From: Lachnospiraceae bacterium NE2001
Lineage (GTDB): Bacteria; Bacillota; Clostridia; Lachnospirales; Lachnospiraceae
Direction: 5' to 3'
Assembly (NCBI GenBank): GCA_900110635.1
Contig: FOEK01000009.1
Span: 62,001 to 126,000, forward strand
Length of the DNA stretch: 64,000 nucleotides
This document shows positions 1 through 64,000 of this stretch, piece after piece; the first letter of the stretch is position 1, and each line of letters begins with the position of its first letter. The notes beneath the pieces were generated by a model. That model was not told where the DNA came from and did no database searches. It saw only the letters and a list, made by a program, of their open reading frames with translations. The position numbers and the translations under genes were made by a program.

Positions 1-270
1 AAGTACCTTTACTCAGATGATGAACTGGAGAAGTATCGTCGTGACCATAGTGGCAAGTTCCTTATCCAGCGTTACAAGGGTCTTGGTGAAATGGATGCGA
101 ATCAGCTCTTTGAGACAACTATGGATCCTGAACACAGGGTATTGAAGCAGGTTATGATCTCCAGCCGCGCAGAGGCTGCATCTATTACCAGTACACTTAT
201 GGGCTCTGAGGTTGCACCTCGTCGTCAGTACATTGAAGAAAATTCAAAGGACGCTCGTGTTGATTCATAA
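1..270 (+). CDS. Type IIA DNA topoisomerase subunit B, C-terminal end (5' truncated)
   Basis: The reading frame is open from base 1 and stops with TAA at 268-270, giving the last 89 residues. It contains the strongly conserved C-terminal block QRYKGLGEMDANQLFETTMDP, followed by a LMGSEVAPRRQYIEEN-type tail. This is the TOPRIM/C-terminal end of GyrB/ParE, the ATPase subunit that pairs with GyrA/ParC to change DNA supercoiling or to decatenate. The tail does not let me choose between gyrB and a parE-like paralogue, so no symbol is given. The next gene starts 15 bases later with no room for a promoter, so the fructokinase is probably cotranscribed with it. Confidence 0.93.
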   Translation, partial: KYLYSDDELEKYRRDHSGKFLIQRYKGLGEMDANQLFETTMDPEHRVLKQVMISSRAEAASITSTLMGSEVAPRRQYIEENSKDARVDS

Positions 271-285
271 AAGGGAGGTGTTTTA

Positions 286-1257
286 TTGAAGAGGGATGTA
301 GTAGCATTAGGGGAGTTATTAATAGATTTTACAGAAAATGGAACCAGCTCTCAGGGTAATCCGATAATGGAAGCAAATCCTGGTGGGGCACCATGCAATG
401 TGCTTGCTATGCTGACTCGTCTTGGGCACAGCACTGCATTTATTGGCAAGGTCGGAGAGGATATGTTCGGAACTCAGCTGGAGGAGTCACTGAAGGAGGT
501 TGGTATTGGAACGGAAGGCCTGATAAAAGACACACAGGTTCATACCACACTCGCCTTTGTTCATACATTTCCTGATGGAGACAGGGACTTCTCATTTTAC
601 AGAAATCCAGGCGCTGATATGATGCTTAGTGAAGCTGATATAGATGGTGAAATGATATCAAACTGTAAGATATTCCATTTTGGTTCTTTATCTATGACAT
701 CGGAGCCGGTTAGATCTGCTACGGTTAAGACACTGGAAATTGCTAAAAAAGCAGGGGTTATCATATCATTTGATCCTAATCTTCGTGAACCGCTGTGGAA
801 TACATTGGATGATGCAAAGCGTGAGATATCCTATGGTATGGGAATGTGCGATATTCTTAAGATATCAGACAACGAGATAACTTGGTTCACCGGTGAAGAG
901 GACTATGATACCGGAGTAGAGAAGCTGATGGAGCAGTATCCCAATATCAGGATGATACTTCTTTCTATGGGACGTGATGGCAGCAGCTGTTATCAAAAGG
1001 GAAGAAAGGTAACTGTAATGCCATTCCTGCAGGAGAATACCATAGAGACAACTGGAGCAGGAGATACCTTCTGTGCAGGCGTACTTCACTATGTTCTTGA
1101 TAATGGTCTCAAGGATTATACTGAAGAAGAGATGAAGGATATGCTGACATTTGCAAATGCAGCAGCATCCATTATTACTACCAGAAAGGGTGCTCTCAGG
1201 GTTATGCCTTCCAGAGAAGAGGTGGAGGCCCTGATCAGCAGTAAGCAGAAAAATTAA
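286..1257 (+). CDS. scrK: PfkB-family carbohydrate kinase, probable fructokinase
   Basis: A 323-residue ribokinase/PfkB-family sugar kinase that phosphorylates a free hexose, most likely fructose to fructose 6-phosphate. The N-terminal GELLIDF and NPGGAPCN motifs bind sugar. The C-terminal TTGAGDTFCAG motif holds the anion hole and catalytic base Asp260. It starts with TTG at 286, chosen because GGGAGG lies seven bases upstream at 273-278 and no ATG fits. It sits directly upstream of a sucrose PTS and GH13 enzyme, so it would capture the fructose released from sucrose or sucrose phosphate. An intrinsic terminator follows. Substrate assignment is from context and family resemblance. Confidence 0.88.
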   Translation: MKRDVVALGELLIDFTENGTSSQGNPIMEANPGGAPCNVLAMLTRLGHSTAFIGKVGEDMFGTQLEESLKEVGIGTEGLIKDTQVHTTLAFVHTFPDGDRDFSFYRNPGADMMLSEADIDGEMISNCKIFHFGSLSMTSEPVRSATVKTLEIAKKAGVIISFDPNLREPLWNTLDDAKREISYGMGMCDILKISDNEITWFTGEEDYDTGVEKLMEQYPNIRMILLSMGRDGSSCYQKGRKVTVMPFLQENTIETTGAGDTFCAGVLHYVLDNGLKDYTEEEMKDMLTFANAAASIITTRKGALRVMPSREEVEALISSKQKN

Positions 1258-1274
1258 TACTAAATCACATAAAT

Positions 1275-1306
1275 AAAGTGCTTGCGTTTTGCAGGCACTT
1301 TTTTTA
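1275..1306 (+). terminator. Intrinsic terminator after the fructokinase
   Basis: An 11-bp stem (AAAGTGCTTGC paired with GCAGGCACTTT, with one G-T wobble) and a GTTTT loop are followed by a run of T. It ends the topoisomerase-fructokinase transcript. The candidate -35 box of the next promoter lies inside the hairpin. Confidence 0.85.
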
Positions 1307-1331
1307 TAATCGAATTATGAAATCGATTACA
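1282..1331 (+). promoter_or_regulatory. Promoter with LacI-type operator upstream of the GH13 enzyme
   Basis: TTGCGT (1282-1287), a 17-base spacer and TATAAT (1305-1310) form a sigma-A-like promoter. Eight bases downstream is TGAAATCGATTACA (1318-1331), a near-palindrome with central CG, as is usual for LacI/GalR operators. The same 14-mer with two changes lies at the same relative place upstream of the PTS gene (5129-5142). A repressor bound here would cover the transcription start. The regulator encoded at 3307-4290 is the obvious candidate by proximity. Confidence 0.6.
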
Positions 1332-1386
1332 AGCTTATTACAAAATGAGTTTCAATAGACTGTGAGATTAAAAAGAGGGTATCAGT

Positions 1387-3240
1387 ATGGTAAATAAAAG
1401 CAAATGGGATAAGACGTTTCTAGAGAGACTTGATGTCTATTACGATGAACTGAAATGGCTGTATTATGAGCTTTACCAGAGCGATGAGCAGGCCTTTGAT
1501 TACTTTATTAAGATGCTTTATTCATATTTTAAAAAGAGGAATAAGACTCTTAGGGAAATGGATGAGGCTCGTATAGTGGTCGAAGACTGGTTTGCAAGTA
1601 ATGATATGCTCGGAATGCTCATGTATACGGACTGCTTTGCAGGAAATCTTAAGGGAGTAAGAAAGCATCTGGATTATATAGAGGAGTGCGGAGTTAATTA
1701 TATCCATCTTATGCCTCTTCTGGAAAGCCCGGAAGGAAAGAGTGACGGGGGCTACGCCGTATCTGATTTTAGAAAGGTTGAGCCTTCTCTTGGTACTATG
1801 CGTGATCTTGCTGAGCTTTCAAAGGATTGCCATGCAAGAGGAATAAGCGTATGTCTTGACTTTGTAATGAACCATACAAGCGAGGAGCACGAGTGGGCTA
1901 AGAGAGCAAAGGCTGGTGAGAAGGAATATCAGGACAGATATTTCTTCTTTGATGGCTGGGATATACCTAGCCGATATGAGGAGACAGTTCCACAGGTGTT
2001 TCCTCAGACTGCACCGGGGAACTTCACCTGGTGTCCTGAGGCAGGGAAGGTGGTAATGACTTCATTTTACCCTTATCAGTGGGACCTGAACTATCGTAAT
2101 CCGGTTGTGTTCAATGATATGACGGCTAATATGCTGTACCTGTGCAACCAGGGCGTTGATATTATAAGGCTTGATGCTGTTCCATATATATGGAAGGAGC
2201 TGGGGACTAACTGCAGGAACCTTCCGGAGGTGCATACACTTGTAAGGATCATGAGGATTGCTGCAAGTATTGTATGTCCGGGAACACTTCTTCTTGGAGA
2301 GGTTGTTATGGAGCCGTCTAAGGTCGTTCCGTACTTTGGTACTATTGATAAGCCTGAGTGTCATATGCTTTATAATGTTACAACAATGGCCAGTACGTGG
2401 CATACGGTTGCCACAAGGGATGTAAGACTGCTTAAGCATCAGCTGGGGACAGTCTTCAGTCTTCCAAAGCAATATGTATTCCTGAACTATCTGAGGTGTC
2501 ACGACGATATAGGCTGGGGCCTGGATTATGACTTTTTAAAGCAGTTTGGTATGGAGGAGGTTCCTCATAAGAGATATCTCAATGATTATCTAAAAGGGTT
2601 CTGGCCAGGAAGTGATATGAGAGGCGAGCTGTACAATGATGATCCGAGACTAGGGGATGCCAGACTATGCGGAACTACAGCTTCTCTTTCTGGAATAGAG
2701 GCTGCAGAGTATGAGAAGGATCCAGATAAGCTGCAACGTTATATAAGACTTGATCTTATGCTTCACGCCTTTCTTCTTACCCAGAGTGGAATCCCAGTTC
2801 TTTATAGTGGAGATGAGATAGGACAGTTAAATGATTACACTTATCACGATGATGAGCATAAGAGGGAGGACAGTAGATATCTTCACAGAGGAAGCCTTGA
2901 TTGGAACAATGTGGAGAAGCGCAAGAAAAAAGGAACCAGAGAACAACTTCTTTTTGACGGGATCAGAACACTTACAAAGATAAGAAGCTCAAATCGCGTA
3001 TTTGAAAATGCGGCTGATACCTGGTTAGTCGAAACCTGGAATGATCATATACTGGGAATTGGAAGATACTATAAAGGCGAGAAGCTTATTGCTCTCTTTA
3101 ATTTCGGAGATAATGATGAAATCGCCTGGATAAATGAGATAGAGGAGTACACCGACCTGATAACAGGAAACAGTGTAGAACCTAAAGGTGTAGGTGTTCC
3201 TGCTTATGGATTTTTATGGCTTATAACTCATTTGAAATAA
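1387..3240 (+). CDS. GH13 subfamily 4 enzyme (amylosucrase / sucrose hydrolase type)
   Basis: A 617-residue glycoside hydrolase of the alpha-amylase clan whose length and N-terminal helical region fit the amylosucrase subfamily (about 630 residues). Catalytic residues are visible: nucleophile Asp263 in RLDAVPYIWK, acid/base Glu305 in LLGEVV, and His372-Asp373 in RCHDDIGW. Amylosucrases cleave sucrose, release fructose and transfer glucose to a glucan or to water. No signal peptide is present, so it acts in the cytoplasm. The ATG follows GAGGG at 1375-1379. The neighbouring sucrose PTS would deliver sucrose 6-phosphate, so the true substrate may be phosphorylated; no GH32 sucrose-6-phosphate hydrolase is present in the window. 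Confidence 0.85.
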   Translation: MVNKSKWDKTFLERLDVYYDELKWLYYELYQSDEQAFDYFIKMLYSYFKKRNKTLREMDEARIVVEDWFASNDMLGMLMYTDCFAGNLKGVRKHLDYIEECGVNYIHLMPLLESPEGKSDGGYAVSDFRKVEPSLGTMRDLAELSKDCHARGISVCLDFVMNHTSEEHEWAKRAKAGEKEYQDRYFFFDGWDIPSRYEETVPQVFPQTAPGNFTWCPEAGKVVMTSFYPYQWDLNYRNPVVFNDMTANMLYLCNQGVDIIRLDAVPYIWKELGTNCRNLPEVHTLVRIMRIAASIVCPGTLLLGEVVMEPSKVVPYFGTIDKPECHMLYNVTTMASTWHTVATRDVRLLKHQLGTVFSLPKQYVFLNYLRCHDDIGWGLDYDFLKQFGMEEVPHKRYLNDYLKGFWPGSDMRGELYNDDPRLGDARLCGTTASLSGIEAAEYEKDPDKLQRYIRLDLMLHAFLLTQSGIPVLYSGDEIGQLNDYTYHDDEHKREDSRYLHRGSLDWNNVEKRKKKGTREQLLFDGIRTLTKIRSSNRVFENAADTWLVETWNDHILGIGRYYKGEKLIALFNFGDNDEIAWINEIEEYTDLITGNSVEPKGVGVPAYGFLWLITHLK

Positions 3241-3261
3241 GTAGCTGCTCTGCAGTTACTT
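3239..3261 (+). other. Intercistronic hairpin between GH13 enzyme and LacI gene
   Basis: AAGTAGCTGC and GCAGTTACTT form a 10-bp stem around a TCT loop that begins in the GH13 stop codon. No T-run follows, so it is more likely an mRNA stability or processing element than a terminator. Confidence 0.4.
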
Positions 3262-3306
3262 AAATATCATAAAAAACTACTGGAATAGAAAAAGAGGTGT
3301 TGACAC

Positions 3307-4290
3307 ATGACTATTAAAGAAATTGCAGAGTTGGCTGGCGTATCTACTGCGGCAGTAAGCAGATACTTTAATGGGGGGTCGCTAAGCGATGAAAAAAGAA
3401 AGATCATTGGTAAAGTAGTGGAGGAGCATAACTATACGCCTAATGCACTTGCTAAAACCATGAGAACAGGAAGAAGCGGACAGATAGGAGTTATTGTACC
3501 CACTATTCATTCTGATTCCATGACTCAGATACTGACTGGAATAGATGAGATATTAAAGGCAAATGATTATTCATTTATTCTTTGCTGTACTGACGGGGAA
3601 CAGGAGAAGGAAGTTCAGTATATTGAAAATATGCAGCGTGGAGGCATGGATGGAATAATCCTGATGGGTACATATATGACGCCACATTTAAAAGATGCCA
3701 TAGAGAATAGCATCATACCAATTGTTGTGACGGGGCAAAGCTTCAGCGGTGTATCCTCGGTATACCACGATGATGTTCATTCTATGAAAGAGATAACACT
3801 TCTTATGCTGGAGAAGCGTGACAAGGTTGCTTATATAGGTGTAGATGAGAAGGATGAGGCTGCAGGTCAGGCTCGAAGAAGAGGCGTAGAGAAAGCATTT
3901 GATGAGAGGGGTATTGGCTTAGACAAGCTGATCAAGGCGGTATCTCCATTTACAGTGGATGGAGGATACAAGGAAGCTATGTCTCTTTTGGAAAAGTATC
4001 CAGACTTAAATGGAATAGTATGTGCTACAGATATGATAGCTCTTGGAGCTATAAAGGCCATAAAGGAGACCGGCAGAAAGGTACCGAAGGACGTCAGTGT
4101 TACGGGAGTTGGAAATATCTGGCCAGGCATGATGATCAATCCTCCGCTTACAACTGTTAAGCTTTACTTTGAAGAATGTGGCAGGGTGGCAACAAAGCAG
4201 CTGCTTGGAATGATGGATGCAGATGAAACAGATGTACCTATCAGTAATATCAAGCTTGGTTATCAGATAATTGAGAGGGGGTCGATATAG
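3307..4290 (+). CDS. LacI/GalR-family transcriptional regulator, probable sucrose operon repressor
   Basis: A 327-residue regulator with an N-terminal LacI helix-turn-helix (TIKEIAELAGVSTAAVSRYFNG, residues 2-23). It continues with a hinge (NALAKTMRTGRSGQIG) and a periplasmic-binding-protein-like ligand domain to the C terminus. It lies 66 bases after the GH13 gene and three bases before a HAD gene, inside the sugar operon. Two promoters of this block carry near-identical operator-like palindromes, so autoregulation plus control of the PTS gene is likely. Sucrose, fructose or a phosphorylated derivative is the plausible inducer, by inference. The ATG at 3307 is preceded by GAGGTG. Confidence 0.88.
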   Translation: MTIKEIAELAGVSTAAVSRYFNGGSLSDEKRKIIGKVVEEHNYTPNALAKTMRTGRSGQIGVIVPTIHSDSMTQILTGIDEILKANDYSFILCCTDGEQEKEVQYIENMQRGGMDGIILMGTYMTPHLKDAIENSIIPIVVTGQSFSGVSSVYHDDVHSMKEITLLMLEKRDKVAYIGVDEKDEAAGQARRRGVEKAFDERGIGLDKLIKAVSPFTVDGGYKEAMSLLEKYPDLNGIVCATDMIALGAIKAIKETGRKVPKDVSVTGVGNIWPGMMINPPLTTVKLYFEECGRVATKQLLGMMDADETDVPISNIKLGYQIIERGSI

Positions 4291-4293
4291 TAT

Positions 4294-5112
4294 ATGAAAC
4301 TGATATTTGTAGATATTGATGGAACCTTAACTCAGCCTGGTGAAAACACTCCGCCCGACAGTGCGCTTGAGGCAATTAAAAAGACTCAGGAGAAAGGAAA
4401 TAAGGTTTTCCTGTGCACTGGACGTAATCTGGATATGCTAAAGCCGCTTTTAAGGTTCGGATTTGATGGTGTAGTTGGGAGCGGCGGTGCTTATGTGACT
4501 GTTGGGGATGAGATTGTGATCGATGCTCCTATGTCGGATGAGGACAGAGATAGTGCTCTGGATAATCTCCATAAAAATGGTGTCTACTGTACCATCGAAG
4601 CGAAGGATGGCTCCTGGTGTGACGAGGGGATTGGCGAGTTTATGGAGAAGCAGTCTGGCGGTAACAGCGAGCTTCAGAGATGGCGTAAGGCAATAGAAGA
4701 AAGTCTTGGTATCCGTCCTATGAGTGAGTTTACAAGCCATCCTGTTTATAAGATAGTTGTTATGTGTTCCAGTATATCACAGCTTGAGGAAACGAAGGAG
4801 ATGCTGGAGGGAAGATACCGATTTATAGTTCAGGAGATGGCTGGTGGCGACCTGGTAAATGGAGAGCTTATCAGCACAGAATATGATAAAGGTAAAGGGG
4901 TAAAGGCAGTAGCAGATTATCTGGGAGTATCCATAGAAGATACCTACGGTTTTGGTGACAGTATGAATGATCTGGAAATGATAGAGACTGTGGGAACAAG
5001 TATATGTATGGAAAATGGAGCTGAGGCTTTAAAGCAGGTATCTGATATAGTTTGTCCTTCAGTTTCTGAGGATGGTCTTGCAAAAGCATTTGACCAATTA
5101 GGATTGATATAG
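4294..5112 (+). CDS. HAD-superfamily (Cof/IIB type) sugar phosphatase
   Basis: A 272-residue Cof-like phosphatase. Motif I is DIDGT (residues 7-11), motif II lies in LCTGRN, and motif IV is GFGDSMNDLEM near residue 212. The large internal cap marks it as subclass IIB, which usually acts on phosphorylated sugars or cofactors. The ATG at 4294 follows the LacI stop by three bases and uses GAGGGGG at its end, so the two genes are translationally close. Its place in the sucrose operon suggests dephosphorylation of a sugar phosphate, possibly sucrose 6-phosphate or a toxic intermediate. The substrate is not shown by the sequence. Confidence 0.85.
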   Translation: MKLIFVDIDGTLTQPGENTPPDSALEAIKKTQEKGNKVFLCTGRNLDMLKPLLRFGFDGVVGSGGAYVTVGDEIVIDAPMSDEDRDSALDNLHKNGVYCTIEAKDGSWCDEGIGEFMEKQSGGNSELQRWRKAIEESLGIRPMSEFTSHPVYKIVVMCSSISQLEETKEMLEGRYRFIVQEMAGGDLVNGELISTEYDKGKGVKAVADYLGVSIEDTYGFGDSMNDLEMIETVGTSICMENGAEALKQVSDIVCPSVSEDGLAKAFDQLGLI

Positions 5113-5142
5113 TATAATGAAAAAAGTATGAAATCGTTTTCA
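5090..5142 (+). promoter_or_regulatory. Strong promoter and LacI-type operator for the PTS gene
   Basis: TTGACC (5090-5095), a 17-base spacer and TATAAT (5113-5118) form a near-consensus promoter inside the 3' end of the HAD gene. TGAAATCGTTTTCA at 5129-5142 follows the -10 box by ten bases and is palindromic around CG. It matches the site at 1318-1331. Placement over the start point fits repression. Confidence 0.7.
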
Positions 5143-5177
5143 TTATTCATTCAATGATAATCAAAGGAGGGTAAATC

Positions 5178-7163
5178 ATGGCACTGGATTATAAAAAATG
5201 TGCTGAAGAGATAGTTGCCAATATAGGCGGCAGAGATAACGTCGCTCAGGCAGCTCATTGCGCAACAAGACTCAGGCTTGTTATCAAGGATAACGGAAAG
5301 ATAAATAAGTCTGCTCTTGAAAATGTCGATGGTGTAAAAGGCATGTTCGAAAACAACGGACAGCTTCAGCTTATCATCGGTACAGGAACCGTAAATAAAG
5401 TATATGATGAATTCCTTGCAGTCACAGGAATGACAGCTGCTACAAAGGATGATGTAAAAGCTGCAGCTGCAGCTCAGCAGCCTGCTTGGAAGAGAGCTCT
5501 TAAGTCAGTAGGTGATGTTTTCGTACCAATTCTTCCTGCTATCGTAGCATCCGGTCTTATGATGGGTGTTGTTGAAGCACTTGGTAAGGCTATCCCTTCT
5601 TTTGCTGAAACAGACTGGTATGCCTTTCTGGATATGGTAGCTAATACAGCATTTGCATTTCTTCCTGTAATTGTGGCAGTCAGTGCTGCAAGAGTATTTG
5701 GAGGAAATATATTCCTTGCTGCAGTAGTTGGTCTGATGATGGTACATACAGGTCTTCTGAATGGCTGGAATGTTGGTAGCGAGGATGCTATTAATTCATT
5801 CTTTGGAATCGATACTGGTGTTATACCGACTTGGAATCTGTTTGGAAGCTTTACGATTGGAAATTATGTGGTAGGCTCCATATCACGGCATGGCTACCAG
5901 GGACATGTTATACCAGTTATGATAGCAATCTGGTTTATGAGCAAGATAGAGAAGTGGCTCCATAAGCATGTTCCAGAGATGATCGATCTCTTTGTTGTTC
6001 CTATTACAACAGTTTTTCTTACAGCTCTTGTAACTTTTGTAGTTGTTGGACCTATCTTTGCAACACTTGAGAACTATGTTCTGAAGGGTGCAGAGTGGCT
6101 CGTTCAGTTCCCTCCAGGAGCTATGATAATGGGCGCTGTATATCCGCTTACAGTAGTTATGGGTCTTCACCATATGTACAACGTTATTGAAGCTGGTATG
6201 CTTTCCTCAGTTGGACTAAATACCTGGATGCCAATTGCATCTGCCGCAAACTTTGCTCAGTTTGGTGCCTGCCTTGCTGTTGGTATCAAATGTAAGAAGG
6301 CAAAGCTTAAGACAGTTGCCATTCCATCATCCATGTCAGCAGCTCTTGGTATAACAGAGCCTGCAATCTTCGGTGTTAACTTCAGATTTATGAAGCCATT
6401 TATCTGCGGTATGATCGGTGGTGCCTGCGGAGCAATCTTTGGTGCTATAACCAAGATCGGAGCTACAGCTTATGGTGTTACAGGTATACCTGGATATCTT
6501 ACAATAAATAATTATGGCTTATATACCATACTTCTTCTTATTTCAGGTGGTATAGCATTTGGCCTTACTATGGCAATCTGGAAGGAGGAGGCTGATGAAG
6601 AGGGTGCTGCTCCTGCAGCTGCTGCACCTGCTAAGGCAGAGTCTGCACCTAAGGCATCAGAGGCACCTAAGGCAGAGTCTGCACCTAAGACTAAGTCAGC
6701 GATTAAGTCAAATGGTGACGATGTTACTAAGAAACTTGTTATCACTAGTTCAGCAGGAGAGATAGCTCTTCCTACACCTGGAAAGGTTATTCCTTATACA
6801 GAGATAGAGGATCCAACATTTGCATCAGGTGTTATGGGACAGGGCGTTGGTGTTCAGCCTGAAGAGGGCGTTGTATATGCACCAATGGATGGCGAGATTT
6901 CCTCTGTTGCAGATAGCAAGCACGCGATTGGCATTACGGGTGAAAATGATCAGGAGCTTCTCATTCATGTAGGTGTAGATACCGTTGAAATGAAGGGCGA
7001 CGGCTTCAAGACATTTGTTGAAGAAGGGGCTCAGGTTAAGAAGGGTCAGAAGATCCTTGAGTTTGATATCCAGAAGATCAAGGATGCAGGACATCCGGAT
7101 ACAGTTGTTGTCCTGCTTACCAACAGTGATGATTATGAGGATGTTAAGTTCGGTGATATATAA
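5178..7163 (+). CDS. PTS sucrose-type permease, EIIBCA
   Basis: A 661-residue phosphotransferase permease that imports and phosphorylates a disaccharide. Domain order is IIB (residues 1-80, phospho-Cys28 in AHCATRLRLV), then IIC (about 105-470, with hydrophobic segments and the GITEPAIFG motif). An Ala/Pro/Lys-rich linker (about 475-515) leads to a glucose-family IIA domain (about 530-661, phospho-His597 in LLIHVGVDTV). The IIC sequence resembles ScrA sucrose permeases, with HGYQGHVIP and GLHHMYNVIEAG. It has its own promoter with an operator-like site, and HPr and Enzyme I follow at once, so the full phosphorelay is encoded together. Sucrose is the favoured substrate; trehalose or a beta-glucoside is possible. 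Confidence 0.9.
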   Translation: MALDYKKCAEEIVANIGGRDNVAQAAHCATRLRLVIKDNGKINKSALENVDGVKGMFENNGQLQLIIGTGTVNKVYDEFLAVTGMTAATKDDVKAAAAAQQPAWKRALKSVGDVFVPILPAIVASGLMMGVVEALGKAIPSFAETDWYAFLDMVANTAFAFLPVIVAVSAARVFGGNIFLAAVVGLMMVHTGLLNGWNVGSEDAINSFFGIDTGVIPTWNLFGSFTIGNYVVGSISRHGYQGHVIPVMIAIWFMSKIEKWLHKHVPEMIDLFVVPITTVFLTALVTFVVVGPIFATLENYVLKGAEWLVQFPPGAMIMGAVYPLTVVMGLHHMYNVIEAGMLSSVGLNTWMPIASAANFAQFGACLAVGIKCKKAKLKTVAIPSSMSAALGITEPAIFGVNFRFMKPFICGMIGGACGAIFGAITKIGATAYGVTGIPGYLTINNYGLYTILLLISGGIAFGLTMAIWKEEADEEGAAPAAAAPAKAESAPKASEAPKAESAPKTKSAIKSNGDDVTKKLVITSSAGEIALPTPGKVIPYTEIEDPTFASGVMGQGVGVQPEEGVVYAPMDGEISSVADSKHAIGITGENDQELLIHVGVDTVEMKGDGFKTFVEEGAQVKKGQKILEFDIQKIKDAGHPDTVVVLLTNSDDYEDVKFGDI

Positions 7164-7208
7164 AATGTAACCTATTAAACTTATTATATATAGTAAAGGA
7201 GAAGGAAT

Positions 7209-7466
7209 ATGAAAGAGTTTAAGTATGTTATAACTGATGAGGTTGGTATTCACGCACGTCCAGCTGGACTTCTTGTTCAGGAAGCAAAGAAGTTTACAAG
7301 CACTATCACATTTATCAAGGGAGAGAAATCAGCTAAGGCTACATCACTTATGAAGCTTATGGGTATGGGCATCGTAAAGGGTGATGAGGTTACAATCCAG
7401 GTTGATGGTGATGATGAGGACGCAGCTGCAGCTGCTATCGAAGCTTTCATGAAGGCAAACTTCTAA
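7209..7466 (+). CDS. ptsH: Phosphocarrier protein HPr
   Basis: An 85-residue HPr. The active-site His15 lies in GIHARPAG and the regulatory Ser46 lies in KATSLMKLMGMG, the site used by HPr kinase for carbon catabolite control in Firmicutes. It passes phosphate from Enzyme I to the EII permeases. The ATG follows AAAGGAGAAGG. It lies 45 bases after the permease and about 100 bases before Enzyme I, with a hairpin between ptsH and ptsI. Confidence 0.97.
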   Translation: MKEFKYVITDEVGIHARPAGLLVQEAKKFTSTITFIKGEKSAKATSLMKLMGMGIVKGDEVTIQVDGDDEDAAAAAIEAFMKANF

Positions 7467-7480
7467 TAAGTTAAGTAGAG

Positions 7481-7523
7481 TATGTCGGAGAGTTCTCACT
7501 GAAGAGAAAGCTCCGACATATTT
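7481..7523 (+). terminator. Hairpin between ptsH and ptsI (attenuator or weak terminator)
   Basis: TATGTCGGAG (7481-7490) pairs exactly with CTCCGACATA (7511-7520). The loop contains a second short pairing, TTCTC with GAGAA. The following TTTGT is a weak T-run, so partial termination or mRNA processing that sets different HPr and EI levels is the likely role. Confidence 0.5.
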
Positions 7524-7571
7524 GTAATATGAGGAATAGTGGTTATATAAAATATAGAGAGGAGGCTTTAG

Positions 7572-9233
7572 ATGGTTATTTATGATGGAAAGGCCGTGTT
7601 TGAAGGCGTTGCAATAGGCAGGATAAGTGTATATAAAAAACAGGAGCAGCAGGTAAAGCGTATTAAGGTTGATGATGCTGAGGCTGAGAAGACACGTTAT
7701 GCTGAAGCAAGGGATACAGCTATACAGCAGCTGAAGGCTTTATATGATAAGGCTGTTAAAGAGGTTGGTGAGTCTGGAGCTGAAATCTTTGAGGCTCATC
7801 AGCTGATGGTTGATGATGAGGATTATATTGAGTCAGTTGAGAACATTATTGATACTGAAAGCGTTAATGCTGAGTATGCTGTGGCTCAGACTGGTGATAA
7901 TTTTGCAAAGATGTTTATGGAAATGGAAGAGGAATATTTCCGTGGCAGAGCTGCAGATATTAAGGACATAACAGAGAGAATACTAAATGCTCTGTCTGGT
8001 GCTGGTGGAGCTGGTATAGTTTCTGATGAACCTGTTATTGTTGTGGCTGATGATCTGGCACCATCGGAGACAGTTCAGATGGATAAGGACAAGATATTAT
8101 CTTTTGTAACAGTTCACGGTTCTGCTAATTCCCATACATCTATTCTTGCTAAGACCATGAGTATACCGGCTATTATTGGATGTCCTATTCCTCTTTCTGA
8201 AGAGGTTGATGGAAAGATGGCCGTTGTAGATGGCTATGAGGGCAAGGTCTATGTTGATCCGGATGAGGATGTTCTTGTAGTTAAGAAGAAGCTTCTTCTT
8301 GAGGAAGAGGAGAAGAAGAGTCTGCTGGAAAGACTAAAAGGTAAAGAAAACATTTCACTTGATGGACAGAAGATTAATCTATATGCAAATATCGGTAATA
8401 CAAAGGACCTGGGGCTTGTTCTTGAAAATGATGCCGGAGGTATAGGTCTCTTTAGATCAGAGTTTATATATCTAGGCTCTGAGGATTATCCGACTGAGGA
8501 GGAGCAGTTCACTATATATAAGCAGGTTGCTCAGACTCTCGCTGGCAAGAAGGTCATTATCAGAACGCTTGATATAGGTGCTGATAAGCAGGCTGACTAC
8601 TTTAATCTACCTAAGGAAGAGAACCCAGCTATGGGACTCAGGGCTATCCGTATCTGTCTTACCAGGCCGGAGGTCTTTAAGACGCAGCTTCGTGCAATTC
8701 TTCGTGCCAGCGCATTTGGCAAGATATCTATCATGTTCCCAATGATCATATCTGTTGACGAAGTAAAGAAGATCAAGGAGATAGTTGCCGAGGTTAAGGC
8801 AGAGCTGGATGAAGCAGGCATTTCTTATGATAAGAATATTGAGCTGGGTATCATGATCGAGACTCCAGCAGCTGTAATGATGGCTGATGAACTGGCTGAG
8901 GAGGTGGACTTCTTCAGTGTTGGAACCAATGATCTGACTCAGTATACTCTGGCTATAGATAGACAGAATCAGTCACTGGATGAGTTCTATGATTCGCATC
9001 ATCCGGCTATTATGAGGATGCTTAAAATGATTGCTGACGCGGCTCACAGACATAATGCATGGGCTGGAATATGTGGTGAGCTTGGTGCAGATCTTAGTCT
9101 TACCAAGGATTTCCTTGCTATGGGTTATGATGAGCTGTCCGTTTCACCGGGAAGAATTCTTCCGATAAGAAAAACTGTTCTTGAAACAAATGTAGCAGAA
9201 TATAAGAAGGAGAAGGGTATTTCCAACGGATGA
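7572..9233 (+). CDS. ptsI: PTS Enzyme I (phosphoenolpyruvate-protein phosphotransferase)
   Basis: A 553-residue Enzyme I that takes phosphate from phosphoenolpyruvate and passes it to HPr. The phospho-His188 sits in the swivelling-domain motif GSANSHTSILAK. The C-terminal PEP-binding barrel shows GIGLFRSEF, the arginine-containing GLRAIRIC block, SVGTNDLTQY and GICGELG. Length is slightly short of typical (about 570). The start has AGAGGAGG just upstream. It closes the sucrose PTS operon. Confidence 0.97.
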   Translation: MVIYDGKAVFEGVAIGRISVYKKQEQQVKRIKVDDAEAEKTRYAEARDTAIQQLKALYDKAVKEVGESGAEIFEAHQLMVDDEDYIESVENIIDTESVNAEYAVAQTGDNFAKMFMEMEEEYFRGRAADIKDITERILNALSGAGGAGIVSDEPVIVVADDLAPSETVQMDKDKILSFVTVHGSANSHTSILAKTMSIPAIIGCPIPLSEEVDGKMAVVDGYEGKVYVDPDEDVLVVKKKLLLEEEEKKSLLERLKGKENISLDGQKINLYANIGNTKDLGLVLENDAGGIGLFRSEFIYLGSEDYPTEEEQFTIYKQVAQTLAGKKVIIRTLDIGADKQADYFNLPKEENPAMGLRAIRICLTRPEVFKTQLRAILRASAFGKISIMFPMIISVDEVKKIKEIVAEVKAELDEAGISYDKNIELGIMIETPAAVMMADELAEEVDFFSVGTNDLTQYTLAIDRQNQSLDEFYDSHHPAIMRMLKMIADAAHRHNAWAGICGELGADLSLTKDFLAMGYDELSVSPGRILPIRKTVLETNVAEYKKEKGISNG

Positions 9234-9340
9234 GGAGTGTTTTATAAGACTTGGGTCTGGAGATGCATTTATCCGCATCTGGACACTGAGTCCTGGTGTG
9301 AAAGATAATTTCATCATATAGTATAATATGTTATAATTAT

Positions 9341-9375
9341 AACTGCTCAGTAGGAGAGGGCCTGCTGGGCAGTTT
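9341..9375 (+). terminator. Hairpin downstream of ptsI
   Basis: A 14-bp stem (AACTGCTCAGTAGG with CCTGCTGGGCAGTT, two wobbles) encloses AGAGGG and is followed by TTTGC. TATAAT-like hexamers lie just before it, so it could instead be the 5' end of the lipoprotein transcript. The rest of the 9234-9440 gap holds only a second imperfect hairpin around 9253-9275. Confidence 0.5.
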
Positions 9376-9440
9376 GCTTATTCTGGTGGATAAAGAGTAC
9401 GCCTACACATTAGTTAAAAGTATTTTAGGGGAATTGAATA

Positions 9441-10736
9441 ATGAAGAGGTTTGTATATTACTCGCTGTTGTTAGTGTTGGTGCTTTGTATTACTGGCTGT
9501 GGAAATCAGGATCCGCCGGTCCCTTATAGTCAGGGTGGCGGCTCTGACTCTATGACTGTATATAAAGAATGGGACAAGTCGTTCTATATGTTCCGGGCAG
9601 AGGATTACTATATAGAGTTTCGAAACAAGGATAATTATCTGACTCTAGAGGAGATGATCCCATCTAATGAGTGTGACTTTCCTGATATGGCTGATGGAGA
9701 CCTGCTAAGGGTTGTGGCTGATGTGGACACTTACTATGGTGGTATTTCAGGATATAACTACAGCATTAAGCTTCGTAAGATTAAGTCTACTCAGTTCATT
9801 GATTATAATGATCTTATTGATGAACTGTCGATTCTGGATGTGGATGATGAATTAATAAATGACAGGATGAATTATATAAGTATGCACCGGGATGCAGATA
9901 CTGGAGATACTTATCTGATCTTTCCGCAGGATATGAGTCTCTTTATTTATCAGCAGGGCGATATTGCTGGTTCGGGAACACAGTTTAACAAGTATCCCTT
10001 TGATTACGACAAGAATGATGATAATCTCAGAAGTTTTCTCAGAACAGTCAACACGCCGGAGTACGATCTAACTGAATTAAAAGAAAACTTTACAGGAAAA
10101 TGGAGTCGTACGGATGTTGAAAACACCTTGCCAGCCACTATAACTATAACAAATGTTGGCTATGATGGCTTTGATTTTAAGGGTGAGTTTCACTGGCGTA
10201 CCAATGAGGGAGAGATAAGTGGAAGAGCGACATTTAATTCTGATACAGAAGCAGTGTATACGCAGTTTTCAGATTCGGATGCTGATGGTGCCCCCGCTTA
10301 TATATATTTCAACTTAGAGGAAGGCAATATATCGGTAGGCACCCAGGGTTTTGTGGAAGGACTTCAGGAAAATGTTTTTGTTGAAGGAAACTATGTTAAG
10401 GGTGAACCTTGGTATTTTAACGCAGAAGCAATAGAGGAAACCTATACGTCTGAAGAGGTAAAGATGATCCAGGAACTGCTCCTGATGGACTATTATATGG
10501 AAACATTTGCTCCGGATACACGAGTAGGAAATATTACCACCGAAGAGGGAACACTGGAGGACGGCACCCACGCCAAGCGCTTTACTTGCGAGGTTCCGAG
10601 CCATCCAAGTACCATGGGTTATACCCTGATAATAACCGACGACGGAATCCTTTACTACAAACACGCATCCGGAAGATTTAACCGAAATGCTCCAAACTAC
10701 GACTCCAAAGAACTACCCGCGTTTACACCCGACTAA
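9441..10736 (+). CDS. Lipoprotein of unknown function, two-domain
   Basis: A 431-residue secreted lipoprotein with hydrophobic signal residues 5-16 and a lipobox ending at Cys20 (ITGCG). The first domain (about residues 35-180) includes YYGGISGYNYSIKLRKIKS and DTYLIFPQD. It is clearly related to the N-terminal domain of the rhodanese lipoprotein at 44295-45389 (YNGGESGYSN, KIKSYEVIGYRDLL, DTYFLFPYAD), so the two are paralogues. The second domain (about 210-330, GKWSR then alternating beta pattern) looks like a small beta-barrel. The start is ATG after AGGGGAA. The GTGCA-family repeat begins at the base after the TAA stop. Function unknown. Confidence 0.75.
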   Translation: MKRFVYYSLLLVLVLCITGCGNQDPPVPYSQGGGSDSMTVYKEWDKSFYMFRAEDYYIEFRNKDNYLTLEEMIPSNECDFPDMADGDLLRVVADVDTYYGGISGYNYSIKLRKIKSTQFIDYNDLIDELSILDVDDELINDRMNYISMHRDADTGDTYLIFPQDMSLFIYQQGDIAGSGTQFNKYPFDYDKNDDNLRSFLRTVNTPEYDLTELKENFTGKWSRTDVENTLPATITITNVGYDGFDFKGEFHWRTNEGEISGRATFNSDTEAVYTQFSDSDADGAPAYIYFNLEEGNISVGTQGFVEGLQENVFVEGNYVKGEPWYFNAEAIEETYTSEEVKMIQELLLMDYYMETFAPDTRVGNITTEEGTLEDGTHAKRFTCEVPSHPSTMGYTLIITDDGILYYKHASGRFNRNAPNYDSKELPAFTPD

Positions 10737-10820
10737 TGTGCAATGGGGTCTGACTTCCTTCGCTCACGCTCAGGCGCTAAAAACGTGTCTGCCACTGGCA
10801 GACAACGCGCCCATTGCACA
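10737..10820. repeat. GTGCA-family palindromic repeat with a 62-base interior (locus A1)
   Basis: TGTGCAATGGG (10737-10747) and CCCATTGCACA (10810-10820) are perfect inverted ends of the GTGCA family, starting immediately after the lipoprotein TAA. Unlike other copies, they enclose 62 bases. The interior contains its own hairpin (GTCTGCC/GGCAGAC) and no GGGGAC core pairing. It resembles a small mobile unit bounded by repeat arms. Confidence 0.75.
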
Positions 10821-10874
10821 TTTTGTGAACTTTTTATGAACTGTATCGAACTGTATAAAATAGGTGGATGGAAT

Positions 10875-13148
10875 ATGAAGAGATTTAGGAAGATTACATC
10901 TTTTTTGGTTGCTGCATCCCTGGTGGTTTCTCTTGGGATGGGTTTTGCGCCAGTTGATAACCCGATGGACGAAGTTCAGGCCGAGGGTGTCAAGGCTCAT
11001 ACAACGAGAGAATTAACAGCGATAAATGATATAAATTACAAAGAGTCACTTAGCGATACTGTAAACCCTTATCGTGGTTTTTATAAGTCTACGTGTCTAT
11101 CTTATACAAGAGGAGATGGAAACTCCGCTAAGGATATGTCAGGCTATAAGAATTCCCTGGTGCATCTTAGGATCGATCTGTCTGATTTTGCGGATCATAA
11201 TGGAAAAGATGGCGGCCCAACCAGTGACTGTGAGATAGATGATACAACGACAAATCTGCTTACAGCACTAGAGGGAACTCTTCAGAGTCTTAGAGAAAAT
11301 AACGCTACAGCGGTTGCAAGAATAGCCTATGATAAGAATTACTCGGGTTACACAAAGGACACCTGGGTAAAGGATGATCAGGGAAATGATGTGCTGAAGA
11401 AGCAGAGCGTTTGGGAGCCTAGTATTGATACAGTACTTCAAAATCAGCAGGCTGTTGGTGAAATATTTGCTAAGTATCCTGATGTTATTGCGTCAGTTGA
11501 ATGTGGCGTGTTTGGTCCATGGGGTGAAATGCATAGCAGCACACTTATGACTGATGAGACCCTGTCTAAGGTTATAAATAAGTGGCTGGAGGTTCTGCCT
11601 GAGTCCATAACGATTAGCGTGCGTCAGCCTGAGTTTTACGCAAAATGGAGTGGTGTGGCTATTGGAAGTATAGATAGCGATGTGAGTGTCGCTGGCACAC
11701 AGTCCTACAGAGTTGGCGTTTACAATGATGGCTACCTTGGTTCGTATGATGACCTGGGGACATTTAGAAATAGAGATAAAGAGGTTGCCTGGCTTTCAAA
11801 TCAGGCAAAGCATACGCTGTATGGCGGCGAGATTGTTTTATTTCAGGAAAATAGCAGTCATCCAACTGATGTCCAGAATAATGCTATCTATATGGAAAAG
11901 GAGGCTTTCAAAACTCATACCAGCTATCTCAATATAGGGTGGAATGATAAAGTGATTCAGGCAATGAGGGATAAGGCTTTCACTGGTCAGGATTCTCTCT
12001 ATGCGAATGGTAACACCTCGGAGCTGGATTATGTGCAGAATCATCTAGGCTACCGTTTTGTTGTTCGAGGTGTGAAACTGACAAAAGAAACTACGAAGTA
12101 CGAAAACTTTGCTATGGAGACTGAGATAGAAAATGTGGGCTTTGCAAATCTGATCAAAGAGAAGAAGGCTTTTCTTGTGATAAAGAGTGCTGATGGTAAG
12201 TATGAAAAGTCTTACGATCTTGGTTTGCTGGATGCGAGTGTAGGAGAGTTAGCCTCAAATATAGATTCTCGTTATTGGGACTCAGCATCTAAAACAGTAG
12301 TAAAGTTAAATGTCGATATTCCGGATGATTTTGAATTGGGTGATTATTCGGTTTACATAAAGCTGATTACCTCAGATAATGATCATAATGAATATGGGAC
12401 ATTTCCAATAAGATTTTCAAATGATGATGCGAAGATCTTTGACGAAACAATGGAGGCAAATTACTTAGGAAGCTTTACTATTGTCGAAGGTGAACTGGAA
12501 GAAGATAACAACAATAACGATAATAATAATAATAATAATAATAATTCGAATAACGATTCCAATAATAACGGAAACAACAATTCTAATAACAACGGAAACA
12601 ATAATTCGAATAATGACTCCAATAGCAACGGAAACAATAATTCGAATAACAGCTCAAAACCAGAACCTCCTATGGCTGATGAAAAGGGAGAGAATGGCAA
12701 TCAGGGGGCTGGAAATGGAGCAAATGGTACAGACGGTGGTGGCGCTTCAGCGAGTAATGCTCCGACATACAGCAGTGAATGGATAAATGGCAAATGGTAC
12801 AATCCAGACGGAACTCAAACCTACGAAGCTACCCTTAGCTGGAAATGTAACAGCACAGGCTGGTGGGTTGAGGATACATCTGGCTGGTATCCTGCAGGAC
12901 AGTGGCAGAAGATAGATGGCAAATGGTACTATTTTACCGAGAACGGATATATGGACTACAGTGAATACCGTGACGGCTGCTGGCTGGGTTCTGACGGTGC
13001 GTGGGTTGAAGAGTACTACGGAGGCCATTGGTGCAAGAACTCTACGGGCTGGTGGTACGAAGATTCATCCGGCTGGTGCCCGCACTCCCAGTACCTGTGG
13101 ATTGATGGTACCGAATACTACTTCAAGTCAGACGGCTACTTAAAATAA
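10875..13148 (+). CDS. Secreted DUF4874/DUF4832 protein with poly-Asn linker and wall-binding repeats
   Basis: A 757-residue secreted protein. The chosen ATG at 10875 has GGTGGA upstream and opens a signal peptide (MKRFRKITSFLVAASLVVSL). An in-frame ATG at 10743 would make the upstream repeat coding and is rejected. Residues about 55-340 match DUF4874 (NPYRGFY, then VECGVFGPWGEM), followed by a DUF4832-like beta region to about 540. A low-complexity Asn/Ser/Gly linker (about 545-600) leads to C-terminal aromatic repeats (GWWVEDTSGWYPAGQW, GWWYEDSSGWCP, WYYFTENGYM) of the cell-wall-binding type. Probably a surface protein acting on or binding a glycan; activity unknown. Confidence 0.8.
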   Translation: MKRFRKITSFLVAASLVVSLGMGFAPVDNPMDEVQAEGVKAHTTRELTAINDINYKESLSDTVNPYRGFYKSTCLSYTRGDGNSAKDMSGYKNSLVHLRIDLSDFADHNGKDGGPTSDCEIDDTTTNLLTALEGTLQSLRENNATAVARIAYDKNYSGYTKDTWVKDDQGNDVLKKQSVWEPSIDTVLQNQQAVGEIFAKYPDVIASVECGVFGPWGEMHSSTLMTDETLSKVINKWLEVLPESITISVRQPEFYAKWSGVAIGSIDSDVSVAGTQSYRVGVYNDGYLGSYDDLGTFRNRDKEVAWLSNQAKHTLYGGEIVLFQENSSHPTDVQNNAIYMEKEAFKTHTSYLNIGWNDKVIQAMRDKAFTGQDSLYANGNTSELDYVQNHLGYRFVVRGVKLTKETTKYENFAMETEIENVGFANLIKEKKAFLVIKSADGKYEKSYDLGLLDASVGELASNIDSRYWDSASKTVVKLNVDIPDDFELGDYSVYIKLITSDNDHNEYGTFPIRFSNDDAKIFDETMEANYLGSFTIVEGELEEDNNNNDNNNNNNNNSNNDSNNNGNNNSNNNGNNNSNNDSNSNGNNNSNNSSKPEPPMADEKGENGNQGAGNGANGTDGGGASASNAPTYSSEWINGKWYNPDGTQTYEATLSWKCNSTGWWVEDTSGWYPAGQWQKIDGKWYYFTENGYMDYSEYRDGCWLGSDGAWVEEYYGGHWCKNSTGWWYEDSSGWCPHSQYLWIDGTEYYFKSDGYLK
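12504..12657 (+). repeat. AAT/AAC trinucleotide-rich low-complexity tract
   Basis: In-frame runs of AAT and AAC codons with interspersed AGC/GGA encode the Asn-rich linker of the wall-binding protein. Such tracts can vary in length by slippage without breaking the frame. Confidence 0.85.
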
Positions 13149-13203
13149 TGTGCAAAAAGGGACAGACCTATGTGCAGTGGGGTCAGTCCCCACTGCACAT
13201 TTT
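13149..13203. repeat. GTGCA-family composite repeat (locus A2), terminator-like
   Basis: It begins at the base after the TAA stop. A decayed half-unit (TGTGCA...GGGACAGACC, 13149-13168) is followed by a perfect 12-bp palindrome, TGTGCAGTGGGG (13171-13182) with CCCCACTGCACA (13188-13199), then ATTTT. The next gene's GGAGGA starts at 13204, so the repeat fills the whole intercistronic gap and could terminate transcription. Confidence 0.85.
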
Positions 13204-13216
13204 GGAGGAATGAAAG

Positions 13217-13726
13217 ATGAAGATTGAGAAGATTTATTTTGATATGGACGGTGTTCTTGCGGATTTTGACAGAGGGCTGGCGGAGCTTACTTCTGTTCCG
13301 ATAAAGGATCAGTCCAGTCGTACAGAGCAGGAGGATAATGAGCTGTGGGATGGTGTAAGATCAGTGGGACATTTCTATGATAAGTTGGAACCTATGCCAG
13401 GAGCACTAGAAATGTTTAGGACACTATATGAAAAGTATGGCGATAAGTGTGAGATCCTGACTGGTGTTCCGAAGCCTAAGCGAAATGTTCCAGAAGCGGG
13501 AGATGATAAGAGAAAATGGATCGAGAGATATTTTGGTCCAGAGGTTGTAGTAAATATCACCTACGCAGCGGAGAAAAAGAATTACTGCAAGGGCAAAGGC
13601 TATATTCTTATCGATGATCTGGAACGAAATATTAAGGACTGGACGATGAATGGTGGAACTGCGATTTATTACAAGACTCCAGAAGAAACACTGAAGCTTA
13701 TTTCAGATATAGAAGCAAGAGTATAG
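13217..13726 (+). CDS. HAD-superfamily 5'-nucleotidase (NT5C-like)
   Basis: A 169-residue HAD protein with motif I DMDGVLADFD (residues 9-18), motif II in EILTGVPKP and the motif IV pair ILIDDLERN. Size and the DxDGVLxDF signature fit the deoxyribonucleotidase NT5C group, which dephosphorylates nucleoside 5'-monophosphates; the substrate is not proven. ATG follows GGAGGA by seven bases. A second, divergent member of this HAD group is encoded at 32358-32954. Confidence 0.75.
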   Translation: MKIEKIYFDMDGVLADFDRGLAELTSVPIKDQSSRTEQEDNELWDGVRSVGHFYDKLEPMPGALEMFRTLYEKYGDKCEILTGVPKPKRNVPEAGDDKRKWIERYFGPEVVVNITYAAEKKNYCKGKGYILIDDLERNIKDWTMNGGTAIYYKTPEETLKLISDIEARV

Positions 13727-13797
13727 TAACATAAGTAAAAAAGTTAGAGGCATAAGTATAGAATCTAGTGTATAGATGAAAGATAAAGGAGAGAGGT

Positions 13798-14430
13798 ATG
13801 TCATATAAACTTGAGTACGGGTCTTATGGCCCGGTGATGACGAATTGTTACACACTTATAAATGAGGACACAAAGGAGGCAATCCTTGTGGATGCTTCTG
13901 GCCGTGGAGAGCAGGTCCTGAGGTTTGTCAAGGCCAGTGGGGCTAAGCCTGTTGCCCTGCTTCTCACACATGGACATTTTGATCATATAGATGCAGTGGA
14001 GCAGGTGCGAAGTGAATATCCGGATATCGAAGTGATCATCGGAAAAAATGAAGAGATCATAATGTCCAATCCTGATCTCAATCTGTCTTACGGATTTACT
14101 GGAAGTCCTTTATCAATAAAGGTGGACAGGACAGTTGGGGATAATGAGGATATAGAACTTATTGGACTTAAGATACATTGCATCGAGGTTCCTGGCCATA
14201 CCATAGGTGGTATGTGCTACTATATTCAGGAGCTTAAAATGCTATTTGACGGTGATACTTTATTCTGCGGAAGTATTGGAAGGTCTGACTTCCCAACTGG
14301 AGATGGTGAGGCATTGATCAAGAATATCAGCGAGAAGCTTCTATCACTCCCAGAGGATACCAAGGTTTATCCGGGCCACGATATGGAGACTAATATTGGT
14401 CGCGAGAAGGTCTCCAATATGTATTTCTAA
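13798..14430 (+). CDS. Metallo-beta-lactamase-fold hydrolase (glyoxalase II-like)
   Basis: A 210-residue cytoplasmic hydrolase with the full two-metal signature. THGHFDHID gives the HxHxDH motif, VPGHTIGGMCY the second His, LFDGDTLF the bridging Asp, and YPGHDMETN the last His. The group includes hydroxyacylglutathione hydrolase-like thioesterases common in Clostridia; the physiological substrate is unknown. Start is ATG after GGAGAGAGGT. Confidence 0.88.
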   Translation: MSYKLEYGSYGPVMTNCYTLINEDTKEAILVDASGRGEQVLRFVKASGAKPVALLLTHGHFDHIDAVEQVRSEYPDIEVIIGKNEEIIMSNPDLNLSYGFTGSPLSIKVDRTVGDNEDIELIGLKIHCIEVPGHTIGGMCYYIQELKMLFDGDTLFCGSIGRSDFPTGDGEALIKNISEKLLSLPEDTKVYPGHDMETNIGREKVSNMYF

Positions 14431-14466
14431 CGCCAGATATAATATGTAGATTTGAAGGGGGATTTG

Positions 14467-16047
14467 ATGAAGAAACTGGGGAAACTTTTTGGCGGGGCTT
14501 TGCTTGTTTTGGTTGGCTTAGGAATGGTGGAGATGTCATTCACTGAGTCTGATTTTACTATAGCAAGTATTATATTTGCAGTTATCTTTGCTCTGCTTTT
14601 TGTAGTGGCTGGTGTTGTTCTTGTTAAAATGTCAATTGACGAGTTGAAGGCTGACTTTAAGGAGAGTGGCGTATTAGCTTCATTTAAGAAGGATTTTTCA
14701 AAGTCGCTTCTGATCGATTCTGAGGCTGAACCTGATAAGGATGCTTTTGAACAGAGTCTGACAGCTTTTAGACGGGACTATGCTCAGTTCTTTTCAAATA
14801 ATGCCCCAATGGAGAATTCTCCAGTTCAAAATGAAATCACCCAGATTTATCGCAATATCCTAGAGTTCAGACGTAACAGGCTTAGAAAGCTTGGAATTAT
14901 AGTTAATTATTTCACTATTCGAAAAAAATACGGAAAAGCTGCTGTAACAAAGAATCAGTTTTTTGACGGGAAATACGAGATCACTGAGGTGAGCGAGAAT
15001 ATCAAGGCTGAAACTCAGTATCTTAAGGACGGGAGACCGCTTCACCGTGAACTTAATAGAGAGATAGCTTATTATACAGTGATAAATGCCAAGCAGGTTG
15101 GTCCTGACACAATGATCTGTCCAAATTGTGGCGCTACACAGACAAGAGAGAGTCTGCTGGATGGTTGTGATTATTGTGGTACTCTTTTTATGGTTGAAGA
15201 TATGTATCAGAAGGTTTCTGACTTTTCTTTTCGCTCCGATTACGAGGTGCAGTATGCCAAGTATCAAAGTGTCAGAAGTATGATGAATATCTGGATTTCT
15301 GTAATAAGCATGATAGTATTTACAATTCTCGCTGCGATTGTAGGTCTATCATCCACGGACTTTAATGAGGTGGGTACAGGTCCGATTATGACTGTTCTGA
15401 GCATCATATTTGCGATTCTTTTTACAGCGGCAGCATTTACATTTTTCATAGTTCTAATATATAACTTCATCATCTTTCCATTTGTTCAGATTGGTGCCAG
15501 CGCAAACAGAGCATCTCAAAAAACACTTACGAAGCTTCAAAATGTTGCAAGAGATGATTCCAGAGTTCAGGATATGGTTCGGAATGAGGATCCTCTGTTT
15601 TCTGTAAATATGTTCTATTCAGGCCTTCTGAATAAACTGGCGTCTATTCACTATGCAGAGACTCCAGATCAGATAAATGCATTTACCACATATGATATAA
15701 GAGATCATATAGAACTATATGAGAATGTGATCGATATGAGTACTGAATATATAAGTCTCAAGAATTATTTTGTAAGTAATGGTATTCAGTATGCAGAGGT
15801 GGAGACGAGCCTGATTCTCACCGAGTTTGAAGATGGAAAGGTTAAGAAGCGTAGAGAGGAGCTGAAGCTTTTATTATCCAAGTTTGCTTCTTGTAAGACC
15901 CAGGCAGTTTGTGGCCCAAGACTTATGAAATGTAGAGGCTGTGGTTCCAGCCTGACGCTTTTAAATGGACGCAAATGTCCACAGTGTGGAACGGATATCT
16001 ATCTGGAGCAGTACGACTGGGTTATCCGCGAATACCAAGTAATCTAA
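14467..16047 (+). CDS. Membrane protein with zinc ribbons and a Tim44-like C-terminal region
   Basis: A 526-residue membrane protein. ATG 14467 is chosen over an upstream in-frame TTG because GAAGGGGGAT lies just before it. Hydrophobic helices lie near residues 5-25 and 35-55, and again at about 272-325. A cytoplasmic zinc ribbon (CPNCG ... CDYCG, about 218-238) precedes the second helix pair. Another ribbon (CRGCG ... CPQCG, about 490-510) is near the C terminus and ends in YDWVIREYQV. The 390-480 region resembles Tim44-like domains (inference from pattern only). Role unknown; it stands alone between enzymes. Confidence 0.65.
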   Translation: MKKLGKLFGGALLVLVGLGMVEMSFTESDFTIASIIFAVIFALLFVVAGVVLVKMSIDELKADFKESGVLASFKKDFSKSLLIDSEAEPDKDAFEQSLTAFRRDYAQFFSNNAPMENSPVQNEITQIYRNILEFRRNRLRKLGIIVNYFTIRKKYGKAAVTKNQFFDGKYEITEVSENIKAETQYLKDGRPLHRELNREIAYYTVINAKQVGPDTMICPNCGATQTRESLLDGCDYCGTLFMVEDMYQKVSDFSFRSDYEVQYAKYQSVRSMMNIWISVISMIVFTILAAIVGLSSTDFNEVGTGPIMTVLSIIFAILFTAAAFTFFIVLIYNFIIFPFVQIGASANRASQKTLTKLQNVARDDSRVQDMVRNEDPLFSVNMFYSGLLNKLASIHYAETPDQINAFTTYDIRDHIELYENVIDMSTEYISLKNYFVSNGIQYAEVETSLILTEFEDGKVKKRREELKLLLSKFASCKTQAVCGPRLMKCRGCGSSLTLLNGRKCPQCGTDIYLEQYDWVIREYQVI

Positions 16048-16089
16048 TAATATATAGTTTATTATTCGTTTTTATTGGAGGGACTGAGA

Positions 16090-17544
16090 ATGTATGATGT
16101 TATAATTGTGGGAGCCGGAGTGGTTGGCTCTGCCATAGCCTGGCAGTTATCCAGGTACGATTTATCAGTGCTTGTTTTAGAAAGGGAGACGGATCTTTGT
16201 GAGGGCACTAGCAAGGCAAATAGCGGAATAGCCCACGCGGGCTTTGATGCGATGCCAGGAACTCTCAAAGCAAAGTTAAATGTTCGCGGAAACCAGATGA
16301 TCCACGAGCTTTCAGATACATTGGGCTTTGCATTTAAAGAAAATGGTGCCTTTGTTCTGTGTTTTGACGAGGCAGACCATGGCGGTCTTGATGAGCTGTA
16401 CAATAGAGGCATTGCAAATGGAGTCGAAGGCCTCTCGATTATATCTGGAGATGAGGCGAGACAGCTTGAGCCATCTATCAGCGAGACGGTTGTGGCGGCT
16501 CTATATGCCAAAACCTCAGGCATAGTTTGTCCTTTTGAGATGACCATAGCATTTGCAGAGGTGGCAAATGTAAATGGCGCTCTTTTTGTCTTTGATACAG
16601 AGGTCACAGATATAACGAGCATGGGATCTGGTGCAAACGATGACAACAGTGGCTTTGTTGTGAGTACATCAAAGGGTGATTACGAGAGCAGGATCGTAAT
16701 AAATGCAGCAGGGGTCTATGCAGATACCATCCACAATATGGTATCTGGCACTGAAATGAAGATCACCCCTAGGCGGGGCGAGTATCATCTCCTTGATAAA
16801 GAGGTTGGCGAGACTGTGACCAGGACTATATTCCAGCTACCTACTAAGCTTGGAAAGGGCGTTCTTGTTACGCCGACGGTACACGGTAACCTTCTGGTAG
16901 GCCCATCTGCTGACAATCTGGAAGATAAAGAAGATACGGCGACTACCTCGGATGTGCTTGCATCACTAAAAGAAAAGTCGGCACTTTCTGTTCCAGGGAT
17001 ACCATTTAACAAAGCAATCACTTCATTCTCAGGTCTCCGTGCAGTTGGAGAAACAGGCGATTTTATTATAGAGGAGAGCGACGTTCCTGGATTTATTGAT
17101 GTTGCAGGTATCGAGTCTCCAGGACTTACAAGCGCTCCTGCCATCGGTGAATATGTGAAGGATATAGTCCAGGGGATATTCGCTAGAGAAGATGCAAGAG
17201 AAAATGGCTCGGATTCTTGTGAATATAAACTTCCTGAAAAGGAAGATTACATCGAGACTCGCAAAGGGCTAGTACATTTTGCATCTTTAACAATGGAGCA
17301 GCAAAATGAAATGATAAAATCAGATAGCTCCTACGGCAAGATTGTTTGTCGCTGTGAAAGTGTTACTGAAGGTGAGATTAGGGATGCTATAAAGAGACCA
17401 CTAGGTGCCACAACCCTCGATGGGGTAAAGCGTCGCACCAGAGCAGGAATGGGACGTTGTCAGGCAGGCTTCTGCAGCCCAAAGGTTATGGCAATACTCA
17501 GCGAGGAACTAAACATCCCACTAGATTCTATCTCAAAGAACTAA
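16090..17544 (+). CDS. GlpA/LhgO-like FAD-dependent dehydrogenase with BFD-type [2Fe-2S] domain
   Basis: A 484-residue flavoprotein. An N-terminal FAD-binding fold (VIIVGAGVVGSAIAWQLS) and the DAO-type substrate region resemble anaerobic glycerol-3-phosphate dehydrogenase subunit A and 2-hydroxyglutarate oxidases. The C-terminal 70 residues form a BFD-like cluster domain with four Cys (VCRCESV ... GRCQAGFC). ATG 16090 follows GGAGGGA; an in-frame TTG at 16075 lies before the ribosome binding site and is rejected. The next two genes complete a recurrent three-gene set that passes electrons from a reduced substrate, probably glycerol 3-phosphate. Confidence 0.85.
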   Translation: MYDVIIVGAGVVGSAIAWQLSRYDLSVLVLERETDLCEGTSKANSGIAHAGFDAMPGTLKAKLNVRGNQMIHELSDTLGFAFKENGAFVLCFDEADHGGLDELYNRGIANGVEGLSIISGDEARQLEPSISETVVAALYAKTSGIVCPFEMTIAFAEVANVNGALFVFDTEVTDITSMGSGANDDNSGFVVSTSKGDYESRIVINAAGVYADTIHNMVSGTEMKITPRRGEYHLLDKEVGETVTRTIFQLPTKLGKGVLVTPTVHGNLLVGPSADNLEDKEDTATTSDVLASLKEKSALSVPGIPFNKAITSFSGLRAVGETGDFIIEESDVPGFIDVAGIESPGLTSAPAIGEYVKDIVQGIFAREDARENGSDSCEYKLPEKEDYIETRKGLVHFASLTMEQQNEMIKSDSSYGKIVCRCESVTEGEIRDAIKRPLGATTLDGVKRRTRAGMGRCQAGFCSPKVMAILSEELNIPLDSISKN

Positions 17545-17545
17545 A

Positions 17546-17592
17546 GGCTTCTCCCTGGGGAGAAGCTGTCACCGAAGGTGACTGATGAGGGG
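17546..17592. repeat. Double-hairpin repeat after the GlpA-like gene
   Basis: Two adjacent hairpins, GCTTCTCC/GGAGAAGC and GTCACC/GGTGAC, followed by TGATGAGGGG, begin one base after the TAA stop. From memory, very similar units are dispersed in other gut Clostridia. This is a different family from the GGGGAC-core repeats but sits in the same position relative to a stop codon. Confidence 0.7.
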
Positions 17593-17629
17593 TACTATCT
17601 AGTATAACTTAAATGATAAGGTGAAATAT

Positions 17630-18937
17630 ATGAGAGAATTCGATATAGCTGTCATCGGCGGCGGCCCAGCCGGAATGGCTGCAGCAGTAGCCGCCCGTGA
17701 AAAGGGTGTAGAAAAAATTATAATATTTGAACGAGATCAGGTGCTGGGAGGCATCCTGAATCAGTGTATTCATAATGGTTTCGGACTGCATACATTTAAA
17801 GAAGAACTGACCGGTCCGGAATATGCAGAGAGATATTCAGATAAGGTTAAGAAGCTGGGGATTCCGTATGAGACTGGAACTATGGTTATGGATATCAGTC
17901 TTGAAGATTCTTCAGACGATGATAATACCACAAAGATTGTTACAATCCTTAGTCCAGAGCGCGGAGTTGAACAGGTTAAGGCAAAGGCTGTAGTCCTTGC
18001 AATGGGATGTCGTGAGAGACCGAGAGGTGCTCTGGGAATTCCTGGTTTCAGGCCACAGGGTATCTATACAGCAGGAACTGCACAGCGTCTTATCAATATT
18101 GATGGTGTAATGGTTGGAAAAGAGGTTGTTATCCTCGGTTCAGGCGATATAGGTCTTATTATGGCCAGAAGAATGACTCTTGAAGGCGCGCACGTTGCGG
18201 CAGTTTTTGAACTTATGCCATATTCCAATGGACTTAACCGAAATATCGTTCAGTGTCTTGAAGACTATGATATACCGCTCCTTCTCAGCCATACCATAGT
18301 TGATATAAAAGGCAAAGACAAGCTGGAAGGTGTTGTTGTTGCCGAGGTAAAGGACGGAAAGCCAATCAAGGGAACAGAGGTGCTGTATCCTTGTGATACG
18401 CTGCTTCTTTCCTGTGGACTTATCCCTGAAAATGAACTGTCCCGAAATTGTGGCGTAGAGATAAATCCGCTTACTAATGGTCCGCTTGTTGATGATAAGC
18501 TGGGTACGGATATTGACGGGGTCTTTGCCTGCGGAAATGTTCTTCACGTCCACGACCTGGTTGATTATGTATCAGCTGAGTCAAAGATAGCAGGTGAAAG
18601 TGCAGCTGAATATGTTATTAGTAAGCAATCTCAGGAAAATGATGAAGCATCTCAGACTGCATCTCTAAACAAGAAAGAGATGTATAAGTTTATAGCGAGA
18701 GATGGCGTGAGATATACAGTTCCGAATACATTTGACAAGAACAGTGATTCCGATATTCATATCAAGTTCAGGGTGACAGGCGTCTATAAGGATAAGTCAA
18801 TTGTTATAAAATGTGGCTCAACCGAGCTGCTTAGAAGAAAGACACGTGTTCTGATCCCAAGCGAGATGCAGGATATCTGCCTAAAGAACGAAAAGATAAA
18901 GATGGTAGACGGAGACGTAACAGTCTCACTAGAGTAG
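17630..18937 (+). CDS. FAD/NAD(P)-dependent oxidoreductase (GlpB-position flavoprotein)
   Basis: A 435-residue pyridine-nucleotide-disulphide-type oxidoreductase. The FAD-binding motif is AVIGGGPAGMAAAVAA at residues 6-21, a second dinucleotide fold is VVILGSGDIGLIMARRM near 165, and the C-terminal FAD contact is DIDGVFACGNVL. ATG 17630 is used because AAGGTG lies just upstream. It probably passes electrons between the GlpA-like subunit and NAD(P) or another carrier. It sits between the GlpA-like and DUF1667 genes, a conserved order in Clostridia. Confidence 0.85.
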   Translation: MREFDIAVIGGGPAGMAAAVAAREKGVEKIIIFERDQVLGGILNQCIHNGFGLHTFKEELTGPEYAERYSDKVKKLGIPYETGTMVMDISLEDSSDDDNTTKIVTILSPERGVEQVKAKAVVLAMGCRERPRGALGIPGFRPQGIYTAGTAQRLINIDGVMVGKEVVILGSGDIGLIMARRMTLEGAHVAAVFELMPYSNGLNRNIVQCLEDYDIPLLLSHTIVDIKGKDKLEGVVVAEVKDGKPIKGTEVLYPCDTLLLSCGLIPENELSRNCGVEINPLTNGPLVDDKLGTDIDGVFACGNVLHVHDLVDYVSAESKIAGESAAEYVISKQSQENDEASQTASLNKKEMYKFIARDGVRYTVPNTFDKNSDSDIHIKFRVTGVYKDKSIVIKCGSTELLRRKTRVLIPSEMQDICLKNEKIKMVDGDVTVSLE

Positions 18938-18959
18938 CTGTGTATAGCAGGAGACGATT

Positions 18960-19313
18960 ATGGAGAATAAAGAGTTTGTTTGTATATGCTGCCCAATGGG
19001 GTGCAGTCTATCAGTAGAGTTAGATGATGCTGGAAATGTAACCGAGGTGACTGGCAACACCTGTAACCGCGGCAGGGATTATGCCATATCTGAGGTCACA
19101 GCGCCAACCAGGATGGTGACGACTACTGTTAGAAGCGTTGAAGGCGTCAGCATCCCAGTTAAAACTAAAGAGCCGATTCCAAAGGGAAAAATATTCGAAT
19201 GTATGGAAGATATAAAGAAGGCAGTAGTCAGCCTTCCAGTTAAGGTCGGCGATACTATTGTCAGTAATGTGGCTGGAACTGGCATAGATATAGTTGCAAC
19301 CCGAAGCTTGTAA
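18960..19313 (+). CDS. DUF1667 protein, predicted iron-sulphur binding
   Basis: A 117-residue protein with Cys8, Cys11, Cys15 and Cys35 (VCICCPMGC ... GNTCNRG), the pattern of the cluster-binding N terminus of molybdopterin oxidoreductases. The molybdopterin part is absent. It follows the two flavoproteins by 22 bases and is probably the third subunit of that electron-transfer complex. The ATG has AGGAGA upstream. Confidence 0.85.
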   Translation: MENKEFVCICCPMGCSLSVELDDAGNVTEVTGNTCNRGRDYAISEVTAPTRMVTTTVRSVEGVSIPVKTKEPIPKGKIFECMEDIKKAVVSLPVKVGDTIVSNVAGTGIDIVATRSL

Positions 19314-19350
19314 AGCTTGATAAAATCTGTGCACAGTAGAGGAAAGATAG

Positions 19351-20082
19351 ATGACGGCATATTCAGTATTTGCTAAGTTATACGATAAAATGATGGACAA
19401 CATTCCATACGAAGAGTGGGAGCAGTACCTTCTTATGCTTATGTATAAGTCAGGAGTATCACCCGCCACAGCTGTTACAGAGATTGGCTGTGGAACTGGG
19501 ACTATGACAGGACTTCTCTACGAGGATGGCTTTAAAGTTACAGGACTGGATCTGTCCGAAGATATGCTGAAGGAAGCACGCAAGAAATATCCTGATATAG
19601 TTTTTACTCAGGGAGATATGAGGGACTTTGAACTTCCTGAAAAACAGGATGCTATAATAAGTGTATGTGATAGTATCAATTATGTACTAACTACTGATGA
19701 CCTGGCGAAGACATTTGGCTCAGTAAAGAAGAATCTTAAAAAGGATGGAGTCTTTATATTTGATCTAAAGACCAGGTACTTCTTCGAGAATGTATTAGAT
19801 GGCAGGACCTTCAGAGACCGTGGCCCAGGCTTTAAATGTATATGGAAGAATAGCTTCGATCAAGAAACCTGTATTCATCATTATTATCTGGATATAAAGA
19901 CGAAAGATAGTAGTGATTGGATACTAAGTAAAGAACATCATCAGCAAAGGGCGTATACAGCACAGGAAATTGTGGAAGCGGCGAAGAAAGCTGGCTTCGT
20001 GAGAGGCTCGGTATATGATGCATTTACTTTCGATAAACCAAGAAAAACCAGCGAGAGACTATATCTGGTTTTATACCAATAG
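19351..20082 (+). CDS. Class I SAM-dependent methyltransferase
   Basis: A 243-residue methyltransferase with motif I TEIGCGTGTMTGLL (about residues 46-59), the acidic end of strand 2 in GLDLSED, and motif II/III around ISVCDSINYV. It belongs to the broad methyltransferase type 11/25 group; the substrate cannot be read from the sequence. It starts 37 bases after the DUF1667 gene with GAGGAAAG upstream, and no promoter is obvious between. Confidence 0.85.
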   Translation: MTAYSVFAKLYDKMMDNIPYEEWEQYLLMLMYKSGVSPATAVTEIGCGTGTMTGLLYEDGFKVTGLDLSEDMLKEARKKYPDIVFTQGDMRDFELPEKQDAIISVCDSINYVLTTDDLAKTFGSVKKNLKKDGVFIFDLKTRYFFENVLDGRTFRDRGPGFKCIWKNSFDQETCIHHYYLDIKTKDSSDWILSKEHHQQRAYTAQEIVEAAKKAGFVRGSVYDAFTFDKPRKTSERLYLVLYQ

Positions 20083-20168
20083 ATTAGGTCATCTAGTTTC
20101 TAGTATTCTTAGCAAAAAATAGTCAATTTTCAGTAAATATATGCTTTTGTTTCTAAGAGATATGCATT

Positions 20169-20212
20169 ATTCTGCTATTATGTGAGATTACATAGTAGCA
20201 GAATATTTTTTT
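20169..20212 (+). terminator. Strong terminator just before the aldo/keto reductase gene
   Basis: A 15-bp stem (ATTCTGCTATTATGT with ACATAGTAGCAGAAT, one wobble) and a 6-base loop are followed by seven T. The ribosome binding site of the next gene begins about five bases after the T-run, leaving no space for a promoter. The hairpin is therefore either a readthrough terminator or a leader attenuator. Confidence 0.85.
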
Positions 20213-20230
20213 GATCGGAGGTTTTATAAG

Positions 20231-21157
20231 ATGCAAACAATAAATATATTAAATGGACCACAGGATGTGTCACGAATCATTCAGGGATGTATGAGAATGC
20301 CTTCTCTCACCAAGGAAGAAGCTGCAAAGGTTATCCGCACGGCTTACGACTGTGGTGTTAACTTCTTTGATCACGCAACCTGTTATGGCGCAGGTGAAGC
20401 AGAAATACGTTTCAGTGAGGCATTCCCGCTCACAGGTCTTAAGAGAGAGGATATATATATTCAGAGCAAATGTGGTCTATGTTTCGACAGAAATGAGTTT
20501 GACTGGACCAAGGAGACCATCCTCACCAGCGTAGATGAGATATTGGGAAGACTAAAGATTGATTATCTTGATACCCTGCTCCTGCATAGACCAGATGTTC
20601 TCTTTGATCCTGAAGAAGTGGCAGAAGCATTTGATCAGCTGGAGAAGGCTGGCAAGGTAAGATGGTTTGGCATCAGCAATCTGGTTCCTATGCAGATAGA
20701 GCTTCTGAAGAAGTATGTTAAGCAGAATCTTGTGATCAATCAGGTTCAGCTGTCACTTGAGCAGTCACAGCTTATAGATCAGGCTCTCTATATGAACAAC
20801 AAGACGACTGATTATTCAATCAATAGAGATGGAAACTGCCTCGATTACTGCAGACTGCACGATATAACAATTCAGGCCTGGTCACCGCTTCAGTTTGGTA
20901 TGTTTGGGGGAACATTTATCGATAATCCGGATTTTCCTGAGCTGAATAAGACTCTTGGCGAGCTTGCTGAGAGAGAAGGAGTATCCAAGACAGCCATCGC
21001 TATAGCGTGGATCCTCAGACATCCTGCTAAAATGCAGGCAATCATAGGTTCTATGAATCCTGATCACATCAAGGATGCTTGTGATGCGGCAAAGGTCAAT
21101 CTGTCACACCACGATTGGTATGAACTGTATCTTTCAGCAGGGAAGTTCCTGCCATAA
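20231..21157 (+). CDS. Aldo/keto reductase
   Basis: A 308-residue NAD(P)H-dependent reductase. The catalytic tetrad is visible: Asp and Tyr in NFFDHATCYGAGEAE, Lys in IYIQSKCG, and His in LLLHRPD. The cofactor-binding end matches the IAWILRHPAKMQAIIGSMNP pattern of YdhF-type members. It reduces small aldehydes or ketones; the substrate is unknown. A Gfo/Idh/MocA gene follows 60 bases later. It starts at ATG with GGAGGT. Confidence 0.92.
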   Translation: MQTINILNGPQDVSRIIQGCMRMPSLTKEEAAKVIRTAYDCGVNFFDHATCYGAGEAEIRFSEAFPLTGLKREDIYIQSKCGLCFDRNEFDWTKETILTSVDEILGRLKIDYLDTLLLHRPDVLFDPEEVAEAFDQLEKAGKVRWFGISNLVPMQIELLKKYVKQNLVINQVQLSLEQSQLIDQALYMNNKTTDYSINRDGNCLDYCRLHDITIQAWSPLQFGMFGGTFIDNPDFPELNKTLGELAEREGVSKTAIAIAWILRHPAKMQAIIGSMNPDHIKDACDAAKVNLSHHDWYELYLSAGKFLP

Positions 21158-21217
21158 AAAGTTTAGATAGTAGCATATTGAAACTAAGATATTGAATATA
21201 TAAAGAGGTAGAATACT

Positions 21218-22192
21218 ATGAGCAAGGTAAAATGGGGAGTTCTTGGAACTGCAAATGTGGCAGCATGGGGTACAATACCAGGTATGATCAAGGCGGAAAG
21301 CTGCGAGCTCTATGCAATCGCAGGCAGAAGCCTGGAAAAGGCAGAAAAGTATAAGGCTGATTTTGGCTTTGAGAAAGCCTATGGCAGCTATGATGAACTG
21401 CTGGAGGATGAAGAGGTTCAGGCAATCTATATCCCGCTACCCAATAATCTTCATAAGCCCTGGGTGATCAAGGCGCTTAAGGCAGGGAAGAACGTCCTAT
21501 GTGAGAAGCCTATTGGGTTAAATGCTGACGAAACCAGTGAGATGTTTAAGGTGGCGGAGGAGTCAGGTGTTCTTCTGATGGAAGCCTATGCCTATCTTCA
21601 TAGCCCATATGTTGAGAGCCTGAAGAAGGATGTGGCAGGTGGTGTTATCGGTGATGTGAAATATATAGAGACAGCATTTATCACACAGGGTTACAAGGAA
21701 GATATCCGTCTGTATAAGGACCTGGGTGGTGGTGCTATGTATGATCTGGGATGCTACTGTACAACTATGATACTTTCACTGATTGATTCCGATGTATCAT
21801 ACGTTAAAGCAGACGCGGAGTTTTCAGATAAAGGCGTGGATCTCGCGACAGCAGGTCTGATCCGTTTTGAAAATGGTACCAGGGCTTCATTTAACGTTGG
21901 TATGATCCTTGGAGAAGACACCAATGCAAGATTCGACAGACTATATATCTATGGTACCAAGGGAAGCATTCGTTCTGATGTTGAGTATAATCAGGAGGGT
22001 GAGGCTTCCTATAAGGTATATGTGGGCGATGAAGTGATCGAAAGAAAAATAAGTGTTCCACACAACTATTCCCTCGAGATAGAACAGTTTTCAAGATGTA
22101 TAATTCAAGGCGAGAAGCCTCATATCACTTCAGATTTCTCCATCAAGAACGCAGAACTGATAGATAGTGTACTTGAAGAGATCGGCTATTAG
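21218..22192 (+). CDS. Gfo/Idh/MocA-family oxidoreductase
   Basis: A 324-residue NAD(P)-dependent sugar or polyol dehydrogenase-like enzyme. The N-terminal Rossmann fold begins WGVLGTANVAAWG, the conserved lysine lies in CEKPIG (residues 94-99), and the C-terminal alpha/beta domain includes GGGAMYDLGCY. It likely oxidises or reduces a cyclic sugar; the substrate is unknown. Start is ATG after AAGAGGT. It is followed by an intrinsic terminator. Confidence 0.9.
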   Translation: MSKVKWGVLGTANVAAWGTIPGMIKAESCELYAIAGRSLEKAEKYKADFGFEKAYGSYDELLEDEEVQAIYIPLPNNLHKPWVIKALKAGKNVLCEKPIGLNADETSEMFKVAEESGVLLMEAYAYLHSPYVESLKKDVAGGVIGDVKYIETAFITQGYKEDIRLYKDLGGGAMYDLGCYCTTMILSLIDSDVSYVKADAEFSDKGVDLATAGLIRFENGTRASFNVGMILGEDTNARFDRLYIYGTKGSIRSDVEYNQEGEASYKVYVGDEVIERKISVPHNYSLEIEQFSRCIIQGEKPHITSDFSIKNAELIDSVLEEIGY

Positions 22193-22237
22193 AATAGCAA
22201 ATCTGTCATTTATAATTATAACAGTAAAAGCTGGTGA

Positions 22238-22265
22238 GGAGTCACAGATATGTGGCTCCTTTTAC
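22238..22265 (+). terminator. Intrinsic terminator after the Gfo/Idh/MocA gene
   Basis: A 10-bp stem AGGAGTCACA/TGTGGCTCCT with a GATA loop is followed by TTTT. Confidence 0.8.
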
Positions 22266-22269
22266 ATTT

Positions 22270-22337
22270 AATCACCAACCAAGAACCGTCCTCAATTGGT
22301 GATATCACCAGCTGGGGACGGTTCTCTTTTGGTGATT
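22270..22337. repeat. ATCACCA-family inverted pair sharing the GGACGGTTCT core (locus D)
   Basis: Two hairpins lie head to head. In each, ATCACCA and TGGTGAT arms enclose AGAACCGTCC or its complement GGACGGTTCT. The inner core matches the AAGACAG-family repeats elsewhere in the window while the outer arms differ. The inverted-pair arrangement is that of a REPIN/BIME. Confidence 0.8.
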
Positions 22338-22369
22338 GACCAATATGTCAATTTTATGATGACAGAAAG

Positions 22370-22399
22370 TTGACATAAATAATAGTTAAATGGTAAAAT
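22370..22399 (+). promoter_or_regulatory. Promoter of the pilus operon
   Basis: TTGACA (22370-22375), an 18-base spacer and TAAAAT (22394-22399) lie about 40 bases before the GTG start of the first pilus gene. Confidence 0.65.
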
Positions 22400-22440
22400 A
22401 TAGTATTCTCAAATGCTATGCCTTGTAGTGGGAGTGTTTC

Positions 22441-23046
22441 GTGGAAGAGAAAAGTACAGTAAATAAAACTGAAGATAAAAATGACCCAAGTGGTAATAAT
22501 TCGAGTAAAAAAAATGAAAAACAAAATAGTGATGCGAATAGCAAGAAGAGTAAGAAAAAGAAGACAGCAGTAAGCTATGCTATTGAGTTTTTCATAAAGA
22601 TCGGAATAACTGCATTAGTAGTAGCACTGTTGCTTGTATTCGTAGCCGGGGTTTATGTGAATCATAACAACTCATCCTATCCCATGATAAAGGATGGAGA
22701 TCTATGTCTTACGTATAAGCTTGCAAAACTTAAGCTGGGTGATGAAATAGCATACAAGAAGGATGGAAAGATTAAGTTTGGCAGGATAGTTGCGATGCCC
22801 GGTGATGTTATTGATATGAGTGATAATCATATTATCATCAACGGATATGGAGCTTATGATGATGCTGTTTATGAAACTACTGCGGAGGGAGCTTCGATTT
22901 CTTTTCCTTACTCTGTTCCCAATGATACGTATTTTGTTCTCAATGATTATAGAGATGATATTACAGACAGCAGGACTTACGGAGGAATAAGTAAGACAGA
23001 AACAAATGGCAAGGTGATACTGGTTCTTAGAATGCGTGGAATATAG
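22441..23046 (+). CDS. Signal peptidase I-like (S26) pilus assembly protein, SipA-type
   Basis: A 201-residue membrane protein. A charged Lys/Asn/Ser-rich cytoplasmic tail (1-43) leads to one membrane helix (about 46-73) and an extracellular S26 fold. The box that normally reads SMxP is NSSYPMIKDGD, so the catalytic serine would be Ser78. The position of the catalytic lysine (KRV before xPGD) reads FGRIVAMPGD, giving Gly114. Pilus loci of streptococci carry a SipA protein with the same Lys-to-Gly loss, so this may be a chaperone rather than a protease. The GTG start at 22441 has GGGAGTG upstream. First gene of the pilus operon. Confidence 0.8.
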   Translation: MEEKSTVNKTEDKNDPSGNNSSKKNEKQNSDANSKKSKKKKTAVSYAIEFFIKIGITALVVALLLVFVAGVYVNHNNSSYPMIKDGDLCLTYKLAKLKLGDEIAYKKDGKIKFGRIVAMPGDVIDMSDNHIIINGYGAYDDAVYETTAEGASISFPYSVPNDTYFVLNDYRDDITDSRTYGGISKTETNGKVILVLRMRGI

Positions 23047-23101
23047 TAATTATTTGTAGGTTTCTACAATTAAATAAAGCAGTATATGGAGGTATACAAA
23101 A

Positions 23102-24385
23102 ATGAAACAAAAGAAAACAAGGAAACTATTGACGTTAATAATAGTGACAATGATGACTGTTCTATTATTAGGTACTGTTGTAAGTGCAGCTGACAAGTAT
23201 GATCCGCCTGCTTCGGGTGATGCAACAACTGCTAAGTTTACTAAGTATTTGGTGGTGCCAAATGATACTAATATCCCTGCTCTTACATTTACTTACAGTA
23301 TAGCAGCTGGTGCTGCCGCAGCTGGAAACGCTAATAATCTTCCTGTATATGCAGGTGATGATACTGCCAGAGTTACAGGTAGTCCTTCAGTAGGAGATGC
23401 AGTTTTTACTGCCAATCAGACAACAACTGCTGGTGTTGCTGATGACGGAATAGCAAATGATACGGATCATAGATATGCTTCAACAGATGTTGCAATAGAT
23501 TTTTCAGGTGTAACGTTTAGTGAACCTGGAGTCTATAGATATATTATTACTGAGAATACAACTACACCATCAAATGTTACATATGAAACTGAAAACACAA
23601 GAACACTTGATGTAAATGTTATTGATAATAATGGAACTTTAGAGGTTGCATCATATGTAATGTATTATGGAACACTCACAGATCCTCAGAGTAAAACAAC
23701 TGTACAGGATACTACTGCAACAAAACCATCTCAAAAAGCAGGAATTGAAAAAGGAGATAAGTGTAATTCTTTCGTTAATAAGTTTCCTTCACAGGGAATA
23801 TATGTAGGAAAGAAGATAATTGGTAATCAGGCTTCAAAGGATAAATATTTTAGATTTGAAATAAAATTAACTAGAGCTGGAGCCGGTACAGTTATTAATG
23901 TCGCTGGTGATTATACAACATCTGCAATATCAAGTGATGTTAATGGTGCTACAACTATAGAAGCTGCTGATCTGACAGGTGGTGCAACAACGTATACGAA
24001 TCCTGATAAGATTACAACCCTTTCTGATGGATCTGCTACAGCCGTTTTCTATCTTCAGGGTGGTCAGTATGTTCAGCTTCAAGGTGTTCCGACGGGAGCT
24101 AATTATGATGTTGAAGAAATGAATTATTCAACTGATGGATATGAACAAGCTGCAACAAGTGCAAGTAACAAGTTTACAATTGGAAGCCTTGAGTTTAAGG
24201 ATGCCACATCTGGAGCTATTGCTCAGGGAGTAGATATAAAAACTGGTTATATTAATACAAAGAATGGTGTAATTCCAACTGGCGTTATCATTTCAGCTGC
24301 CGGACTTCTTGTGGTTGGTATTATAGCAGTCATCGGATTCGTATTCTTTGGAACACGTTCGAGAAGAAGATATGAGGATGATTAA
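23102..24385 (+). CDS. Major (shaft) pilin with FctA/Spy0128-type isopeptide domains
   Basis: A 427-residue sortase substrate with a signal peptide (residues 1-29, cut near SAADKY). An FctA-like domain (about 40-205) has the strand motif SEPGVYRYIITE that typifies intramolecular isopeptide pilin domains. A second beta domain (about 225-385, YVGKKIIGNQASKDKYFRFEI) resembles the DUF7601 fold also seen at the end of the large adhesin. The C terminus is a sorting signal: VIPTG (390-394), a hydrophobic helix, then TRSRRRYEDD. It would be polymerised by the sortase encoded next. AGGAGGT-like GGAGGT precedes the ATG. Confidence 0.88.
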   Translation: MKQKKTRKLLTLIIVTMMTVLLLGTVVSAADKYDPPASGDATTAKFTKYLVVPNDTNIPALTFTYSIAAGAAAAGNANNLPVYAGDDTARVTGSPSVGDAVFTANQTTTAGVADDGIANDTDHRYASTDVAIDFSGVTFSEPGVYRYIITENTTTPSNVTYETENTRTLDVNVIDNNGTLEVASYVMYYGTLTDPQSKTTVQDTTATKPSQKAGIEKGDKCNSFVNKFPSQGIYVGKKIIGNQASKDKYFRFEIKLTRAGAGTVINVAGDYTTSAISSDVNGATTIEAADLTGGATTYTNPDKITTLSDGSATAVFYLQGGQYVQLQGVPTGANYDVEEMNYSTDGYEQAATSASNKFTIGSLEFKDATSGAIAQGVDIKTGYINTKNGVIPTGVIISAAGLLVVGIIAVIGFVFFGTRSRRRYEDD

Positions 24386-24404
24386 TTCTTAGGATGGATA
24401 AAGT

Positions 24405-25112
24405 ATGAAGCGTTTTTGGATATGGATGAATATCATATACGAGAAACTGATGTTAGTCGTCTTTCTTGTGGCGCTTCTTATAGTAATATATGGGCTTTAT
24501 GATGCATGGTACGTGTTCAATAAAGCCGATGATGACAGTTACTTGAAATATAAGCCAGTCGCTGGAAATGCGGTGCCTGAAAATGCACCATTTACAGAGT
24601 ACTATGTTGCCTGGGTAACTGTTGATGATACGACAATTGATTTCCCTGTTATGCAGGGAGACAACAATATGAAATACCTGAATGTAAACCCGTACGGTGA
24701 GTATTCTCTGTCCGGAAGCATATTCCTGGATAGTAGAAATACTGCTGATTTCAGTGATGATTATTCGATCCTATATGGTCATCATATGGAGTATGGTGTA
24801 ATGTTCGGAGCGCTCGATGATTTTCTTGATAAGGATTATCTAAAGGAGCACAGTACGGGAACACTGATAGTGGGACGTGATGGCAGCAAGTCTTATAAAC
24901 TGGGAATATTTGCATCCATGAAGGTGAATGTATATGAGAAAAAGGCTTTGGATCCTGTAAGCCTGGAGGAAATCTCCAGACTGATCGAGGATGAGGCCGA
25001 AGTTTATAATACCTCCATTAATAAAAGTGATCATATACTTACACTTTCCACTTGCACAGAGCCAGTCTCTACAAACAGGCTGCTTGTGTTCTGCTATATT
25101 TACGAGGACTAG
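24405..25112 (+). CDS. Class B sortase (pilus polymerase)
   Basis: A 235-residue membrane-anchored transpeptidase with one N-terminal helix (residues 15-33). The catalytic His is in the YGHHM motif (126/127), Cys217 lies in LSTCTEP and Arg225 lies in TNRLLVF. The TLSTC context and the helix-rich N terminus fit class B, the type used for FctA-like pili. It would cleave the xIPTG signals of the pilin and the adhesin and join them. It sits between its two substrate pilins, 19 bases after the first. Confidence 0.92.
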   Translation: MKRFWIWMNIIYEKLMLVVFLVALLIVIYGLYDAWYVFNKADDDSYLKYKPVAGNAVPENAPFTEYYVAWVTVDDTTIDFPVMQGDNNMKYLNVNPYGEYSLSGSIFLDSRNTADFSDDYSILYGHHMEYGVMFGALDDFLDKDYLKEHSTGTLIVGRDGSKSYKLGIFASMKVNVYEKKALDPVSLEEISRLIEDEAEVYNTSINKSDHILTLSTCTEPVSTNRLLVFCYIYED

Positions 25113-25150
25113 ATCGTTATTGTTCCGATTTTAGAAATTAGGAAATATCT

Positions 25151-25918
25151 ATGAATATAAACTATAAATCGAAACAATTAAATAAAGGTATTCATTCTTG
25201 CTCAGCTATGAGGAGGGCTTTATTGGCCTCCCTCATAGTTCTGGGCTTTTTATGTGTTTTTTGGCCTGGAAATGTGCTTCTTGCCTTTAATTATGACGCA
25301 GTAAAAGCAAGCATTACATTTGTATGTCAAAAAACAGTTGGTCTTAAGAATAACAGTTATGAAATATGTATAAAACCTGAGTCAGACACAATCCCTGTTC
25401 CAGATAGAGATACTATTATTATTGATGGATCAGGAAATGGAGAGTTCTTGATCACTCTTACTGAACCAGGAACCTATAATTATATTTTGTATCAAAAGAA
25501 AGGAACTGAAAAGGGAATCACCTATGATGATGCAAAGTATGAGGTTCACGTGTTTGTGACTTCAGATAGCAATGGAAAGCTTAATTATTCAGTGTCTATC
25601 ACCTACGCTGATTCGGATACGAAACCGACAGATGGCGCTTTGTTTAAGAATATTGATTATAGTGAAGATACTCAGGAGCCCTCTACAGAGCAGACAACAG
25701 AGCAGGAGGCTCCTAAACCATCAGGAGAGGCTACCACTGAAGCGGAACCTGCAGATGTGTCTAAGAAGGGTGTTTTGACCGAGGATAAGACCTTGTTTCT
25801 GTTTATGATCCTGATGGTTGTTATGTCTCTGGCTGGAATTGCTATCGTTGTCAGAGCAAAGATAAGAGAAGCAGTAAAATATTCCAATAATGAGGAAGAA
25901 GGAAATATAAAGATTTGA
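25151..25918 (+). CDS. Minor pilin-like FctA-domain protein lacking a clear sorting motif
   Basis: A 255-residue secreted protein. The signal/membrane segment is about residues 20-46, and an FctA-type domain (about 52-165) includes LTEPGTYNYILYQ and ITYDDAKYEVHVFVTSDSNG. A Thr/Glu/Pro linker leads to a C-terminal membrane helix (about 215-238) and a charged tail. No xPxTG motif precedes this helix; the expected place reads KKGVLTEDKT. It may be a membrane-retained base or assembly subunit. The start ATG 25151 has AGGAAAT. Its last four bases overlap the TTG start of the adhesin. Confidence 0.75.
   Translation: MNINYKSKQLNKGIHSCSAMRRALLASLIVLGFLCVFWPGNVLLAFNYDAVKASITFVCQKTVGLKNNSYEICIKPESDTIPVPDRDTIIIDGSGNGEFLITLTEPGTYNYILYQKKGTEKGITYDDAKYEVHVFVTSDSNGKLNYSVSITYADSDTKPTDGALFKNIDYSEDTQEPSTEQTTEQEAPKPSGEATTEAEPADVSKKGVLTEDKTLFLFMILMVVMSLAGIAIVVRAKIREAVKYSNNEEEGNIKI
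25206..25238 (+). other. Hairpin in the early coding region of the minor pilin
   Basis: CTATGAGG (25206-25213) and CCTCATAG (25231-25238) pair, with further GGG/CCC contacts inside. A TTTTT stretch follows at 25246-25250. Possibly a pause or attenuation site that lowers expression downstream of the sortase gene. Confidence 0.35.
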
Positions 25919-28900
25919 GACATTCGCTAAAAAACAGAATAATAAGCGGATTTGCTGTGCTTTCACTCTTAATTTCTACATTTGGTCCTGTAACTATGGC
26001 ATTTGAAGAAAAAGAGCAGGAGGCTTCTTTGTATGAGGTGATGTCTGAGAAAACTGAGACTGCAGAGGTGTCACTACTTAGTTCTTTTGAAGATTCTGAA
26101 ATTGAAGTTGTGTGTGCAACTGAAACCGATGCTGAGATTGAGACTGACGAAGGATTGGAGATAGTGGAGAACTATCAGATCATTTCTCGTGACAAGAAAT
26201 CTAAAGAGACTCTTTTTGTTAAGGCTGAGCAGGATGAAATGGTTAGTCTCCTTCCACGTGAAAGTATGTCTATCTACAGTGTTGAAGATGATGAGCTAAA
26301 GGATGTGATTATCGATGATATTGCTGAAGAAGAAGCCCCTTGTGAGATAGAAAGTGACGTTACAGGATTTGCTCTTGTAAAGGATAGTGGACTGCGTCAT
26401 CTAAACTTTGAACTATCTCCTAAAGAGGCTGGAGAAAGCAAAGTCATACTTGATGGTATGATGCCAAAGGACGCAACTGCTGAGGCTGTTGATGTTACAG
26501 ATAAAATGTCCTTAACAGATGACCTTGACGTGGGTGATGCGACAGATACAAATGCAGAATTAGAATATAATGATGCAACAAGGACAGATGCAGAATTAGA
26601 ATATAATGATGCAACAGAGACAAATGCAGAATTAGAAGATGATGCTGCAACAAAGACAGATGCAAATGAGCAATCGGAAGGCCGAGTAGTTGCTGCATAC
26701 GATATCACAATCAGGGATGAAGAGGAAGAATATCAGCCAAGTGTAGAGAATCCTATTGCAGTAGAAATACATAACCCTGATATTATGGCAGATTCGGACA
26801 TTCAGCTTTGGCATATCAAGGATGATGGTTCCAGAGAGAAGATAATGGACTTTGACGTGGAAGACGGCAAGGTTAGTTTTTGTGCAACTGGATTTAGTGT
26901 TTATGAGATAGTTGAGGGGCCAGAAGCATTTGATCCAGGTGATATTGATCAATTGAAAGAGTTTAATGAGTTTAGTACAGAAAGGGCTGCTTCTGGATTT
27001 TTCTTAGGTTATAAGAACGGTTATATAACTGAGGCGGTTAATGTAAATGATGCATTTATAGAGTGTAAAACGCATGGTGATGCTGCTGTATGGTATTTTA
27101 AGGATATAGTTGTTAAGGACAATGCTATTGAAGCTTATATTTGTACAAAAATTGATGGTGTTGATTATTATATCAATAATAAAAGTGGTAATCTGATTGA
27201 ATTAAGTGAAACCAAGAAAACAAAATTTGAAATAACTAAGACAGGTAGTACTGATTACCCTGATACGTTTTATTTTAAGAGTTCGGAAGGAAGTAAATGG
27301 CTTCAGCATTCTAACGGTGGTGATGGTGTCAGGTTTTATACGGATAAAAATAATGCTGTTAATTGCTCTATTAAAGTATTATATGCTGATACATATCTGG
27401 TGCCGAATGATTACTATAAATTAGACGGTAAGACCTATGGCCTTATGAATTATACCAATGGAACACATGGATATGCTCTTGTGGCAGAGGATGATAATGT
27501 TCATTCGCTTATTCAGCTTGTTACACATAAAACAACTGATCATGATAGCGTGACTCTTTATGTGGATGAAGGAAGTGAAATTACGAGATGGACATTCCAT
27601 CTGGTAGGAGGGGATCAATATAAGCTTTCTGGTGAAACTGAAGATGGAGAAGTTTATCTATCTGTAAATGGAAATGATCTGCAGCTGGTTGATTCTGCAG
27701 AAGCTGCATCTTCCTTTAAGGTTATTGCTGATAACAATGGAAGGATACAGCTTAAATCAGATGGTAAATATATTACATATGTACAGGGAAGTGGTGAGGA
27801 TTTATCACCAAGCTTTGTTATGTCTTCAACACCATCAGATAAATCCTGGTTGAACCTTGTGGACTTTACGACTCTTTCTAAAGATGATTATATTATTTAT
27901 ACAGCAAATAGAATTAGTATTTCCGAAGCTAAGGATGGCCAAAAGGTTATAGTATATACCCGTATATGGAATGAGGAAACAAAACAGTATGATATGTATG
28001 CTGTTGATTATAATGGAACCTTGTTTCAGGTTTATGCCAGTGGTGGAAAGATTCTGTGGCTGGGTGATGGTACAGGCTCGCTTGAGTGGGAATTCACTGA
28101 GTATCTTGATAAAGTAACTAAAGAACCAAATTATTATTATGAATTATATAATCCATACTCTGAGAAGTATATTGCTCCTCAGTTAGAGGGTAATCAGGTT
28201 CTTTCTGACAGTACGATCGGCATAAACATGAATGGACGACGTGATGGGGAATTCTACAGTGATATACTTGCCTGGGATACTACTCATTACGCTTATATAG
28301 GTCTAAAGCCAGATGATGAAAAGAAAAAGCTGGTGCCTTGTTCAGAGTCTGTTGCGGTTCCATTTTATTTTGCTGTGCTTGAGGAACTAAATGTCAGCGA
28401 TAGGCTTAATGAAGTAGCAACAATTGATAATAGTCAGTATGGAATAACCATGAAGATGTTTGATTTTAATGGTAATTCATCAAAACTTGCTGAAACTGAT
28501 GTAACAAAAGATTATTTTAATGGAGATTTTAGCAACTCACAAGGCTTGTTATATACTGATTTAATATATACAGAAGATGAGAATGGTAATAAAGATGATG
28601 GATATCCGACTATTAAGACAACTAATAAGTCTTTTAAGGATATGTATAAAAATGCAGAGGATGTTAATCATCTGTTCATAGAGAGCGTTTATAATTCCAG
28701 TGGATATTTTGAGTTCGATAGCTGTCAGAACTATGCGACTTTAAATGGCAAAACTAGTGGCGATTTTACAGTATATAAAGAGCTTGGTACTACAAATGCT
28801 ACGACCAAGCATACGTTACAGCATGGACAGTTTTATCCATATAACACAATTAAAGCTGGTAGTTACTCTTCGGCAAGTCCATATAATCTTTATGGAATGA

Positions 28901-31900
28901 ATGCTCTTGCTGGAAATAATACAGAAGAAGTGGGAAAACTTGCTGAAGATGATCCTAGAAAATATGAACGCCTTCATCTAATTCAAGGTAACGTTAACTA
29001 TTTCTTTGGAATGGAGATGAGTGCCAGCTTTGTACAGACTGCCAATGGTTTGGATTCGTGGGGACATGATATAATATTTGACTTTACAGGTGATGATGAC
29101 TTCTGGCTTTATGTAGATGGCGAGCTTGTCATAGATCTTGGTGGAACTCACAGTGCTGAACGTGGGCGTATTAATTTTAGAACCGGTGAGGTTTTATATA
29201 GTTTAGTTGATGCAGGTAACGAATCGAGAACAGAAACAACTACAACGTTAAAGGATATATTTAGAGAAAACTATGAGGCTAGAGGTGTAACTGATATAGA
29301 CGCCAAGTTGGATGAAATATTTGAAGACAATGGTAAAGGTCAATATATTTTTAAGGACTATACGACTCATTCAATGCGAGTATTCTATATGGAAAGAGGA
29401 GCAGGTGCCTCTAATCTTCATATGAAATTTAACCTTGCTGCTGTTACTCCTGGAAATGTTGTTGTATCAAAGACAATTGAAGGCCCGGGAGCTGATTCAG
29501 TAGATGAAGATTTTTTGGAGTATCCATTCCAGATTTACTACACAATCGATGATGGAATTGAGGTGAAAGAAAATCGTTTAGATAACTCAGATCCTAGGTA
29601 TGGTGTGACTTATCAGAATTCAAATAAACCGGTAACATATGTTAAAAAATATAGACCTCCTGGATTCACCGATGAGCAAGCCTATAGTGATATATTCTTC
29701 ATAAATCCTACGAAAAATGCAGAGATTTCGTTTCCAGATGATACGATCAGCTACAGGATTGTTGAATGTGCGGTTGATAGTTCTGTTTATGAACGTGTTC
29801 GTATTAATGGGGCGGACGTTCCGGAATCACAAATACAGGAAAATCGTGGATTGTTCAGTTATTCTTCTGAACTAAATACTGCTAAGGATAAACCGACAAT
29901 ATCATTTGAAAACTATGTAAATGATAATGTTATAAAAGATCTTAAGATTACAAAGAAGCTTGTGGATGAAGAGAATAATGAGATTACAGATGATGATGGA
30001 AGATTTAGTTTCAGGCTTAGTCTTTCTTCTGTAGATGTAGATGCTGACAAGATGCCACTGGCTAATATGTATAAATATTATGTTCTTTCACCTAAACCAG
30101 ATGAAAAAATATGCGTCTTTAATTCAGCAACAGGTAATTTTGAAAAGACATCACTTGAGTATACAAAGCAAAATATTAATGATGTAAAAGAAGATAAAGT
30201 TGATGGCCTTCATATAGATGATATTGCATTTACCACCTCTGGTTTTGGTGCTATATCCAATATCCCTTCGGGTTATTCTATAGTTGTTCCGGGACTTCCA
30301 GTTGGTACGATTTTTAAAGTTACTGAAGATATAAAGCCTGGATATGGACTAAAAGAATATACGTGTGAGATGGGTGAAAAGATAGACGCGGAAGGACATT
30401 CTCAGCCGATCCCATCGTATATCAGTTATAACAATAATCCAATAAATGTAGGCAGAGTCATTGTTGATGAGAATCCACAGATGTCAGTTGTTAATAGAAG
30501 AGGTTATGGCTTTACCGTAGAAAAGAAGTGGAGTGATCTTGATATTACTACTGGGCATGATACTGTGTATGTTGCTGTTTATGTAGATGGTGCACTTCTG
30601 GATGGCTCAGTTAGAGAGATAAAATCACCTGAGACCTCAGCATATTATTTCTGGACTTCATTGGAAAAGAAAAAAGACGGTTCAGAAAGAACAGATTTTA
30701 ATGGATATGAAACCAAAGAGGTTGTGCTGACAGGTAATCCGGTTGTTGCTGATGATGGAACAGTTTCGGGCTATGATACCATAACACCGTTAAATGAAGG
30801 CCAGATAATAAATCTTACGGCAACAAGAACCAAGGAGGCTACTCCTGAAGGGGAGGACAGGGACAAGCAATATGAGTATACCGTATCCTATGAAAAGGGA
30901 ACATTTGATGGCTCTACTCGTACAGATACTATTACCAATACTCGTAAAGGCGGAGTCGCAATAAGATTATTCAATTGGAACAGCAATGTTCCGCTGAAGG
31001 GCGGTAATTTTACACTTTCTGATAGTACTGGTAATACGGTTGGTAAGTTCACTTCTGATGCAGATGGAATAGTGAATATGCTATATAACTTCCAGCATGA
31101 TTCACTATATACACTTACTCAGACATCAGCTCCTGATGGGTATGTTGGCCTTCAAAAGAAGTTCTGTTTTATAGTAAATACTGATGATACAGTGTCTCTA
31201 TATTATAAAGATGGTACAACTGATTGGGGTAAAGAGGATGCAGCTGATAATAACTGGGTTAAGGAAAAACCTGGTGACAAGGGTATAACAGCTTATATTG
31301 ATATTTATAATAAAAAGTTTAATTTCCGAATTGAAAAGACGGATAGTGCTGATACAGAGCTTAAACTTGGTGAGGCACATTTTGCTTTATATAAGCAAGC
31401 TAACACCACTATTAGCGGATATGTAAAGAATAAGGATCCTATGACAGGGTTTGAAGATCTTACAACAGTGAATGGTGTGGTTGATATCTGCGGAGGAAGC
31501 AGCAACAGGATAATTAAGCCTGGAGAAAAAGGCTCTGTCTATTTCCTTACAGAAACACAGGCTCCTGCTGGTTATACAAAGCTGACGGAGGATATTATCT
31601 TTAAGATATCGCCTCTTGGAAAGCCAACGCTTATTTCTGATGTTTATCATGGTGTGCTTGTAGAGACTGATGATAGCTTTATCTACACCTTGAGCGTTCC
31701 GAATACAAGAGAGACAAATGATAAGATACTTACGGTTTCAAAAACTGTTACTGGTAATATGGGTAACAAAACTAAGAGTTTTACATTTACATTTGAAACA
31801 GATGGAGCGACGGGTGATAAATACGAATGGTCAAAGAATGGTGTATCGCAAGCGATGCCGCTAGTATCAGGAGATACATTTACTTTAAAGCATGATGAAA

Positions 31901-32187
31901 AAGTATTCATATTTGTTCCGACGGATACAGAGGTTACTATTTCTGAAATACCTTCAACAGAATATACTACTACGTTTAAACTTAATGATGGTGATCCTGA
32001 AGAGGTATTTGTAAAGTCAGTAAAGATGACTGAGAATGCATCGCTCAGTGTAGTAAATAATTGTACAGCGATTATCCCAACTGGAATCTGGCTTCCGATA
32101 GGTATTTTCCTTGGGGCAGGAGCAGTCCTTCTGGTAGCGATTATTCGTGGTAAGCGGAGAATAAAACGGTTAAAGGAAGAAACGTAA
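25915..32187 (+). CDS. Large sortase-anchored pilus adhesin (2090 aa) with fibro-slime-type and Cna-B/SpaA domains
   Basis: A 2090-residue surface protein, by size and position the pilus tip adhesin. A TTG start at 25915 overlaps the previous stop (TTGA), giving translational coupling; later ATGs would lose the signal peptide. Domains: signal (1-29), an acidic region with a 12-residue tandem repeat (about 205-245), and beta-rich modules (about 350-830). A fibro-slime/PA14-like domain follows, with FDFTGDDDFWLYVDGELVID (1055-1074). Then come a pilin-like beta domain (about 1340-1525), a Cna-B domain (about 1530-1675), two SpaA-type domains (about 1680-1790 and 1800-1925) and a DUF7601-like domain (about 1935-2040). 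The sorting signal is IIPTG (2053-2057) with a helix and basic tail. It probably binds a host or plant glycan; ligand unknown. Confidence 0.87.
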   Translation: MRHSLKNRIISGFAVLSLLISTFGPVTMAFEEKEQEASLYEVMSEKTETAEVSLLSSFEDSEIEVVCATETDAEIETDEGLEIVENYQIISRDKKSKETLFVKAEQDEMVSLLPRESMSIYSVEDDELKDVIIDDIAEEEAPCEIESDVTGFALVKDSGLRHLNFELSPKEAGESKVILDGMMPKDATAEAVDVTDKMSLTDDLDVGDATDTNAELEYNDATRTDAELEYNDATETNAELEDDAATKTDANEQSEGRVVAAYDITIRDEEEEYQPSVENPIAVEIHNPDIMADSDIQLWHIKDDGSREKIMDFDVEDGKVSFCATGFSVYEIVEGPEAFDPGDIDQLKEFNEFSTERAASGFFLGYKNGYITEAVNVNDAFIECKTHGDAAVWYFKDIVVKDNAIEAYICTKIDGVDYYINNKSGNLIELSETKKTKFEITKTGSTDYPDTFYFKSSEGSKWLQHSNGGDGVRFYTDKNNAVNCSIKVLYADTYLVPNDYYKLDGKTYGLMNYTNGTHGYALVAEDDNVHSLIQLVTHKTTDHDSVTLYVDEGSEITRWTFHLVGGDQYKLSGETEDGEVYLSVNGNDLQLVDSAEAASSFKVIADNNGRIQLKSDGKYITYVQGSGEDLSPSFVMSSTPSDKSWLNLVDFTTLSKDDYIIYTANRISISEAKDGQKVIVYTRIWNEETKQYDMYAVDYNGTLFQVYASGGKILWLGDGTGSLEWEFTEYLDKVTKEPNYYYELYNPYSEKYIAPQLEGNQVLSDSTIGINMNGRRDGEFYSDILAWDTTHYAYIGLKPDDEKKKLVPCSESVAVPFYFAVLEELNVSDRLNEVATIDNSQYGITMKMFDFNGNSSKLAETDVTKDYFNGDFSNSQGLLYTDLIYTEDENGNKDDGYPTIKTTNKSFKDMYKNAEDVNHLFIESVYNSSGYFEFDSCQNYATLNGKTSGDFTVYKELGTTNATTKHTLQHGQFYPYNTIKAGSYSSASPYNLYGMNALAGNNTEEVGKLAEDDPRKYERLHLIQGNVNYFFGMEMSASFVQTANGLDSWGHDIIFDFTGDDDFWLYVDGELVIDLGGTHSAERGRINFRTGEVLYSLVDAGNESRTETTTTLKDIFRENYEARGVTDIDAKLDEIFEDNGKGQYIFKDYTTHSMRVFYMERGAGASNLHMKFNLAAVTPGNVVVSKTIEGPGADSVDEDFLEYPFQIYYTIDDGIEVKENRLDNSDPRYGVTYQNSNKPVTYVKKYRPPGFTDEQAYSDIFFINPTKNAEISFPDDTISYRIVECAVDSSVYERVRINGADVPESQIQENRGLFSYSSELNTAKDKPTISFENYVNDNVIKDLKITKKLVDEENNEITDDDGRFSFRLSLSSVDVDADKMPLANMYKYYVLSPKPDEKICVFNSATGNFEKTSLEYTKQNINDVKEDKVDGLHIDDIAFTTSGFGAISNIPSGYSIVVPGLPVGTIFKVTEDIKPGYGLKEYTCEMGEKIDAEGHSQPIPSYISYNNNPINVGRVIVDENPQMSVVNRRGYGFTVEKKWSDLDITTGHDTVYVAVYVDGALLDGSVREIKSPETSAYYFWTSLEKKKDGSERTDFNGYETKEVVLTGNPVVADDGTVSGYDTITPLNEGQIINLTATRTKEATPEGEDRDKQYEYTVSYEKGTFDGSTRTDTITNTRKGGVAIRLFNWNSNVPLKGGNFTLSDSTGNTVGKFTSDADGIVNMLYNFQHDSLYTLTQTSAPDGYVGLQKKFCFIVNTDDTVSLYYKDGTTDWGKEDAADNNWVKEKPGDKGITAYIDIYNKKFNFRIEKTDSADTELKLGEAHFALYKQANTTISGYVKNKDPMTGFEDLTTVNGVVDICGGSSNRIIKPGEKGSVYFLTETQAPAGYTKLTEDIIFKISPLGKPTLISDVYHGVLVETDDSFIYTLSVPNTRETNDKILTVSKTVTGNMGNKTKSFTFTFETDGATGDKYEWSKNGVSQAMPLVSGDTFTLKHDEKVFIFVPTDTEVTISEIPSTEYTTTFKLNDGDPEEVFVKSVKMTENASLSVVNNCTAIIPTGIWLPIGIFLGAGAVLLVAIIRGKRRIKRLKEET
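26532..26668 (+). repeat. 36-bp in-frame tandem repeat in the adhesin gene
   Basis: Three to four units encode DAT-x-T-x-AELEYN variants in the acidic N-terminal stalk of the adhesin. Neighbouring copies are almost identical at the DNA level, suggesting recent expansion. Confidence 0.85.
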
Positions 32188-32208
32188 TAAAGATTTCTAA
32201 CTGACGGG

Positions 32209-32254
32209 AAAAAGGGCGTTATGAGTGTAATACTTGTAACGCCCTTTTTATTTT
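32209..32254 (+). terminator. Terminator of the pilus operon
   Basis: A stem of about 12 bp (AAAAGGGCGTTA with TAACGCCCTTTT) is followed by T-rich sequence, about 20 bases after the adhesin stop. Confidence 0.85.
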
Positions 32255-32357
32255 CATATTTTTTCTTATAGTTGGTACCTTTCGCTGTTATGAATGTGTT
32301 ACAATAGGTAATAGATTTGTAAGAGTGACAGGTATTTATTCTCACTGGAGGAAGATG

Positions 32358-32954
32358 ATGAAGATATATGTGGATTTCGATGATTGTCTGTGTGAAACGG
32401 CCAGGTCGTTTTCGAGTCTTGCGATAGAAATGTTTGGAAAGAATGTTCCATATGATGATATTAGATATTTTGAATTAGATAAATCCTTTGATTTAACGCC
32501 TGAGCAGTTTGATCAGTTTATGGTAAGAGGGCATCAACCAGAGGTTCTTCTTTCATACGAAGAAACTCCTGGCGCATCAGAGGTTATTAATGAATGGATT
32601 ACTGCTGGACACGATGTTTCGATCATCACTGGTCGCCCATATAGTGCCTACGAACCATCCAGAGAGTGGCTTGATAAACACAACCTCAAGAATGTAAGAC
32701 TATATTGTCTGAACAAATATGGCAGGGAAAGATTCTATGAGAATCTGGAGTTCAGCCTGGAATTAGATGACTATTATAAAATGCAATTCGATTTTGCAGT
32801 GGAGGATTCTCCGAGTGCATTTAAGTTTTTTGATCATCTGCCTGATCTCAAGGTGCTGGTTTTTGACAGGCCTTGGAACAGGGCGTGTGAGTTTCCAAAT
32901 CCCAATTATAGAAGATGCCTAGATTGGGAGAATATAAGACAAATCGTTGTATAA
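32358..32954 (+). CDS. HAD-superfamily nucleotidase-like hydrolase
   Basis: A 198-residue HAD protein: motif I DFDDCLCETA (residues 5-14), motif II in SIITGRPYSAYE, motif IV in FAVEDSPSAF. It is distantly related to the NT5C-like protein at 13217-13726. ATG 32358 is preferred to the adjacent ATG at 32355 because it lies six bases from GGAGG (32347-32351). The last two bases of the TAA stop are the first bases of an AAGACAG-family repeat. Substrate unknown. Confidence 0.75.
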   Translation: MKIYVDFDDCLCETARSFSSLAIEMFGKNVPYDDIRYFELDKSFDLTPEQFDQFMVRGHQPEVLLSYEETPGASEVINEWITAGHDVSIITGRPYSAYEPSREWLDKHNLKNVRLYCLNKYGRERFYENLEFSLELDDYYKMQFDFAVEDSPSAFKFFDHLPDLKVLVFDRPWNRACEFPNPNYRRCLDWENIRQIVV

Positions 32955-33008
32955 GACAGAGAGCCGTCCCCTGTCTTAAAAAGAAGACAGAGAACCGTCC
33001 CCTGTCTT
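32953..33008. repeat. AAGACAG-family repeat, two copies (locus B1)
   Basis: Two 25-base units (32953-32977 and 32984-33008) have arms AAGACAG and CTGTCTT around GAG(A/C)CCGTCCC-type cores, in the same orientation and six bases apart. The first overlaps the stop codon of the HAD gene. Confidence 0.88.
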
Positions 33009-33037
33009 GTTAGTTAAGTAGTAAAGGTAGTAGTATT

Positions 33038-34270
33038 ATGAAGAGTAGTGTTGGTTGGACGATTAGGTATACTTTGATAAATGTTACGTATTTCGTGGCA
33101 TTTTGCACGATACATGCACTGGCAGCCCTTTATCTGCTGGATCGAGGGTTTTCGAATACTGAAGTGGGTATTTTATTGGCGGTAGCTAATATATTATCAG
33201 CCATATCTCAGCCGATAGTGGCTGGTATTATTGATAAACCAGGGCCGCTTACCAATAGGCGGTTTATCCTTATCTCTGTAATGATAATTGCTCTAGGTTC
33301 AATCCTTCTTATGCTTTTTGATGATAAGAAGGTTCTTGTTTTTATAGTCTATGTGATCATATATATGGTTCAGTTTACTTATCAACCTGTGATGACGGCG
33401 CTCTGCTTCGAGTATCAGAAAGCTGGCTATAATATATATTATGGTCTTGCCAGAGGGCTTGGATCCGCCAGCTTTGCAGTTACATCGGCTTTTGTAGGCG
33501 GAGCAGTGGCGAGGAGAGGCGTTGGATTACTACTGGTTATCAATGTCGTGTCCATGCTTCTTTCGGCTGTTATAGTGTATACATTTAAGATGTCTGATAA
33601 GAAAACAGAAGATGGAAAAAAAGATGTGCAAAATGGTGCTGATAGTGATTCAGTAAATGAACGAGACATAGATTCTGATGAAGTGGCACATAACAATCTC
33701 TTTGATTTCATCCGAACTTATCCCGCATTTTCTTTATTCCTGCTAGGAACTATCTGTTTTTTCTTCGCCCACAATATGATAAATGACTTTATGATCCAGA
33801 TAATCCGTTCACTTGGTGGCGGAGAGAAGGAACTGGGTTATTCCAACTTTCTGCAGGCGATTCTGGAATTGCCGGTTATGGCAATGATAGGTATCATCCT
33901 TAAAAAGATTACCTCTAATAGACTATTGATTATCTCTGGTATAGCATTTTTCATCAAGATTCTGATTCTTGTTTTTGCCACAAATATGGTGGGGATGTAT
34001 GTAAGCCAGTCCTTCCAGCTCTTTGCTTATGCGGTTTTCATACCTGCGGCTGCGTATTATGTGAGCAGCAATATGTCAGAGCTTGACCAGGTAAAGGGAC
34101 AGGCATTTGTAACCAGTGCGATCACTATTGGTGGAGTTTTCTCCAATTTGATAAGTGGTGTGATACTCGATAACCTAGGCATCAAACAGATGCTGATCAC
34201 GGGAACTGTAACGGCACTTGTAGGTGTTGTTATAACAATAATAGCCTTTAAACCTAAAAGGAGTAGTTGA
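33038..34270 (+). CDS. Major facilitator superfamily transporter
   Basis: A 410-residue integral membrane protein with about twelve hydrophobic helices, split by a charged cytoplasmic loop (about residues 185-220, rich in Lys, Asp and Ser). The N-terminal segment (LYLLDRGFSNTEVGILLAVANILSAISQP) resembles the LacY/NupG-like branch that moves sugars or nucleosides with protons. The substrate cannot be assigned. It lies downstream of the repeat pair and 17 bases before an iron-sulphur flavoprotein gene. Confidence 0.85.
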   Translation: MKSSVGWTIRYTLINVTYFVAFCTIHALAALYLLDRGFSNTEVGILLAVANILSAISQPIVAGIIDKPGPLTNRRFILISVMIIALGSILLMLFDDKKVLVFIVYVIIYMVQFTYQPVMTALCFEYQKAGYNIYYGLARGLGSASFAVTSAFVGGAVARRGVGLLLVINVVSMLLSAVIVYTFKMSDKKTEDGKKDVQNGADSDSVNERDIDSDEVAHNNLFDFIRTYPAFSLFLLGTICFFFAHNMINDFMIQIIRSLGGGEKELGYSNFLQAILELPVMAMIGIILKKITSNRLLIISGIAFFIKILILVFATNMVGMYVSQSFQLFAYAVFIPAAAYYVSSNMSELDQVKGQAFVTSAITIGGVFSNLISGVILDNLGIKQMLITGTVTALVGVVITIIAFKPKRSS

Positions 34271-34287
34271 TTTAGGAGGTAGGAAAT

Positions 34288-34914
34288 ATGGCAAAGGTAT
34301 TACTTATTAATGGAAGTCCGCATACTGATGGTTGTACTGCAACAGCCCTCAAGGAGATGATTAAGATCTTCGATGAAGAAGGGGTGGAGACAGAGCTTAT
34401 CCAGATTGGTAATAAGGATATACGTGGGTGTATCGCCTGTGGTACCTGTTCTGGAAAAGGTAAATGTGTCTTTGATGATATTGTAAACGAGGTGGCTGCA
34501 AAGTTTGAAGAGGCTGATGGCCTTGTTCTTGGAAGTCCTGTATATTATGGTTCGCCAAATGGAACTCTCCTTGCATTTGCAGATAGACTATTCTACAGCA
34601 CATCTTTTTCAAAGCATATGAAGGTTGGAGCCTCTGTTGTTAGCTGCAGAAGAGCAGGGAATACAGCTTCATTTGATGTGCTTAATAAATATTTTACTAT
34701 TGGTGGTATGCCTCTTGCTCCAAGTACATATTGGAATCAGGTGCACGGTCATACTGCAGAGGATGTTAAGAAGGATCTTGAGGGCCTTCAGACCATGAGG
34801 AATCTTGCGAGAAATATGGTATTTATGATCAAAGCCTTTGCAGATGCTAAGGAAAAGTATGGCTATCCAGAAGTCGAAACAGGCGTGTTCACCAGCTTTC
34901 CAGATGGGAAATAG
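34288..34914 (+). CDS. Iron-sulphur flavoprotein / NADPH-dependent FMN reductase family
   Basis: A 208-residue flavodoxin-fold protein. The FMN phosphate-binding loop NGSPHTDGCTAT is at residues 7-18. A compact cysteine motif CIACGTCSGKGKC (about 48-60) matches the [4Fe-4S] site of Isf proteins, and LGSPVYYGSPNG binds the flavin ring. It is a redox carrier or quinone/nitro reductase in anaerobes. ATG follows AGGAGG. Confidence 0.9.
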   Translation: MAKVLLINGSPHTDGCTATALKEMIKIFDEEGVETELIQIGNKDIRGCIACGTCSGKGKCVFDDIVNEVAAKFEEADGLVLGSPVYYGSPNGTLLAFADRLFYSTSFSKHMKVGASVVSCRRAGNTASFDVLNKYFTIGGMPLAPSTYWNQVHGHTAEDVKKDLEGLQTMRNLARNMVFMIKAFADAKEKYGYPEVETGVFTSFPDGK

Positions 34915-34921
34915 GGAGAAA

Positions 34922-35031
34922 AGCAACAAAAACGAATGAAACGTCGAAAAATGTTGCTGAGGAAGATGAAATTAAGTCATAAAAAGGAAGAAAAAGCAAC
35001 AAAAACGAAGGAAACGTCGAAAATTGTTGCT
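34922..35031. repeat. Duplicated hairpin unit (AGCAACA...TGTTGCT)
   Basis: Two 37-base units (34922-34958 and 34995-35031), 73 bases apart, share AGCAACAAAAACGAA, GAAACGTCGAAAA and a closing TGTTGCT. Arms AGCAACA/TGTTGCT and inner ACG/CGT can pair. No gene is seen in 34915-35083 and this repeat occupies most of it. It differs from the GGGGAC-core families. Confidence 0.75.
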
Positions 35032-35083
35032 GATATTAAAACAGTTTGTATAAGTGGAAGAAATTGTGAAGGGAAGAAAGAAA

Positions 35084-35722
35084 ATGAATTATGTGATAAT
35101 GTCAGGGAAATATGAAAATGGCAATGAAGAACAACAGATAGGGTATAAGCAGCTGCTTGGAGAAGACAATATACAATATAAGTTTGATCTGTATTTTCAC
35201 TGGTACAATCTGGTACACGAGTTGGGGCATTGCCTTGTAGAAAAATATGGTATAAAGATGACGCCTGTTCAGGAAGAAATGTATGTGAATGAATTTGCAG
35301 TTAGTTATTACCGATATATTGGTGAGTTGGATAGGCTGGTAGAATTACAATCAATTCTTGTGCCTGTGATTGAGAACATGCCATCGCCTGTTCCGGAAGA
35401 CAGTAGTTTTATATCGTATTTTGAGCGCATCTGGGGTACGGAAGCACTTATGAATGTAATGACTTATGGTTATTTCCAGTTAAGAAGTGTTGTTGAAGCA
35501 ATAAGGAAAAAAAGAGATTTTTCTGAAGTTGTTAGCGAGTTGGGGGTTAATCTACAGTCAGCCACAATTAAGAATAATGGGGGAGACATTTCAGCTTCCA
35601 ATGCTGAAGAATATCTAACTTCAGCTATAGAGAATATAAAAGCTTTAGGATTAGATGTGCCACAGATAAGACTTGAACTCGTCGATAATCCGATGATTCA
35701 GTGTGCACAGCCTGAGTCATAA
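35084..35722 (+). CDS. Putative ImmA/IrrE-like zinc metallopeptidase domain protein
   Basis: A 212-residue soluble protein with HELGH at residues 45-49 preceded by hydrophobic residues, the HExxH zinc site. EMYVNEFAVSYY follows (Glu65 a candidate third ligand), like the ExxANxFA helix of ImmA/IrrE peptidases. ATG 35084 is chosen over an in-frame GTG at 35054 because GAAGGGAAG lies between them. Partner repressor genes typical of ImmA are not adjacent. Function is inferred from motif only. Confidence 0.6.
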   Translation: MNYVIMSGKYENGNEEQQIGYKQLLGEDNIQYKFDLYFHWYNLVHELGHCLVEKYGIKMTPVQEEMYVNEFAVSYYRYIGELDRLVELQSILVPVIENMPSPVPEDSSFISYFERIWGTEALMNVMTYGYFQLRSVVEAIRKKRDFSEVVSELGVNLQSATIKNNGGDISASNAEEYLTSAIENIKALGLDVPQIRLELVDNPMIQCAQPES

Positions 35723-35774
35723 GATTGTTGATAGTGTTACAATTTGTATAAAATGTATTAAGGAGAGAGACCTT

Positions 35775-36095
35775 ATGATAACAGTAAATCTTTATTATAC
35801 TGGAATAAATGGAAATGCCCGAGCTTTTGCTGAGGAAATGGAATCATCAGGCATTTCAGCTGCTATACGAGCAGAGGAGGGCAATCTTCGATATGAATAT
35901 TTTCAGCCCCTTGATGATCCTGAAACAATACTGCTTATTGATTCCTGGACTGATCAGGCTGCTATAGATGCACATCACGCATCACCTATGATGAAACAGA
36001 TTGCTGAACTGCGTGATAAGTATGATCTTCATATGACAGTGGAGCGTTTTGTGAGTGATGATTATAAACCTGATGAGAAGTACATCAGAAAGTAA
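35775..36095 (+). CDS. Antibiotic biosynthesis monooxygenase (ABM)-domain protein
   Basis: A 106-residue ABM-fold protein: ITVNLYYTGINGNARAFAEEM at the N terminus, ILLIDSWTDQAAIDAHHAS in the centre and a terminal VERFV strand. Such proteins are small dimeric quinol or heme-modifying oxygenases or simply ligand-binding dimers; in an anaerobe the latter is likely. Start is ATG after AGGAGAGAG; an upstream in-frame start overlapping the previous gene is rejected. Confidence 0.82.
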   Translation: MITVNLYYTGINGNARAFAEEMESSGISAAIRAEEGNLRYEYFQPLDDPETILLIDSWTDQAAIDAHHASPMMKQIAELRDKYDLHMTVERFVSDDYKPDEKYIRK

Positions 36096-36113
36096 AGGAA
36101 GCATAAAGTTAAA

Positions 36114-36788
36114 GTGTTATATAAGAATAAAAACATAAGATCTCTATATTCATTTCAAATTGGACTGGCAATAACTGGGGCTTTCTTTGCTGCGATTGGC
36201 CTTATATTATTTATTCCGGAAGTATCTTCAAGTGCTTCGCCATTTTCTGCTCCATATTCTCTTGGTTTTATATTGGGAGGAATATTTACCATCTTTGGTT
36301 TGATACTGCTGGCATTTAATGTGGGTCAGCTGGTTATGTCCAGGAAGATTGAATCACTCAGTGGAATAACTGCAAATGAGATAGATAAAGAAGCTAGCGA
36401 AGAAACCTCGATTTGGTTTCCAATCCTTCACATATATATGACTGAGAATCTTATAGTCGGTTTTTCAAGCGATATTGGTAATCTAAAGTTTAACCAGACT
36501 GCATTTCGTTATAATGAAATAAAGAAGGTGACAAATCAAAAAGTAGAACCACCCAACAGTGAAATGCTAAAAGACAGGCCAACCTATGGAGTAACAAATA
36601 ACGGAAAATATAGGATTGTAGTCTTGGCAGAAGATGATAAAGAATATGTGCTATCAGAGATTTTGCTCAATGGTTACGTTAGTGAAAACGTAAAGAAAGA
36701 GATAGATTTGTTGTATGAGGAATTAAAGAAGAAAATGAATGATAAGACAGGGGACGGTTCTCTGTCTTGCATATACGATTCTATATGA
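36114..36788 (+). CDS. Membrane protein of unknown function with repeat-derived C terminus
   Basis: A 224-residue protein with two membrane helices near residues 16-37 and 46-71 and a cytoplasmic domain. It starts with GTG at 36114; AAGGAAG lies about twelve bases upstream. The last dozen residues (DKTGDGSLSCIYDSI) are encoded by an AAGACAG-family palindrome (36744-36768) and the sequence after it. The repeat has therefore replaced or extended the original end of the protein. The original stop probably lay near the repeat edge, as at the other loci. Confidence 0.65.
   Translation: MLYKNKNIRSLYSFQIGLAITGAFFAAIGLILFIPEVSSSASPFSAPYSLGFILGGIFTIFGLILLAFNVGQLVMSRKIESLSGITANEIDKEASEETSIWFPILHIYMTENLIVGFSSDIGNLKFNQTAFRYNEIKKVTNQKVEPPNSEMLKDRPTYGVTNNGKYRIVVLAEDDKEYVLSEILLNGYVSENVKKEIDLLYEELKKKMNDKTGDGSLSCIYDSI
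36744..36768. repeat. AAGACAG-family repeat inside a coding end (locus B2)
   Basis: AAGACAG and CTGTCTT arms enclose GGGACGGTTCT. The unit is read in frame as the C terminus of the membrane protein that stops at 36788. Confidence 0.9.
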
Positions 36789-36795
36789 AAAAAGT

Positions 36796-36937
36796 AAATT
36801 GTATAAGATTCTATACAAATATATAAGATTATATACAATTGTATATAATTGTATAAAAACACATAAAAACTTGCCTAATTGTATAAAAACACATAAAAAC
36901 TTGCCTAATTGTATAAAAACACATAAATTAATATAAT
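36796..36937. repeat. AT-rich palindromic tract and 30-bp tandem repeat
   Basis: TTGTATA/TATACAA-type elements (36796-36850) precede a 30-base unit beginning ATTGTATAAAAACACATA, repeated at 36848, 36878 and partly at 36908. A short open frame across it has no ribosome binding site and a repetitive translation, so it is considered noncoding. Possible regulator binding region or decaying mobile-element edge. Confidence 0.8.
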
Positions 36938-36943
36938 TTTTGA

Positions 36944-37036
36944 ATCTACCTTCGTGGTGAGATCAGAATAGTTCTTCCAAGATTTAGAGAATATGTTGAG
37001 AAACATATGGATGTGTTAAAAATTGACACCAAATAA
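36944..37036 (+). pseudogene. Possible 3' remnant of a lost gene
   Basis: Open from 36944 to a TAA at 37034-37036 with a protein-like end (IRIVLPRFREYVEKHMDVLK). It has no start codon or ribosome binding site and begins right after the AT-rich repeats. It is directly followed by a strong terminator, as expected for the true end of a gene. Parent family not recognised. Confidence 0.35.
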
Positions 37037-37079
37037 GAACCCTCTTTCAGTAAAATACTGAGAGAGGGTTCTTTTTTTT
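37035..37079 (+). terminator. Very strong terminator just before the membrane protein at 37097
   Basis: A 17-bp stem (AAGAACCCTCTTTCAGT with its complement at 37057-37073, one wobble), a 5-base loop and eight T. The next gene's GGAGGG begins five bases later, so no promoter fits between. Confidence 0.92.
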
Positions 37080-37096
37080 GATTGGAGGGTTTGCTT

Positions 37097-37900
37097 ATGG
37101 ATAATAAGGATTTTAATACAGATATACAAGTGAACAGTACAGGACCGATGAATTTTGACGAGCAGTCCTATAATTCTAATTCAGCGGATGTAGCTTCTAA
37201 TAAAATATGGGATAGAGAGAAGAGTTTTAAGTATTCTAGCAACAACACAGGAAGGGTTTCAAATCTAAGTAAATGGTCACTTGCCCTTTCTCTTTTAGGA
37301 TGTACTACTTTTATTGGAGGAATCTTAGCAATAATTGATCTTACATATAGGGATGGTAGAAAAAAGGTGGTTTCTATTATTTCATTATGTATATGTGGAC
37401 TTGTGCTGATCTTTTTTGTTACTGGAAGAATCCATACATCGTTGGAAAGAAAGAGGATAAACAATAATACTCAAATTAGTTCATCCGTGCCTGGAGATGA
37501 CACGATCCCAACAGAAACTACAACGGAGATAGTTACGGAAGCAACAACAGAAAAGAAAACAGTTACTACAACAGAAGCAACAACAGAAGAAGAAACAACT
37601 GAGGTTGAAACCGAGGAAACGACTGAAAAAGCAGGGATGAGTTCTGACTTCAAAGATATGCTCGATGCCTATGAAGAATATATGGATGAGTATATAGAAT
37701 TTATGCAGTTGTATAACAAGAATCCTACGGATGCCGATTTAATGAGTCAGTATATGGAGATGATGGTGAAATATAATGAATATGCTACGACCATCTCAAA
37801 ACTTGATGAAAGTGAAATGACTGATGAAGAAGCAGCTTATTACATAGAAGTTACTGGACGTGTAACTCAGAAATTGATAAATGCAGGTTTATCGAATTAA
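37097..37900 (+). CDS. Membrane-anchored protein with Thr/Glu linker and helical C-terminal domain
   Basis: A 267-residue protein. An N-terminal cytoplasmic Asn-rich segment leads to two helices (about 54-76 and 84-110, SLALSLLGCTTFIGGILAII and VSIISLCICGLVLIFFV), the layout of DUF4190-like proteins. An extracellular Thr/Glu repeat linker (about 130-180) then leads to a helical domain with DFKDMLDAYEEYMDEYIEFM, resembling DUF6591 (from memory, tentative). ATG 37097 is chosen over TTG 37082, which precedes the GGAGGG site. Function unknown. Confidence 0.7.
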   Translation: MDNKDFNTDIQVNSTGPMNFDEQSYNSNSADVASNKIWDREKSFKYSSNNTGRVSNLSKWSLALSLLGCTTFIGGILAIIDLTYRDGRKKVVSIISLCICGLVLIFFVTGRIHTSLERKRINNNTQISSSVPGDDTIPTETTTEIVTEATTEKKTVTTTEATTEEETTEVETEETTEKAGMSSDFKDMLDAYEEYMDEYIEFMQLYNKNPTDADLMSQYMEMMVKYNEYATTISKLDESEMTDEEAAYYIEVTGRVTQKLINAGLSN

Positions 37901-37989
37901 ACTATTGAAAATATATCTGTTTGAAAACATTTCATACAGATATATTTTTACGTATATGATAAAATGAAACTGTATGATGTGAGGTAGAA

Positions 37990-38439
37990 ATGAAGACTAC
38001 AAATGACTTGATGAACGAACTTAAAAATGATGTATCTGACGAGAGGGCACTGAAGGAGTATCTAAAGAAGAATACTCAGTTCAGTGAGATATCAAGTACC
38101 GCTTTTGCAGAATACTTTGGTAAGCTCCTGAAGGAAAGAGGCTTTACAAATGGTGAGATAGAGAGGCAGACAGGATTAGAACATTCGTTCTGCAATAAAA
38201 TGATAAATGGAAAGGCCAGCGTTACGAGAAATAATCTGTTGGCTCTTACAATTGCCGCAGGATTAAACCTTGATGAGATAGAAAAATGCCTTACGCTTAC
38301 CAATAATGGGGCGCTTTATCCCAAAGATTCTCGAGATGCTGTTATAATCTATTCGATTAACCGAAGACTTTCCCTTGCAGAAACCAACAGTTTACTATAT
38401 TCTAAAGGTATGGAGCTTTTAGGCCAGACTAAAGAGTAG
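37990..38439 (+). CDS. XRE-like helix-turn-helix regulator paired with a protein kinase
   Basis: A 149-residue protein. A central helix-turn-helix (about residues 38-90: FAEYFGKLLKERGFTNGEIERQTGLEHS then NKMINGKASVTRNNLLALTIAAGL) is of XRE type. The N-terminal helix and the C-terminal helix (RRLSLAETNSLLYSKGMELL) are not typical of DNA-binding repressors. It ends 15 bases before the kinase gene, so the two are cotranscribed. It may be the kinase's substrate or a transcriptional output. Start is ATG with GTGAGGT upstream. Confidence 0.8.
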   Translation: MKTTNDLMNELKNDVSDERALKEYLKKNTQFSEISSTAFAEYFGKLLKERGFTNGEIERQTGLEHSFCNKMINGKASVTRNNLLALTIAAGLNLDEIEKCLTLTNNGALYPKDSRDAVIIYSINRRLSLAETNSLLYSKGMELLGQTKE

Positions 38440-38454
38440 AAGGTACACTGTGTT

Positions 38455-39555
38455 ATGGATGCAGTTTCATACATTAACAAAACATATACTATACTTTCGG
38501 ATATAAGTCCGAAAAATTATGCAAAGCTTGCCAGAAATAATATTGATGGCAAGCTTTATGTTTTAAAATACCTAAAAGCATATGATCTAAATGTTTATAA
38601 AGAATTACAGAAGATAAATGTTATCAATATATCGAGGATATATGAGGTTCTTGATTCTCCCAATGGGCTTTATGTCGTAGAAGAGTATATAGAGGGCTGT
38701 ACACTTGAAGAAAGGTTTGTTAAGGAACAGAATATCGGGTTTAGAGGTTCATTATTAACAGACCTGATAAGACAGCTCCTTACAGGTCTTGAATATATAC
38801 ATGGTCTTCCTACGCCGATTATTCATAGAGATATAAAACCAGAGAATATACTTGTTACAAATGAAAATCTGGTAAAGCTGATAGATTTTAATATTTCTAG
38901 ATACTACACTGGAAATGCATCGCGTGATACGGTTGCTATGGGAACGAACAGCTTTGCCGCTCCTGAACAATATGGATTTTTCGAAAGTGATCCAAGGACT
39001 GATATATACGGGGTTGGAGCAACAGCAAAGTATATAATGGACAGGTTCAACATCAAAGAGGAGCATCTGGTGCAGTTTGTTAATAAGGCTATGGCCTTTG
39101 ATCCCAAAGAACGTTTTAATAGTGCAGCCGAAGCGAGATATTTCCTGCAGAATTATTATAAAATAAAATCGGAAAATGAAAAAAAGATATTAGAAGAAGA
39201 AAGAGCAAACAGCTGGCGAAGATTTCTTCCACCAGGATTTAGAAAAGGAAAACCATCGCATATTATAACTGCCTGTTTTGCTTATTTAATTATGTTTATA
39301 CATACGTTTAGTACTATAGTTGCTTCTGATCGTTATGGAACTTATAGTAAAGGTCAATATGCTCTGGCTTGTATAATGATATGGGCCTGGTTTATTTTGA
39401 TAACGTTCTTTTCGTTTGATTATTTGGGGGTACAGAAGATATTTAAAATAAATGAGCTTAGTGGAGGCAAGAAGATTGTTGCTATACTAGGTGTTGATCT
39501 GCTGATGATCATTATTACAGCAATCATCGGAGCATTCTTTGTAAATAAAGTATAA
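38455..39555 (+). CDS. Membrane-anchored Ser/Thr protein kinase
   Basis: A 366-residue kinase with the catalytic domain at residues 10-255 and three C-terminal membrane helices (about 268-290, 302-322, 341-364). Visible residues: ATP lysine in LYVLKYL (Lys38), catalytic loop HRDIKPEN (Asp126), metal site DFN (Asp144, normally DFG), and activation/P+1 loop MGTNSFAAPEQYG. The glycine-rich loop is poor, reading SDISPKNYAKLA. No extracellular sensor domain such as PASTA is present, so it is not the usual PrkC. It pairs with the upstream XRE-like gene. An AAGACAG repeat overlaps its stop. Confidence 0.87.
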   Translation: MDAVSYINKTYTILSDISPKNYAKLARNNIDGKLYVLKYLKAYDLNVYKELQKINVINISRIYEVLDSPNGLYVVEEYIEGCTLEERFVKEQNIGFRGSLLTDLIRQLLTGLEYIHGLPTPIIHRDIKPENILVTNENLVKLIDFNISRYYTGNASRDTVAMGTNSFAAPEQYGFFESDPRTDIYGVGATAKYIMDRFNIKEEHLVQFVNKAMAFDPKERFNSAAEARYFLQNYYKIKSENEKKILEEERANSWRRFLPPGFRKGKPSHIITACFAYLIMFIHTFSTIVASDRYGTYSKGQYALACIMIWAWFILITFFSFDYLGVQKIFKINELSGGKKIVAILGVDLLMIIITAIIGAFFVNKV

Positions 39556-39578
39556 GACAGGGGACCGTCCCCTGTCTT
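39554..39578. repeat. AAGACAG-family repeat, perfect palindrome (locus B3)
   Basis: AAGACAGGGGAC pairs exactly with GTCCCCTGTCTT around a single central C. It shares two bases with the kinase TAA stop. Confidence 0.92.
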
Positions 39579-39673
39579 GCATTATGTGTAGTGATATTTG
39601 CATTATCTGTTTGGTGATATGGACAATCGTTTGGCGTTTAGTTATTATCCATTCAAGAAGGAGGGAATAACGT

Positions 39674-41122
39674 ATGTTTAAGCGATGTGCTATATTTGGG
39701 TTGATTATATTATTTGTATTAGTAATTTTCGTAAGGGGAAATGCTAGTGCTGCAGATGCTAGCGTTGCAAATGCAGAGCTTATTAATAAGACAGATACTA
39801 CTAATAATATAGATAAAATAGATAGTCTGGTTGAGGAATATCAGCGAGAAACAAAGTGTGATAACATAAGTGTTATTCTTTATGAGCAAGGGAATGTAAC
39901 CCGCTATGGTAACAGCGATGGTCTGTATCAGATTGGATCGATGACGAAGGCTTTTACGGGTCTTGCAATCCAGAAGCTGATATGTGAGGGGCTTATCGAT
40001 GAGGATGCTGCTATATCGGGTTATATACCTGGTTTTGAAGCGTATTATGAATCGGCAAAGGTCGATATTACGGTAAAGAATCTGCTGGAGCAGAGAAGCG
40101 GATATACTAATAGTGAAAAGGATTATCCTAGCGCAACTGAAGGAATGACGCTCGCAGAGTGGGCAGACGGTATATCTGGACTTGGGTTAAGTAGTAAGCC
40201 TGGAACAGAGTATGCTTATTCAAATGTTAATTATAACTTGCTGGGACTGATCATAGAAAATGTTTCAGGAATGTCCTATAAGGATTATATGGAGCAGGAG
40301 ATTCTTGCTCCTCTGGGACTAAGCAATACCTATGTTGGAGTTCCAGCGAATAGTGATAAAATAGTTGAAGGAACAAGACTTGGATATCGCCGGACGTTTA
40401 GCTTTCCAATACCTGTCAGGGAGGCAACTATACCTGCTGGATATTTTTATTCAAATGTTGAAGATATGGGATGCTGGATAGAGGTTTGGACAGAGGGGTT
40501 GATAGAGAGTAGTGATGTGCCTGAGAGTCTTCAGGAGCCGCTATCTAAGGTTAAAGAGAAGCTTCAGAATGAGGGAGATTATTATTCGGGTTGGGAGCTA
40601 TTTGCTGACGGAGTGATCGGACATTCGGGAGGAACGCCGAATTACTCTTCTAGAGTTGTTTTTGATGATAATAAGCAGATAGGTGTGTGTGTTCTCAGCA
40701 ATCTCAATGTTGCTGCAAGTACTGACAGTCTGTGTAACAGCATATTTGATACAGTTTCAGGTAAGACTCCGTCAGGGCTGAGTACTGATATTTGGACCGT
40801 ATTTGATAAGATATTCGCCAGCGTGACAGCGATACTTTTATTACTTCTTGTGGTGGTTATTGTACTAAAGAAGAAAGTGGTTCTTATAACATTTGACGTT
40901 ATAATGATAGTTCTTCTAGCTTTGATTCTTATCCTGTTTCCAATTATATTCGGTGCCAGTATGAAGGCTATCGTATTCACCTGGGCGCCCTGGAGTCTGG
41001 CAGGTGGACTAATAATACTCTCATTAGATATAATAGTAACGACTATAAGAATATTGATGGTAAAGAAATATGCAGATCATAACAAGAGAGGTGAAGGACA
41101 AGCCTCTGACGATAATAGTTGA
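39674..41122 (+). CDS. Serine beta-lactamase-family hydrolase with C-terminal membrane helices
   Basis: A 482-residue penicillin-binding-protein-like hydrolase (class C/PBP4* family). Signal region is 1-28. Active-site motifs: Ser89-x-x-Lys92 (SMTK), Tyr182-Ser-Asn184 (YSN) and HSGG at 317-320. Four hydrophobic helices (about 375-470) follow the catalytic domain. It probably acts on peptidoglycan peptides or esters outside the membrane rather than on antibiotics. The LytTR regulator starts 53 bases before its end in another frame, which suggests coupled expression. ATG follows AAGGAGGG. Confidence 0.87.
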   Translation: MFKRCAIFGLIILFVLVIFVRGNASAADASVANAELINKTDTTNNIDKIDSLVEEYQRETKCDNISVILYEQGNVTRYGNSDGLYQIGSMTKAFTGLAIQKLICEGLIDEDAAISGYIPGFEAYYESAKVDITVKNLLEQRSGYTNSEKDYPSATEGMTLAEWADGISGLGLSSKPGTEYAYSNVNYNLLGLIIENVSGMSYKDYMEQEILAPLGLSNTYVGVPANSDKIVEGTRLGYRRTFSFPIPVREATIPAGYFYSNVEDMGCWIEVWTEGLIESSDVPESLQEPLSKVKEKLQNEGDYYSGWELFADGVIGHSGGTPNYSSRVVFDDNKQIGVCVLSNLNVAASTDSLCNSIFDTVSGKTPSGLSTDIWTVFDKIFASVTAILLLLLVVVIVLKKKVVLITFDVIMIVLLALILILFPIIFGASMKAIVFTWAPWSLAGGLIILSLDIIVTTIRILMVKKYADHNKRGEGQASDDNS

Positions 41123-41507
41123 ATATCCGGAATATAATGACAGTGTTAAGGGACTGGTTCGAAAGATACGAAGCCTGGATTATGGGTTTAATGCGAGTCT
41201 CGATGGACGGCAGCTGAAGGTGGGGCTTTCGGATGTGTACTATATCGAGAATGTAGAAAGAAAGCTCTTCATCTATACTGAGAAGGAAGTGTATCGTCTT
41301 GATTCATCTATGTCTGAGATTGAGTCTATGACGATAGATACAGGACTTGTCAGGATATCGCGGACCTGTATTATGAACACGGACCATTTGAAAGAAATAA
41401 GACAGGTAAAGAACAGTCATCTAGAAGCGGTGCTTGATAATGATGAAATGCTAATTGTTTCCAGAAAGTATTTGAAGGATATTAAAAAGGTTTTCCAAAA
41501 GGGATGA
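41070..41507 (+). CDS. LytTR-domain DNA-binding regulator
   Basis: A 145-residue regulator whose residues 40-143 form a LytTR domain: LSDVYYIENVERKLFIYTEKEVYRL, then a central strand region and FVRISRTCIMN-type VRISRTCIMNTDHL. It lacks a receiver domain. The N-terminal 40 residues are a short alpha/beta cap. It belongs to the LytTR-DUF3021 pairs in which the membrane partner restrains the regulator. It overlaps the serine hydrolase gene by 53 bases. Confidence 0.9.
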   Translation: MQIITREVKDKPLTIIVEYPEYNDSVKGLVRKIRSLDYGFNASLDGRQLKVGLSDVYYIENVERKLFIYTEKEVYRLDSSMSEIESMTIDTGLVRISRTCIMNTDHLKEIRQVKNSHLEAVLDNDEMLIVSRKYLKDIKKVFQKG

Positions 41508-41544
41508 ATATGAAGAAGGTTTTTCAGAAGGGTTAAATATGAAG
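41487..41544 (+). repeat. 29-bp tandem duplication between LytTR and DUF3021 genes
   Basis: Two adjacent 29-base copies (41487-41515 and 41516-41544), differing at five positions, span the LytTR stop and the next gene's leader. The duplication creates an 8-codon frame at 41510-41536 (MKKVFQKG, then stop) that repeats the LytTR C terminus and carries AAAAGGG before its ATG. Confidence 0.85.
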
Positions 41545-41940
41545 AAGATATTAAAAGATACATTTTTATTAGCAGCCCTGATGATCCTGTCCGTATTTAC
41601 TATTTCAATTATATGGTCAGGAATCACAGAGGAGATAGGACTGGTTCTTAAGCTTTTTCTGTTGGCATTTATCTTATCGACTGCGAATTTCTTGTTTGAT
41701 GAGTATGTATCATTATCCATAATTCTGAATTATATAGTGAAGTACTTTGTGATTACTGGTATAGTTATGCTGTATGGCTTTATTGTTGGTTGGTTCTATC
41801 CAAGCAATTTTTGGATGGCATTTGTATATGTTGGTGTGGTACTTATATTAGCGTATTCGATTGATAGCTTCAGAGCTAAAAAGGATATTGAATATATAAA
41901 TGCAAAGATTGCTGGTCGTTCAAGCAAAGAAGAAAACTAA
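41539..41940 (+). CDS. DUF3021 membrane protein, partner of the LytTR regulator
   Basis: A 133-residue protein with four hydrophobic helices (about 8-27, 32-54, 66-86, 92-113) and a short charged tail, the DUF3021 layout. Next to a LytTR gene it is expected to act as a membrane-bound inhibitor or sensor of that regulator. GAAGGG lies before the ATG. Confidence 0.85.
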   Translation: MKKILKDTFLLAALMILSVFTISIIWSGITEEIGLVLKLFLLAFILSTANFLFDEYVSLSIILNYIVKYFVITGIVMLYGFIVGWFYPSNFWMAFVYVGVVLILAYSIDSFRAKKDIEYINAKIAGRSSKEEN

Positions 41941-41955
41941 GGGGGACAAAATACT

Positions 41956-42384
41956 ATGGAGAATGTATCCAAAGCAGGAAGGTTTTTTATGAAACTGGCA
42001 ATTCCACTACTCATACTATCAGTTGTGGGCTTTTTTCTTATTATGGATGAAGTGTTGCCTTTTAATGCAATATTTCTCAGTTTGCTCATTACGCCATTTA
42101 TAGTAACGGGCGCTTCGTACTTTATTGGTTTCTTCGTCGAAGCTATAACAGATAAAGAGTCGAGATTTACTGTTCCTTTGGTATGTCTTGCGATAACTAT
42201 AATAACAGTAATAATAGGACTTATATCTTTTATTAATGATCACAACTTTATCTTGCGCGGACTCGGTGCTCAGCTTCTCTGGTTTTTTATAAGTTTACCA
42301 TCTTTAGTTGCCGCAATCGTGCTTTTTATAATAGCAGTTGTTAAGAATAACAAGGAACTGAAAGAACTTAAAAATCAAGAATAA
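41956..42384 (+). CDS. Small four-helix membrane protein
   Basis: A 142-residue protein with four predicted membrane helices (about 12-30, 38-60, 74-94, 107-128) and a Lys/Glu-rich tail. It follows DUF3021 by 15 bases with AAGGGGG upstream, so it belongs to the LytTR operon and may be a target of or further partner in that module. No family recognised. Confidence 0.75.
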   Translation: MENVSKAGRFFMKLAIPLLILSVVGFFLIMDEVLPFNAIFLSLLITPFIVTGASYFIGFFVEAITDKESRFTVPLVCLAITIITVIIGLISFINDHNFILRGLGAQLLWFFISLPSLVAAIVLFIIAVVKNNKELKELKNQE

Positions 42385-42443
42385 AAGATTGAAGTGGCAT
42401 TTTAGCAAAATGGGGTTAAGGATATAGTAATGGGAGGTAGCGT

Positions 42444-42998
42444 ATGTTATTCATAAATGCTTGTGTAAGACCTGAATCAAGAACTAAAAAACTGGCAGAT
42501 GCAGTCCTGGAGAAGGCAGAGGGGTCGGTTGAAGAGTTAAAGCTCTGGGAACAGGATTTTCCAAAAGTTGATAGCGAGTTTCTAAAAAAGAGAGATTCTC
42601 TGATATATGCAGGAAAGTTTGATGATCCGTTCCTAAAACTAGCAAGACAGTTTGCGGATGCTGAGGAAATCCTGATTGCCGCTCCATTCTGGGACCTGTC
42701 ATTTCCTGCATCCCTTAAGCAGTATATAGAGCTTATAAATGTAGTTGGTGTGACTTTTGTATACACAGAAGAGGGAATACCAAAGGGACTCTGTAAGGCA
42801 AAGAAGCTGACCTTCGTTACAACTGCGGGAGGGGATTTCTTCCCGGAGGAGTTTGGTTATGGTTATATTAAGTCTATGGCTCAGAACTTTTACGGAATAA
42901 ATGATGTTGAGCTTGTCAAAGTGACAGGACTTGATATAATCGGAAATGATGCTGAGAAAATGATCAGTGACAAGATCAGCGAGATCAGGCAATCATAA
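42444..42998 (+). CDS. Flavodoxin-fold NAD(P)H oxidoreductase (azoreductase-like)
   Basis: A 184-residue FMN-dependent NAD(P)H dehydrogenase of the AcpD/YwqN group. The phosphate loop is NACVRPESRTKKLAD, flavin contacts lie in IAAPFWDLSFPASLKQYIE, and the third block is VTTAGGDF. It likely reduces quinones, azo or nitro compounds and may protect against electrophiles. ATG follows GGGAGGT. It is separate from the upstream LytTR operon by 59 bases. Confidence 0.85.
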   Translation: MLFINACVRPESRTKKLADAVLEKAEGSVEELKLWEQDFPKVDSEFLKKRDSLIYAGKFDDPFLKLARQFADAEEILIAAPFWDLSFPASLKQYIELINVVGVTFVYTEEGIPKGLCKAKKLTFVTTAGGDFFPEEFGYGYIKSMAQNFYGINDVELVKVTGLDIIGNDAEKMISDKISEIRQS

Positions 42999-43022
42999 AA
43001 TAATACGAGGAAAAATACACTA

Positions 43023-44261
43023 ATGACTAAAAAAGAGATTAACGAGATTAAAGCACTATTTGACACAATTCATGACTGTGGTATCCTACAGCTTGCAGGC
43101 TGCTATGTGAATGGAGAGAAGGCTAAGGTAAAAACCTTCAGGGACTCCTTCTATAACCTTCCAGAGGAGGAAATGTATAAATATCTGGAGATTTTCAGAA
43201 AGACTCTATCCGGCACCCCAGGAAAGAATCTTCAGGATATGAGCTTTGTGGATCAGGATAATGCTAAGTTTGGAAAGGGTCTGCTGCAGAAGCTTCGCAA
43301 ATCAGAACTGAAGGATGACGCGGCGTTAGAAGAGTTCTATGACAAGGTAATAGAAACCTACAACTATGTAGGCAATTATCTGATTCTGCTTATAAATGAA
43401 ACCTATGATATACCTGGCGTTACCACTGATGGTATAGAAATGGACGATGCTTCAGATGAGATATATAACTACATTCTGTGCAGTATATGCCCTATGAAGC
43501 TGACTAAGCCTGGACTTGGCTTTGATGATGATCTGGGAGAGATACATACCTTAAGGCAGATCTTTGCTGTGGAGCTTCCGGATAATGGCTTCCTGTTTCC
43601 TTCATTTAATGAGAGGAGCTCAGATGACAGCGAGGTTCTGTATTTCAGCAGGAAGACAGATATACTTCAGGATGCCTTTCTGGAAAAGGTGCTGGATGTA
43701 TCATCAACTCTTCCTGCTAAACAGCAGAAGGAGGGCTTTAATGAGTTTGTATCTGTAGTCCTTGGAAAAGAGTCCAGCTTTGACACAGTACTTTCTATTC
43801 AGAAGAATCTTAAGGAAACTGTAAATAATAAGAAACAGGAAGCTGCAGGTGAGACGGTATTCTTGGATAAAGATTCTATGAGAGGTGTCTTTGAGAAGAG
43901 TGGCGTATCAAGCGATAGCCTTACTGTATTCGATAAAAAGTTTGATGAGCAGTTTGATATGCAGAAGATTATTGAGAAACAGATTGAATCTGAAATAGGT
44001 GATGAGACAGTGGAGGTAGAGGGCAGTGCTTCCAGCAGACATAGTGACTATGTCCCAAGTATCAAGGTTGAAGAGAAACTTCTTGCAGATAATGTGGCTC
44101 CTATAAAGAACTTTGAGGTTCGAAATAAGAATATGGTGCTTCGTGTCAGCAGTAAGCATACAGATATCATTGATACCAGAATTATAGATGGCAAGAAATG
44201 TCTCGTGATAGAGGTTACTGATGATATGACTGTAAATGGTATTCCGGTGGAGAATAAATAG
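43023..44261 (+). CDS. DUF4317 family protein
   Basis: A 412-residue soluble protein matching DUF4317, a family found mainly in Lachnospiraceae. It has MTKKEINEIK at the start, GCYVNGEKAKVKTFRDSF, and an Ile/Lys-rich end with HTDIIDTRIIDGKKCLVIEV. There is no signal peptide or membrane segment and no known catalytic motif. It lies 24 bases after the flavoprotein gene, without a shared theme. Function unknown. Confidence 0.8.
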   Translation: MTKKEINEIKALFDTIHDCGILQLAGCYVNGEKAKVKTFRDSFYNLPEEEMYKYLEIFRKTLSGTPGKNLQDMSFVDQDNAKFGKGLLQKLRKSELKDDAALEEFYDKVIETYNYVGNYLILLINETYDIPGVTTDGIEMDDASDEIYNYILCSICPMKLTKPGLGFDDDLGEIHTLRQIFAVELPDNGFLFPSFNERSSDDSEVLYFSRKTDILQDAFLEKVLDVSSTLPAKQQKEGFNEFVSVVLGKESSFDTVLSIQKNLKETVNNKKQEAAGETVFLDKDSMRGVFEKSGVSSDSLTVFDKKFDEQFDMQKIIEKQIESEIGDETVEVEGSASSRHSDYVPSIKVEEKLLADNVAPIKNFEVRNKNMVLRVSSKHTDIIDTRIIDGKKCLVIEVTDDMTVNGIPVENK

Positions 44262-44294
44262 AATAAGAACATAAAAAAGAGGCTTTATGGATAT

Positions 44295-45389
44295 ATGGTG
44301 AAGAGATTAAAAAAGTATTTGATGGGGATTACTAGTTTATGTCTGATCCTGGGAATGACGGGCTGTGGTATTCCTGCTTCTACACAGAGTGCCACACAGA
44401 CTTCTCCACAGACTGCTACTCAGGTGACAACCCAGGAGATAATTGATGATGCAATGAGTGTTACCTCCGGAAAGGATATAACATTTTACGCAATAATGAT
44501 AAAGGGTGAATATTTTGAAATATATCAGGAGGGTGACTGGGGAAGAACTCAGGAGCTTTTTCTTGATCAGGGTGGTATGTATCCTCCTATGGAGGAAGGA
44601 CAGGTCGTTAAGATCGTAGGAAATATTCAGATATATAATGGCGGTGAGTCCGGTTATTCAAATGAGAAGTTTATCCAGAAGATTAAGTCTTACGAGGTGA
44701 TAGGCTACAGAGATCTTCTGGAGGTCATTGATATAGCTGATGCGTCCAACAATACATTTAATGGCGAGCATCCTATTCTTAAGTTTCAGGATATGAATGA
44801 TACTTACTTCCTGTTTCCATATGCTGATGATGCAGTTGTATATAAGGATGGCGAGCTCTTTATGGAATATAACAATGAGAATTATATGAATCAGGAATAT
44901 CCGCAGCAGTTCTTTGAGCATCTAGAAGAGGTCAAGGAAGAGGCTTCATTGGAAGCAACGGATACCGATGCTGAGAGTAATGAGATTGGAGAGAACGGTT
45001 CTGATGAAAATGGTTCAGGATCAGATGGAACTGATGAGGATGGTAATTCAGATATAGAATACGTGGAAGTGGATGGATATAAGCAGATAACTCAGACCAC
45101 AGCACAGAAGCTGATGGAAACTGAAGAGGATTATATAATTCTGGATGTCAGAACTGATGAAGAGTATTACGAAGAGCATATTCCAGGTGCTATTAATTAT
45201 GCAAATGAGGCTATTGATGATGAAAAAATACCAGATCTTCCTGACTTGGACCAGATGATCCTGGTATACTGCAGGAGCGGCAGACGCAGTAAGGATGCTG
45301 CAAGAAAGCTGGCAAAGATAGGTTATACAAATGTGTATGAGTTTGGTGGTATAATAAACTGGACTGGACCGAAGGAAACGGAATTTTAA
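44295..45389 (+). CDS. Lipoprotein with a paralogous N-terminal domain fused to a rhodanese domain
   Basis: A 364-residue lipoprotein with a lipobox ending at Cys24 (GMTGCG). Residues about 55-205 are related to the first domain of the lipoprotein at 9441-10736. A Ser/Asp/Gly/Glu linker (about 220-255) leads to a rhodanese domain (about 262-364): ILDVRTDEEYYEEHIPGAINYANE and the active-site loop YCRSGRRS with Cys326. Extracellular sulphur-transfer, redox or anion handling is likely. It ends 65 bases before feoAB, so a role in metal or sulphide handling at the membrane is plausible but unproven. Confidence 0.85.
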   Translation: MVKRLKKYLMGITSLCLILGMTGCGIPASTQSATQTSPQTATQVTTQEIIDDAMSVTSGKDITFYAIMIKGEYFEIYQEGDWGRTQELFLDQGGMYPPMEEGQVVKIVGNIQIYNGGESGYSNEKFIQKIKSYEVIGYRDLLEVIDIADASNNTFNGEHPILKFQDMNDTYFLFPYADDAVVYKDGELFMEYNNENYMNQEYPQQFFEHLEEVKEEASLEATDTDAESNEIGENGSDENGSGSDGTDEDGNSDIEYVEVDGYKQITQTTAQKLMETEEDYIILDVRTDEEYYEEHIPGAINYANEAIDDEKIPDLPDLDQMILVYCRSGRRSKDAARKLAKIGYTNVYEFGGIINWTGPKETEF

Positions 45390-45454
45390 TCCAAGAAGTT
45401 ATTTAGTCAAATGGGTTATTAACTCATTTACACATCAAAGGAGAACAATACAAT

Positions 45455-47860
45455 ATGACGTTAAGAGAACTAGCGGTAGGCGAGACCTGCGTTATTAACT
45501 CTGTTGGCGGAGAGGGAGCTCTTCGTCAACATTTTCTTGATATGGGTGTTATCCCGGGAGTGGAAGTGACTCTTGTTAAGCTGGCTCCTATGGGGGATCC
45601 TATGGAGCTGAGAATACATGGGTACGAGCTGACGCTTAGACTTGCGGATGCGGAGCAGATAGAGGTTGTGACTGTAACTAAGGATAGCGAAGATGCTTCT
45701 GATAATAAGGATAACGACGAGATAAAGAAGAACTCTGGAAAATCAGGAAAGAGCTCTGATAAAGAAGAAGATAAAGATAAGAAAAAGCATAAGCACCATC
45801 CTGGGCTTGGTGAGGGCGGTATATACCACGACCATACCAAGGAGAAGAAACTGCCACACGGAACGCTGCTTACATTTGCCCTTGCAGGTAATCAGAACAG
45901 TGGAAAGACAACACTCTTTAATCAGCTGACTGGCTCCAATCAGCACGTGGGTAACTTTCCGGGTGTTACGGTAGATAGAAAGAGTGGAGTTATAAAGGGC
46001 CATAATAACACTGAGGTGGTTGATCTGCCTGGTATTTATTCTCTGTCTCCTTATACCGATGAGGAGATAGTATCACGACAGTACATTATCGGTGAGAAGC
46101 CGAAGGGCATCATCAATATAGTGGATGCTATGAACATAGAGAGAAATCTGTACCTCACTATGCAGCTTATAGAGCTGGATGTGCCTATCGTTCTGGCACT
46201 CAACATGATGGATGAGGTAAGAGGTAATGGGGGCTCTATTAACATTAATGCTATGGAGGCGTTACTAGGAATTCCTGTAGTTCCTATTTCAGCGGCAAAG
46301 AATGAAGGTGTAGATGAGCTTATAAGCCACGCGCTTCACGTGGCCAAGTATCAGGAAAGCCCTGGAAAGAAGGACTTCTGTGATGAGTCAGATCACGGTG
46401 GAGCGGTACATAGATGTCTCCACGGTATTATGCACCTTATTGAAGATCACGCGAAGGCTGCTGAGATTCCGGTAAGATTTGCGGCAAATAAGGTGATAGA
46501 GGGAGATAATCGTGTTATAGATGCGCTGAACCTTTCACAGAATGAAAAGGAAATGGTTGAGCACATTATTGTTCAGATGGAGGAAGAGAGAGGTTTGGAC
46601 AGATCTGCTGCGATAGCGGATATGAGATTCTCTTTTATAGATAAGCTGGTTAAGGAGACGGTTGTTAAGCCGGCGGAGAGTAAGGAACGGGAGCGGAGTG
46701 AAAAGATAGACAAGATCCTTACGGGCAAGTTTACTGCGATTCCGAGCTTCGTACTCATAATGGCTGTGATCGCATTTCTCACCTTTAATAGTCTGGGGGC
46801 ATGGTTACAGGGACTCCTGGAGTCAGGGATTGGTTTTGTAACTGACAAGCTGGATGCGGCACTTACTGCCTGGAATGTTAATGACGTTATTCATTCTCTG
46901 ATCATCGATGGGATCTTCAGTGGTGTGGGAAGCGTGCTGAGCTTCCTGCCTATCATTATTCTGCTGTTTTTCTTCCTGTCGCTTCTGGAGGATACGGGCT
47001 ACATGGCCAGAGTTGCCTTCGTGATGGACAGACCTCTTCGTAAGCTGGGTCTTTCGGGACGAAGCATAGTGCCGATGCTGATTGGCTTTGGCTGTTCGGT
47101 GCCTGGTGTAATGTCAAGCCGTACCATGCCGTCGGAGCGGGATAGAAAGATGACCATAATGCTGATCCCATTTATGAGTTGTACCGCAAAGTATCCTATA
47201 TATGGATTTCTTGTAGCAGCATTTTTTCCAGGTAAAGGAGCACTTATCATCATAGCGCTTTATCTGCTTGGAATCATTGTGGGAATCGTTACGGCTCTTG
47301 TATCAAAGCGGTTCGTTTTTAAAGGCGAGGCGGTTCCTTTCGTTATGGAGCTTCCAAACTATCGTATGCCAGGGGCTAAGAACGTGGCACAGCTGATGTG
47401 GGAGAAGGCGAAGGACTTTTTGGTTAAAGCCTTTACTATAATCTTTGTGGCGACCATCGTTATATGGTTCCTGCAGACATTTAATCTTCACCTGGGTCTT
47501 GCTGAAGATCCAGCTGAAAGTATACTTGCAAAGGCGGCAGGACTTATCGCACCTGTCTTTGCACCACTTGGTTTCGGTGATTGGCGTGTTGTAACGGCAC
47601 TTATTACAGGCTTTATGGCGAAAGAGAGCGTGGTATCTACCCTTACAATTCTGACAGAGGGAAATATTACCGGATTTATTGGAACTGCGGCGGCAGCATC
47701 CCTTCTGGTATTCTGCCTGCTCTATACTCCTTGCGTTGCAGCCATAGCTTCAGTAAAGCGCGAGCTGGGACGCAAATGGGCACTGGTAATGGTAGCACTT
47801 CAGTGCACTGTGGCATGGCTTGTAGCATTGCTCGTATATCTAATTGCTTCACTTGTGTAA
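45455..47860 (+). CDS. feoB: Ferrous iron transporter, FeoA-FeoB fusion
   Basis: An 801-residue fusion. FeoA-like SH3 domain (residues 1-75: RELAVGETCVINSVGGEG and DMGVIPGVEVTL), then a charged Lys/Asp linker with a His-rich stretch (KKHKHHPG ... YHDH, about 110-128). The FeoB G domain (about 140-300) follows with P-loop GNQNSGKT (145-152), switch DLPGIYSLSPYT and NMMDE as the guanine-specificity motif. Then come a helical domain and the membrane part with Gate motifs (FGCSVPGVMSSRTM and a C-terminal CLLYTPCVAAIASVKRE). It imports Fe2+ under anaerobic conditions. A GTGCA repeat begins at the base after the stop. Confidence 0.95.
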   Translation: MTLRELAVGETCVINSVGGEGALRQHFLDMGVIPGVEVTLVKLAPMGDPMELRIHGYELTLRLADAEQIEVVTVTKDSEDASDNKDNDEIKKNSGKSGKSSDKEEDKDKKKHKHHPGLGEGGIYHDHTKEKKLPHGTLLTFALAGNQNSGKTTLFNQLTGSNQHVGNFPGVTVDRKSGVIKGHNNTEVVDLPGIYSLSPYTDEEIVSRQYIIGEKPKGIINIVDAMNIERNLYLTMQLIELDVPIVLALNMMDEVRGNGGSININAMEALLGIPVVPISAAKNEGVDELISHALHVAKYQESPGKKDFCDESDHGGAVHRCLHGIMHLIEDHAKAAEIPVRFAANKVIEGDNRVIDALNLSQNEKEMVEHIIVQMEEERGLDRSAAIADMRFSFIDKLVKETVVKPAESKERERSEKIDKILTGKFTAIPSFVLIMAVIAFLTFNSLGAWLQGLLESGIGFVTDKLDAALTAWNVNDVIHSLIIDGIFSGVGSVLSFLPIIILLFFFLSLLEDTGYMARVAFVMDRPLRKLGLSGRSIVPMLIGFGCSVPGVMSSRTMPSERDRKMTIMLIPFMSCTAKYPIYGFLVAAFFPGKGALIIIALYLLGIIVGIVTALVSKRFVFKGEAVPFVMELPNYRMPGAKNVAQLMWEKAKDFLVKAFTIIFVATIVIWFLQTFNLHLGLAEDPAESILAKAAGLIAPVFAPLGFGDWRVVTALITGFMAKESVVSTLTILTEGNITGFIGTAAAASLLVFCLLYTPCVAAIASVKRELGRKWALVMVALQCTVAWLVALLVYLIASLV

Positions 47861-47920
47861 TGTGCAATGGTGCAATGGGGTCTGTCCCCATTGCACCTAG
47901 GTCTGTCCCTTTCTGCACAT
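47861..47920. repeat. GTGCA-family composite repeat, reverse orientation (locus A3)
   Basis: It begins directly after the feoB TAA. GGTGCAATGGGG (47869-47880) pairs with CCCCATTGCACC (47886-47897). An outer TGTGCA (47861-47866) pairs with TGCACA (47914-47919). The half-unit GGTCTGTCCC lies on the 3' side, so the composite unit is inverted relative to loci A2, A6 and A7. Confidence 0.88.
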
Positions 47921-47954
47921 ATAATTGTTTGAAAATATTTTTCTGGGGGTTTTT

Positions 47955-49499
47955 ATGTTTAGGATTAAAGGTATTTTAAAAAGAGGATTATGTTTAGGAC
48001 TATCACTCACGCTTGTTTTGTCTTGTGCTTCCTGTGGTAAGGAGGAAATAGTTGGAGATGATTATAGTGCTCAGTCAGATAAAACGACTGCGGAGTCTGA
48101 TTCTAAGTCCGATTCTGAGTCTGATCCTGTATCTGATTCTGGGTCTGATTTTGAAAATCTAGATAATGCTGGACGTAGCCTAACTGAAATATTTGGTGAA
48201 AATATATCTGCTACTGATGGATTTAATGTAGGGAATGTTACTGTGGAATACGCCCTTGATTATAAGGTTCCTGAGGTTGAAAAGATAAATCTATATGAAG
48301 GTAATTTCATTGAAGATAATTCTGAGATAGAGAAACAGATTGTAAGTAGTTTCTTTGGTGGAACAGAGCAAAACCTTGATGAGATTAAATATGTAAATGA
48401 AACAGATTATATACTTCTTCTATATAAATATAGAAGTATATTGGATTCAGCATCTTCAGGTAGTTCTAATGGAGCGTCTAGTGATGGTATAACCTTGGAC
48501 ATTATTGATTCCTCATTTGAAGAGGTTTACACCTGGGTGGATGAGTCATCCTATTATATTCACATGTATGAAGGTGAATATAATGGAACTAGATTCGGAA
48601 TGATATATTCTTATGATAAGACCAGTTTAAAAAGAAATATATATATATGTCCAATAAGTATAGATGAATATTTCCCTGATCAAGATGTGAAAACCATGTT
48701 TGTTGTAGATCAGGATTCTGATTATGGAACGAATAATGTATGTACAATGTCTGAGGCGGATATAGAGTCTGAAGCGAGTGTCGTTGTGGCGAAGCTTGGC
48801 CTCGGTGAAGATGATGTTAAGATATCATTTGATCCGAGTATGGCACCTCCTGATGAGGATGTTTTTTGGGCAAACTATGAAAATGAAGCTTATAACAAGA
48901 TGCCTAAACTTGTCTTTTCAGATTCGGATATTATATTCACGGTTGGAAAGCTAAATATTTCAAATCCTGCGGGACGTACATATGCTTATAAGATATTAAA
49001 AGAACAGCCTTTTGAACAGCAGATGGGAAATGGACAATCAGAAGATGCGATTTTAACAGAAAATGGATATGCAGTATATTTTTGTTCGATGCCTTTTTCT
49101 GAGAATGTTGAGCCTGAGGCGCCGTCCACATTCAATAGAGGTAGTGTTTTATTCACAGATAAAGGGCTCTTTTTAGCTGATATTTCTGTGATAACTGAAA
49201 TGGTAGATGTAGTCGAAGGTGTTTCACTTCTTTCGTTTGATGAAATAAAAGAGCATTTTAAAGAGGCTCTAAATAATGATCCTGATATTTCTAAAAAATC
49301 ATCAGGTAGCCTGGACGTTATCAGCGTAAGCTTTACATATGTTCTAATTCAGGACGAGGAAAGTGGTAAAGCAAAATATGTTCCTGCCTGGTATTTTATA
49401 ACAAAGGATAATAAGCTTAAGGACGGAGATCAGAATGTTACTTATTCCCATGTAATAAGCGCTATTGATGGATCGGATTTAAAAGATATGATTAGATAA
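47955..49499 (+). CDS. Lipoprotein with Ser-Asp repeat, function unknown
   Basis: A 514-residue lipoprotein. ATG 47955 is chosen because GGGGGT lies upstream; an in-frame TTG at 47925 is rejected. The signal peptide ends in the lipobox at Cys27 (CASCG). A short Ser/Asp-rich stalk (about residues 37-63) anchors a large extracellular domain. The C-terminal part (IKEHFKEALNNDPD ... SGKAKYVPAWYFITKDNK) resembles the YycI/YycH-like beta folds of regulatory lipoproteins (weak impression). Nothing in the neighbourhood fixes its role. Confidence 0.65.
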   Translation: MFRIKGILKRGLCLGLSLTLVLSCASCGKEEIVGDDYSAQSDKTTAESDSKSDSESDPVSDSGSDFENLDNAGRSLTEIFGENISATDGFNVGNVTVEYALDYKVPEVEKINLYEGNFIEDNSEIEKQIVSSFFGGTEQNLDEIKYVNETDYILLLYKYRSILDSASSGSSNGASSDGITLDIIDSSFEEVYTWVDESSYYIHMYEGEYNGTRFGMIYSYDKTSLKRNIYICPISIDEYFPDQDVKTMFVVDQDSDYGTNNVCTMSEADIESEASVVVAKLGLGEDDVKISFDPSMAPPDEDVFWANYENEAYNKMPKLVFSDSDIIFTVGKLNISNPAGRTYAYKILKEQPFEQQMGNGQSEDAILTENGYAVYFCSMPFSENVEPEAPSTFNRGSVLFTDKGLFLADISVITEMVDVVEGVSLLSFDEIKEHFKEALNNDPDISKKSSGSLDVISVSFTYVLIQDEESGKAKYVPAWYFITKDNKLKDGDQNVTYSHVISAIDGSDLKDMIR

Positions 49500-49503
49500 C
49501 TTG

Positions 49504-49534
49504 GTGCAGTGGGGTCCGTCCCCGCTGCACTTTT
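49504..49534. repeat. GTGCA-family repeat (locus A4), terminator-like
   Basis: GTGCAGTGGGG (49504-49514) and CCCCGCTGCAC (49520-49530) pair with one wobble and are followed by TTTT. It starts four bases after a TAA stop and ends at the next gene's GAGGGG. Confidence 0.9.
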
Positions 49535-49543
49535 GAGGGGATA

Positions 49544-50095
49544 ATGATGGAAGAGGTGAAGTTGAAAAAGTGGGATTGGTTCCGTGATCATATGGAATAC
49601 TTTCTGGTATATTGCCTGATAGGCTGGATTTATGAATCTATCTGGTGCTGCTGGATATATCATAAACTGGGATTTATAAATCGTGGCTTTCTTTTTGGCC
49701 CGTGGATTCCTATATATGGAATAGGCTTTTTTATTATATATGGGCTTTTTAAACTGATAAGAGTTAAGAATCCTATACTTGTTTTTATTGTCGGTACTGC
49801 AATTGCTACTGGTATTGAACTCCTGGCTAGTTATATAATCGAGGCTGTGATGCACAGAAAACTGTGGGATTATACGGGCTACTTCTTGAACTTTCAGGGG
49901 AGAATAGCATTTGAAGCCAGCATGATGTTTGGTATAATGATCTTCGCGGCTATATGCCTGATTCATCCTGCGATTAAAAAAATGCAGGAAAAGATCCATG
50001 ACAGCAAGGTTCATAACGTGATATTTATTATCATATCATCACTGTTCTTTATTGATCTTGTGGCAAGAATCTGGCTGGGGAGCAATATGAAATGA
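49544..50095 (+). CDS. CmpB-type putative ABC transporter membrane protein
   Basis: A 183-residue protein with five or so hydrophobic helices. It shows YCLIGWIYESIWC and GFLFGPWIPIYGIG, the signature of the putative ABC-transporter type IV family PF06541. No ATPase gene is adjacent. The stop overlaps the next start (ATGA), so the next small protein is translationally coupled. Function of the family is not established. Confidence 0.82.
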   Translation: MMEEVKLKKWDWFRDHMEYFLVYCLIGWIYESIWCCWIYHKLGFINRGFLFGPWIPIYGIGFFIIYGLFKLIRVKNPILVFIVGTAIATGIELLASYIIEAVMHRKLWDYTGYFLNFQGRIAFEASMMFGIMIFAAICLIHPAIKKMQEKIHDSKVHNVIFIIISSLFFIDLVARIWLGSNMK

Positions 50096-50628
50096 GTAGA
50101 AGGATAAACTTTTTTGCAACTGAAAAGGATATGGTGAGCCTGCTTAAAGAAGTAGAGGAAACGATACCATTTGATGTTAAATATATTCTTTCGTATGATA
50201 TAAATATAGTTACTGAAAAAGTGCTTGAGTATAAAAATGTTGAGCAGATTCCGAATCTTGATAGGTTGACAAAGGGACATAGTGAGAAGAGTTTTCTGAT
50301 CACGCGTAGTGACGTGAAGCCTGAGATTAAGGATACTCCGATCGGAGTGAAGGTAAACCAGGGGGAAAATCCAGAATCTGTAGGCTTTGATCCAAGTGGA
50401 TTCAGCGAAGATGGAAGCTGCCTTATACATGGCATCTTTTCGATGATGGAGGAAAATGTTATCTCAAAGGAGCTTTTTAATACAATACGAAGGCTCATGA
50501 ATAAACATTTTATTAAGTTGCGAGGCTGGTATTTTGGTGATGATGCAAAGTCACTTTGTGGACAGGTGAGATATATATGTATCGGCGTGAATGAGCCTGA
50601 GGAATACGACTTTCATCCTGAGTTTTAG
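50092..50628 (+). CDS. Hypothetical protein coupled to the CmpB-type membrane protein
   Basis: A 178-residue soluble protein without signal peptide or recognised motif; mixed alpha/beta composition, ending RYICIGVNEPEEYDFHPEF. Its ATG overlaps the preceding stop (ATGA), which supports it being a real gene and cotranslated. No family recognised. Confidence 0.65.
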   Translation: MSRRINFFATEKDMVSLLKEVEETIPFDVKYILSYDINIVTEKVLEYKNVEQIPNLDRLTKGHSEKSFLITRSDVKPEIKDTPIGVKVNQGENPESVGFDPSGFSEDGSCLIHGIFSMMEENVISKELFNTIRRLMNKHFIKLRGWYFGDDAKSLCGQVRYICIGVNEPEEYDFHPEF

Positions 50629-50668
50629 GTAAGTTTTAGAAAGGAATTACTACTTAGTTTTAACTGAT

Positions 50669-51358
50669 ATGAAGATAAAGAAAATACTGACAAAGCTGAT
50701 CGTGATTTGCTTGATTACGTGTTTTGTCATTGGTGCTATAGTTTTAGGTTTAAACTTTTATATTATAAAATCTGTAAAAAGAAATGTAATCTCTGTTGAT
50801 GATACTGCATCTCTTGAGGATGTGGACTGTATAATAGTTTTAGGCTGTGGAGTTTATGCAGATGGAACTTTAAGTCCTATGCTGAACGATAGACTCAGTC
50901 TTGCGGCTGATGTGTATGGAAAGGGAGCTTCAGAGAAGCTTCTAATGTCTGGTGATCATGGCACTGAATACTACAATGAGGTCAGTGCTATGAAGAACTA
51001 CATGACTTCTAACGGTATTGCTTCATCATCTGATATTTTTATGGACCATGCAGGATTTTCAACTTACGAAAGCATCTACCGCGTAAAAGAAATCTTTGGT
51101 GCTAAGAAGATAGTGATCGTCACGAATACATATCATCTCTATCGTGCGCTGTATATTGCTAAATGTTTTGGACTGGATGCGTATGGTGTTGGTGTTGATG
51201 ATACCTATACTGGAAGAGAGTATAGAGAGGTTCGTGAGATCCTAGCAAGAGATAAGGATTTTGCGAAATGTATTGTAAAACCTGAGCCAACATTTCTTGG
51301 TGAATCCATAGATCTTAAAGGTGATGGAAATGTAACAGAAGATAAAAGTACAGATTAA
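50669..51358 (+). CDS. YdcF/SanA-family (DUF218) membrane protein
   Basis: A 229-residue protein with one N-terminal membrane helix (about 8-30) and a DUF218 domain. The domain has CIIVLGCGVYADGTLSPMLNDR, LLMSGDHGTEYYNEV and VTNTYHLYRA, matching SanA/YdcF. SanA affects cell-envelope permeability in enterobacteria; the Gram-positive role is unclear. Its 3' end carries a 23-base tandem duplication that runs into a GTGCA repeat. Confidence 0.85.
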   Translation: MKIKKILTKLIVICLITCFVIGAIVLGLNFYIIKSVKRNVISVDDTASLEDVDCIIVLGCGVYADGTLSPMLNDRLSLAADVYGKGASEKLLMSGDHGTEYYNEVSAMKNYMTSNGIASSSDIFMDHAGFSTYESIYRVKEIFGAKKIVIVTNTYHLYRALYIAKCFGLDAYGVGVDDTYTGREYREVREILARDKDFAKCIVKPEPTFLGESIDLKGDGNVTEDKSTD

Positions 51359-51377
51359 CAGAAGATAAAAGAACAGG
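51333..51377 (+). repeat. 23-bp tandem duplication abutting repeat A5
   Basis: TAACAGAAGATAAAAG-type copies at 51333-51355 and 51356-51377. The first is coding and the second starts with the TAA stop and ends exactly where the GTGCA palindrome begins. Confidence 0.8.
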
Positions 51378-51409
51378 TGCAGTGGGGACGGACCCCGCTG
51401 CACTTTTTT
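51377..51409. repeat. GTGCA-family repeat (locus A5), upstream of the RAYT gene
   Basis: GTGCAGTGGGG (51377-51387) and CCCCGCTGCAC (51393-51403) flank ACGGA and are followed by six T. It lies about 100 bases before the RAYT start. Confidence 0.92.
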
Positions 51410-51507
51410 GTTTTATTTAGAAGGTATTTATGATAATATAATTTTCAATTGTTTGTTCGTTAATAAAATGTCATTGAGTCTCGAGTTACTAGAAAGGAGT
51501 GGGTAAC

Positions 51508-52245
51508 TTGCCAAGAAAACCTAGAGTATTTGAGGCTCAAGGATATCTGCACATCATCGTAAGAGGAAATGCAAAACAAATCATTTTCGAATGCGATGGT
51601 GATTATTTATATTTCATTTCCCTTTTGAAAAAGTATTCGGAAGAAACAGGTGTGCGTGTTTGTGCTTATTGTTTAATGAGCAATCATGTCCATTTGCTTG
51701 TTTATTATGAAAATGATAGCGTTCCAGTACTGATGAAAAAGTTAGGCGTTGCCTATACAAGTTATTATAACTGGAAATATGATCGGGTTGGTCACTTGTT
51801 TCAAGGGCGTTACAAGTCTGAACTTGTAATGGATGAACGTTATTATTTGACGGTGTTCAGGTATATTTTGAATAATCCTGTAAAAGCTGGAATATGTGAG
51901 GCGGCCAAATACAAATGGAGTAGCTTCGATATTTTTTCGAAGAGAAACCATTTTGTTGATACAACGCTTATTCTGGAGCTTGTTGGTGGCTATGATGAAT
52001 ATATTCGTTTTATGGGAGAACCTAATTCTGACGAATGCATGGAGTACGAATCGATAGCGCATAATGATAAATGGGCGATCGATGTAATGAATCGGGTTTT
52101 GGGTATACAAAGCGGAAATGAAATAAAAACGTACGACAAGATTAAAAGGGATGCAGCTATCCGAAAGCTAAAAGAAAATGGATTAAGCCAAAATCAAATA
52201 GCCAGAATAACTGGTTTGGGTCGTGGAGTAATTCAAAAAGCATAA
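51508..52245 (+). CDS. REP-associated tyrosine transposase (RAYT, Y1_Tnp family)
   Basis: A 245-residue IS200/IS605-like single-strand transposase domain protein. TTG 51508 is chosen: it gives the usual MPRKPR N terminus and lies eight bases after AAGGAG, while the GTG at 51499 overlaps that site. Metal-binding HVH is at residues 60-62 (LMSNHVHLLVY), the nucleophile candidate Tyr119 lies in FRYILNNPVKAG, and GHLFQGRYKSE is also typical. A C-terminal helix-turn-helix (about 215-245, LKENGLSQNQIARITGLG) probably reads the palindrome. GTGCA repeats lie 100 bases upstream and two bases downstream, as expected for a RAYT with its REP elements. Likely nicks or moves those palindromes as single strands. 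Confidence 0.9.
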   Translation: MPRKPRVFEAQGYLHIIVRGNAKQIIFECDGDYLYFISLLKKYSEETGVRVCAYCLMSNHVHLLVYYENDSVPVLMKKLGVAYTSYYNWKYDRVGHLFQGRYKSELVMDERYYLTVFRYILNNPVKAGICEAAKYKWSSFDIFSKRNHFVDTTLILELVGGYDEYIRFMGEPNSDECMEYESIAHNDKWAIDVMNRVLGIQSGNEIKTYDKIKRDAAIRKLKENGLSQNQIARITGLGRGVIQKA

Positions 52246-52247
52246 AA

Positions 52248-52305
52248 GTGCAATTGGGGACAGACCTTGGTGCAATGGGGTCCGTCCCCACTGCACATTT
52301 TTATA
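52248..52305. repeat. GTGCA-family composite repeat (locus A6), directly after the RAYT
   Basis: A half-unit GTGCAATTGGGGACAGACC (52248-52266) is followed by the palindrome GGTGCAATGGGG (52269-52280) with CCCCACTGCAC (52286-52296), then ATTTTT. It begins two bases after the RAYT TAA stop and ends next to the Nudix gene's ribosome binding site. Confidence 0.92.
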
Positions 52306-52320
52306 AAGGAGGAAGAAAGT

Positions 52321-52806
52321 ATGGAATATGATTGCTGTTTTACAAATGAGAACAAATGGTTTCGCTACAGGGCATCCGCTATAATTGTGGAGGAAGGCTG
52401 CGTGCTTTTTGCTGGTAATGAGAATGATGATTATTTCTATTCCATAGGTGGTGGAGTTCATATGGGGGAAACTGCAGAAGATGCTGTGAAGCGTGAGGTT
52501 CTGGAAGAAACGGGAATTCCTTATGAGGTTGATCACTTGGCTGTTATACATGAGAATTTCTTCTGTGAGAATCAATCGTATCTTAAAGGGCTGGATTGCC
52601 ATGAGATAGCTATGTATTACGTGATGAAGCCTAGAGGAACTAAGGAACTGAAAAGCGATAGCTATACTCAGGGCGTTAAAGAAAGTATGCACTGGATACC
52701 TATCGAGGATTTAGAAAAATATAAGGCTTTCCCTACATTTATGAAAGACTTCCTCCAAAGTGAACATGAAGGAGTTGAACATATCGTAACTGACGAGAGA
52801 CAATAA
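52321..52806 (+). CDS. Nudix hydrolase
   Basis: A 161-residue pyrophosphohydrolase with the Nudix box GGGVHMGETAEDAVKREVLEETG. The N-terminal strands (YRASAIIVEEGCVLFAGNE) are typical. It cleaves nucleoside diphosphate derivatives such as oxidised dNTPs or ADP-sugars; the substrate is unknown. ATG 52321 has AAAGGAGGAAG upstream; an in-frame ATG at 52267 lies inside the repeat and is rejected. Confidence 0.9.
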   Translation: MEYDCCFTNENKWFRYRASAIIVEEGCVLFAGNENDDYFYSIGGGVHMGETAEDAVKREVLEETGIPYEVDHLAVIHENFFCENQSYLKGLDCHEIAMYYVMKPRGTKELKSDSYTQGVKESMHWIPIEDLEKYKAFPTFMKDFLQSEHEGVEHIVTDERQ

Positions 52807-52830
52807 AATGGTGTAGTGTTAGTAAAAATG

Positions 52831-52884
52831 GTGCAGTTGGGGACAGACCTCCGTGCAGTGGGGACGGACCCCGCTGCACATTTT
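52831..52884. repeat. GTGCA-family composite repeat (locus A7) between convergent genes
   Basis: Half-unit GTGCAGTTGGGGACAGACC followed by GTGCAGTGGGG (52853-52863) paired with CCCCGCTGCAC (52869-52879) and ATTTT. It lies between the Nudix gene (+) and the aldehyde dehydrogenase (-), ending at the latter's stop codon, where it may terminate transcription. Confidence 0.92.
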
Positions 52885-54307
52885 AGCGTTCGAAGAGGTG
52901 GATGAGGAGTGATTTCCACTTCGGGGCGTAGGGGTGCTCGCGCATTGGCAGGTTGAAGTGGGTGGAGCCAATAAGTACGCTCTGTGGATGAGTGAACTCT
53001 TTGAATCCCCACTCGCCGTGATATGCTCCAATGCCTGAATGGCCAACACCATTAAATGGCACGCCTTTCACCATCATATGCAGGCACACTTCGTTGATGC
53101 AGCCACCACCGAACTGCATTCGCTGCATTGTCTTCTTGGCCCATTCGATGTCCCTGGTAAATATATACAGAGATAGGCCCTTTTCACGTTTTGATATCTC
53201 TTTTATCAGGCTGTTGATCTGCGCATCCTTGTATGGAACAACTGGCAGGATAGGGCAGAACAGCTCTTTTTTAACAACATCCTCGTTTGCACCAATCGGA
53301 TAAAGAATCGTAGGAGAAAACTTTAGTCTGGTTCTGTCGCCTGTGCCGCCATAGATGACTTTGTCACGATATTTTTCAACCTCGTTATTACATTTGTCGT
53401 AGGCTGCTTCGTTTATCAAATGTGGATATTCAGGATTGGTACAAGGTTCATCGCCCAGCTGCTTAGTAAAGGCGCATTTCAGCTCGTATAAAAACTTGTC
53501 TGCAACTTCTTCAGCAACAGCCACCTGGTTTATATTGATGCAGATCTGTCCGGAATTAAGAGCTTTGAAAAATGCTATCTTATGTGCTGCATCTTTAAGG
53601 TCTGCGTCTTTACGAATGATGCACCAGTTGCCTGTTTCGCCGCCCAGCTCAAGAGCAACTGGAGTCAGATTCTTTGAAGCCATTTCCATAACGTGTGAAC
53701 CAACTCTGGGTGATCCTGTATAAAATATCTTGTCAAAACGCTGTTCAAGACAGATGTCTGCGATGTCGTGCCCACCGCCCAGAACAGTTACATACTTCTC
53801 TGGGAAAATCTGAGATATTATTTTCTGCATAAGCTCAGTGCAGTGTGAAGACTTTGAACTGGCCTTGATCACAGCCGTATTTCCGCCTGCTATACTTGCT
53901 GCAAGTACGCCGAGAGAGAGTAGTATCGGAAAATTAAAGGGGCTGATGATCAGTGTGACTCCGTAAGGCAGCTTGTATACTTTAGTCACAAGACTTGGAA
54001 AACAGTGAAGTCCACTGAAATGTGTCTCTGGCTTTGCCCATTTTTGAAGCCCCTTTATTATCTCATTTATCTCGAGTATCAGACTGCCGATATCACAGAA
54101 GTAAGCCTCCACAGGATCACGTCCAAGATCTGCGGCAAGAGCTTCCTTTAGTTCAGTTTCATTTTTTATCACAGCAGCTCGGAGTCTCTTCAGCTGTCTT
54201 ATACGGAATTCAACAGGAAGAGTCTTGTCTGTACCGAAAAATCTTCTCTGTGCTTCGACGATCATTTCAATCTTTTCTCTGTTTTCTTTATTTGAATTTA
54301 CAGACAT
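52883..54307 (-). CDS. Aldehyde dehydrogenase
   Basis: A 474-residue NAD(P)-dependent aldehyde dehydrogenase of the class 3/coniferyl-aldehyde type. The general base Glu220 lies in VALELGGETGNW, the nucleophile Cys256 lies in NSGQICININQ, and the proline-rich ISPFNFPILL motif and TGSPRVG of the cofactor fold are present. The C-terminal FGGGCINEVCLHMM and GVGHSGIGAYHGEWGF blocks are typical. It has GGGGGAG before the ATG on the - strand. It is the only - strand gene in the window and is divergent from the sulfhydrylase gene. Confidence 0.92.
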   Translation of the reverse strand: MSVNSNKENREKIEMIVEAQRRFFGTDKTLPVEFRIRQLKRLRAAVIKNETELKEALAADLGRDPVEAYFCDIGSLILEINEIIKGLQKWAKPETHFSGLHCFPSLVTKVYKLPYGVTLIISPFNFPILLSLGVLAASIAGGNTAVIKASSKSSHCTELMQKIISQIFPEKYVTVLGGGHDIADICLEQRFDKIFYTGSPRVGSHVMEMASKNLTPVALELGGETGNWCIIRKDADLKDAAHKIAFFKALNSGQICININQVAVAEEVADKFLYELKCAFTKQLGDEPCTNPEYPHLINEAAYDKCNNEVEKYRDKVIYGGTGDRTRLKFSPTILYPIGANEDVVKKELFCPILPVVPYKDAQINSLIKEISKREKGLSLYIFTRDIEWAKKTMQRMQFGGGCINEVCLHMMVKGVPFNGVGHSGIGAYHGEWGFKEFTHPQSVLIGSTHFNLPMREHPYAPKWKSLLIHLFER

Positions 54308-54480
54308 ATATATTTCTCCCCCTGATCATTCACATTTTAATATACTAGTACACTGTTACCGGATTAACTGGAAATCTGTGTATTAGTATAAGTTATATAA
54401 ATACTTAGTGTAAAGAGGAGTTTTAACAAGAAATCCAGAATGAAAAGCTAGTATTTTTTGGAGATGAACATCATATAGAT

Positions 54481-54530
54481 AAAACCTATAACGAGTTATA
54501 AGTATTAAATATAACTCTGTTATAGGTTTT
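54481..54530. terminator. Long bulged hairpin in the divergent 335-base intergenic region
   Basis: AAAACCTATAAC-GAGTTATA (54481-54500) pairs with 54510-54530 over 20 bp with a single bulged A and a 9-base loop, ending in TTTTATATTT. It can act as a terminator or leader structure for the downstream sulfhydrylase gene. The rest of 54308-54642 is AT-rich with no gene; I looked for a SAM riboswitch here and could not support one. Confidence 0.5.
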
Positions 54531-54642
54531 ATATTTATGCTATAGATTTTTTATGATAATATGACCAAGTAATAAACTATATTTATAATTGGTAATAAAA
54601 AATATTGATAACAAAGAATATCTATTAATAAAGGAGAATGAT

Positions 54643-55911
54643 ATGAAAGACGAAACAAAATGCCTGCATTCGGGCTACACACCAGGAAACTCTGAGCCAA
54701 GAGTATTACCTATTGTTCAGAGTACAACCTACAGATTCGATTCTACACAGGATATTGCTGATGTTTTCGATGATCCTACAAAGGCTCTTATCTATTCAAG
54801 ATTTGCAAACCCAACAGTTATGGCTGTAGAGGAGAAAATCAACCAGCTTGAGGGCGGAGTTGGCGCAATGGCAACTTCTTCAGGTCAGGCTGCATCACTT
54901 CTTTCTATTCTGAATATTGCACAGGCAGGAGATAGCTTCGTGTCTGTTTCTGAGATATATGGTGGAACTATCAACCTTTTCGCATATACACTGAAGAAGC
55001 TTGGCATCGAGTGCATCTTCGTTAACCAGGAGATGAGCGATGAGGAAATCAAGGCTGCATTTAAGCCTAACACAAAGTGTGTATTTGGTGAGACTCTTGC
55101 TAATCCATCACTTACTGTATTTGATATCGAAAGATTTGCAAATATTGCTCACGAGCAGGGCGTTCCACTTATCGTTGATAATACATTTGCTACACCTATT
55201 TTATGTAAACCATTTGACTTTGGCGCTGATATCGTTGTTCATTCAACAACAAAGTATATGGACGGCCACGCAGTACAGGGCGGTGGTATGATCGTTGACA
55301 GCGGTAAGTTTGACTGGACCAACGGCAAGTTCCCTGAGCTTGTTGAGCCAGACGAGAGCTACCACGGAACCTGCTATGTAAGGGATTATGGTAAAATGGC
55401 ATATATCCTGAAGGCTCGTATGCAGCTGATGAGAGACTTTGGATGCTATCCAGCAGCTCATTCAGCATTTCTCTTAAATCTTGGACTTGAGACACTTCCA
55501 ATCCGTATGGAGCGTCACTATGCAAATGCTCTTGAGGTAGCTAAGTTCCTTAAAGCCAGCCCATATGTTGAATCTGTTACTTTCCCAGCTCTTGAGGATG
55601 ATAAGAACCACGAGCTCGCCAAGAAATATCTTGGTGGAAAGGCTTGCGGAGTAATTTCATTTGTTATAAAGGGTGGACGTGATAAGGCTATGAAGTGGAT
55701 GGATTCACTCAGCCTTGCTTCAAATGAAGTTCACGTTGCAGATATCAGAACTTGCGTACTTCACCCAGCTAGTGAGACACATAGACAGCTTACAGACGAG
55801 CAGCTTGTTGCAGCTGGTATCGAAGGCGGTATGATCCGTCTCTCAGTTGGACTTGAGAGCATCGACGATATTCTCGCAGATATCAAGGCTGGTTTCGCAG
55901 CTATCGAATAA
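54643..55911 (+). CDS. metY: O-acetylhomoserine sulfhydrylase / aminocarboxypropyltransferase
   Basis: A 422-residue PLP enzyme of the Cys/Met metabolism family, which makes homocysteine from O-acetylhomoserine and sulphide. The PLP lysine is Lys204 in HSTTKYMDGHAVQGGG. SGQAASLLSI binds the phosphate, and the ETLANPSLTVFD and DNTFATP blocks hold the cofactor Asp. The region DLTNGKFPELVEPDESYHG-type insertion (WTNGKFPELVEPDESYHG) separates MetY from cystathionine gamma-synthase. ATG 54643 has AAAGGAG; a longer in-frame start is rejected. An AAGACAG repeat and a terminator follow. Confidence 0.9.
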   Translation: MKDETKCLHSGYTPGNSEPRVLPIVQSTTYRFDSTQDIADVFDDPTKALIYSRFANPTVMAVEEKINQLEGGVGAMATSSGQAASLLSILNIAQAGDSFVSVSEIYGGTINLFAYTLKKLGIECIFVNQEMSDEEIKAAFKPNTKCVFGETLANPSLTVFDIERFANIAHEQGVPLIVDNTFATPILCKPFDFGADIVVHSTTKYMDGHAVQGGGMIVDSGKFDWTNGKFPELVEPDESYHGTCYVRDYGKMAYILKARMQLMRDFGCYPAAHSAFLLNLGLETLPIRMERHYANALEVAKFLKASPYVESVTFPALEDDKNHELAKKYLGGKACGVISFVIKGGRDKAMKWMDSLSLASNEVHVADIRTCVLHPASETHRQLTDEQLVAAGIEGGMIRLSVGLESIDDILADIKAGFAAIE

Positions 55912-55912
55912 A

Positions 55913-55937
55913 AAGACAGAGAACCGTCCCCTGTCTT
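55913..55937. repeat. AAGACAG-family repeat (locus B4)
   Basis: AAGACAGAGAAC and GTCCCCTGTCTT arms; it starts one base after the metY TAA stop. Confidence 0.9.
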
Positions 55938-55965
55938 TGACTTGAGTTGATGTTGATTAGATGAT

Positions 55966-56012
55966 AAAATGATGTATGTTTTCGGAAGAGAACATACATC
56001 ATTTTGTATTTT
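55966..56012 (+). terminator. Terminator downstream of metY
   Basis: A perfect 15-bp stem, AAAATGATGTATGTT with its complement at 55991-56005, and a 10-base loop are followed by GTATTTTT. Confidence 0.85.
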
Positions 56013-56054
56013 TAGTAACTTTTAGTGATAGATAATAACTATATGGAGGTTAAT

Positions 56055-56708
56055 ATGATCAAGATACTCGTAGTTGAAGACGAGAAGCCTATATCCAATC
56101 TGATCAGGATGAGTTTAAAGGGTGCGGGCTATACCTGTGACCAGGCTTTTGATGGAAATGAAGCTCTGGATAAGATCGACGAAACAGTTTACGACCTGAT
56201 CCTTCTGGACATAATGCTTCCAGAGGTGGATGGATTTGAGCTTATGGAGTACATAAAGCCTCTTGGGGTTCCTGTTATTTTCCTCACAGCAAAGGACGCT
56301 CTGGATGACAGAGTTAAGGGTCTTAAGATGGGAGCTGAGGACTATATTGTTAAGCCTTTTGAGGTTGCTGAGCTTATTGCAAGAGTGGAAGTTGTACTTC
56401 GTAGATATAAGAAGACAGAGGATACATTTGAGTTAAATGGCCTCTATGTGGATGCTTCATCCATGGTTGCTAAGCGAGGAGATAAAGAGATTCCTCTGAC
56501 TCCTAAAGAGTTTGATCTGTTGCTTCTGTTCCTGAGAACACCAAATACAGCGCTTTATCGTGAAAATATTTACGAGAAGGTCTGGGGTGGTGAGCTGGAG
56601 TACGGCAGCAAGACTGTAGATCTTCACGTTCAGAGACTTCGTAAGAAGGCTGGACTTGAGAAGGAGCTTAAATCAGTAAGCAAAGTAGGTTACAGATTGG
56701 ATGTATGA
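56055..56708 (+). CDS. OmpR-family response regulator
   Basis: A 217-residue response regulator. The receiver domain (1-118) has the acidic pair in VVEDE, phospho-acceptor Asp52 in LILLDIMLPEVDG, Thr in VIFLTAKD and Lys in EDYIVKPF. A winged-helix DNA-binding domain (about 125-217) follows with LTPKEFDLLLLF and SKTVDLHVQRLRKKAG. ATG 56055 follows GGAGGT; an upstream GTG in frame is rejected. The stop overlaps the kinase start (ATGA), so it pairs with that kinase. Confidence 0.95.
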   Translation: MIKILVVEDEKPISNLIRMSLKGAGYTCDQAFDGNEALDKIDETVYDLILLDIMLPEVDGFELMEYIKPLGVPVIFLTAKDALDDRVKGLKMGAEDYIVKPFEVAELIARVEVVLRRYKKTEDTFELNGLYVDASSMVAKRGDKEIPLTPKEFDLLLLFLRTPNTALYRENIYEKVWGGELEYGSKTVDLHVQRLRKKAGLEKELKSVSKVGYRLDV

Positions 56709-58123
56709 GTTTTAGGTTAAAGATTACAATTATAACAACGTTGCTTGTGGCCATGCTGTTCAGCCTTGGTTCCACAATAATGATCCACCGTTCCTACATG
56801 GATTCCCTTACAAGGGAGGAAAAAGAAGCGGTGGACAGCGTGCAGATGGTGACAAGCATTATCCAGATATCTTACGAGAGTGGTACTGAATCTGGCGATG
56901 AGCAGCTGGTTCAGACCCTTCGCAGGCTGGGAACATATCAGACATCTTCGGATGTCTTTTTGTTGTATAAAGGAAAGACGCTTATTTATGGAAATGCACA
57001 AGGGGCAAATATCGATGTTAATATTGATCGCCTGTCTTCTGAAATGAATGGCGAAGGCGATATCTATGTCAGCTATGACAATGAATTCTCAGGAATGGAA
57101 TACATCATAGGTGCCTCGGAAATCATAATCGATGACGACACCTATATCATCTGTGTCTGCCGCGATGTCAGTTACGTCAGCAATATGCGTAAGAGGCTTC
57201 ATCAGATGTTTATCTATACATTTATCGCACTTCTTTTTACCTCTGGCGTTATTTCGTGGCTGTTATCAACATTTCTTGTTCGTCACCTGTCCCGACTTAC
57301 TAAGGCAACCCGCGAGATTGCTGACGGAAATCTGTCCTACAGATCCAATATAGAAACCAACGATGAGATTGGCGAGCTCTCTCAGGATTTTGACAAGATG
57401 GCAGAGGAACTCGAGGGAAATGTCTCTCTTCTCGAGAAGGCTGCGGAGGAGAAGGACCGATTTATGGGAGCCTTCACACACGAGCTGAAGACACCTATGA
57501 CTTCAATTATTGGTTACGCAGAGCTGCTTCGTACACAGGAGCTTGATGATGAGGATCGTGAGGATGCGCTTCAGTATATATATTCAGAGGCAAAGCGTCT
57601 TGAAAATATGTCCCTCAAGCTTCTTCAGCTCTTTGTTGCAGATAAAGAGAAGCTTGAAATGAAGAAGGTATCTCCGAAGGAAATGGTAGAGGATATAGTT
57701 ACTCATTTAAGACCGACACTTTCGGAGCAAAACATATCGATCATATGTCGAACAGAGGAAGGCCTTGCGCTGCTTGAGCCTGACCTTGTAAGAACCCTGC
57801 TTATCAATCTTATTGATAATGCCAGAAAGGCTATGGATAAGAAGGGAAATATCAGAGTTGATCAGAAGATGGAAGAGGGTGGCGTGACATTTATCATCAC
57901 AGATAATGGTAAAGGTATGCCAAAGGAAGCAATTGAGCATGTAACTGAGGCCTTCTATCGTGTGGATAAAGCTAGATCAAGAGCCCAGGGCGGCGCAGGT
58001 CTGGGTCTGTCTCTTGTATCAAAGATTGTGGAGCTCCACAATGGAACCATAGATTTCAGCAGTGAGCCGGGGATCGGAACTGTTATTACGGTTAAGTTAA
58101 AGGGAGGTGAGGTTAATGTTTAA
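56705..58123 (+). CDS. Sensor histidine kinase
   Basis: A 472-residue membrane kinase with two helices (about 7-27 and 163-187) around an extracellular sensor of about 135 residues. A HAMP domain follows (about 188-245), then HisKA with phospho-His259 in FTHELKTPMTSIIGYAELL. The ATPase domain has N-box INLIDNARKAM, DNGKGMP and GGAGLGLSLV. The signal is unknown. It overlaps the regulator by four bases, and the next gene starts within its last codons, so the three are translationally coupled. Confidence 0.95.
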   Translation: MSFRLKITIITTLLVAMLFSLGSTIMIHRSYMDSLTREEKEAVDSVQMVTSIIQISYESGTESGDEQLVQTLRRLGTYQTSSDVFLLYKGKTLIYGNAQGANIDVNIDRLSSEMNGEGDIYVSYDNEFSGMEYIIGASEIIIDDDTYIICVCRDVSYVSNMRKRLHQMFIYTFIALLFTSGVISWLLSTFLVRHLSRLTKATREIADGNLSYRSNIETNDEIGELSQDFDKMAEELEGNVSLLEKAAEEKDRFMGAFTHELKTPMTSIIGYAELLRTQELDDEDREDALQYIYSEAKRLENMSLKLLQLFVADKEKLEMKKVSPKEMVEDIVTHLRPTLSEQNISIICRTEEGLALLEPDLVRTLLINLIDNARKAMDKKGNIRVDQKMEEGGVTFIITDNGKGMPKEAIEHVTEAFYRVDKARSRAQGGAGLGLSLVSKIVELHNGTIDFSSEPGIGTVITVKLKGGEVNV

Positions 58124-59330
58124 AGGTGGAAGTATAAAACCTATGATCATAGCGCTGCTCGCTATATCTGCCATAATGATATCATTTTCCTTTCCTTACT
58201 TGGTTTTCGCCTACGAAAATCATAACCTGAATGGATACGGCATTCACTATAATGCTGATCCTGTAAGGATTAATTCGGCTTCTGTGACCTTCACCGAAAA
58301 GCTTCGGAACATGACCTCGGCTATTGATAATTCGTCCTATGTTTATGTCAGTGAAGATAGCACAACTGATTTTGAGGCAAAGCTCACGGCGGATGAGGCG
58401 GCAAATGCTGCTGCAGATGCTTTTATGAATGTGTTCGTGACAGATGAAATGATTGGCAATCTCGGCATGGATAGGACGACACTCAGGTCTTTACTATTTG
58501 AGTCAAAGGATCATTTTACTTCCAGATATCTTATGATCCGTCCGGGCTCAAAGGATATGTACCTCGTGTGGGTTGTGGGAGCTTATAACGATTTCGGCGA
58601 TATGGAGCTTCTCATAGATGATGAGACGGGGATGCTTCTTTCGGTGTATGTTTATTTGAATCAGGAAACTAAGCTTTCATCGATTTTCAGTGAGAATTAT
58701 TCAGATGAAGCATTTGGCAAAACATTGGCTGATTATTATGAAATGAAATATATAGCTTCAGAGTATTCGGCCAGCAGAAGGTCGAGCTCGAAGAATCTGG
58801 CAGGCACAGGCTTTTCGGTGAGAAGTATAAAGCTTATGGGTGCTGATCCTGATGAAGAGATAGTTCTTCCTTATGTGGTAGAGCCTTTATCGGGCGGCGC
58901 ATTTATGGTATATTATAATTTCTACAGCTACTCGGCACTAAACCTGGATGCGGTTGTGACAGATATTCAAATAAGTGATTACTATATAAATGATTATAAT
59001 GTTACAGATGTAGATAATGCATCAACTGATGCTGACGAAAAAGCTGAGACCACTGGGCAAAATGCTAAGAGCTCTAAGAGTGGTAAGACGACGGTTGATG
59101 GTAATGAGTCCCAGCAGGAAGCTGTGGAGAATCCTGAAGATGCTGAAAATGCTGAGCTGACTGAGGAAGTATCTGGAAATGGTGATGGCACCGCTGATCA
59201 GAGTAATACAAATAATCAGAATAACGCAAACAATCAGTCGACTACTCAGGATAATAAAGATAATAATCAGGATACAAAGAAGGATGTAGACAAAGGAACC
59301 GCAACAGATGCAGACAAAAAAGAAAACTAG
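58116..59330 (+). CDS. Extracytoplasmic membrane-anchored protein of the two-component operon
   Basis: A 404-residue protein with an N-terminal membrane helix (about 10-31), an extracellular alpha/beta region (about 35-300) and an Asn/Glu/Lys-rich disordered C terminus (about 305-404). The middle has short PepSY-like stretches (LLIDDETGMLLSVYVYLNQ). ATG 58116 lies within the kinase's last codons with GGGAGGTGAG upstream; the in-frame GTG at 58107 is inside that site. It probably modulates the kinase or is its output. The next gene overlaps it by 23 bases. Confidence 0.7.
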   Translation: MFKGGSIKPMIIALLAISAIMISFSFPYLVFAYENHNLNGYGIHYNADPVRINSASVTFTEKLRNMTSAIDNSSYVYVSEDSTTDFEAKLTADEAANAAADAFMNVFVTDEMIGNLGMDRTTLRSLLFESKDHFTSRYLMIRPGSKDMYLVWVVGAYNDFGDMELLIDDETGMLLSVYVYLNQETKLSSIFSENYSDEAFGKTLADYYEMKYIASEYSASRRSSSKNLAGTGFSVRSIKLMGADPDEEIVLPYVVEPLSGGAFMVYYNFYSYSALNLDAVVTDIQISDYYINDYNVTDVDNASTDADEKAETTGQNAKSSKSGKTTVDGNESQQEAVENPEDAENAELTEEVSGNGDGTADQSNTNNQNNANNQSTTQDNKDNNQDTKKDVDKGTATDADKKEN

Positions 59331-60087
59331 TATTATAATAATAGCTGCCGCGCTGGTGGTACTGCTAGTCATAGGGCTTCTGGTATATTTTATTTCAGGC
59401 AGCTCGTCTGATACATCGCAGAATGAAGAGGCTAGCACCTTGGCTGTTGTAACAACAGAGACCACTGAAGATTCAATGGTTATCACATCGGACTCGCCAG
59501 GGAATAGTGCGGATGAACTAAGCTCCAATGGACCAGGCAGTGATGATGAGCTGAGTTCGGATGGTCCCGGAAGTAATGGAGATAATGAGGGGGAACTTAG
59601 TTCGGATGGACCGGGAAGCGATGGTAATGATGGACCGAATAATAGTTCTTCGTTGGTTCCGTCAGATGATACGTCAAATGTATCAGATGACAGTGATTCC
59701 GCTGTATTTGAGCCAGCTATTGCAGTTGATACAGATGAAGCTAAGAAAGACAAATCCACCGAAGCGAAAACTGAGACAACTACTGAGGCAACAACAGCTG
59801 CTCCAGAAGAAAACTATGTAAATTACACCTTCCGTAACAAGTACCGCCTGGATGAACATTACGAAAAACATGGCAAGGATATGGGCTTCAAAGATGCCAA
59901 GGCCTACGAGAAAGCAGCGTCGGATGTTGTTAACGATTCTCGGGCTATGCATAAGATCGAGAAGGAAGACGGCGATGACGTCTACTATATAGAGGAAACC
60001 AATGATTTCGTCATTGTATCCCCAGATGGATACATCAGAACCTACTTCTGGCCAAACGACGGAATCAAATACTACAACAAACAATAA
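59308..60087 (+). CDS. Membrane-anchored protein ending in a predicted nuclease-toxin-like (BECR-type) domain
   Basis: A 259-residue protein. An N-terminal helix (about 8-29) and a long Ser/Gly/Asp/Pro and Thr/Glu linker with repeated SSDGPGS units lead to a compact C-terminal domain (about 179-259). That domain has EHYEKHGKDMGF, ETNDFVIVSPDGYIRTYFWP and a terminal YYNKQ. The pattern (His184/His188, then a beta strand with F-x-V-x-S-x-D-G-x-I-R-T-x-F) matches C-terminal nuclease domains of polymorphic toxins and phage-associated effectors as I recall them. It may be a secreted toxin or a domesticated relative; no immunity gene is obvious. Repeat A8 starts two bases after its TAA. Confidence 0.65.
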   Translation: MQTKKKTSIIIIAAALVVLLVIGLLVYFISGSSSDTSQNEEASTLAVVTTETTEDSMVITSDSPGNSADELSSNGPGSDDELSSDGPGSNGDNEGELSSDGPGSDGNDGPNNSSSLVPSDDTSNVSDDSDSAVFEPAIAVDTDEAKKDKSTEAKTETTTEATTAAPEENYVNYTFRNKYRLDEHYEKHGKDMGFKDAKAYEKAASDVVNDSRAMHKIEKEDGDDVYYIEETNDFVIVSPDGYIRTYFWPNDGIKYYNKQ

Positions 60088-60089
60088 TA

Positions 60090-60149
60090 GTGCAGCGGGG
60101 ACGGACCCCATTGCACAAAAATATGCAGCGGGGACGGACCCCATTGCAC
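60090..60149. repeat. GTGCA-family repeat, two direct copies (locus A8)
   Basis: Two palindromes, 60090-60116 and 60124-60149, have GCAGCGGGG and CCCCATTGC arms around ACGGA, in the same orientation with a 33-base period. It fills the gap between the toxin-like gene stop and the tex ribosome binding site (60153-60159). Confidence 0.92.
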
Positions 60150-60163
60150 CATGGGAGGAAAAA

Positions 60164-62632
60164 ATGGACATAATTAAGAAGATTAGTGAGGAACTTGAGG
60201 TTAAGAGTGGTCAGGTTCAGGCGGCTGTTGAGCTGCTGGATGAGGGATGTACTGTACCGTTTATTGCGAGGTACAGGAAGGAGAAGACTGGCGCACTTAA
60301 TGATGAACAGCTCCGTAAGCTTAATGAGAGACTTACTTACCTTAGAAATCTGGAGGAGAAGAAGCAGACTGTTATTACCAGTATTCAGGAGCAGGAGAAG
60401 ATGACACCTGAGCTGATGAAGGAGATTGAGGCTTGCGAGACTCTGGTTGCCCTGGAGGATCTGTACAGACCTTATCGTCCAAAGAGAAGAACCAGAGCTA
60501 CCATCGCAAAGGAAGCTGGTCTTGAGCCTCTGGCTGAGATCATTATGGCTCAGGAGACTAAGAAGTCTATGGAGGAAGAGGCAGCTCCATTCATAAACGA
60601 GGAGAAGGGAATCACAACTGTTGACGAGGCTATACAGGGTGCTTCAGATATTATCGCAGAGCAGATAAGTGATACAGCTGATTATAGAACCTGGATCAGA
60701 GAGAAGACATTTAAGCTTGGTAAAATGCTATCAACAGCCAAGGATCCTGAAGCGAAATCTGTATATGAGAACTACTATGAGTTCGATGAGCCGCTGAACA
60801 AGATTACTGGATACAGAACTCTTGCCCTCAATCGTGGTGAGAAGGAGAAGTTCCTGACTGTTAAGATAGATGCACCAGTTATTGATGTTGTTAATTATCT
60901 TGAAAGACAGCTGGTTAAGAAAGAAATTCTGCCAAGACTTAAGTCGATTGGCGGTATCAGCTTTCAGGAGGATACAAATGTATCTGAGAAGAAGTTTGAT
61001 AAGTTTGACAAGAAAAAGAAGAACGATAGAAATAAGTATTCAAATAGTGGAATAGATGGTCTTGAGGAGGCGGCAATGCTTCTTGGTCTCGCTGGAAATG
61101 ATAAGAAGAACGATAAGAAGCGAGATGACAGACGTAACAGACAAGATGCTAAGAATGCTCCTGAGAAGGAAGAGAAGAGAGCTGAGGAGTACCTTCTTAA
61201 CACTGGCAAGCCAGGAGAGACTGAGATTCCTTGGACTTCCCAGGTGATCGTAAATGCTATTGTAGATGCATATGACAGACTGATCGCACCTGCTATCGAG
61301 CGTGAAATCAGAAATGAACTTACAGAGACTGCTGAGGACGGAGCTATCGAGGTATTTGGTAAGAACCTTACACAGCTTCTTATGCAGCCACCTATCGCAG
61401 GTCAGACAGTACTTGGATGGGACCCTGCATTTAGAACAGGTTGTAAGCTTGCAGTTGTAGATCCTACAGGAAAGGTGCTTGATACAACAGTTATCTATCC
61501 AACAGCTCCTACAACTGATGAGAAGATCGCAAAGGCAAAAGCTACACTTAAAAAGATGATCAAGAAGTACGGTATCACACTTATTTCTTGTGGTAACGGA
61601 ACTGCATCCAGAGAGTCTGAGCAGATAATCGTTGAGCTCCTTCACGAGATTGATGATAAGGTAAGCTATGTAATTACAAATGAAGCTGGTGCTTCTGTAT
61701 ATAGTGCAAGTGCTCTGGCAACAGAAGAGTTCCCTGAGTTTGACGTTGGACAGCGTTCGGCTACATCCATCGCAAGACGTGTTCAGGATCCTCTGGCTGA
61801 GCTTGTTAAGATCGATCCCAAGTCTATCGGTGTTGGTCAGTATCAGCACGATATGAACCAGAAGAAGCTGGGCGAGGCTCTTGGTGGAGTAGTAGAGACA
61901 GCTGTTAACAAGGTTGGTGTTGATCTTAATACTGCATCAGCTCCACTGCTTCAGTATGTATCTGGTATCTCAAAGCCAATCGCAAAGAATATCGTTGCAT
62001 ATAGAGAAGAAAATGGAAGCTTTACAGATAGAAAAGAACTGCTTAAGGTACCTAAGCTGGGGGCGAAGGCATTTGAACAGTGCGCTGGATTCCTAAGAAT
62101 CTCTGGCGGTAAGAATCCTCTTGACGCTACAGCTGTTCATCCAGAGAGTTACGAAGCAACTCAGAAGCTTCTTGATACCCTGGGTATCACTCTGGATAAG
62201 CAGGTGCTTACTGAAATGGGTAAGGACGCAGCATCTAAGCTTAAAGCGCTTTCTGATTCTGATAAGAAGAAGCTTTCAGAGGATATAGGTATCGGTGAAA
62301 TGACTCTCAGCGATATCATAGACGAGCTCCTTCGTCCAGGCCGTGATCCTCGTGAGGATATGCCTAAGCCAATCCTTCGAAGTGATGTTCTTGATATGAA
62401 GGACCTTGAAGAGGGTATGGTGCTTAAAGGTACAGTTCGAAATGTTATCGACTTCGGTGCATTTGTTGATATCGGAGTTCACCAGGACGGTCTGGTACAT
62501 ATCTCACAGATCACCAACAAGAAGTTCATCAAGCATCCGCTTGAGGTAGTAAGCGTTGGTGACATCGTAGAAGTAAAAGTAATAAGCGTAGATAAAGAAA
62601 AAGGCCGAATTGGTCTATCAATGATCCTGTAA
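60164..62632 (+). CDS. tex: RNA-binding protein Tex (YqgF/S1 domain protein)
   Basis: An 822-residue Tex protein, a transcription-associated RNA-binding factor. Order: N-terminal helical domain (EVKSGQVQAAVELLDEGCTVPFIARYRKE), a YqgF-like RNase H fold (TVLGWDPAFRTGCKLAVVD), helix-hairpin-helix units (ISKPIAKNIVAYREENG) and a C-terminal S1 domain (GMVLKGTVRNVIDFGAFVDIG). It is about 50-100 residues longer than usual because of a Lys/Asp/Arg-rich insert at about residues 270-345 (FDKKKKNDRNK ... KKNDKKRDDRRNRQ). ATG 60164 has GGGAGGA; longer frames run through the repeats and are rejected. Confidence 0.93.
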   Translation: MDIIKKISEELEVKSGQVQAAVELLDEGCTVPFIARYRKEKTGALNDEQLRKLNERLTYLRNLEEKKQTVITSIQEQEKMTPELMKEIEACETLVALEDLYRPYRPKRRTRATIAKEAGLEPLAEIIMAQETKKSMEEEAAPFINEEKGITTVDEAIQGASDIIAEQISDTADYRTWIREKTFKLGKMLSTAKDPEAKSVYENYYEFDEPLNKITGYRTLALNRGEKEKFLTVKIDAPVIDVVNYLERQLVKKEILPRLKSIGGISFQEDTNVSEKKFDKFDKKKKNDRNKYSNSGIDGLEEAAMLLGLAGNDKKNDKKRDDRRNRQDAKNAPEKEEKRAEEYLLNTGKPGETEIPWTSQVIVNAIVDAYDRLIAPAIEREIRNELTETAEDGAIEVFGKNLTQLLMQPPIAGQTVLGWDPAFRTGCKLAVVDPTGKVLDTTVIYPTAPTTDEKIAKAKATLKKMIKKYGITLISCGNGTASRESEQIIVELLHEIDDKVSYVITNEAGASVYSASALATEEFPEFDVGQRSATSIARRVQDPLAELVKIDPKSIGVGQYQHDMNQKKLGEALGGVVETAVNKVGVDLNTASAPLLQYVSGISKPIAKNIVAYREENGSFTDRKELLKVPKLGAKAFEQCAGFLRISGGKNPLDATAVHPESYEATQKLLDTLGITLDKQVLTEMGKDAASKLKALSDSDKKKLSEDIGIGEMTLSDIIDELLRPGRDPREDMPKPILRSDVLDMKDLEEGMVLKGTVRNVIDFGAFVDIGVHQDGLVHISQITNKKFIKHPLEVVSVGDIVEVKVISVDKEKGRIGLSMIL

Positions 62633-62634
62633 CA

Positions 62635-62693
62635 AAGACAGGGGACGGTTCTCTGTCCGTTTTTTAAGATAGAGAACCGTACCCTGTCTTTTT
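62635..62693. repeat. AAGACAG-family inverted pair (locus B5), terminator-like
   Basis: Two units in opposite orientation (62635-62658 and 62666-62690) form one long imperfect palindrome closed by GTTTTTT and ending in seven T. It starts two bases after the tex TAA stop and is the clearest REPIN-like pair in the window. Confidence 0.92.
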
Positions 62694-62770
62694 TTATTGT
62701 AAAAAGGGCGTATAAAGTGTAAAATAGAGAATGTATAGGGTTTTGTGTTTCTCGTTATGGGGGAAGAGTT

Positions 62771-64000
62771 ATGACAAGATTTATTGCAAGGCTTATAAGC
62801 ACAGGAAGAAGTCTCTATCTAATGGGACTGCTTGCTGTGTTTATTTTAGTTTTTGGAAACTTTACAGTTTATGCAGAAACCATTTCAGGTGATGATAACG
62901 ACGAGGTAGCTGTAGATCCAACTGGCAAGGGCGATGGATATGCGGCTGTTCTTTACAACAACACCAATGGACTACCTACATCCGAAGCAAATGCTCTGGC
63001 AGAAACCCGCGAGGGCTTTATCTGGATTGGAAGCTACAGTGGACTTATCAGATATGATGGAAATACATTTGATAGAATAGATTCCACAACTGGTATTGCC
63101 AGTGTTGTTAGCCTGTACGTTGACAATATGAACAGACTCTGGATTGGTACAAATGATAATGGTGTTGCCGTGATGGAAGATGGGGAGTTTACATTTTACC
63201 AGGAAGAGGATGGGCTCGGTTCATCGTCTGTAAGAGCGATTGTAGAAGATAAAAAGGGCAATATATTTGTAGGTACCACAGATGGAATCAGCATCATTGA
63301 TACTGAAATGAAGATGAGCTCTATTGATGAGTCCCTGCTTAGTGACACTTATATCTGCGAGCTCAGACTTGGCGTTGACGGTGTCATTTACGGCGAGACC
63401 AGATCCGGAGCTATCTTTACTATCGAGGATAAGAAGATATCCGCCTGCTATGATCCTGATAAGCTGGGGGTTGGTTCTGTTTACACTGTATATCCTGATC
63501 CTGGCATGCCAGGCTATGTTTATATCGGTACAGAGGGTTCTGAGATATATCACGGAAATCTTGCTGATGGTCTCACAGATGTTGAGATTATGGATGCATC
63601 ACCTCTTGACAACATTACATCTATCGAGAAGTTTCAGGGGGTTCTCTGGGTTTGTTCAGACACAGGTATTGGTTATTTCCAGGACGGTGATTTCTCTATG
63701 ATGGAGAATATTCCGCTTAATAACTCTATTGATAACATGCTCGTGGATTATGAAGGAAACCTCTGGTTCAATTCCTCGCGTCAGGGTGTTATGAAGGTTG
63801 TGCCTAATCAGTTTACTGATGTCAGCTTTAAATATGGTCTTCCTGATATGGTTGTGAATTCAACCTGTCGCTTAGGCGGTAAGCTTTTTGTTGGAACTGA
63901 TACTGGTCTAGTTGTATTGGATAAGTACACCAGAACAAAGTATCTGAAGATTAAGAGCCTGGAGACAGATGTAGAAGAGATTAATAGTGATTCCAATCTT
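62771..64000 (+). CDS. Reg_prop (two-component regulator propeller) sensor protein, N-terminal part
   Basis: Open from ATG 62771 (GGGAAGAG upstream) through the window edge, giving 410 residues so far. A signal peptide or membrane helix (residues 14-36) precedes a beta-propeller with repeated IWIGSYSGLIRYDG, LWIGTNDNGVAVMEDG, IFVGTTDGISII, LWFNSSRQGVMKV and LFVGTDTGLVVLD blades, the Reg_prop signature. Proteins of this type end in a kinase or GGDEF output domain that lies beyond the window. The propeller probably senses an extracellular ligand such as a polysaccharide fragment. Confidence 0.88.
   Translation, partial: MTRFIARLISTGRSLYLMGLLAVFILVFGNFTVYAETISGDDNDEVAVDPTGKGDGYAAVLYNNTNGLPTSEANALAETREGFIWIGSYSGLIRYDGNTFDRIDSTTGIASVVSLYVDNMNRLWIGTNDNGVAVMEDGEFTFYQEEDGLGSSSVRAIVEDKKGNIFVGTTDGISIIDTEMKMSSIDESLLSDTYICELRLGVDGVIYGETRSGAIFTIEDKKISACYDPDKLGVGSVYTVYPDPGMPGYVYIGTEGSEIYHGNLADGLTDVEIMDASPLDNITSIEKFQGVLWVCSDTGIGYFQDGDFSMMENIPLNNSIDNMLVDYEGNLWFNSSRQGVMKVVPNQFTDVSFKYGLPDMVVNSTCRLGGKLFVGTDTGLVVLDKYTRTKYLKIKSLETDVEEINSDSNL

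Follow-up and report, generated by a model that had tools for sequence, protein, structure and literature searches.

Which DNA does a RAYT-like transposase serve when palindromes of one family stand on both sides of its gene and recur in the surrounding sequence, and by what feature would the enzyme know them? The question is raised by a locus in the 64,000 nucleotides analysed here (the window), which belong to the genome of Lachnospiraceae bacterium NE2001 (G000) and for which a preliminary description had proposed a REP/RAYT system with GTGCA-type palindromes.

The transposase gene and its protein

The gene (51508..52245, plus strand) encodes a RAYT/TIRYT-type Y1 HUH transposase of 245 aa, or of 248 aa from an alternative GTG start at 51499. 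It had been described as a RAYT with an HVH motif and a candidate Tyr119, and this holds: the open reading frame is present, the product matches Pfam Y1_Tnp (E = 1.1 × 10−11), HVH occupies residues 60-62, and H60, H62, Y119 and N123 are invariant in 27/27 sequences from whole-protein searches (set A1) and, for H60 and H62 partly by construction, in 81/81 sequences comprising the window RAYT and the best 80 of 567 relatives (set A2). The relatives in A2 were collected by scanning with the peptide patterns CLMxNH[VI]H[LIM] and K[YH]xRxG[HN]LFQ, the first of which contains both histidines, so that conservation of columns 55-63 and 90-99 is partly by construction and that of columns 100-124 is not. 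Tyr119 aligns with residue 115 of the E. coli RAYT. Y1_Tnp was found in all 81 members of A2 (the window RAYT and the best 80 of 567), all of which also match the NCBIfam RAYT equivalog NF047646 at E ≤ 0.001; the window protein reaches 52.4 bits with this model (E = 5.2 × 10−14), below the cut-off of 80. The top PDB match of the predicted structure (mean pLDDT 92) is 4er8 (Foldseek E = 3.3 × 10−7, TM 0.74 by target), the E. coli RAYT with bound REP hairpin, and a sequence profile search led to the same entry (E = 5 × 10−7). As to the C-terminal helix-turn-helix that had also been proposed, helices are predicted in the model (211-223, 228-235 and 239-244), whereas the Pfam matches of the window protein are sub-threshold, below the gathering score; in A2 (again the window RAYT and the best 80 of 567), HTH_23 was found in 15/81 and HTH_28 in 5/81 members at E ≤ 0.01.

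The gene is present in a single copy in the window genome (3.72 Mb, 62 contigs). Five other Y1_Tnp matches in this genome lie in short frames (56-99 aa); two outscore the 47 bits of the RAYT and two lie at contig ends, and we read all five as IS200-type pieces.

Anatomy and number of the palindromes

The basic palindrome, P, is 27 bp long (GTGCARYGGGG-WCNGW-CCCCRYTGCAC). A 22-bp unit, U (GTGCARNNGGGGACAGACCTnn), stands head to tail before P or inverted behind it, and the arrangements U-P, P-U', U-U-P and U-P-U' were all seen. The copy on the left of the RAYT (A5, 51377..51403, no strand assigned) is a P that is terminator-like, with a T tract, and the copy on the right (A6, 52248..52296, plus strand) is a composite U-P; they lie, as had been noted, about 100 bases upstream of the RAYT start and two bases downstream of its stop. 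The six further loci listed for the window are likewise all present. Composites of the U-P type occupy 13150..13198 and 52831..52879 (both plus strand), the second of them after a NUDIX gene, and a P-U' (47870-47918), preceded by a half repeat, fills 47862..47918 on the minus strand. A lone P lies at 49504..49530 and two palindromes with starts 33 bp apart at 60090..60149 (no strand assigned to either); both of these sites are also filled in the sister species (G203). The locus recorded at 10737 is a longer variant of 82 bp (10738..10819, plus strand), in which the arms GTGCAATGGGG and CCCATTGCAC enclose a hairpin-bearing stuffer and of which two further copies were found in the 484 kb of the genome that were read, making three loci altogether.

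Sequences within one mismatch of GTGCANNGGGG occur 24 times in the window against 6.25 expected, a number that 0/100 shuffles reached. In the whole genome we counted 100 forward and 98 reverse matches to the strict palindrome, largely the same places met on both strands, and none with the reversed-pattern control. Chance and assembly artefact are rejected as sources of the palindromes by the shuffles, the reversed control and the sister genome, which is a single contig. Rfam at gathering thresholds gave no match in the window. With two mismatches permitted, the 484 kb yielded 60 element clusters, which include weak, probably chance or fragmentary matches (e.g. C18 45779, C18 64436 and C20b 8119). 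Of their 120 ends, 78 carry an AT extension and none has a GT[AG]G foot, which is present in 87 of 3000 random 8-mers. Two of the P hairpins, folded as single-stranded DNA, have energies of -12.7 and -14 kcal/mol, with z below -5. With respect to replication-strand bias, a tally by eye over 53 places of the sister genome gave, for the asymmetric composites, 9 on the minus and 7 on the plus strand in one half of its contig (the first) and 16 and 21, respectively, in the other.

Copy number follows this RAYT within the genus

Among 61 genomes of the genus, GTGCANYGGGGNNNGWCCCC has 107 forward and 111 reverse matches in the window genome, 90 and 87 in the sister species, 3 and 2 in a third genome (G206), and none in the other 58. 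A RAYT relative at E ≤ 0.001 was found in 21/61 of these genomes, and one with more than 57% identity only in the window genome (100%) and the sister species (96%); the third genome, with its three palindromes, gave neither a RAYT relative at E ≤ 0.001 nor a Y1_Tnp match. The family sample (200 genomes) has the strict palindrome in the window genome alone (1/200), whereas some RAYT relative occurs in 41/200. The palindrome thus goes with this RAYT and not with RAYTs at large. Because the only two carriers of the exact pair are close relatives, the association within the genus amounts to about one event. Whether the palindrome count tracks the presence of an intact RAYT had been proposed as a check, and in the genus it does follow this gene (about 90-110 copies in the two carriers, 0-3 in the others). 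By these sequence comparisons, the link between this RAYT and the GTGCA palindromes is well supported.

A core shared by the flanks of RAYT relatives

The first set comprised 53 loci, 45 of them with flanks of at least 300 bp. At 24/45, the two flanks contain an inverted repeat whose score exceeds the best of about 300 mispaired controls (18). Many of these inverted repeats are built around GGGGAC, with differing arms. The window locus itself (L017, score 20) owes its inverted match to the palindromic P, and the flanks of the RAYT of the sister species (L077) score 9, at control level; in both species, the composites flanking the gene point in the same direction on both sides.

A second set was made from the best 80 of 567 loci, of which 4 were dropped for short flanks, leaving 76 that share a few genomes with the first set and come from Lachnospiraceae, Desulforamulus, Sporomusa, Pelosinus, Syntrophomonas, Bacillaceae, Collinsella, Olsenella, Treponema and others. 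GGGAC[AG] is present in both 400-bp flanks of 66/76 of these loci, compared with 4/59 at 1500-1900 bp away and 9/76 with reversed flanks, and GGGGAC in both flanks of 53/76, compared with 2/59 far away and 9/76 reversed. At 38/76 loci of the same selection, the inverted-repeat score is higher than those of 99% of 400 mispaired flanks. The type of core clusters on the RAYT tree (121 rows, 93 of them labelled, with 6 pairs at 90% identity or more retained), requiring 21 changes where shuffled labels need 26.7 on average and 23 at the least (0/200 as low). The closer two proteins are, the more often they have an 18-mer around the core in common: 2/2655 pairs below 35% protein identity and 4/6 pairs at 90% or more. 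The feature shared across the relatives is the core GGGGAC, and GTGCA is the arm of the window genome and its sister species. A GTGCA-x-GGGG stem in place of the enterobacterial GTAG had been put forward as the mark of this system; the absence of GTAG stands, and the part of the stem that the relatives have in common is the GGGGAC core rather than GTGCA.

Eight shorter RAYT relatives (L034, L035, L090-L092 and L094-L096; 187-227 aa), most of which begin with WYPGA close to the N terminus, are without GGGGAC in both flanks; the inverted repeat at one of them (L034) is of another sequence, GGTACCTGACACC.

Residues at the guide-reading positions

The residues W94, Q95, E100, H101 and R104 of E. 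coli TnpAREP are discussed as GTAG contacts by Quentin 2018 (PMC6006769). In our alignment, they correspond to F98, Q99, S104, E105 and M108 of the window RAYT. Among the 81 members of A2 (the window RAYT and the best 80 of 567), columns 98 and 99 hold F in 79 and Q in 77, partly by construction, column 104 holds S in 80, column 105 holds E in 68, and column 108, where the window RAYT has M, holds E in 65. It had been suggested that target recognition may differ from that of enterobacterial REPs, and the replacement of the GTAG-reading residues in the window RAYT and its relatives fits this suggestion; we infer that the swapped residues account for the different tag.

Elements with the GGGGAC core and orphan families

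The RAYT-bearing genomes of both samples, 61 in number, contain 77 RAYT matches, and the 500 bp on either side of every match were examined. Where GGGGACGGTTC occurs in a RAYT flank, 14/16 genomes carry at least 10 further copies (median 30), compared with 5/45 of those without a flank copy (median 1; p = 5 × 10−8). The five genomes with at least 10 copies and no flank copy are G000, G036, G203, G128 and G212, and the two flank-positive exceptions are G018, without any further copy, and G247, with 7. In hand counts from the search tables, in which a genome counts as lacking a RAYT match if the window protein finds none in it at E ≤ 0.001, at least 10 copies of GGGGACGGTTC were present in 11/41 RAYT-bearing genomes of the family sample versus 2/159 without a RAYT match (p = 5 × 10−7), and in 10/21 versus 7/40 genomes of the genus (p = 0.018). 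Of the seven RAYT-less congeners with at least 10 copies, G219, G222 and G231 have IS200-sized or partial Y1_Tnp matches and G253 a weak one; the Y1_Tnp search gave no match in G232, G235 and G248.

Equal abundance of palindromes in relatives lacking a RAYT had been named as an observation that would speak against the proposed system. The GTGCA family withstands this check, and GGGGAC elements at large do not: the window genome and several congeners carry GGGGACGGTTC elements for which no cognate RAYT was found. The window genome has about 196 copies (102 + 94), and the 44 in the stretches read are mostly AAGACAGGGGACGGTTCTCTGTCTT, some resembling ATCACCA...TTGGTGAT. In the window, exact GGGGACGGTTC lies at 22314, 32992, 36750, 55921 and 62641, in elements of the AAGACAGGGGACGGTTCTCTGTCTT types and, at 22283-22324, of the ATCACCA...TTGGTGAT type. 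The arm pattern GACAGGGGACGGTTCTNTGTC occurs 105 times in the window genome, 26 times in G232, 2 and 3 times in G233 and G257, and not at all in 57 others. Two RAYTs of other genomes (L210 and L230, 65% alike) carry this arm in their flanks, and a search with L230 found only the resident RAYT, a 35% relative, in the window genome and none in G232. In G009, 122 copies of GGGGACGGTTC accompany no Y1_Tnp match and a 60-residue C-terminal RAYT fragment (L245, G009:C61:111514-111693), which fits loss of the gene after the elements had spread. The orphan families speak against strict tracking of elements by RAYTs; the resident RAYT might act on them in trans.

Comparison with the sister species

The contig that carries the window (C41) is largely collinear with 2.95-3.06 Mb of the sister genome, most blocks having 71-90% nucleotide identity. 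Sites were compared if they had more than one half unit and both flanks placed near each other in the sister genome, which left out lone half matches and sites with unplaced or distant flanks. Of the 14 sites of the window genome comparable in this way, 9 are occupied in the sister species too and 5 show no recognisable element there; in the reverse direction, 8/8 placed sites of the sister species also have a site in the window genome. Among the five, C41:44229-44294 is the only clean empty site: the sister sequence runs straight through at a stop codon, and the extra DNA in the window genome permits a reading in which TAG stands at either end. Three of the others lie in poorly conserved gaps, and at C18:60459 the element may have decayed. 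Some sites common to the two species have different numbers of U units. A related species pair with filled and empty sites is a place to look for transposition.

The block that holds the RAYT and its neighbours (49544-52806) is 89-97% identical to the sister genome, while many other blocks are at 71-85%, and it may have been exchanged between the two species. At 22194-34285, 12.1 kb are without a counterpart in the sister genome, which has 24 bases there; they encode a signal peptidase, a sortase, FctA-type and SpaA-domain proteins and an MFS transporter, which mark the stretch as a putative sortase-assembled surface (pilus-like) locus. Close to the left edge of this stretch is a GGGGAC element. 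A 9-kb stretch at 270-9323, with open reading frames of 272-661 aa, is absent at that place in the sister genome.

How the palindromes may have spread

We consider it probable that a RAYT/TIRYT-type transposase recognises, nicks and has spread hairpin elements with a GGGGAC core. The bind-cut-rejoin scheme for hairpins comes from E. coli TnpAREP and the IS200/IS605 enzymes, and by analogy with these a chromosomal Y1 HUH transposase, present in one copy per genome, would recognise a single-stranded hairpin in which a lineage-specific arm (AATGTGCA/TGCACATT here) surrounds the core. The loop around residues 98-108 would read GGGGAC, Tyr119 would cut the element and the RAYT would rejoin it elsewhere, so that binding and cutting of the hairpins, and their spread by the RAYT, are all ascribed to one protein. 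The short, non-autonomous elements would be copied or moved in this way and would survive mostly outside genes, often just behind a gene's 3' end. The palindrome family, the tag common to the relatives and the replaced guide residues point to one testable rule for what such enzymes read.

Their positions could also reflect a function for the host. Outside ATG open reading frames of at least 100 aa lie 28/39 of the strict-palindrome sites in the 484 kb, compared with 13% of random positions; of 32 distances measured to a gene's 3' end, 20 do not exceed 30 bp, and five of the 28 sites are in convergent gaps, which make up 17/278 of the gaps, all by mechanical open reading frames (used also for the clusters and the indel comparison below) and not gene calls. 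Together with the terminator-like form of the copy at 51377, this would suit hairpins that act as bidirectional intrinsic terminators or mRNA 3' ends and are kept by selection without a causal role of the RAYT. However, 58 of the other 60 congeners are without the palindrome, a distribution not expected of a general host terminator, and the core recurs beside RAYT relatives of other genera; moreover, 47500-53200 contains 3 terminator-like sites against 2.9 in shuffles, only one palindrome of that region being among them. We regard this explanation as unlikely.

Improbable to the same degree is that the gene belongs to an ordinary, itself mobile IS of the IS200/IS605 kind whose ends spawned MITEs, as the inverted repeats around many relatives and the MITE-like long variant with its stuffer might suggest. 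Against this, the gene is single in the window genome and the sister species and has the same neighbours in both (the second RAYT of the sister species is only 45% alike), the two gene copies have diverged with a low dN/dS (0.12, at dS 0.12), the modelled RAYT has an extra C-terminal region, and its best structural match is a RAYT rather than an IS200 transposase. Very improbable, and not supported, is the view that gene cassettes attach at the palindromes and that the RAYT is one such cassette among several: the sister species does have a 307-aa open reading frame between two U-P elements (G203:C1:3026578-3027732) where the window genome has the single element at 47862, and a 154-aa open reading frame before its left RAYT element, but junctions of large indels are not enriched at elements (8/29 intergenic gaps with an element versus 33/124 without, p = 1).

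GGGGAC palindromes could form one more large superfamily of REP-like DNA, the third next to the GTAG and CGTC repeats, over Bacillota, Coriobacteria and Treponema, each family being serviced by a RAYT whose guide loop, FQ(D/G)R(F/Y)xSExVE, reads GGGGAC; the arms would set specificity in each genome, and RAYT and arms would turn over together, leaving orphan families behind. We judge this broader proposal about equally likely to hold or to fail.

Relation to known systems

Our literature search, in which most subscription journals were outside coverage, found no report of GGGGAC palindromes in Clostridia. The locus had been presented as a REP/RAYT system: the link between RAYT and palindromes is upheld, and the elements are not REPs by the published definition, as none of the 120 ends has the foot.

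The TnpA proteins of IS200/IS605 (ISDra2, IS608) have the same Y1 HUH core, and recognition of single-stranded DNA hairpins, inferred by analogy, is the likely mode here as well; unlike them, the window gene is unrepeated in its genome, its protein is longer and the structural match is weaker. The enterobacterial REP/RAYT system (E. coli TnpAREP, 4er8) shares with the present one the Y1 HUH fold, the catalytic tyrosine and a single gene beside multicopy palindromes, whereas the GT[AG]G foot is absent here, the GTAG-reading residues are replaced and there is an extra C-terminal region.

Within the TnpAREP classification of Quentin, the window RAYT probably belongs to subclass 2.1. According to that study, this subclass comprises long Y1 proteins with a C-terminal HTH (Bac_DnaA_C, HTH_23 or HTH_28) and probably corresponds to TIRYT, and no REP-like sequences were found near its genes (Quentin 2018, PMC6006769). 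The region that reads GTAG has different residues in subclass 2.1, as it has in the window RAYT; the difference is that here GGGAC[AG] stands on both sides of 66/76 relatives (from the best 80 of 567) and about 100 copies of the palindrome occur in the window genome.

The TIRYT/TIRtron, as described, consists of a RAYT-like gene with flanking terminal inverted repeats that share GGGGWSAS, some families of these repeats being moderately abundant, some self-complementary, and found singly, as dimers or in groups (Di Nocera 2013, PMC3733652); the main text of that paper contains no occurrence of 'Clostridi', 'Firmicutes' or 'GGGGAC'. In both cases a Y1 gene lies between repeats, and the right element here has GGGGACAG, which fits GGGGWSAS. 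In contrast, the left element and most relatives have GGGGACGG, one position off that consensus, the elements here are (U)n-P-(U')m arrays with a 22-bp period, and the RAYT flanks form no clean inverted pair. The system works like REP/RAYT, and the closest described kind is the TIRYT/TIRtron; what goes beyond the print that we found is the multicopy palindrome family, the breadth of the GGGGAC tag and the copy-number tests.
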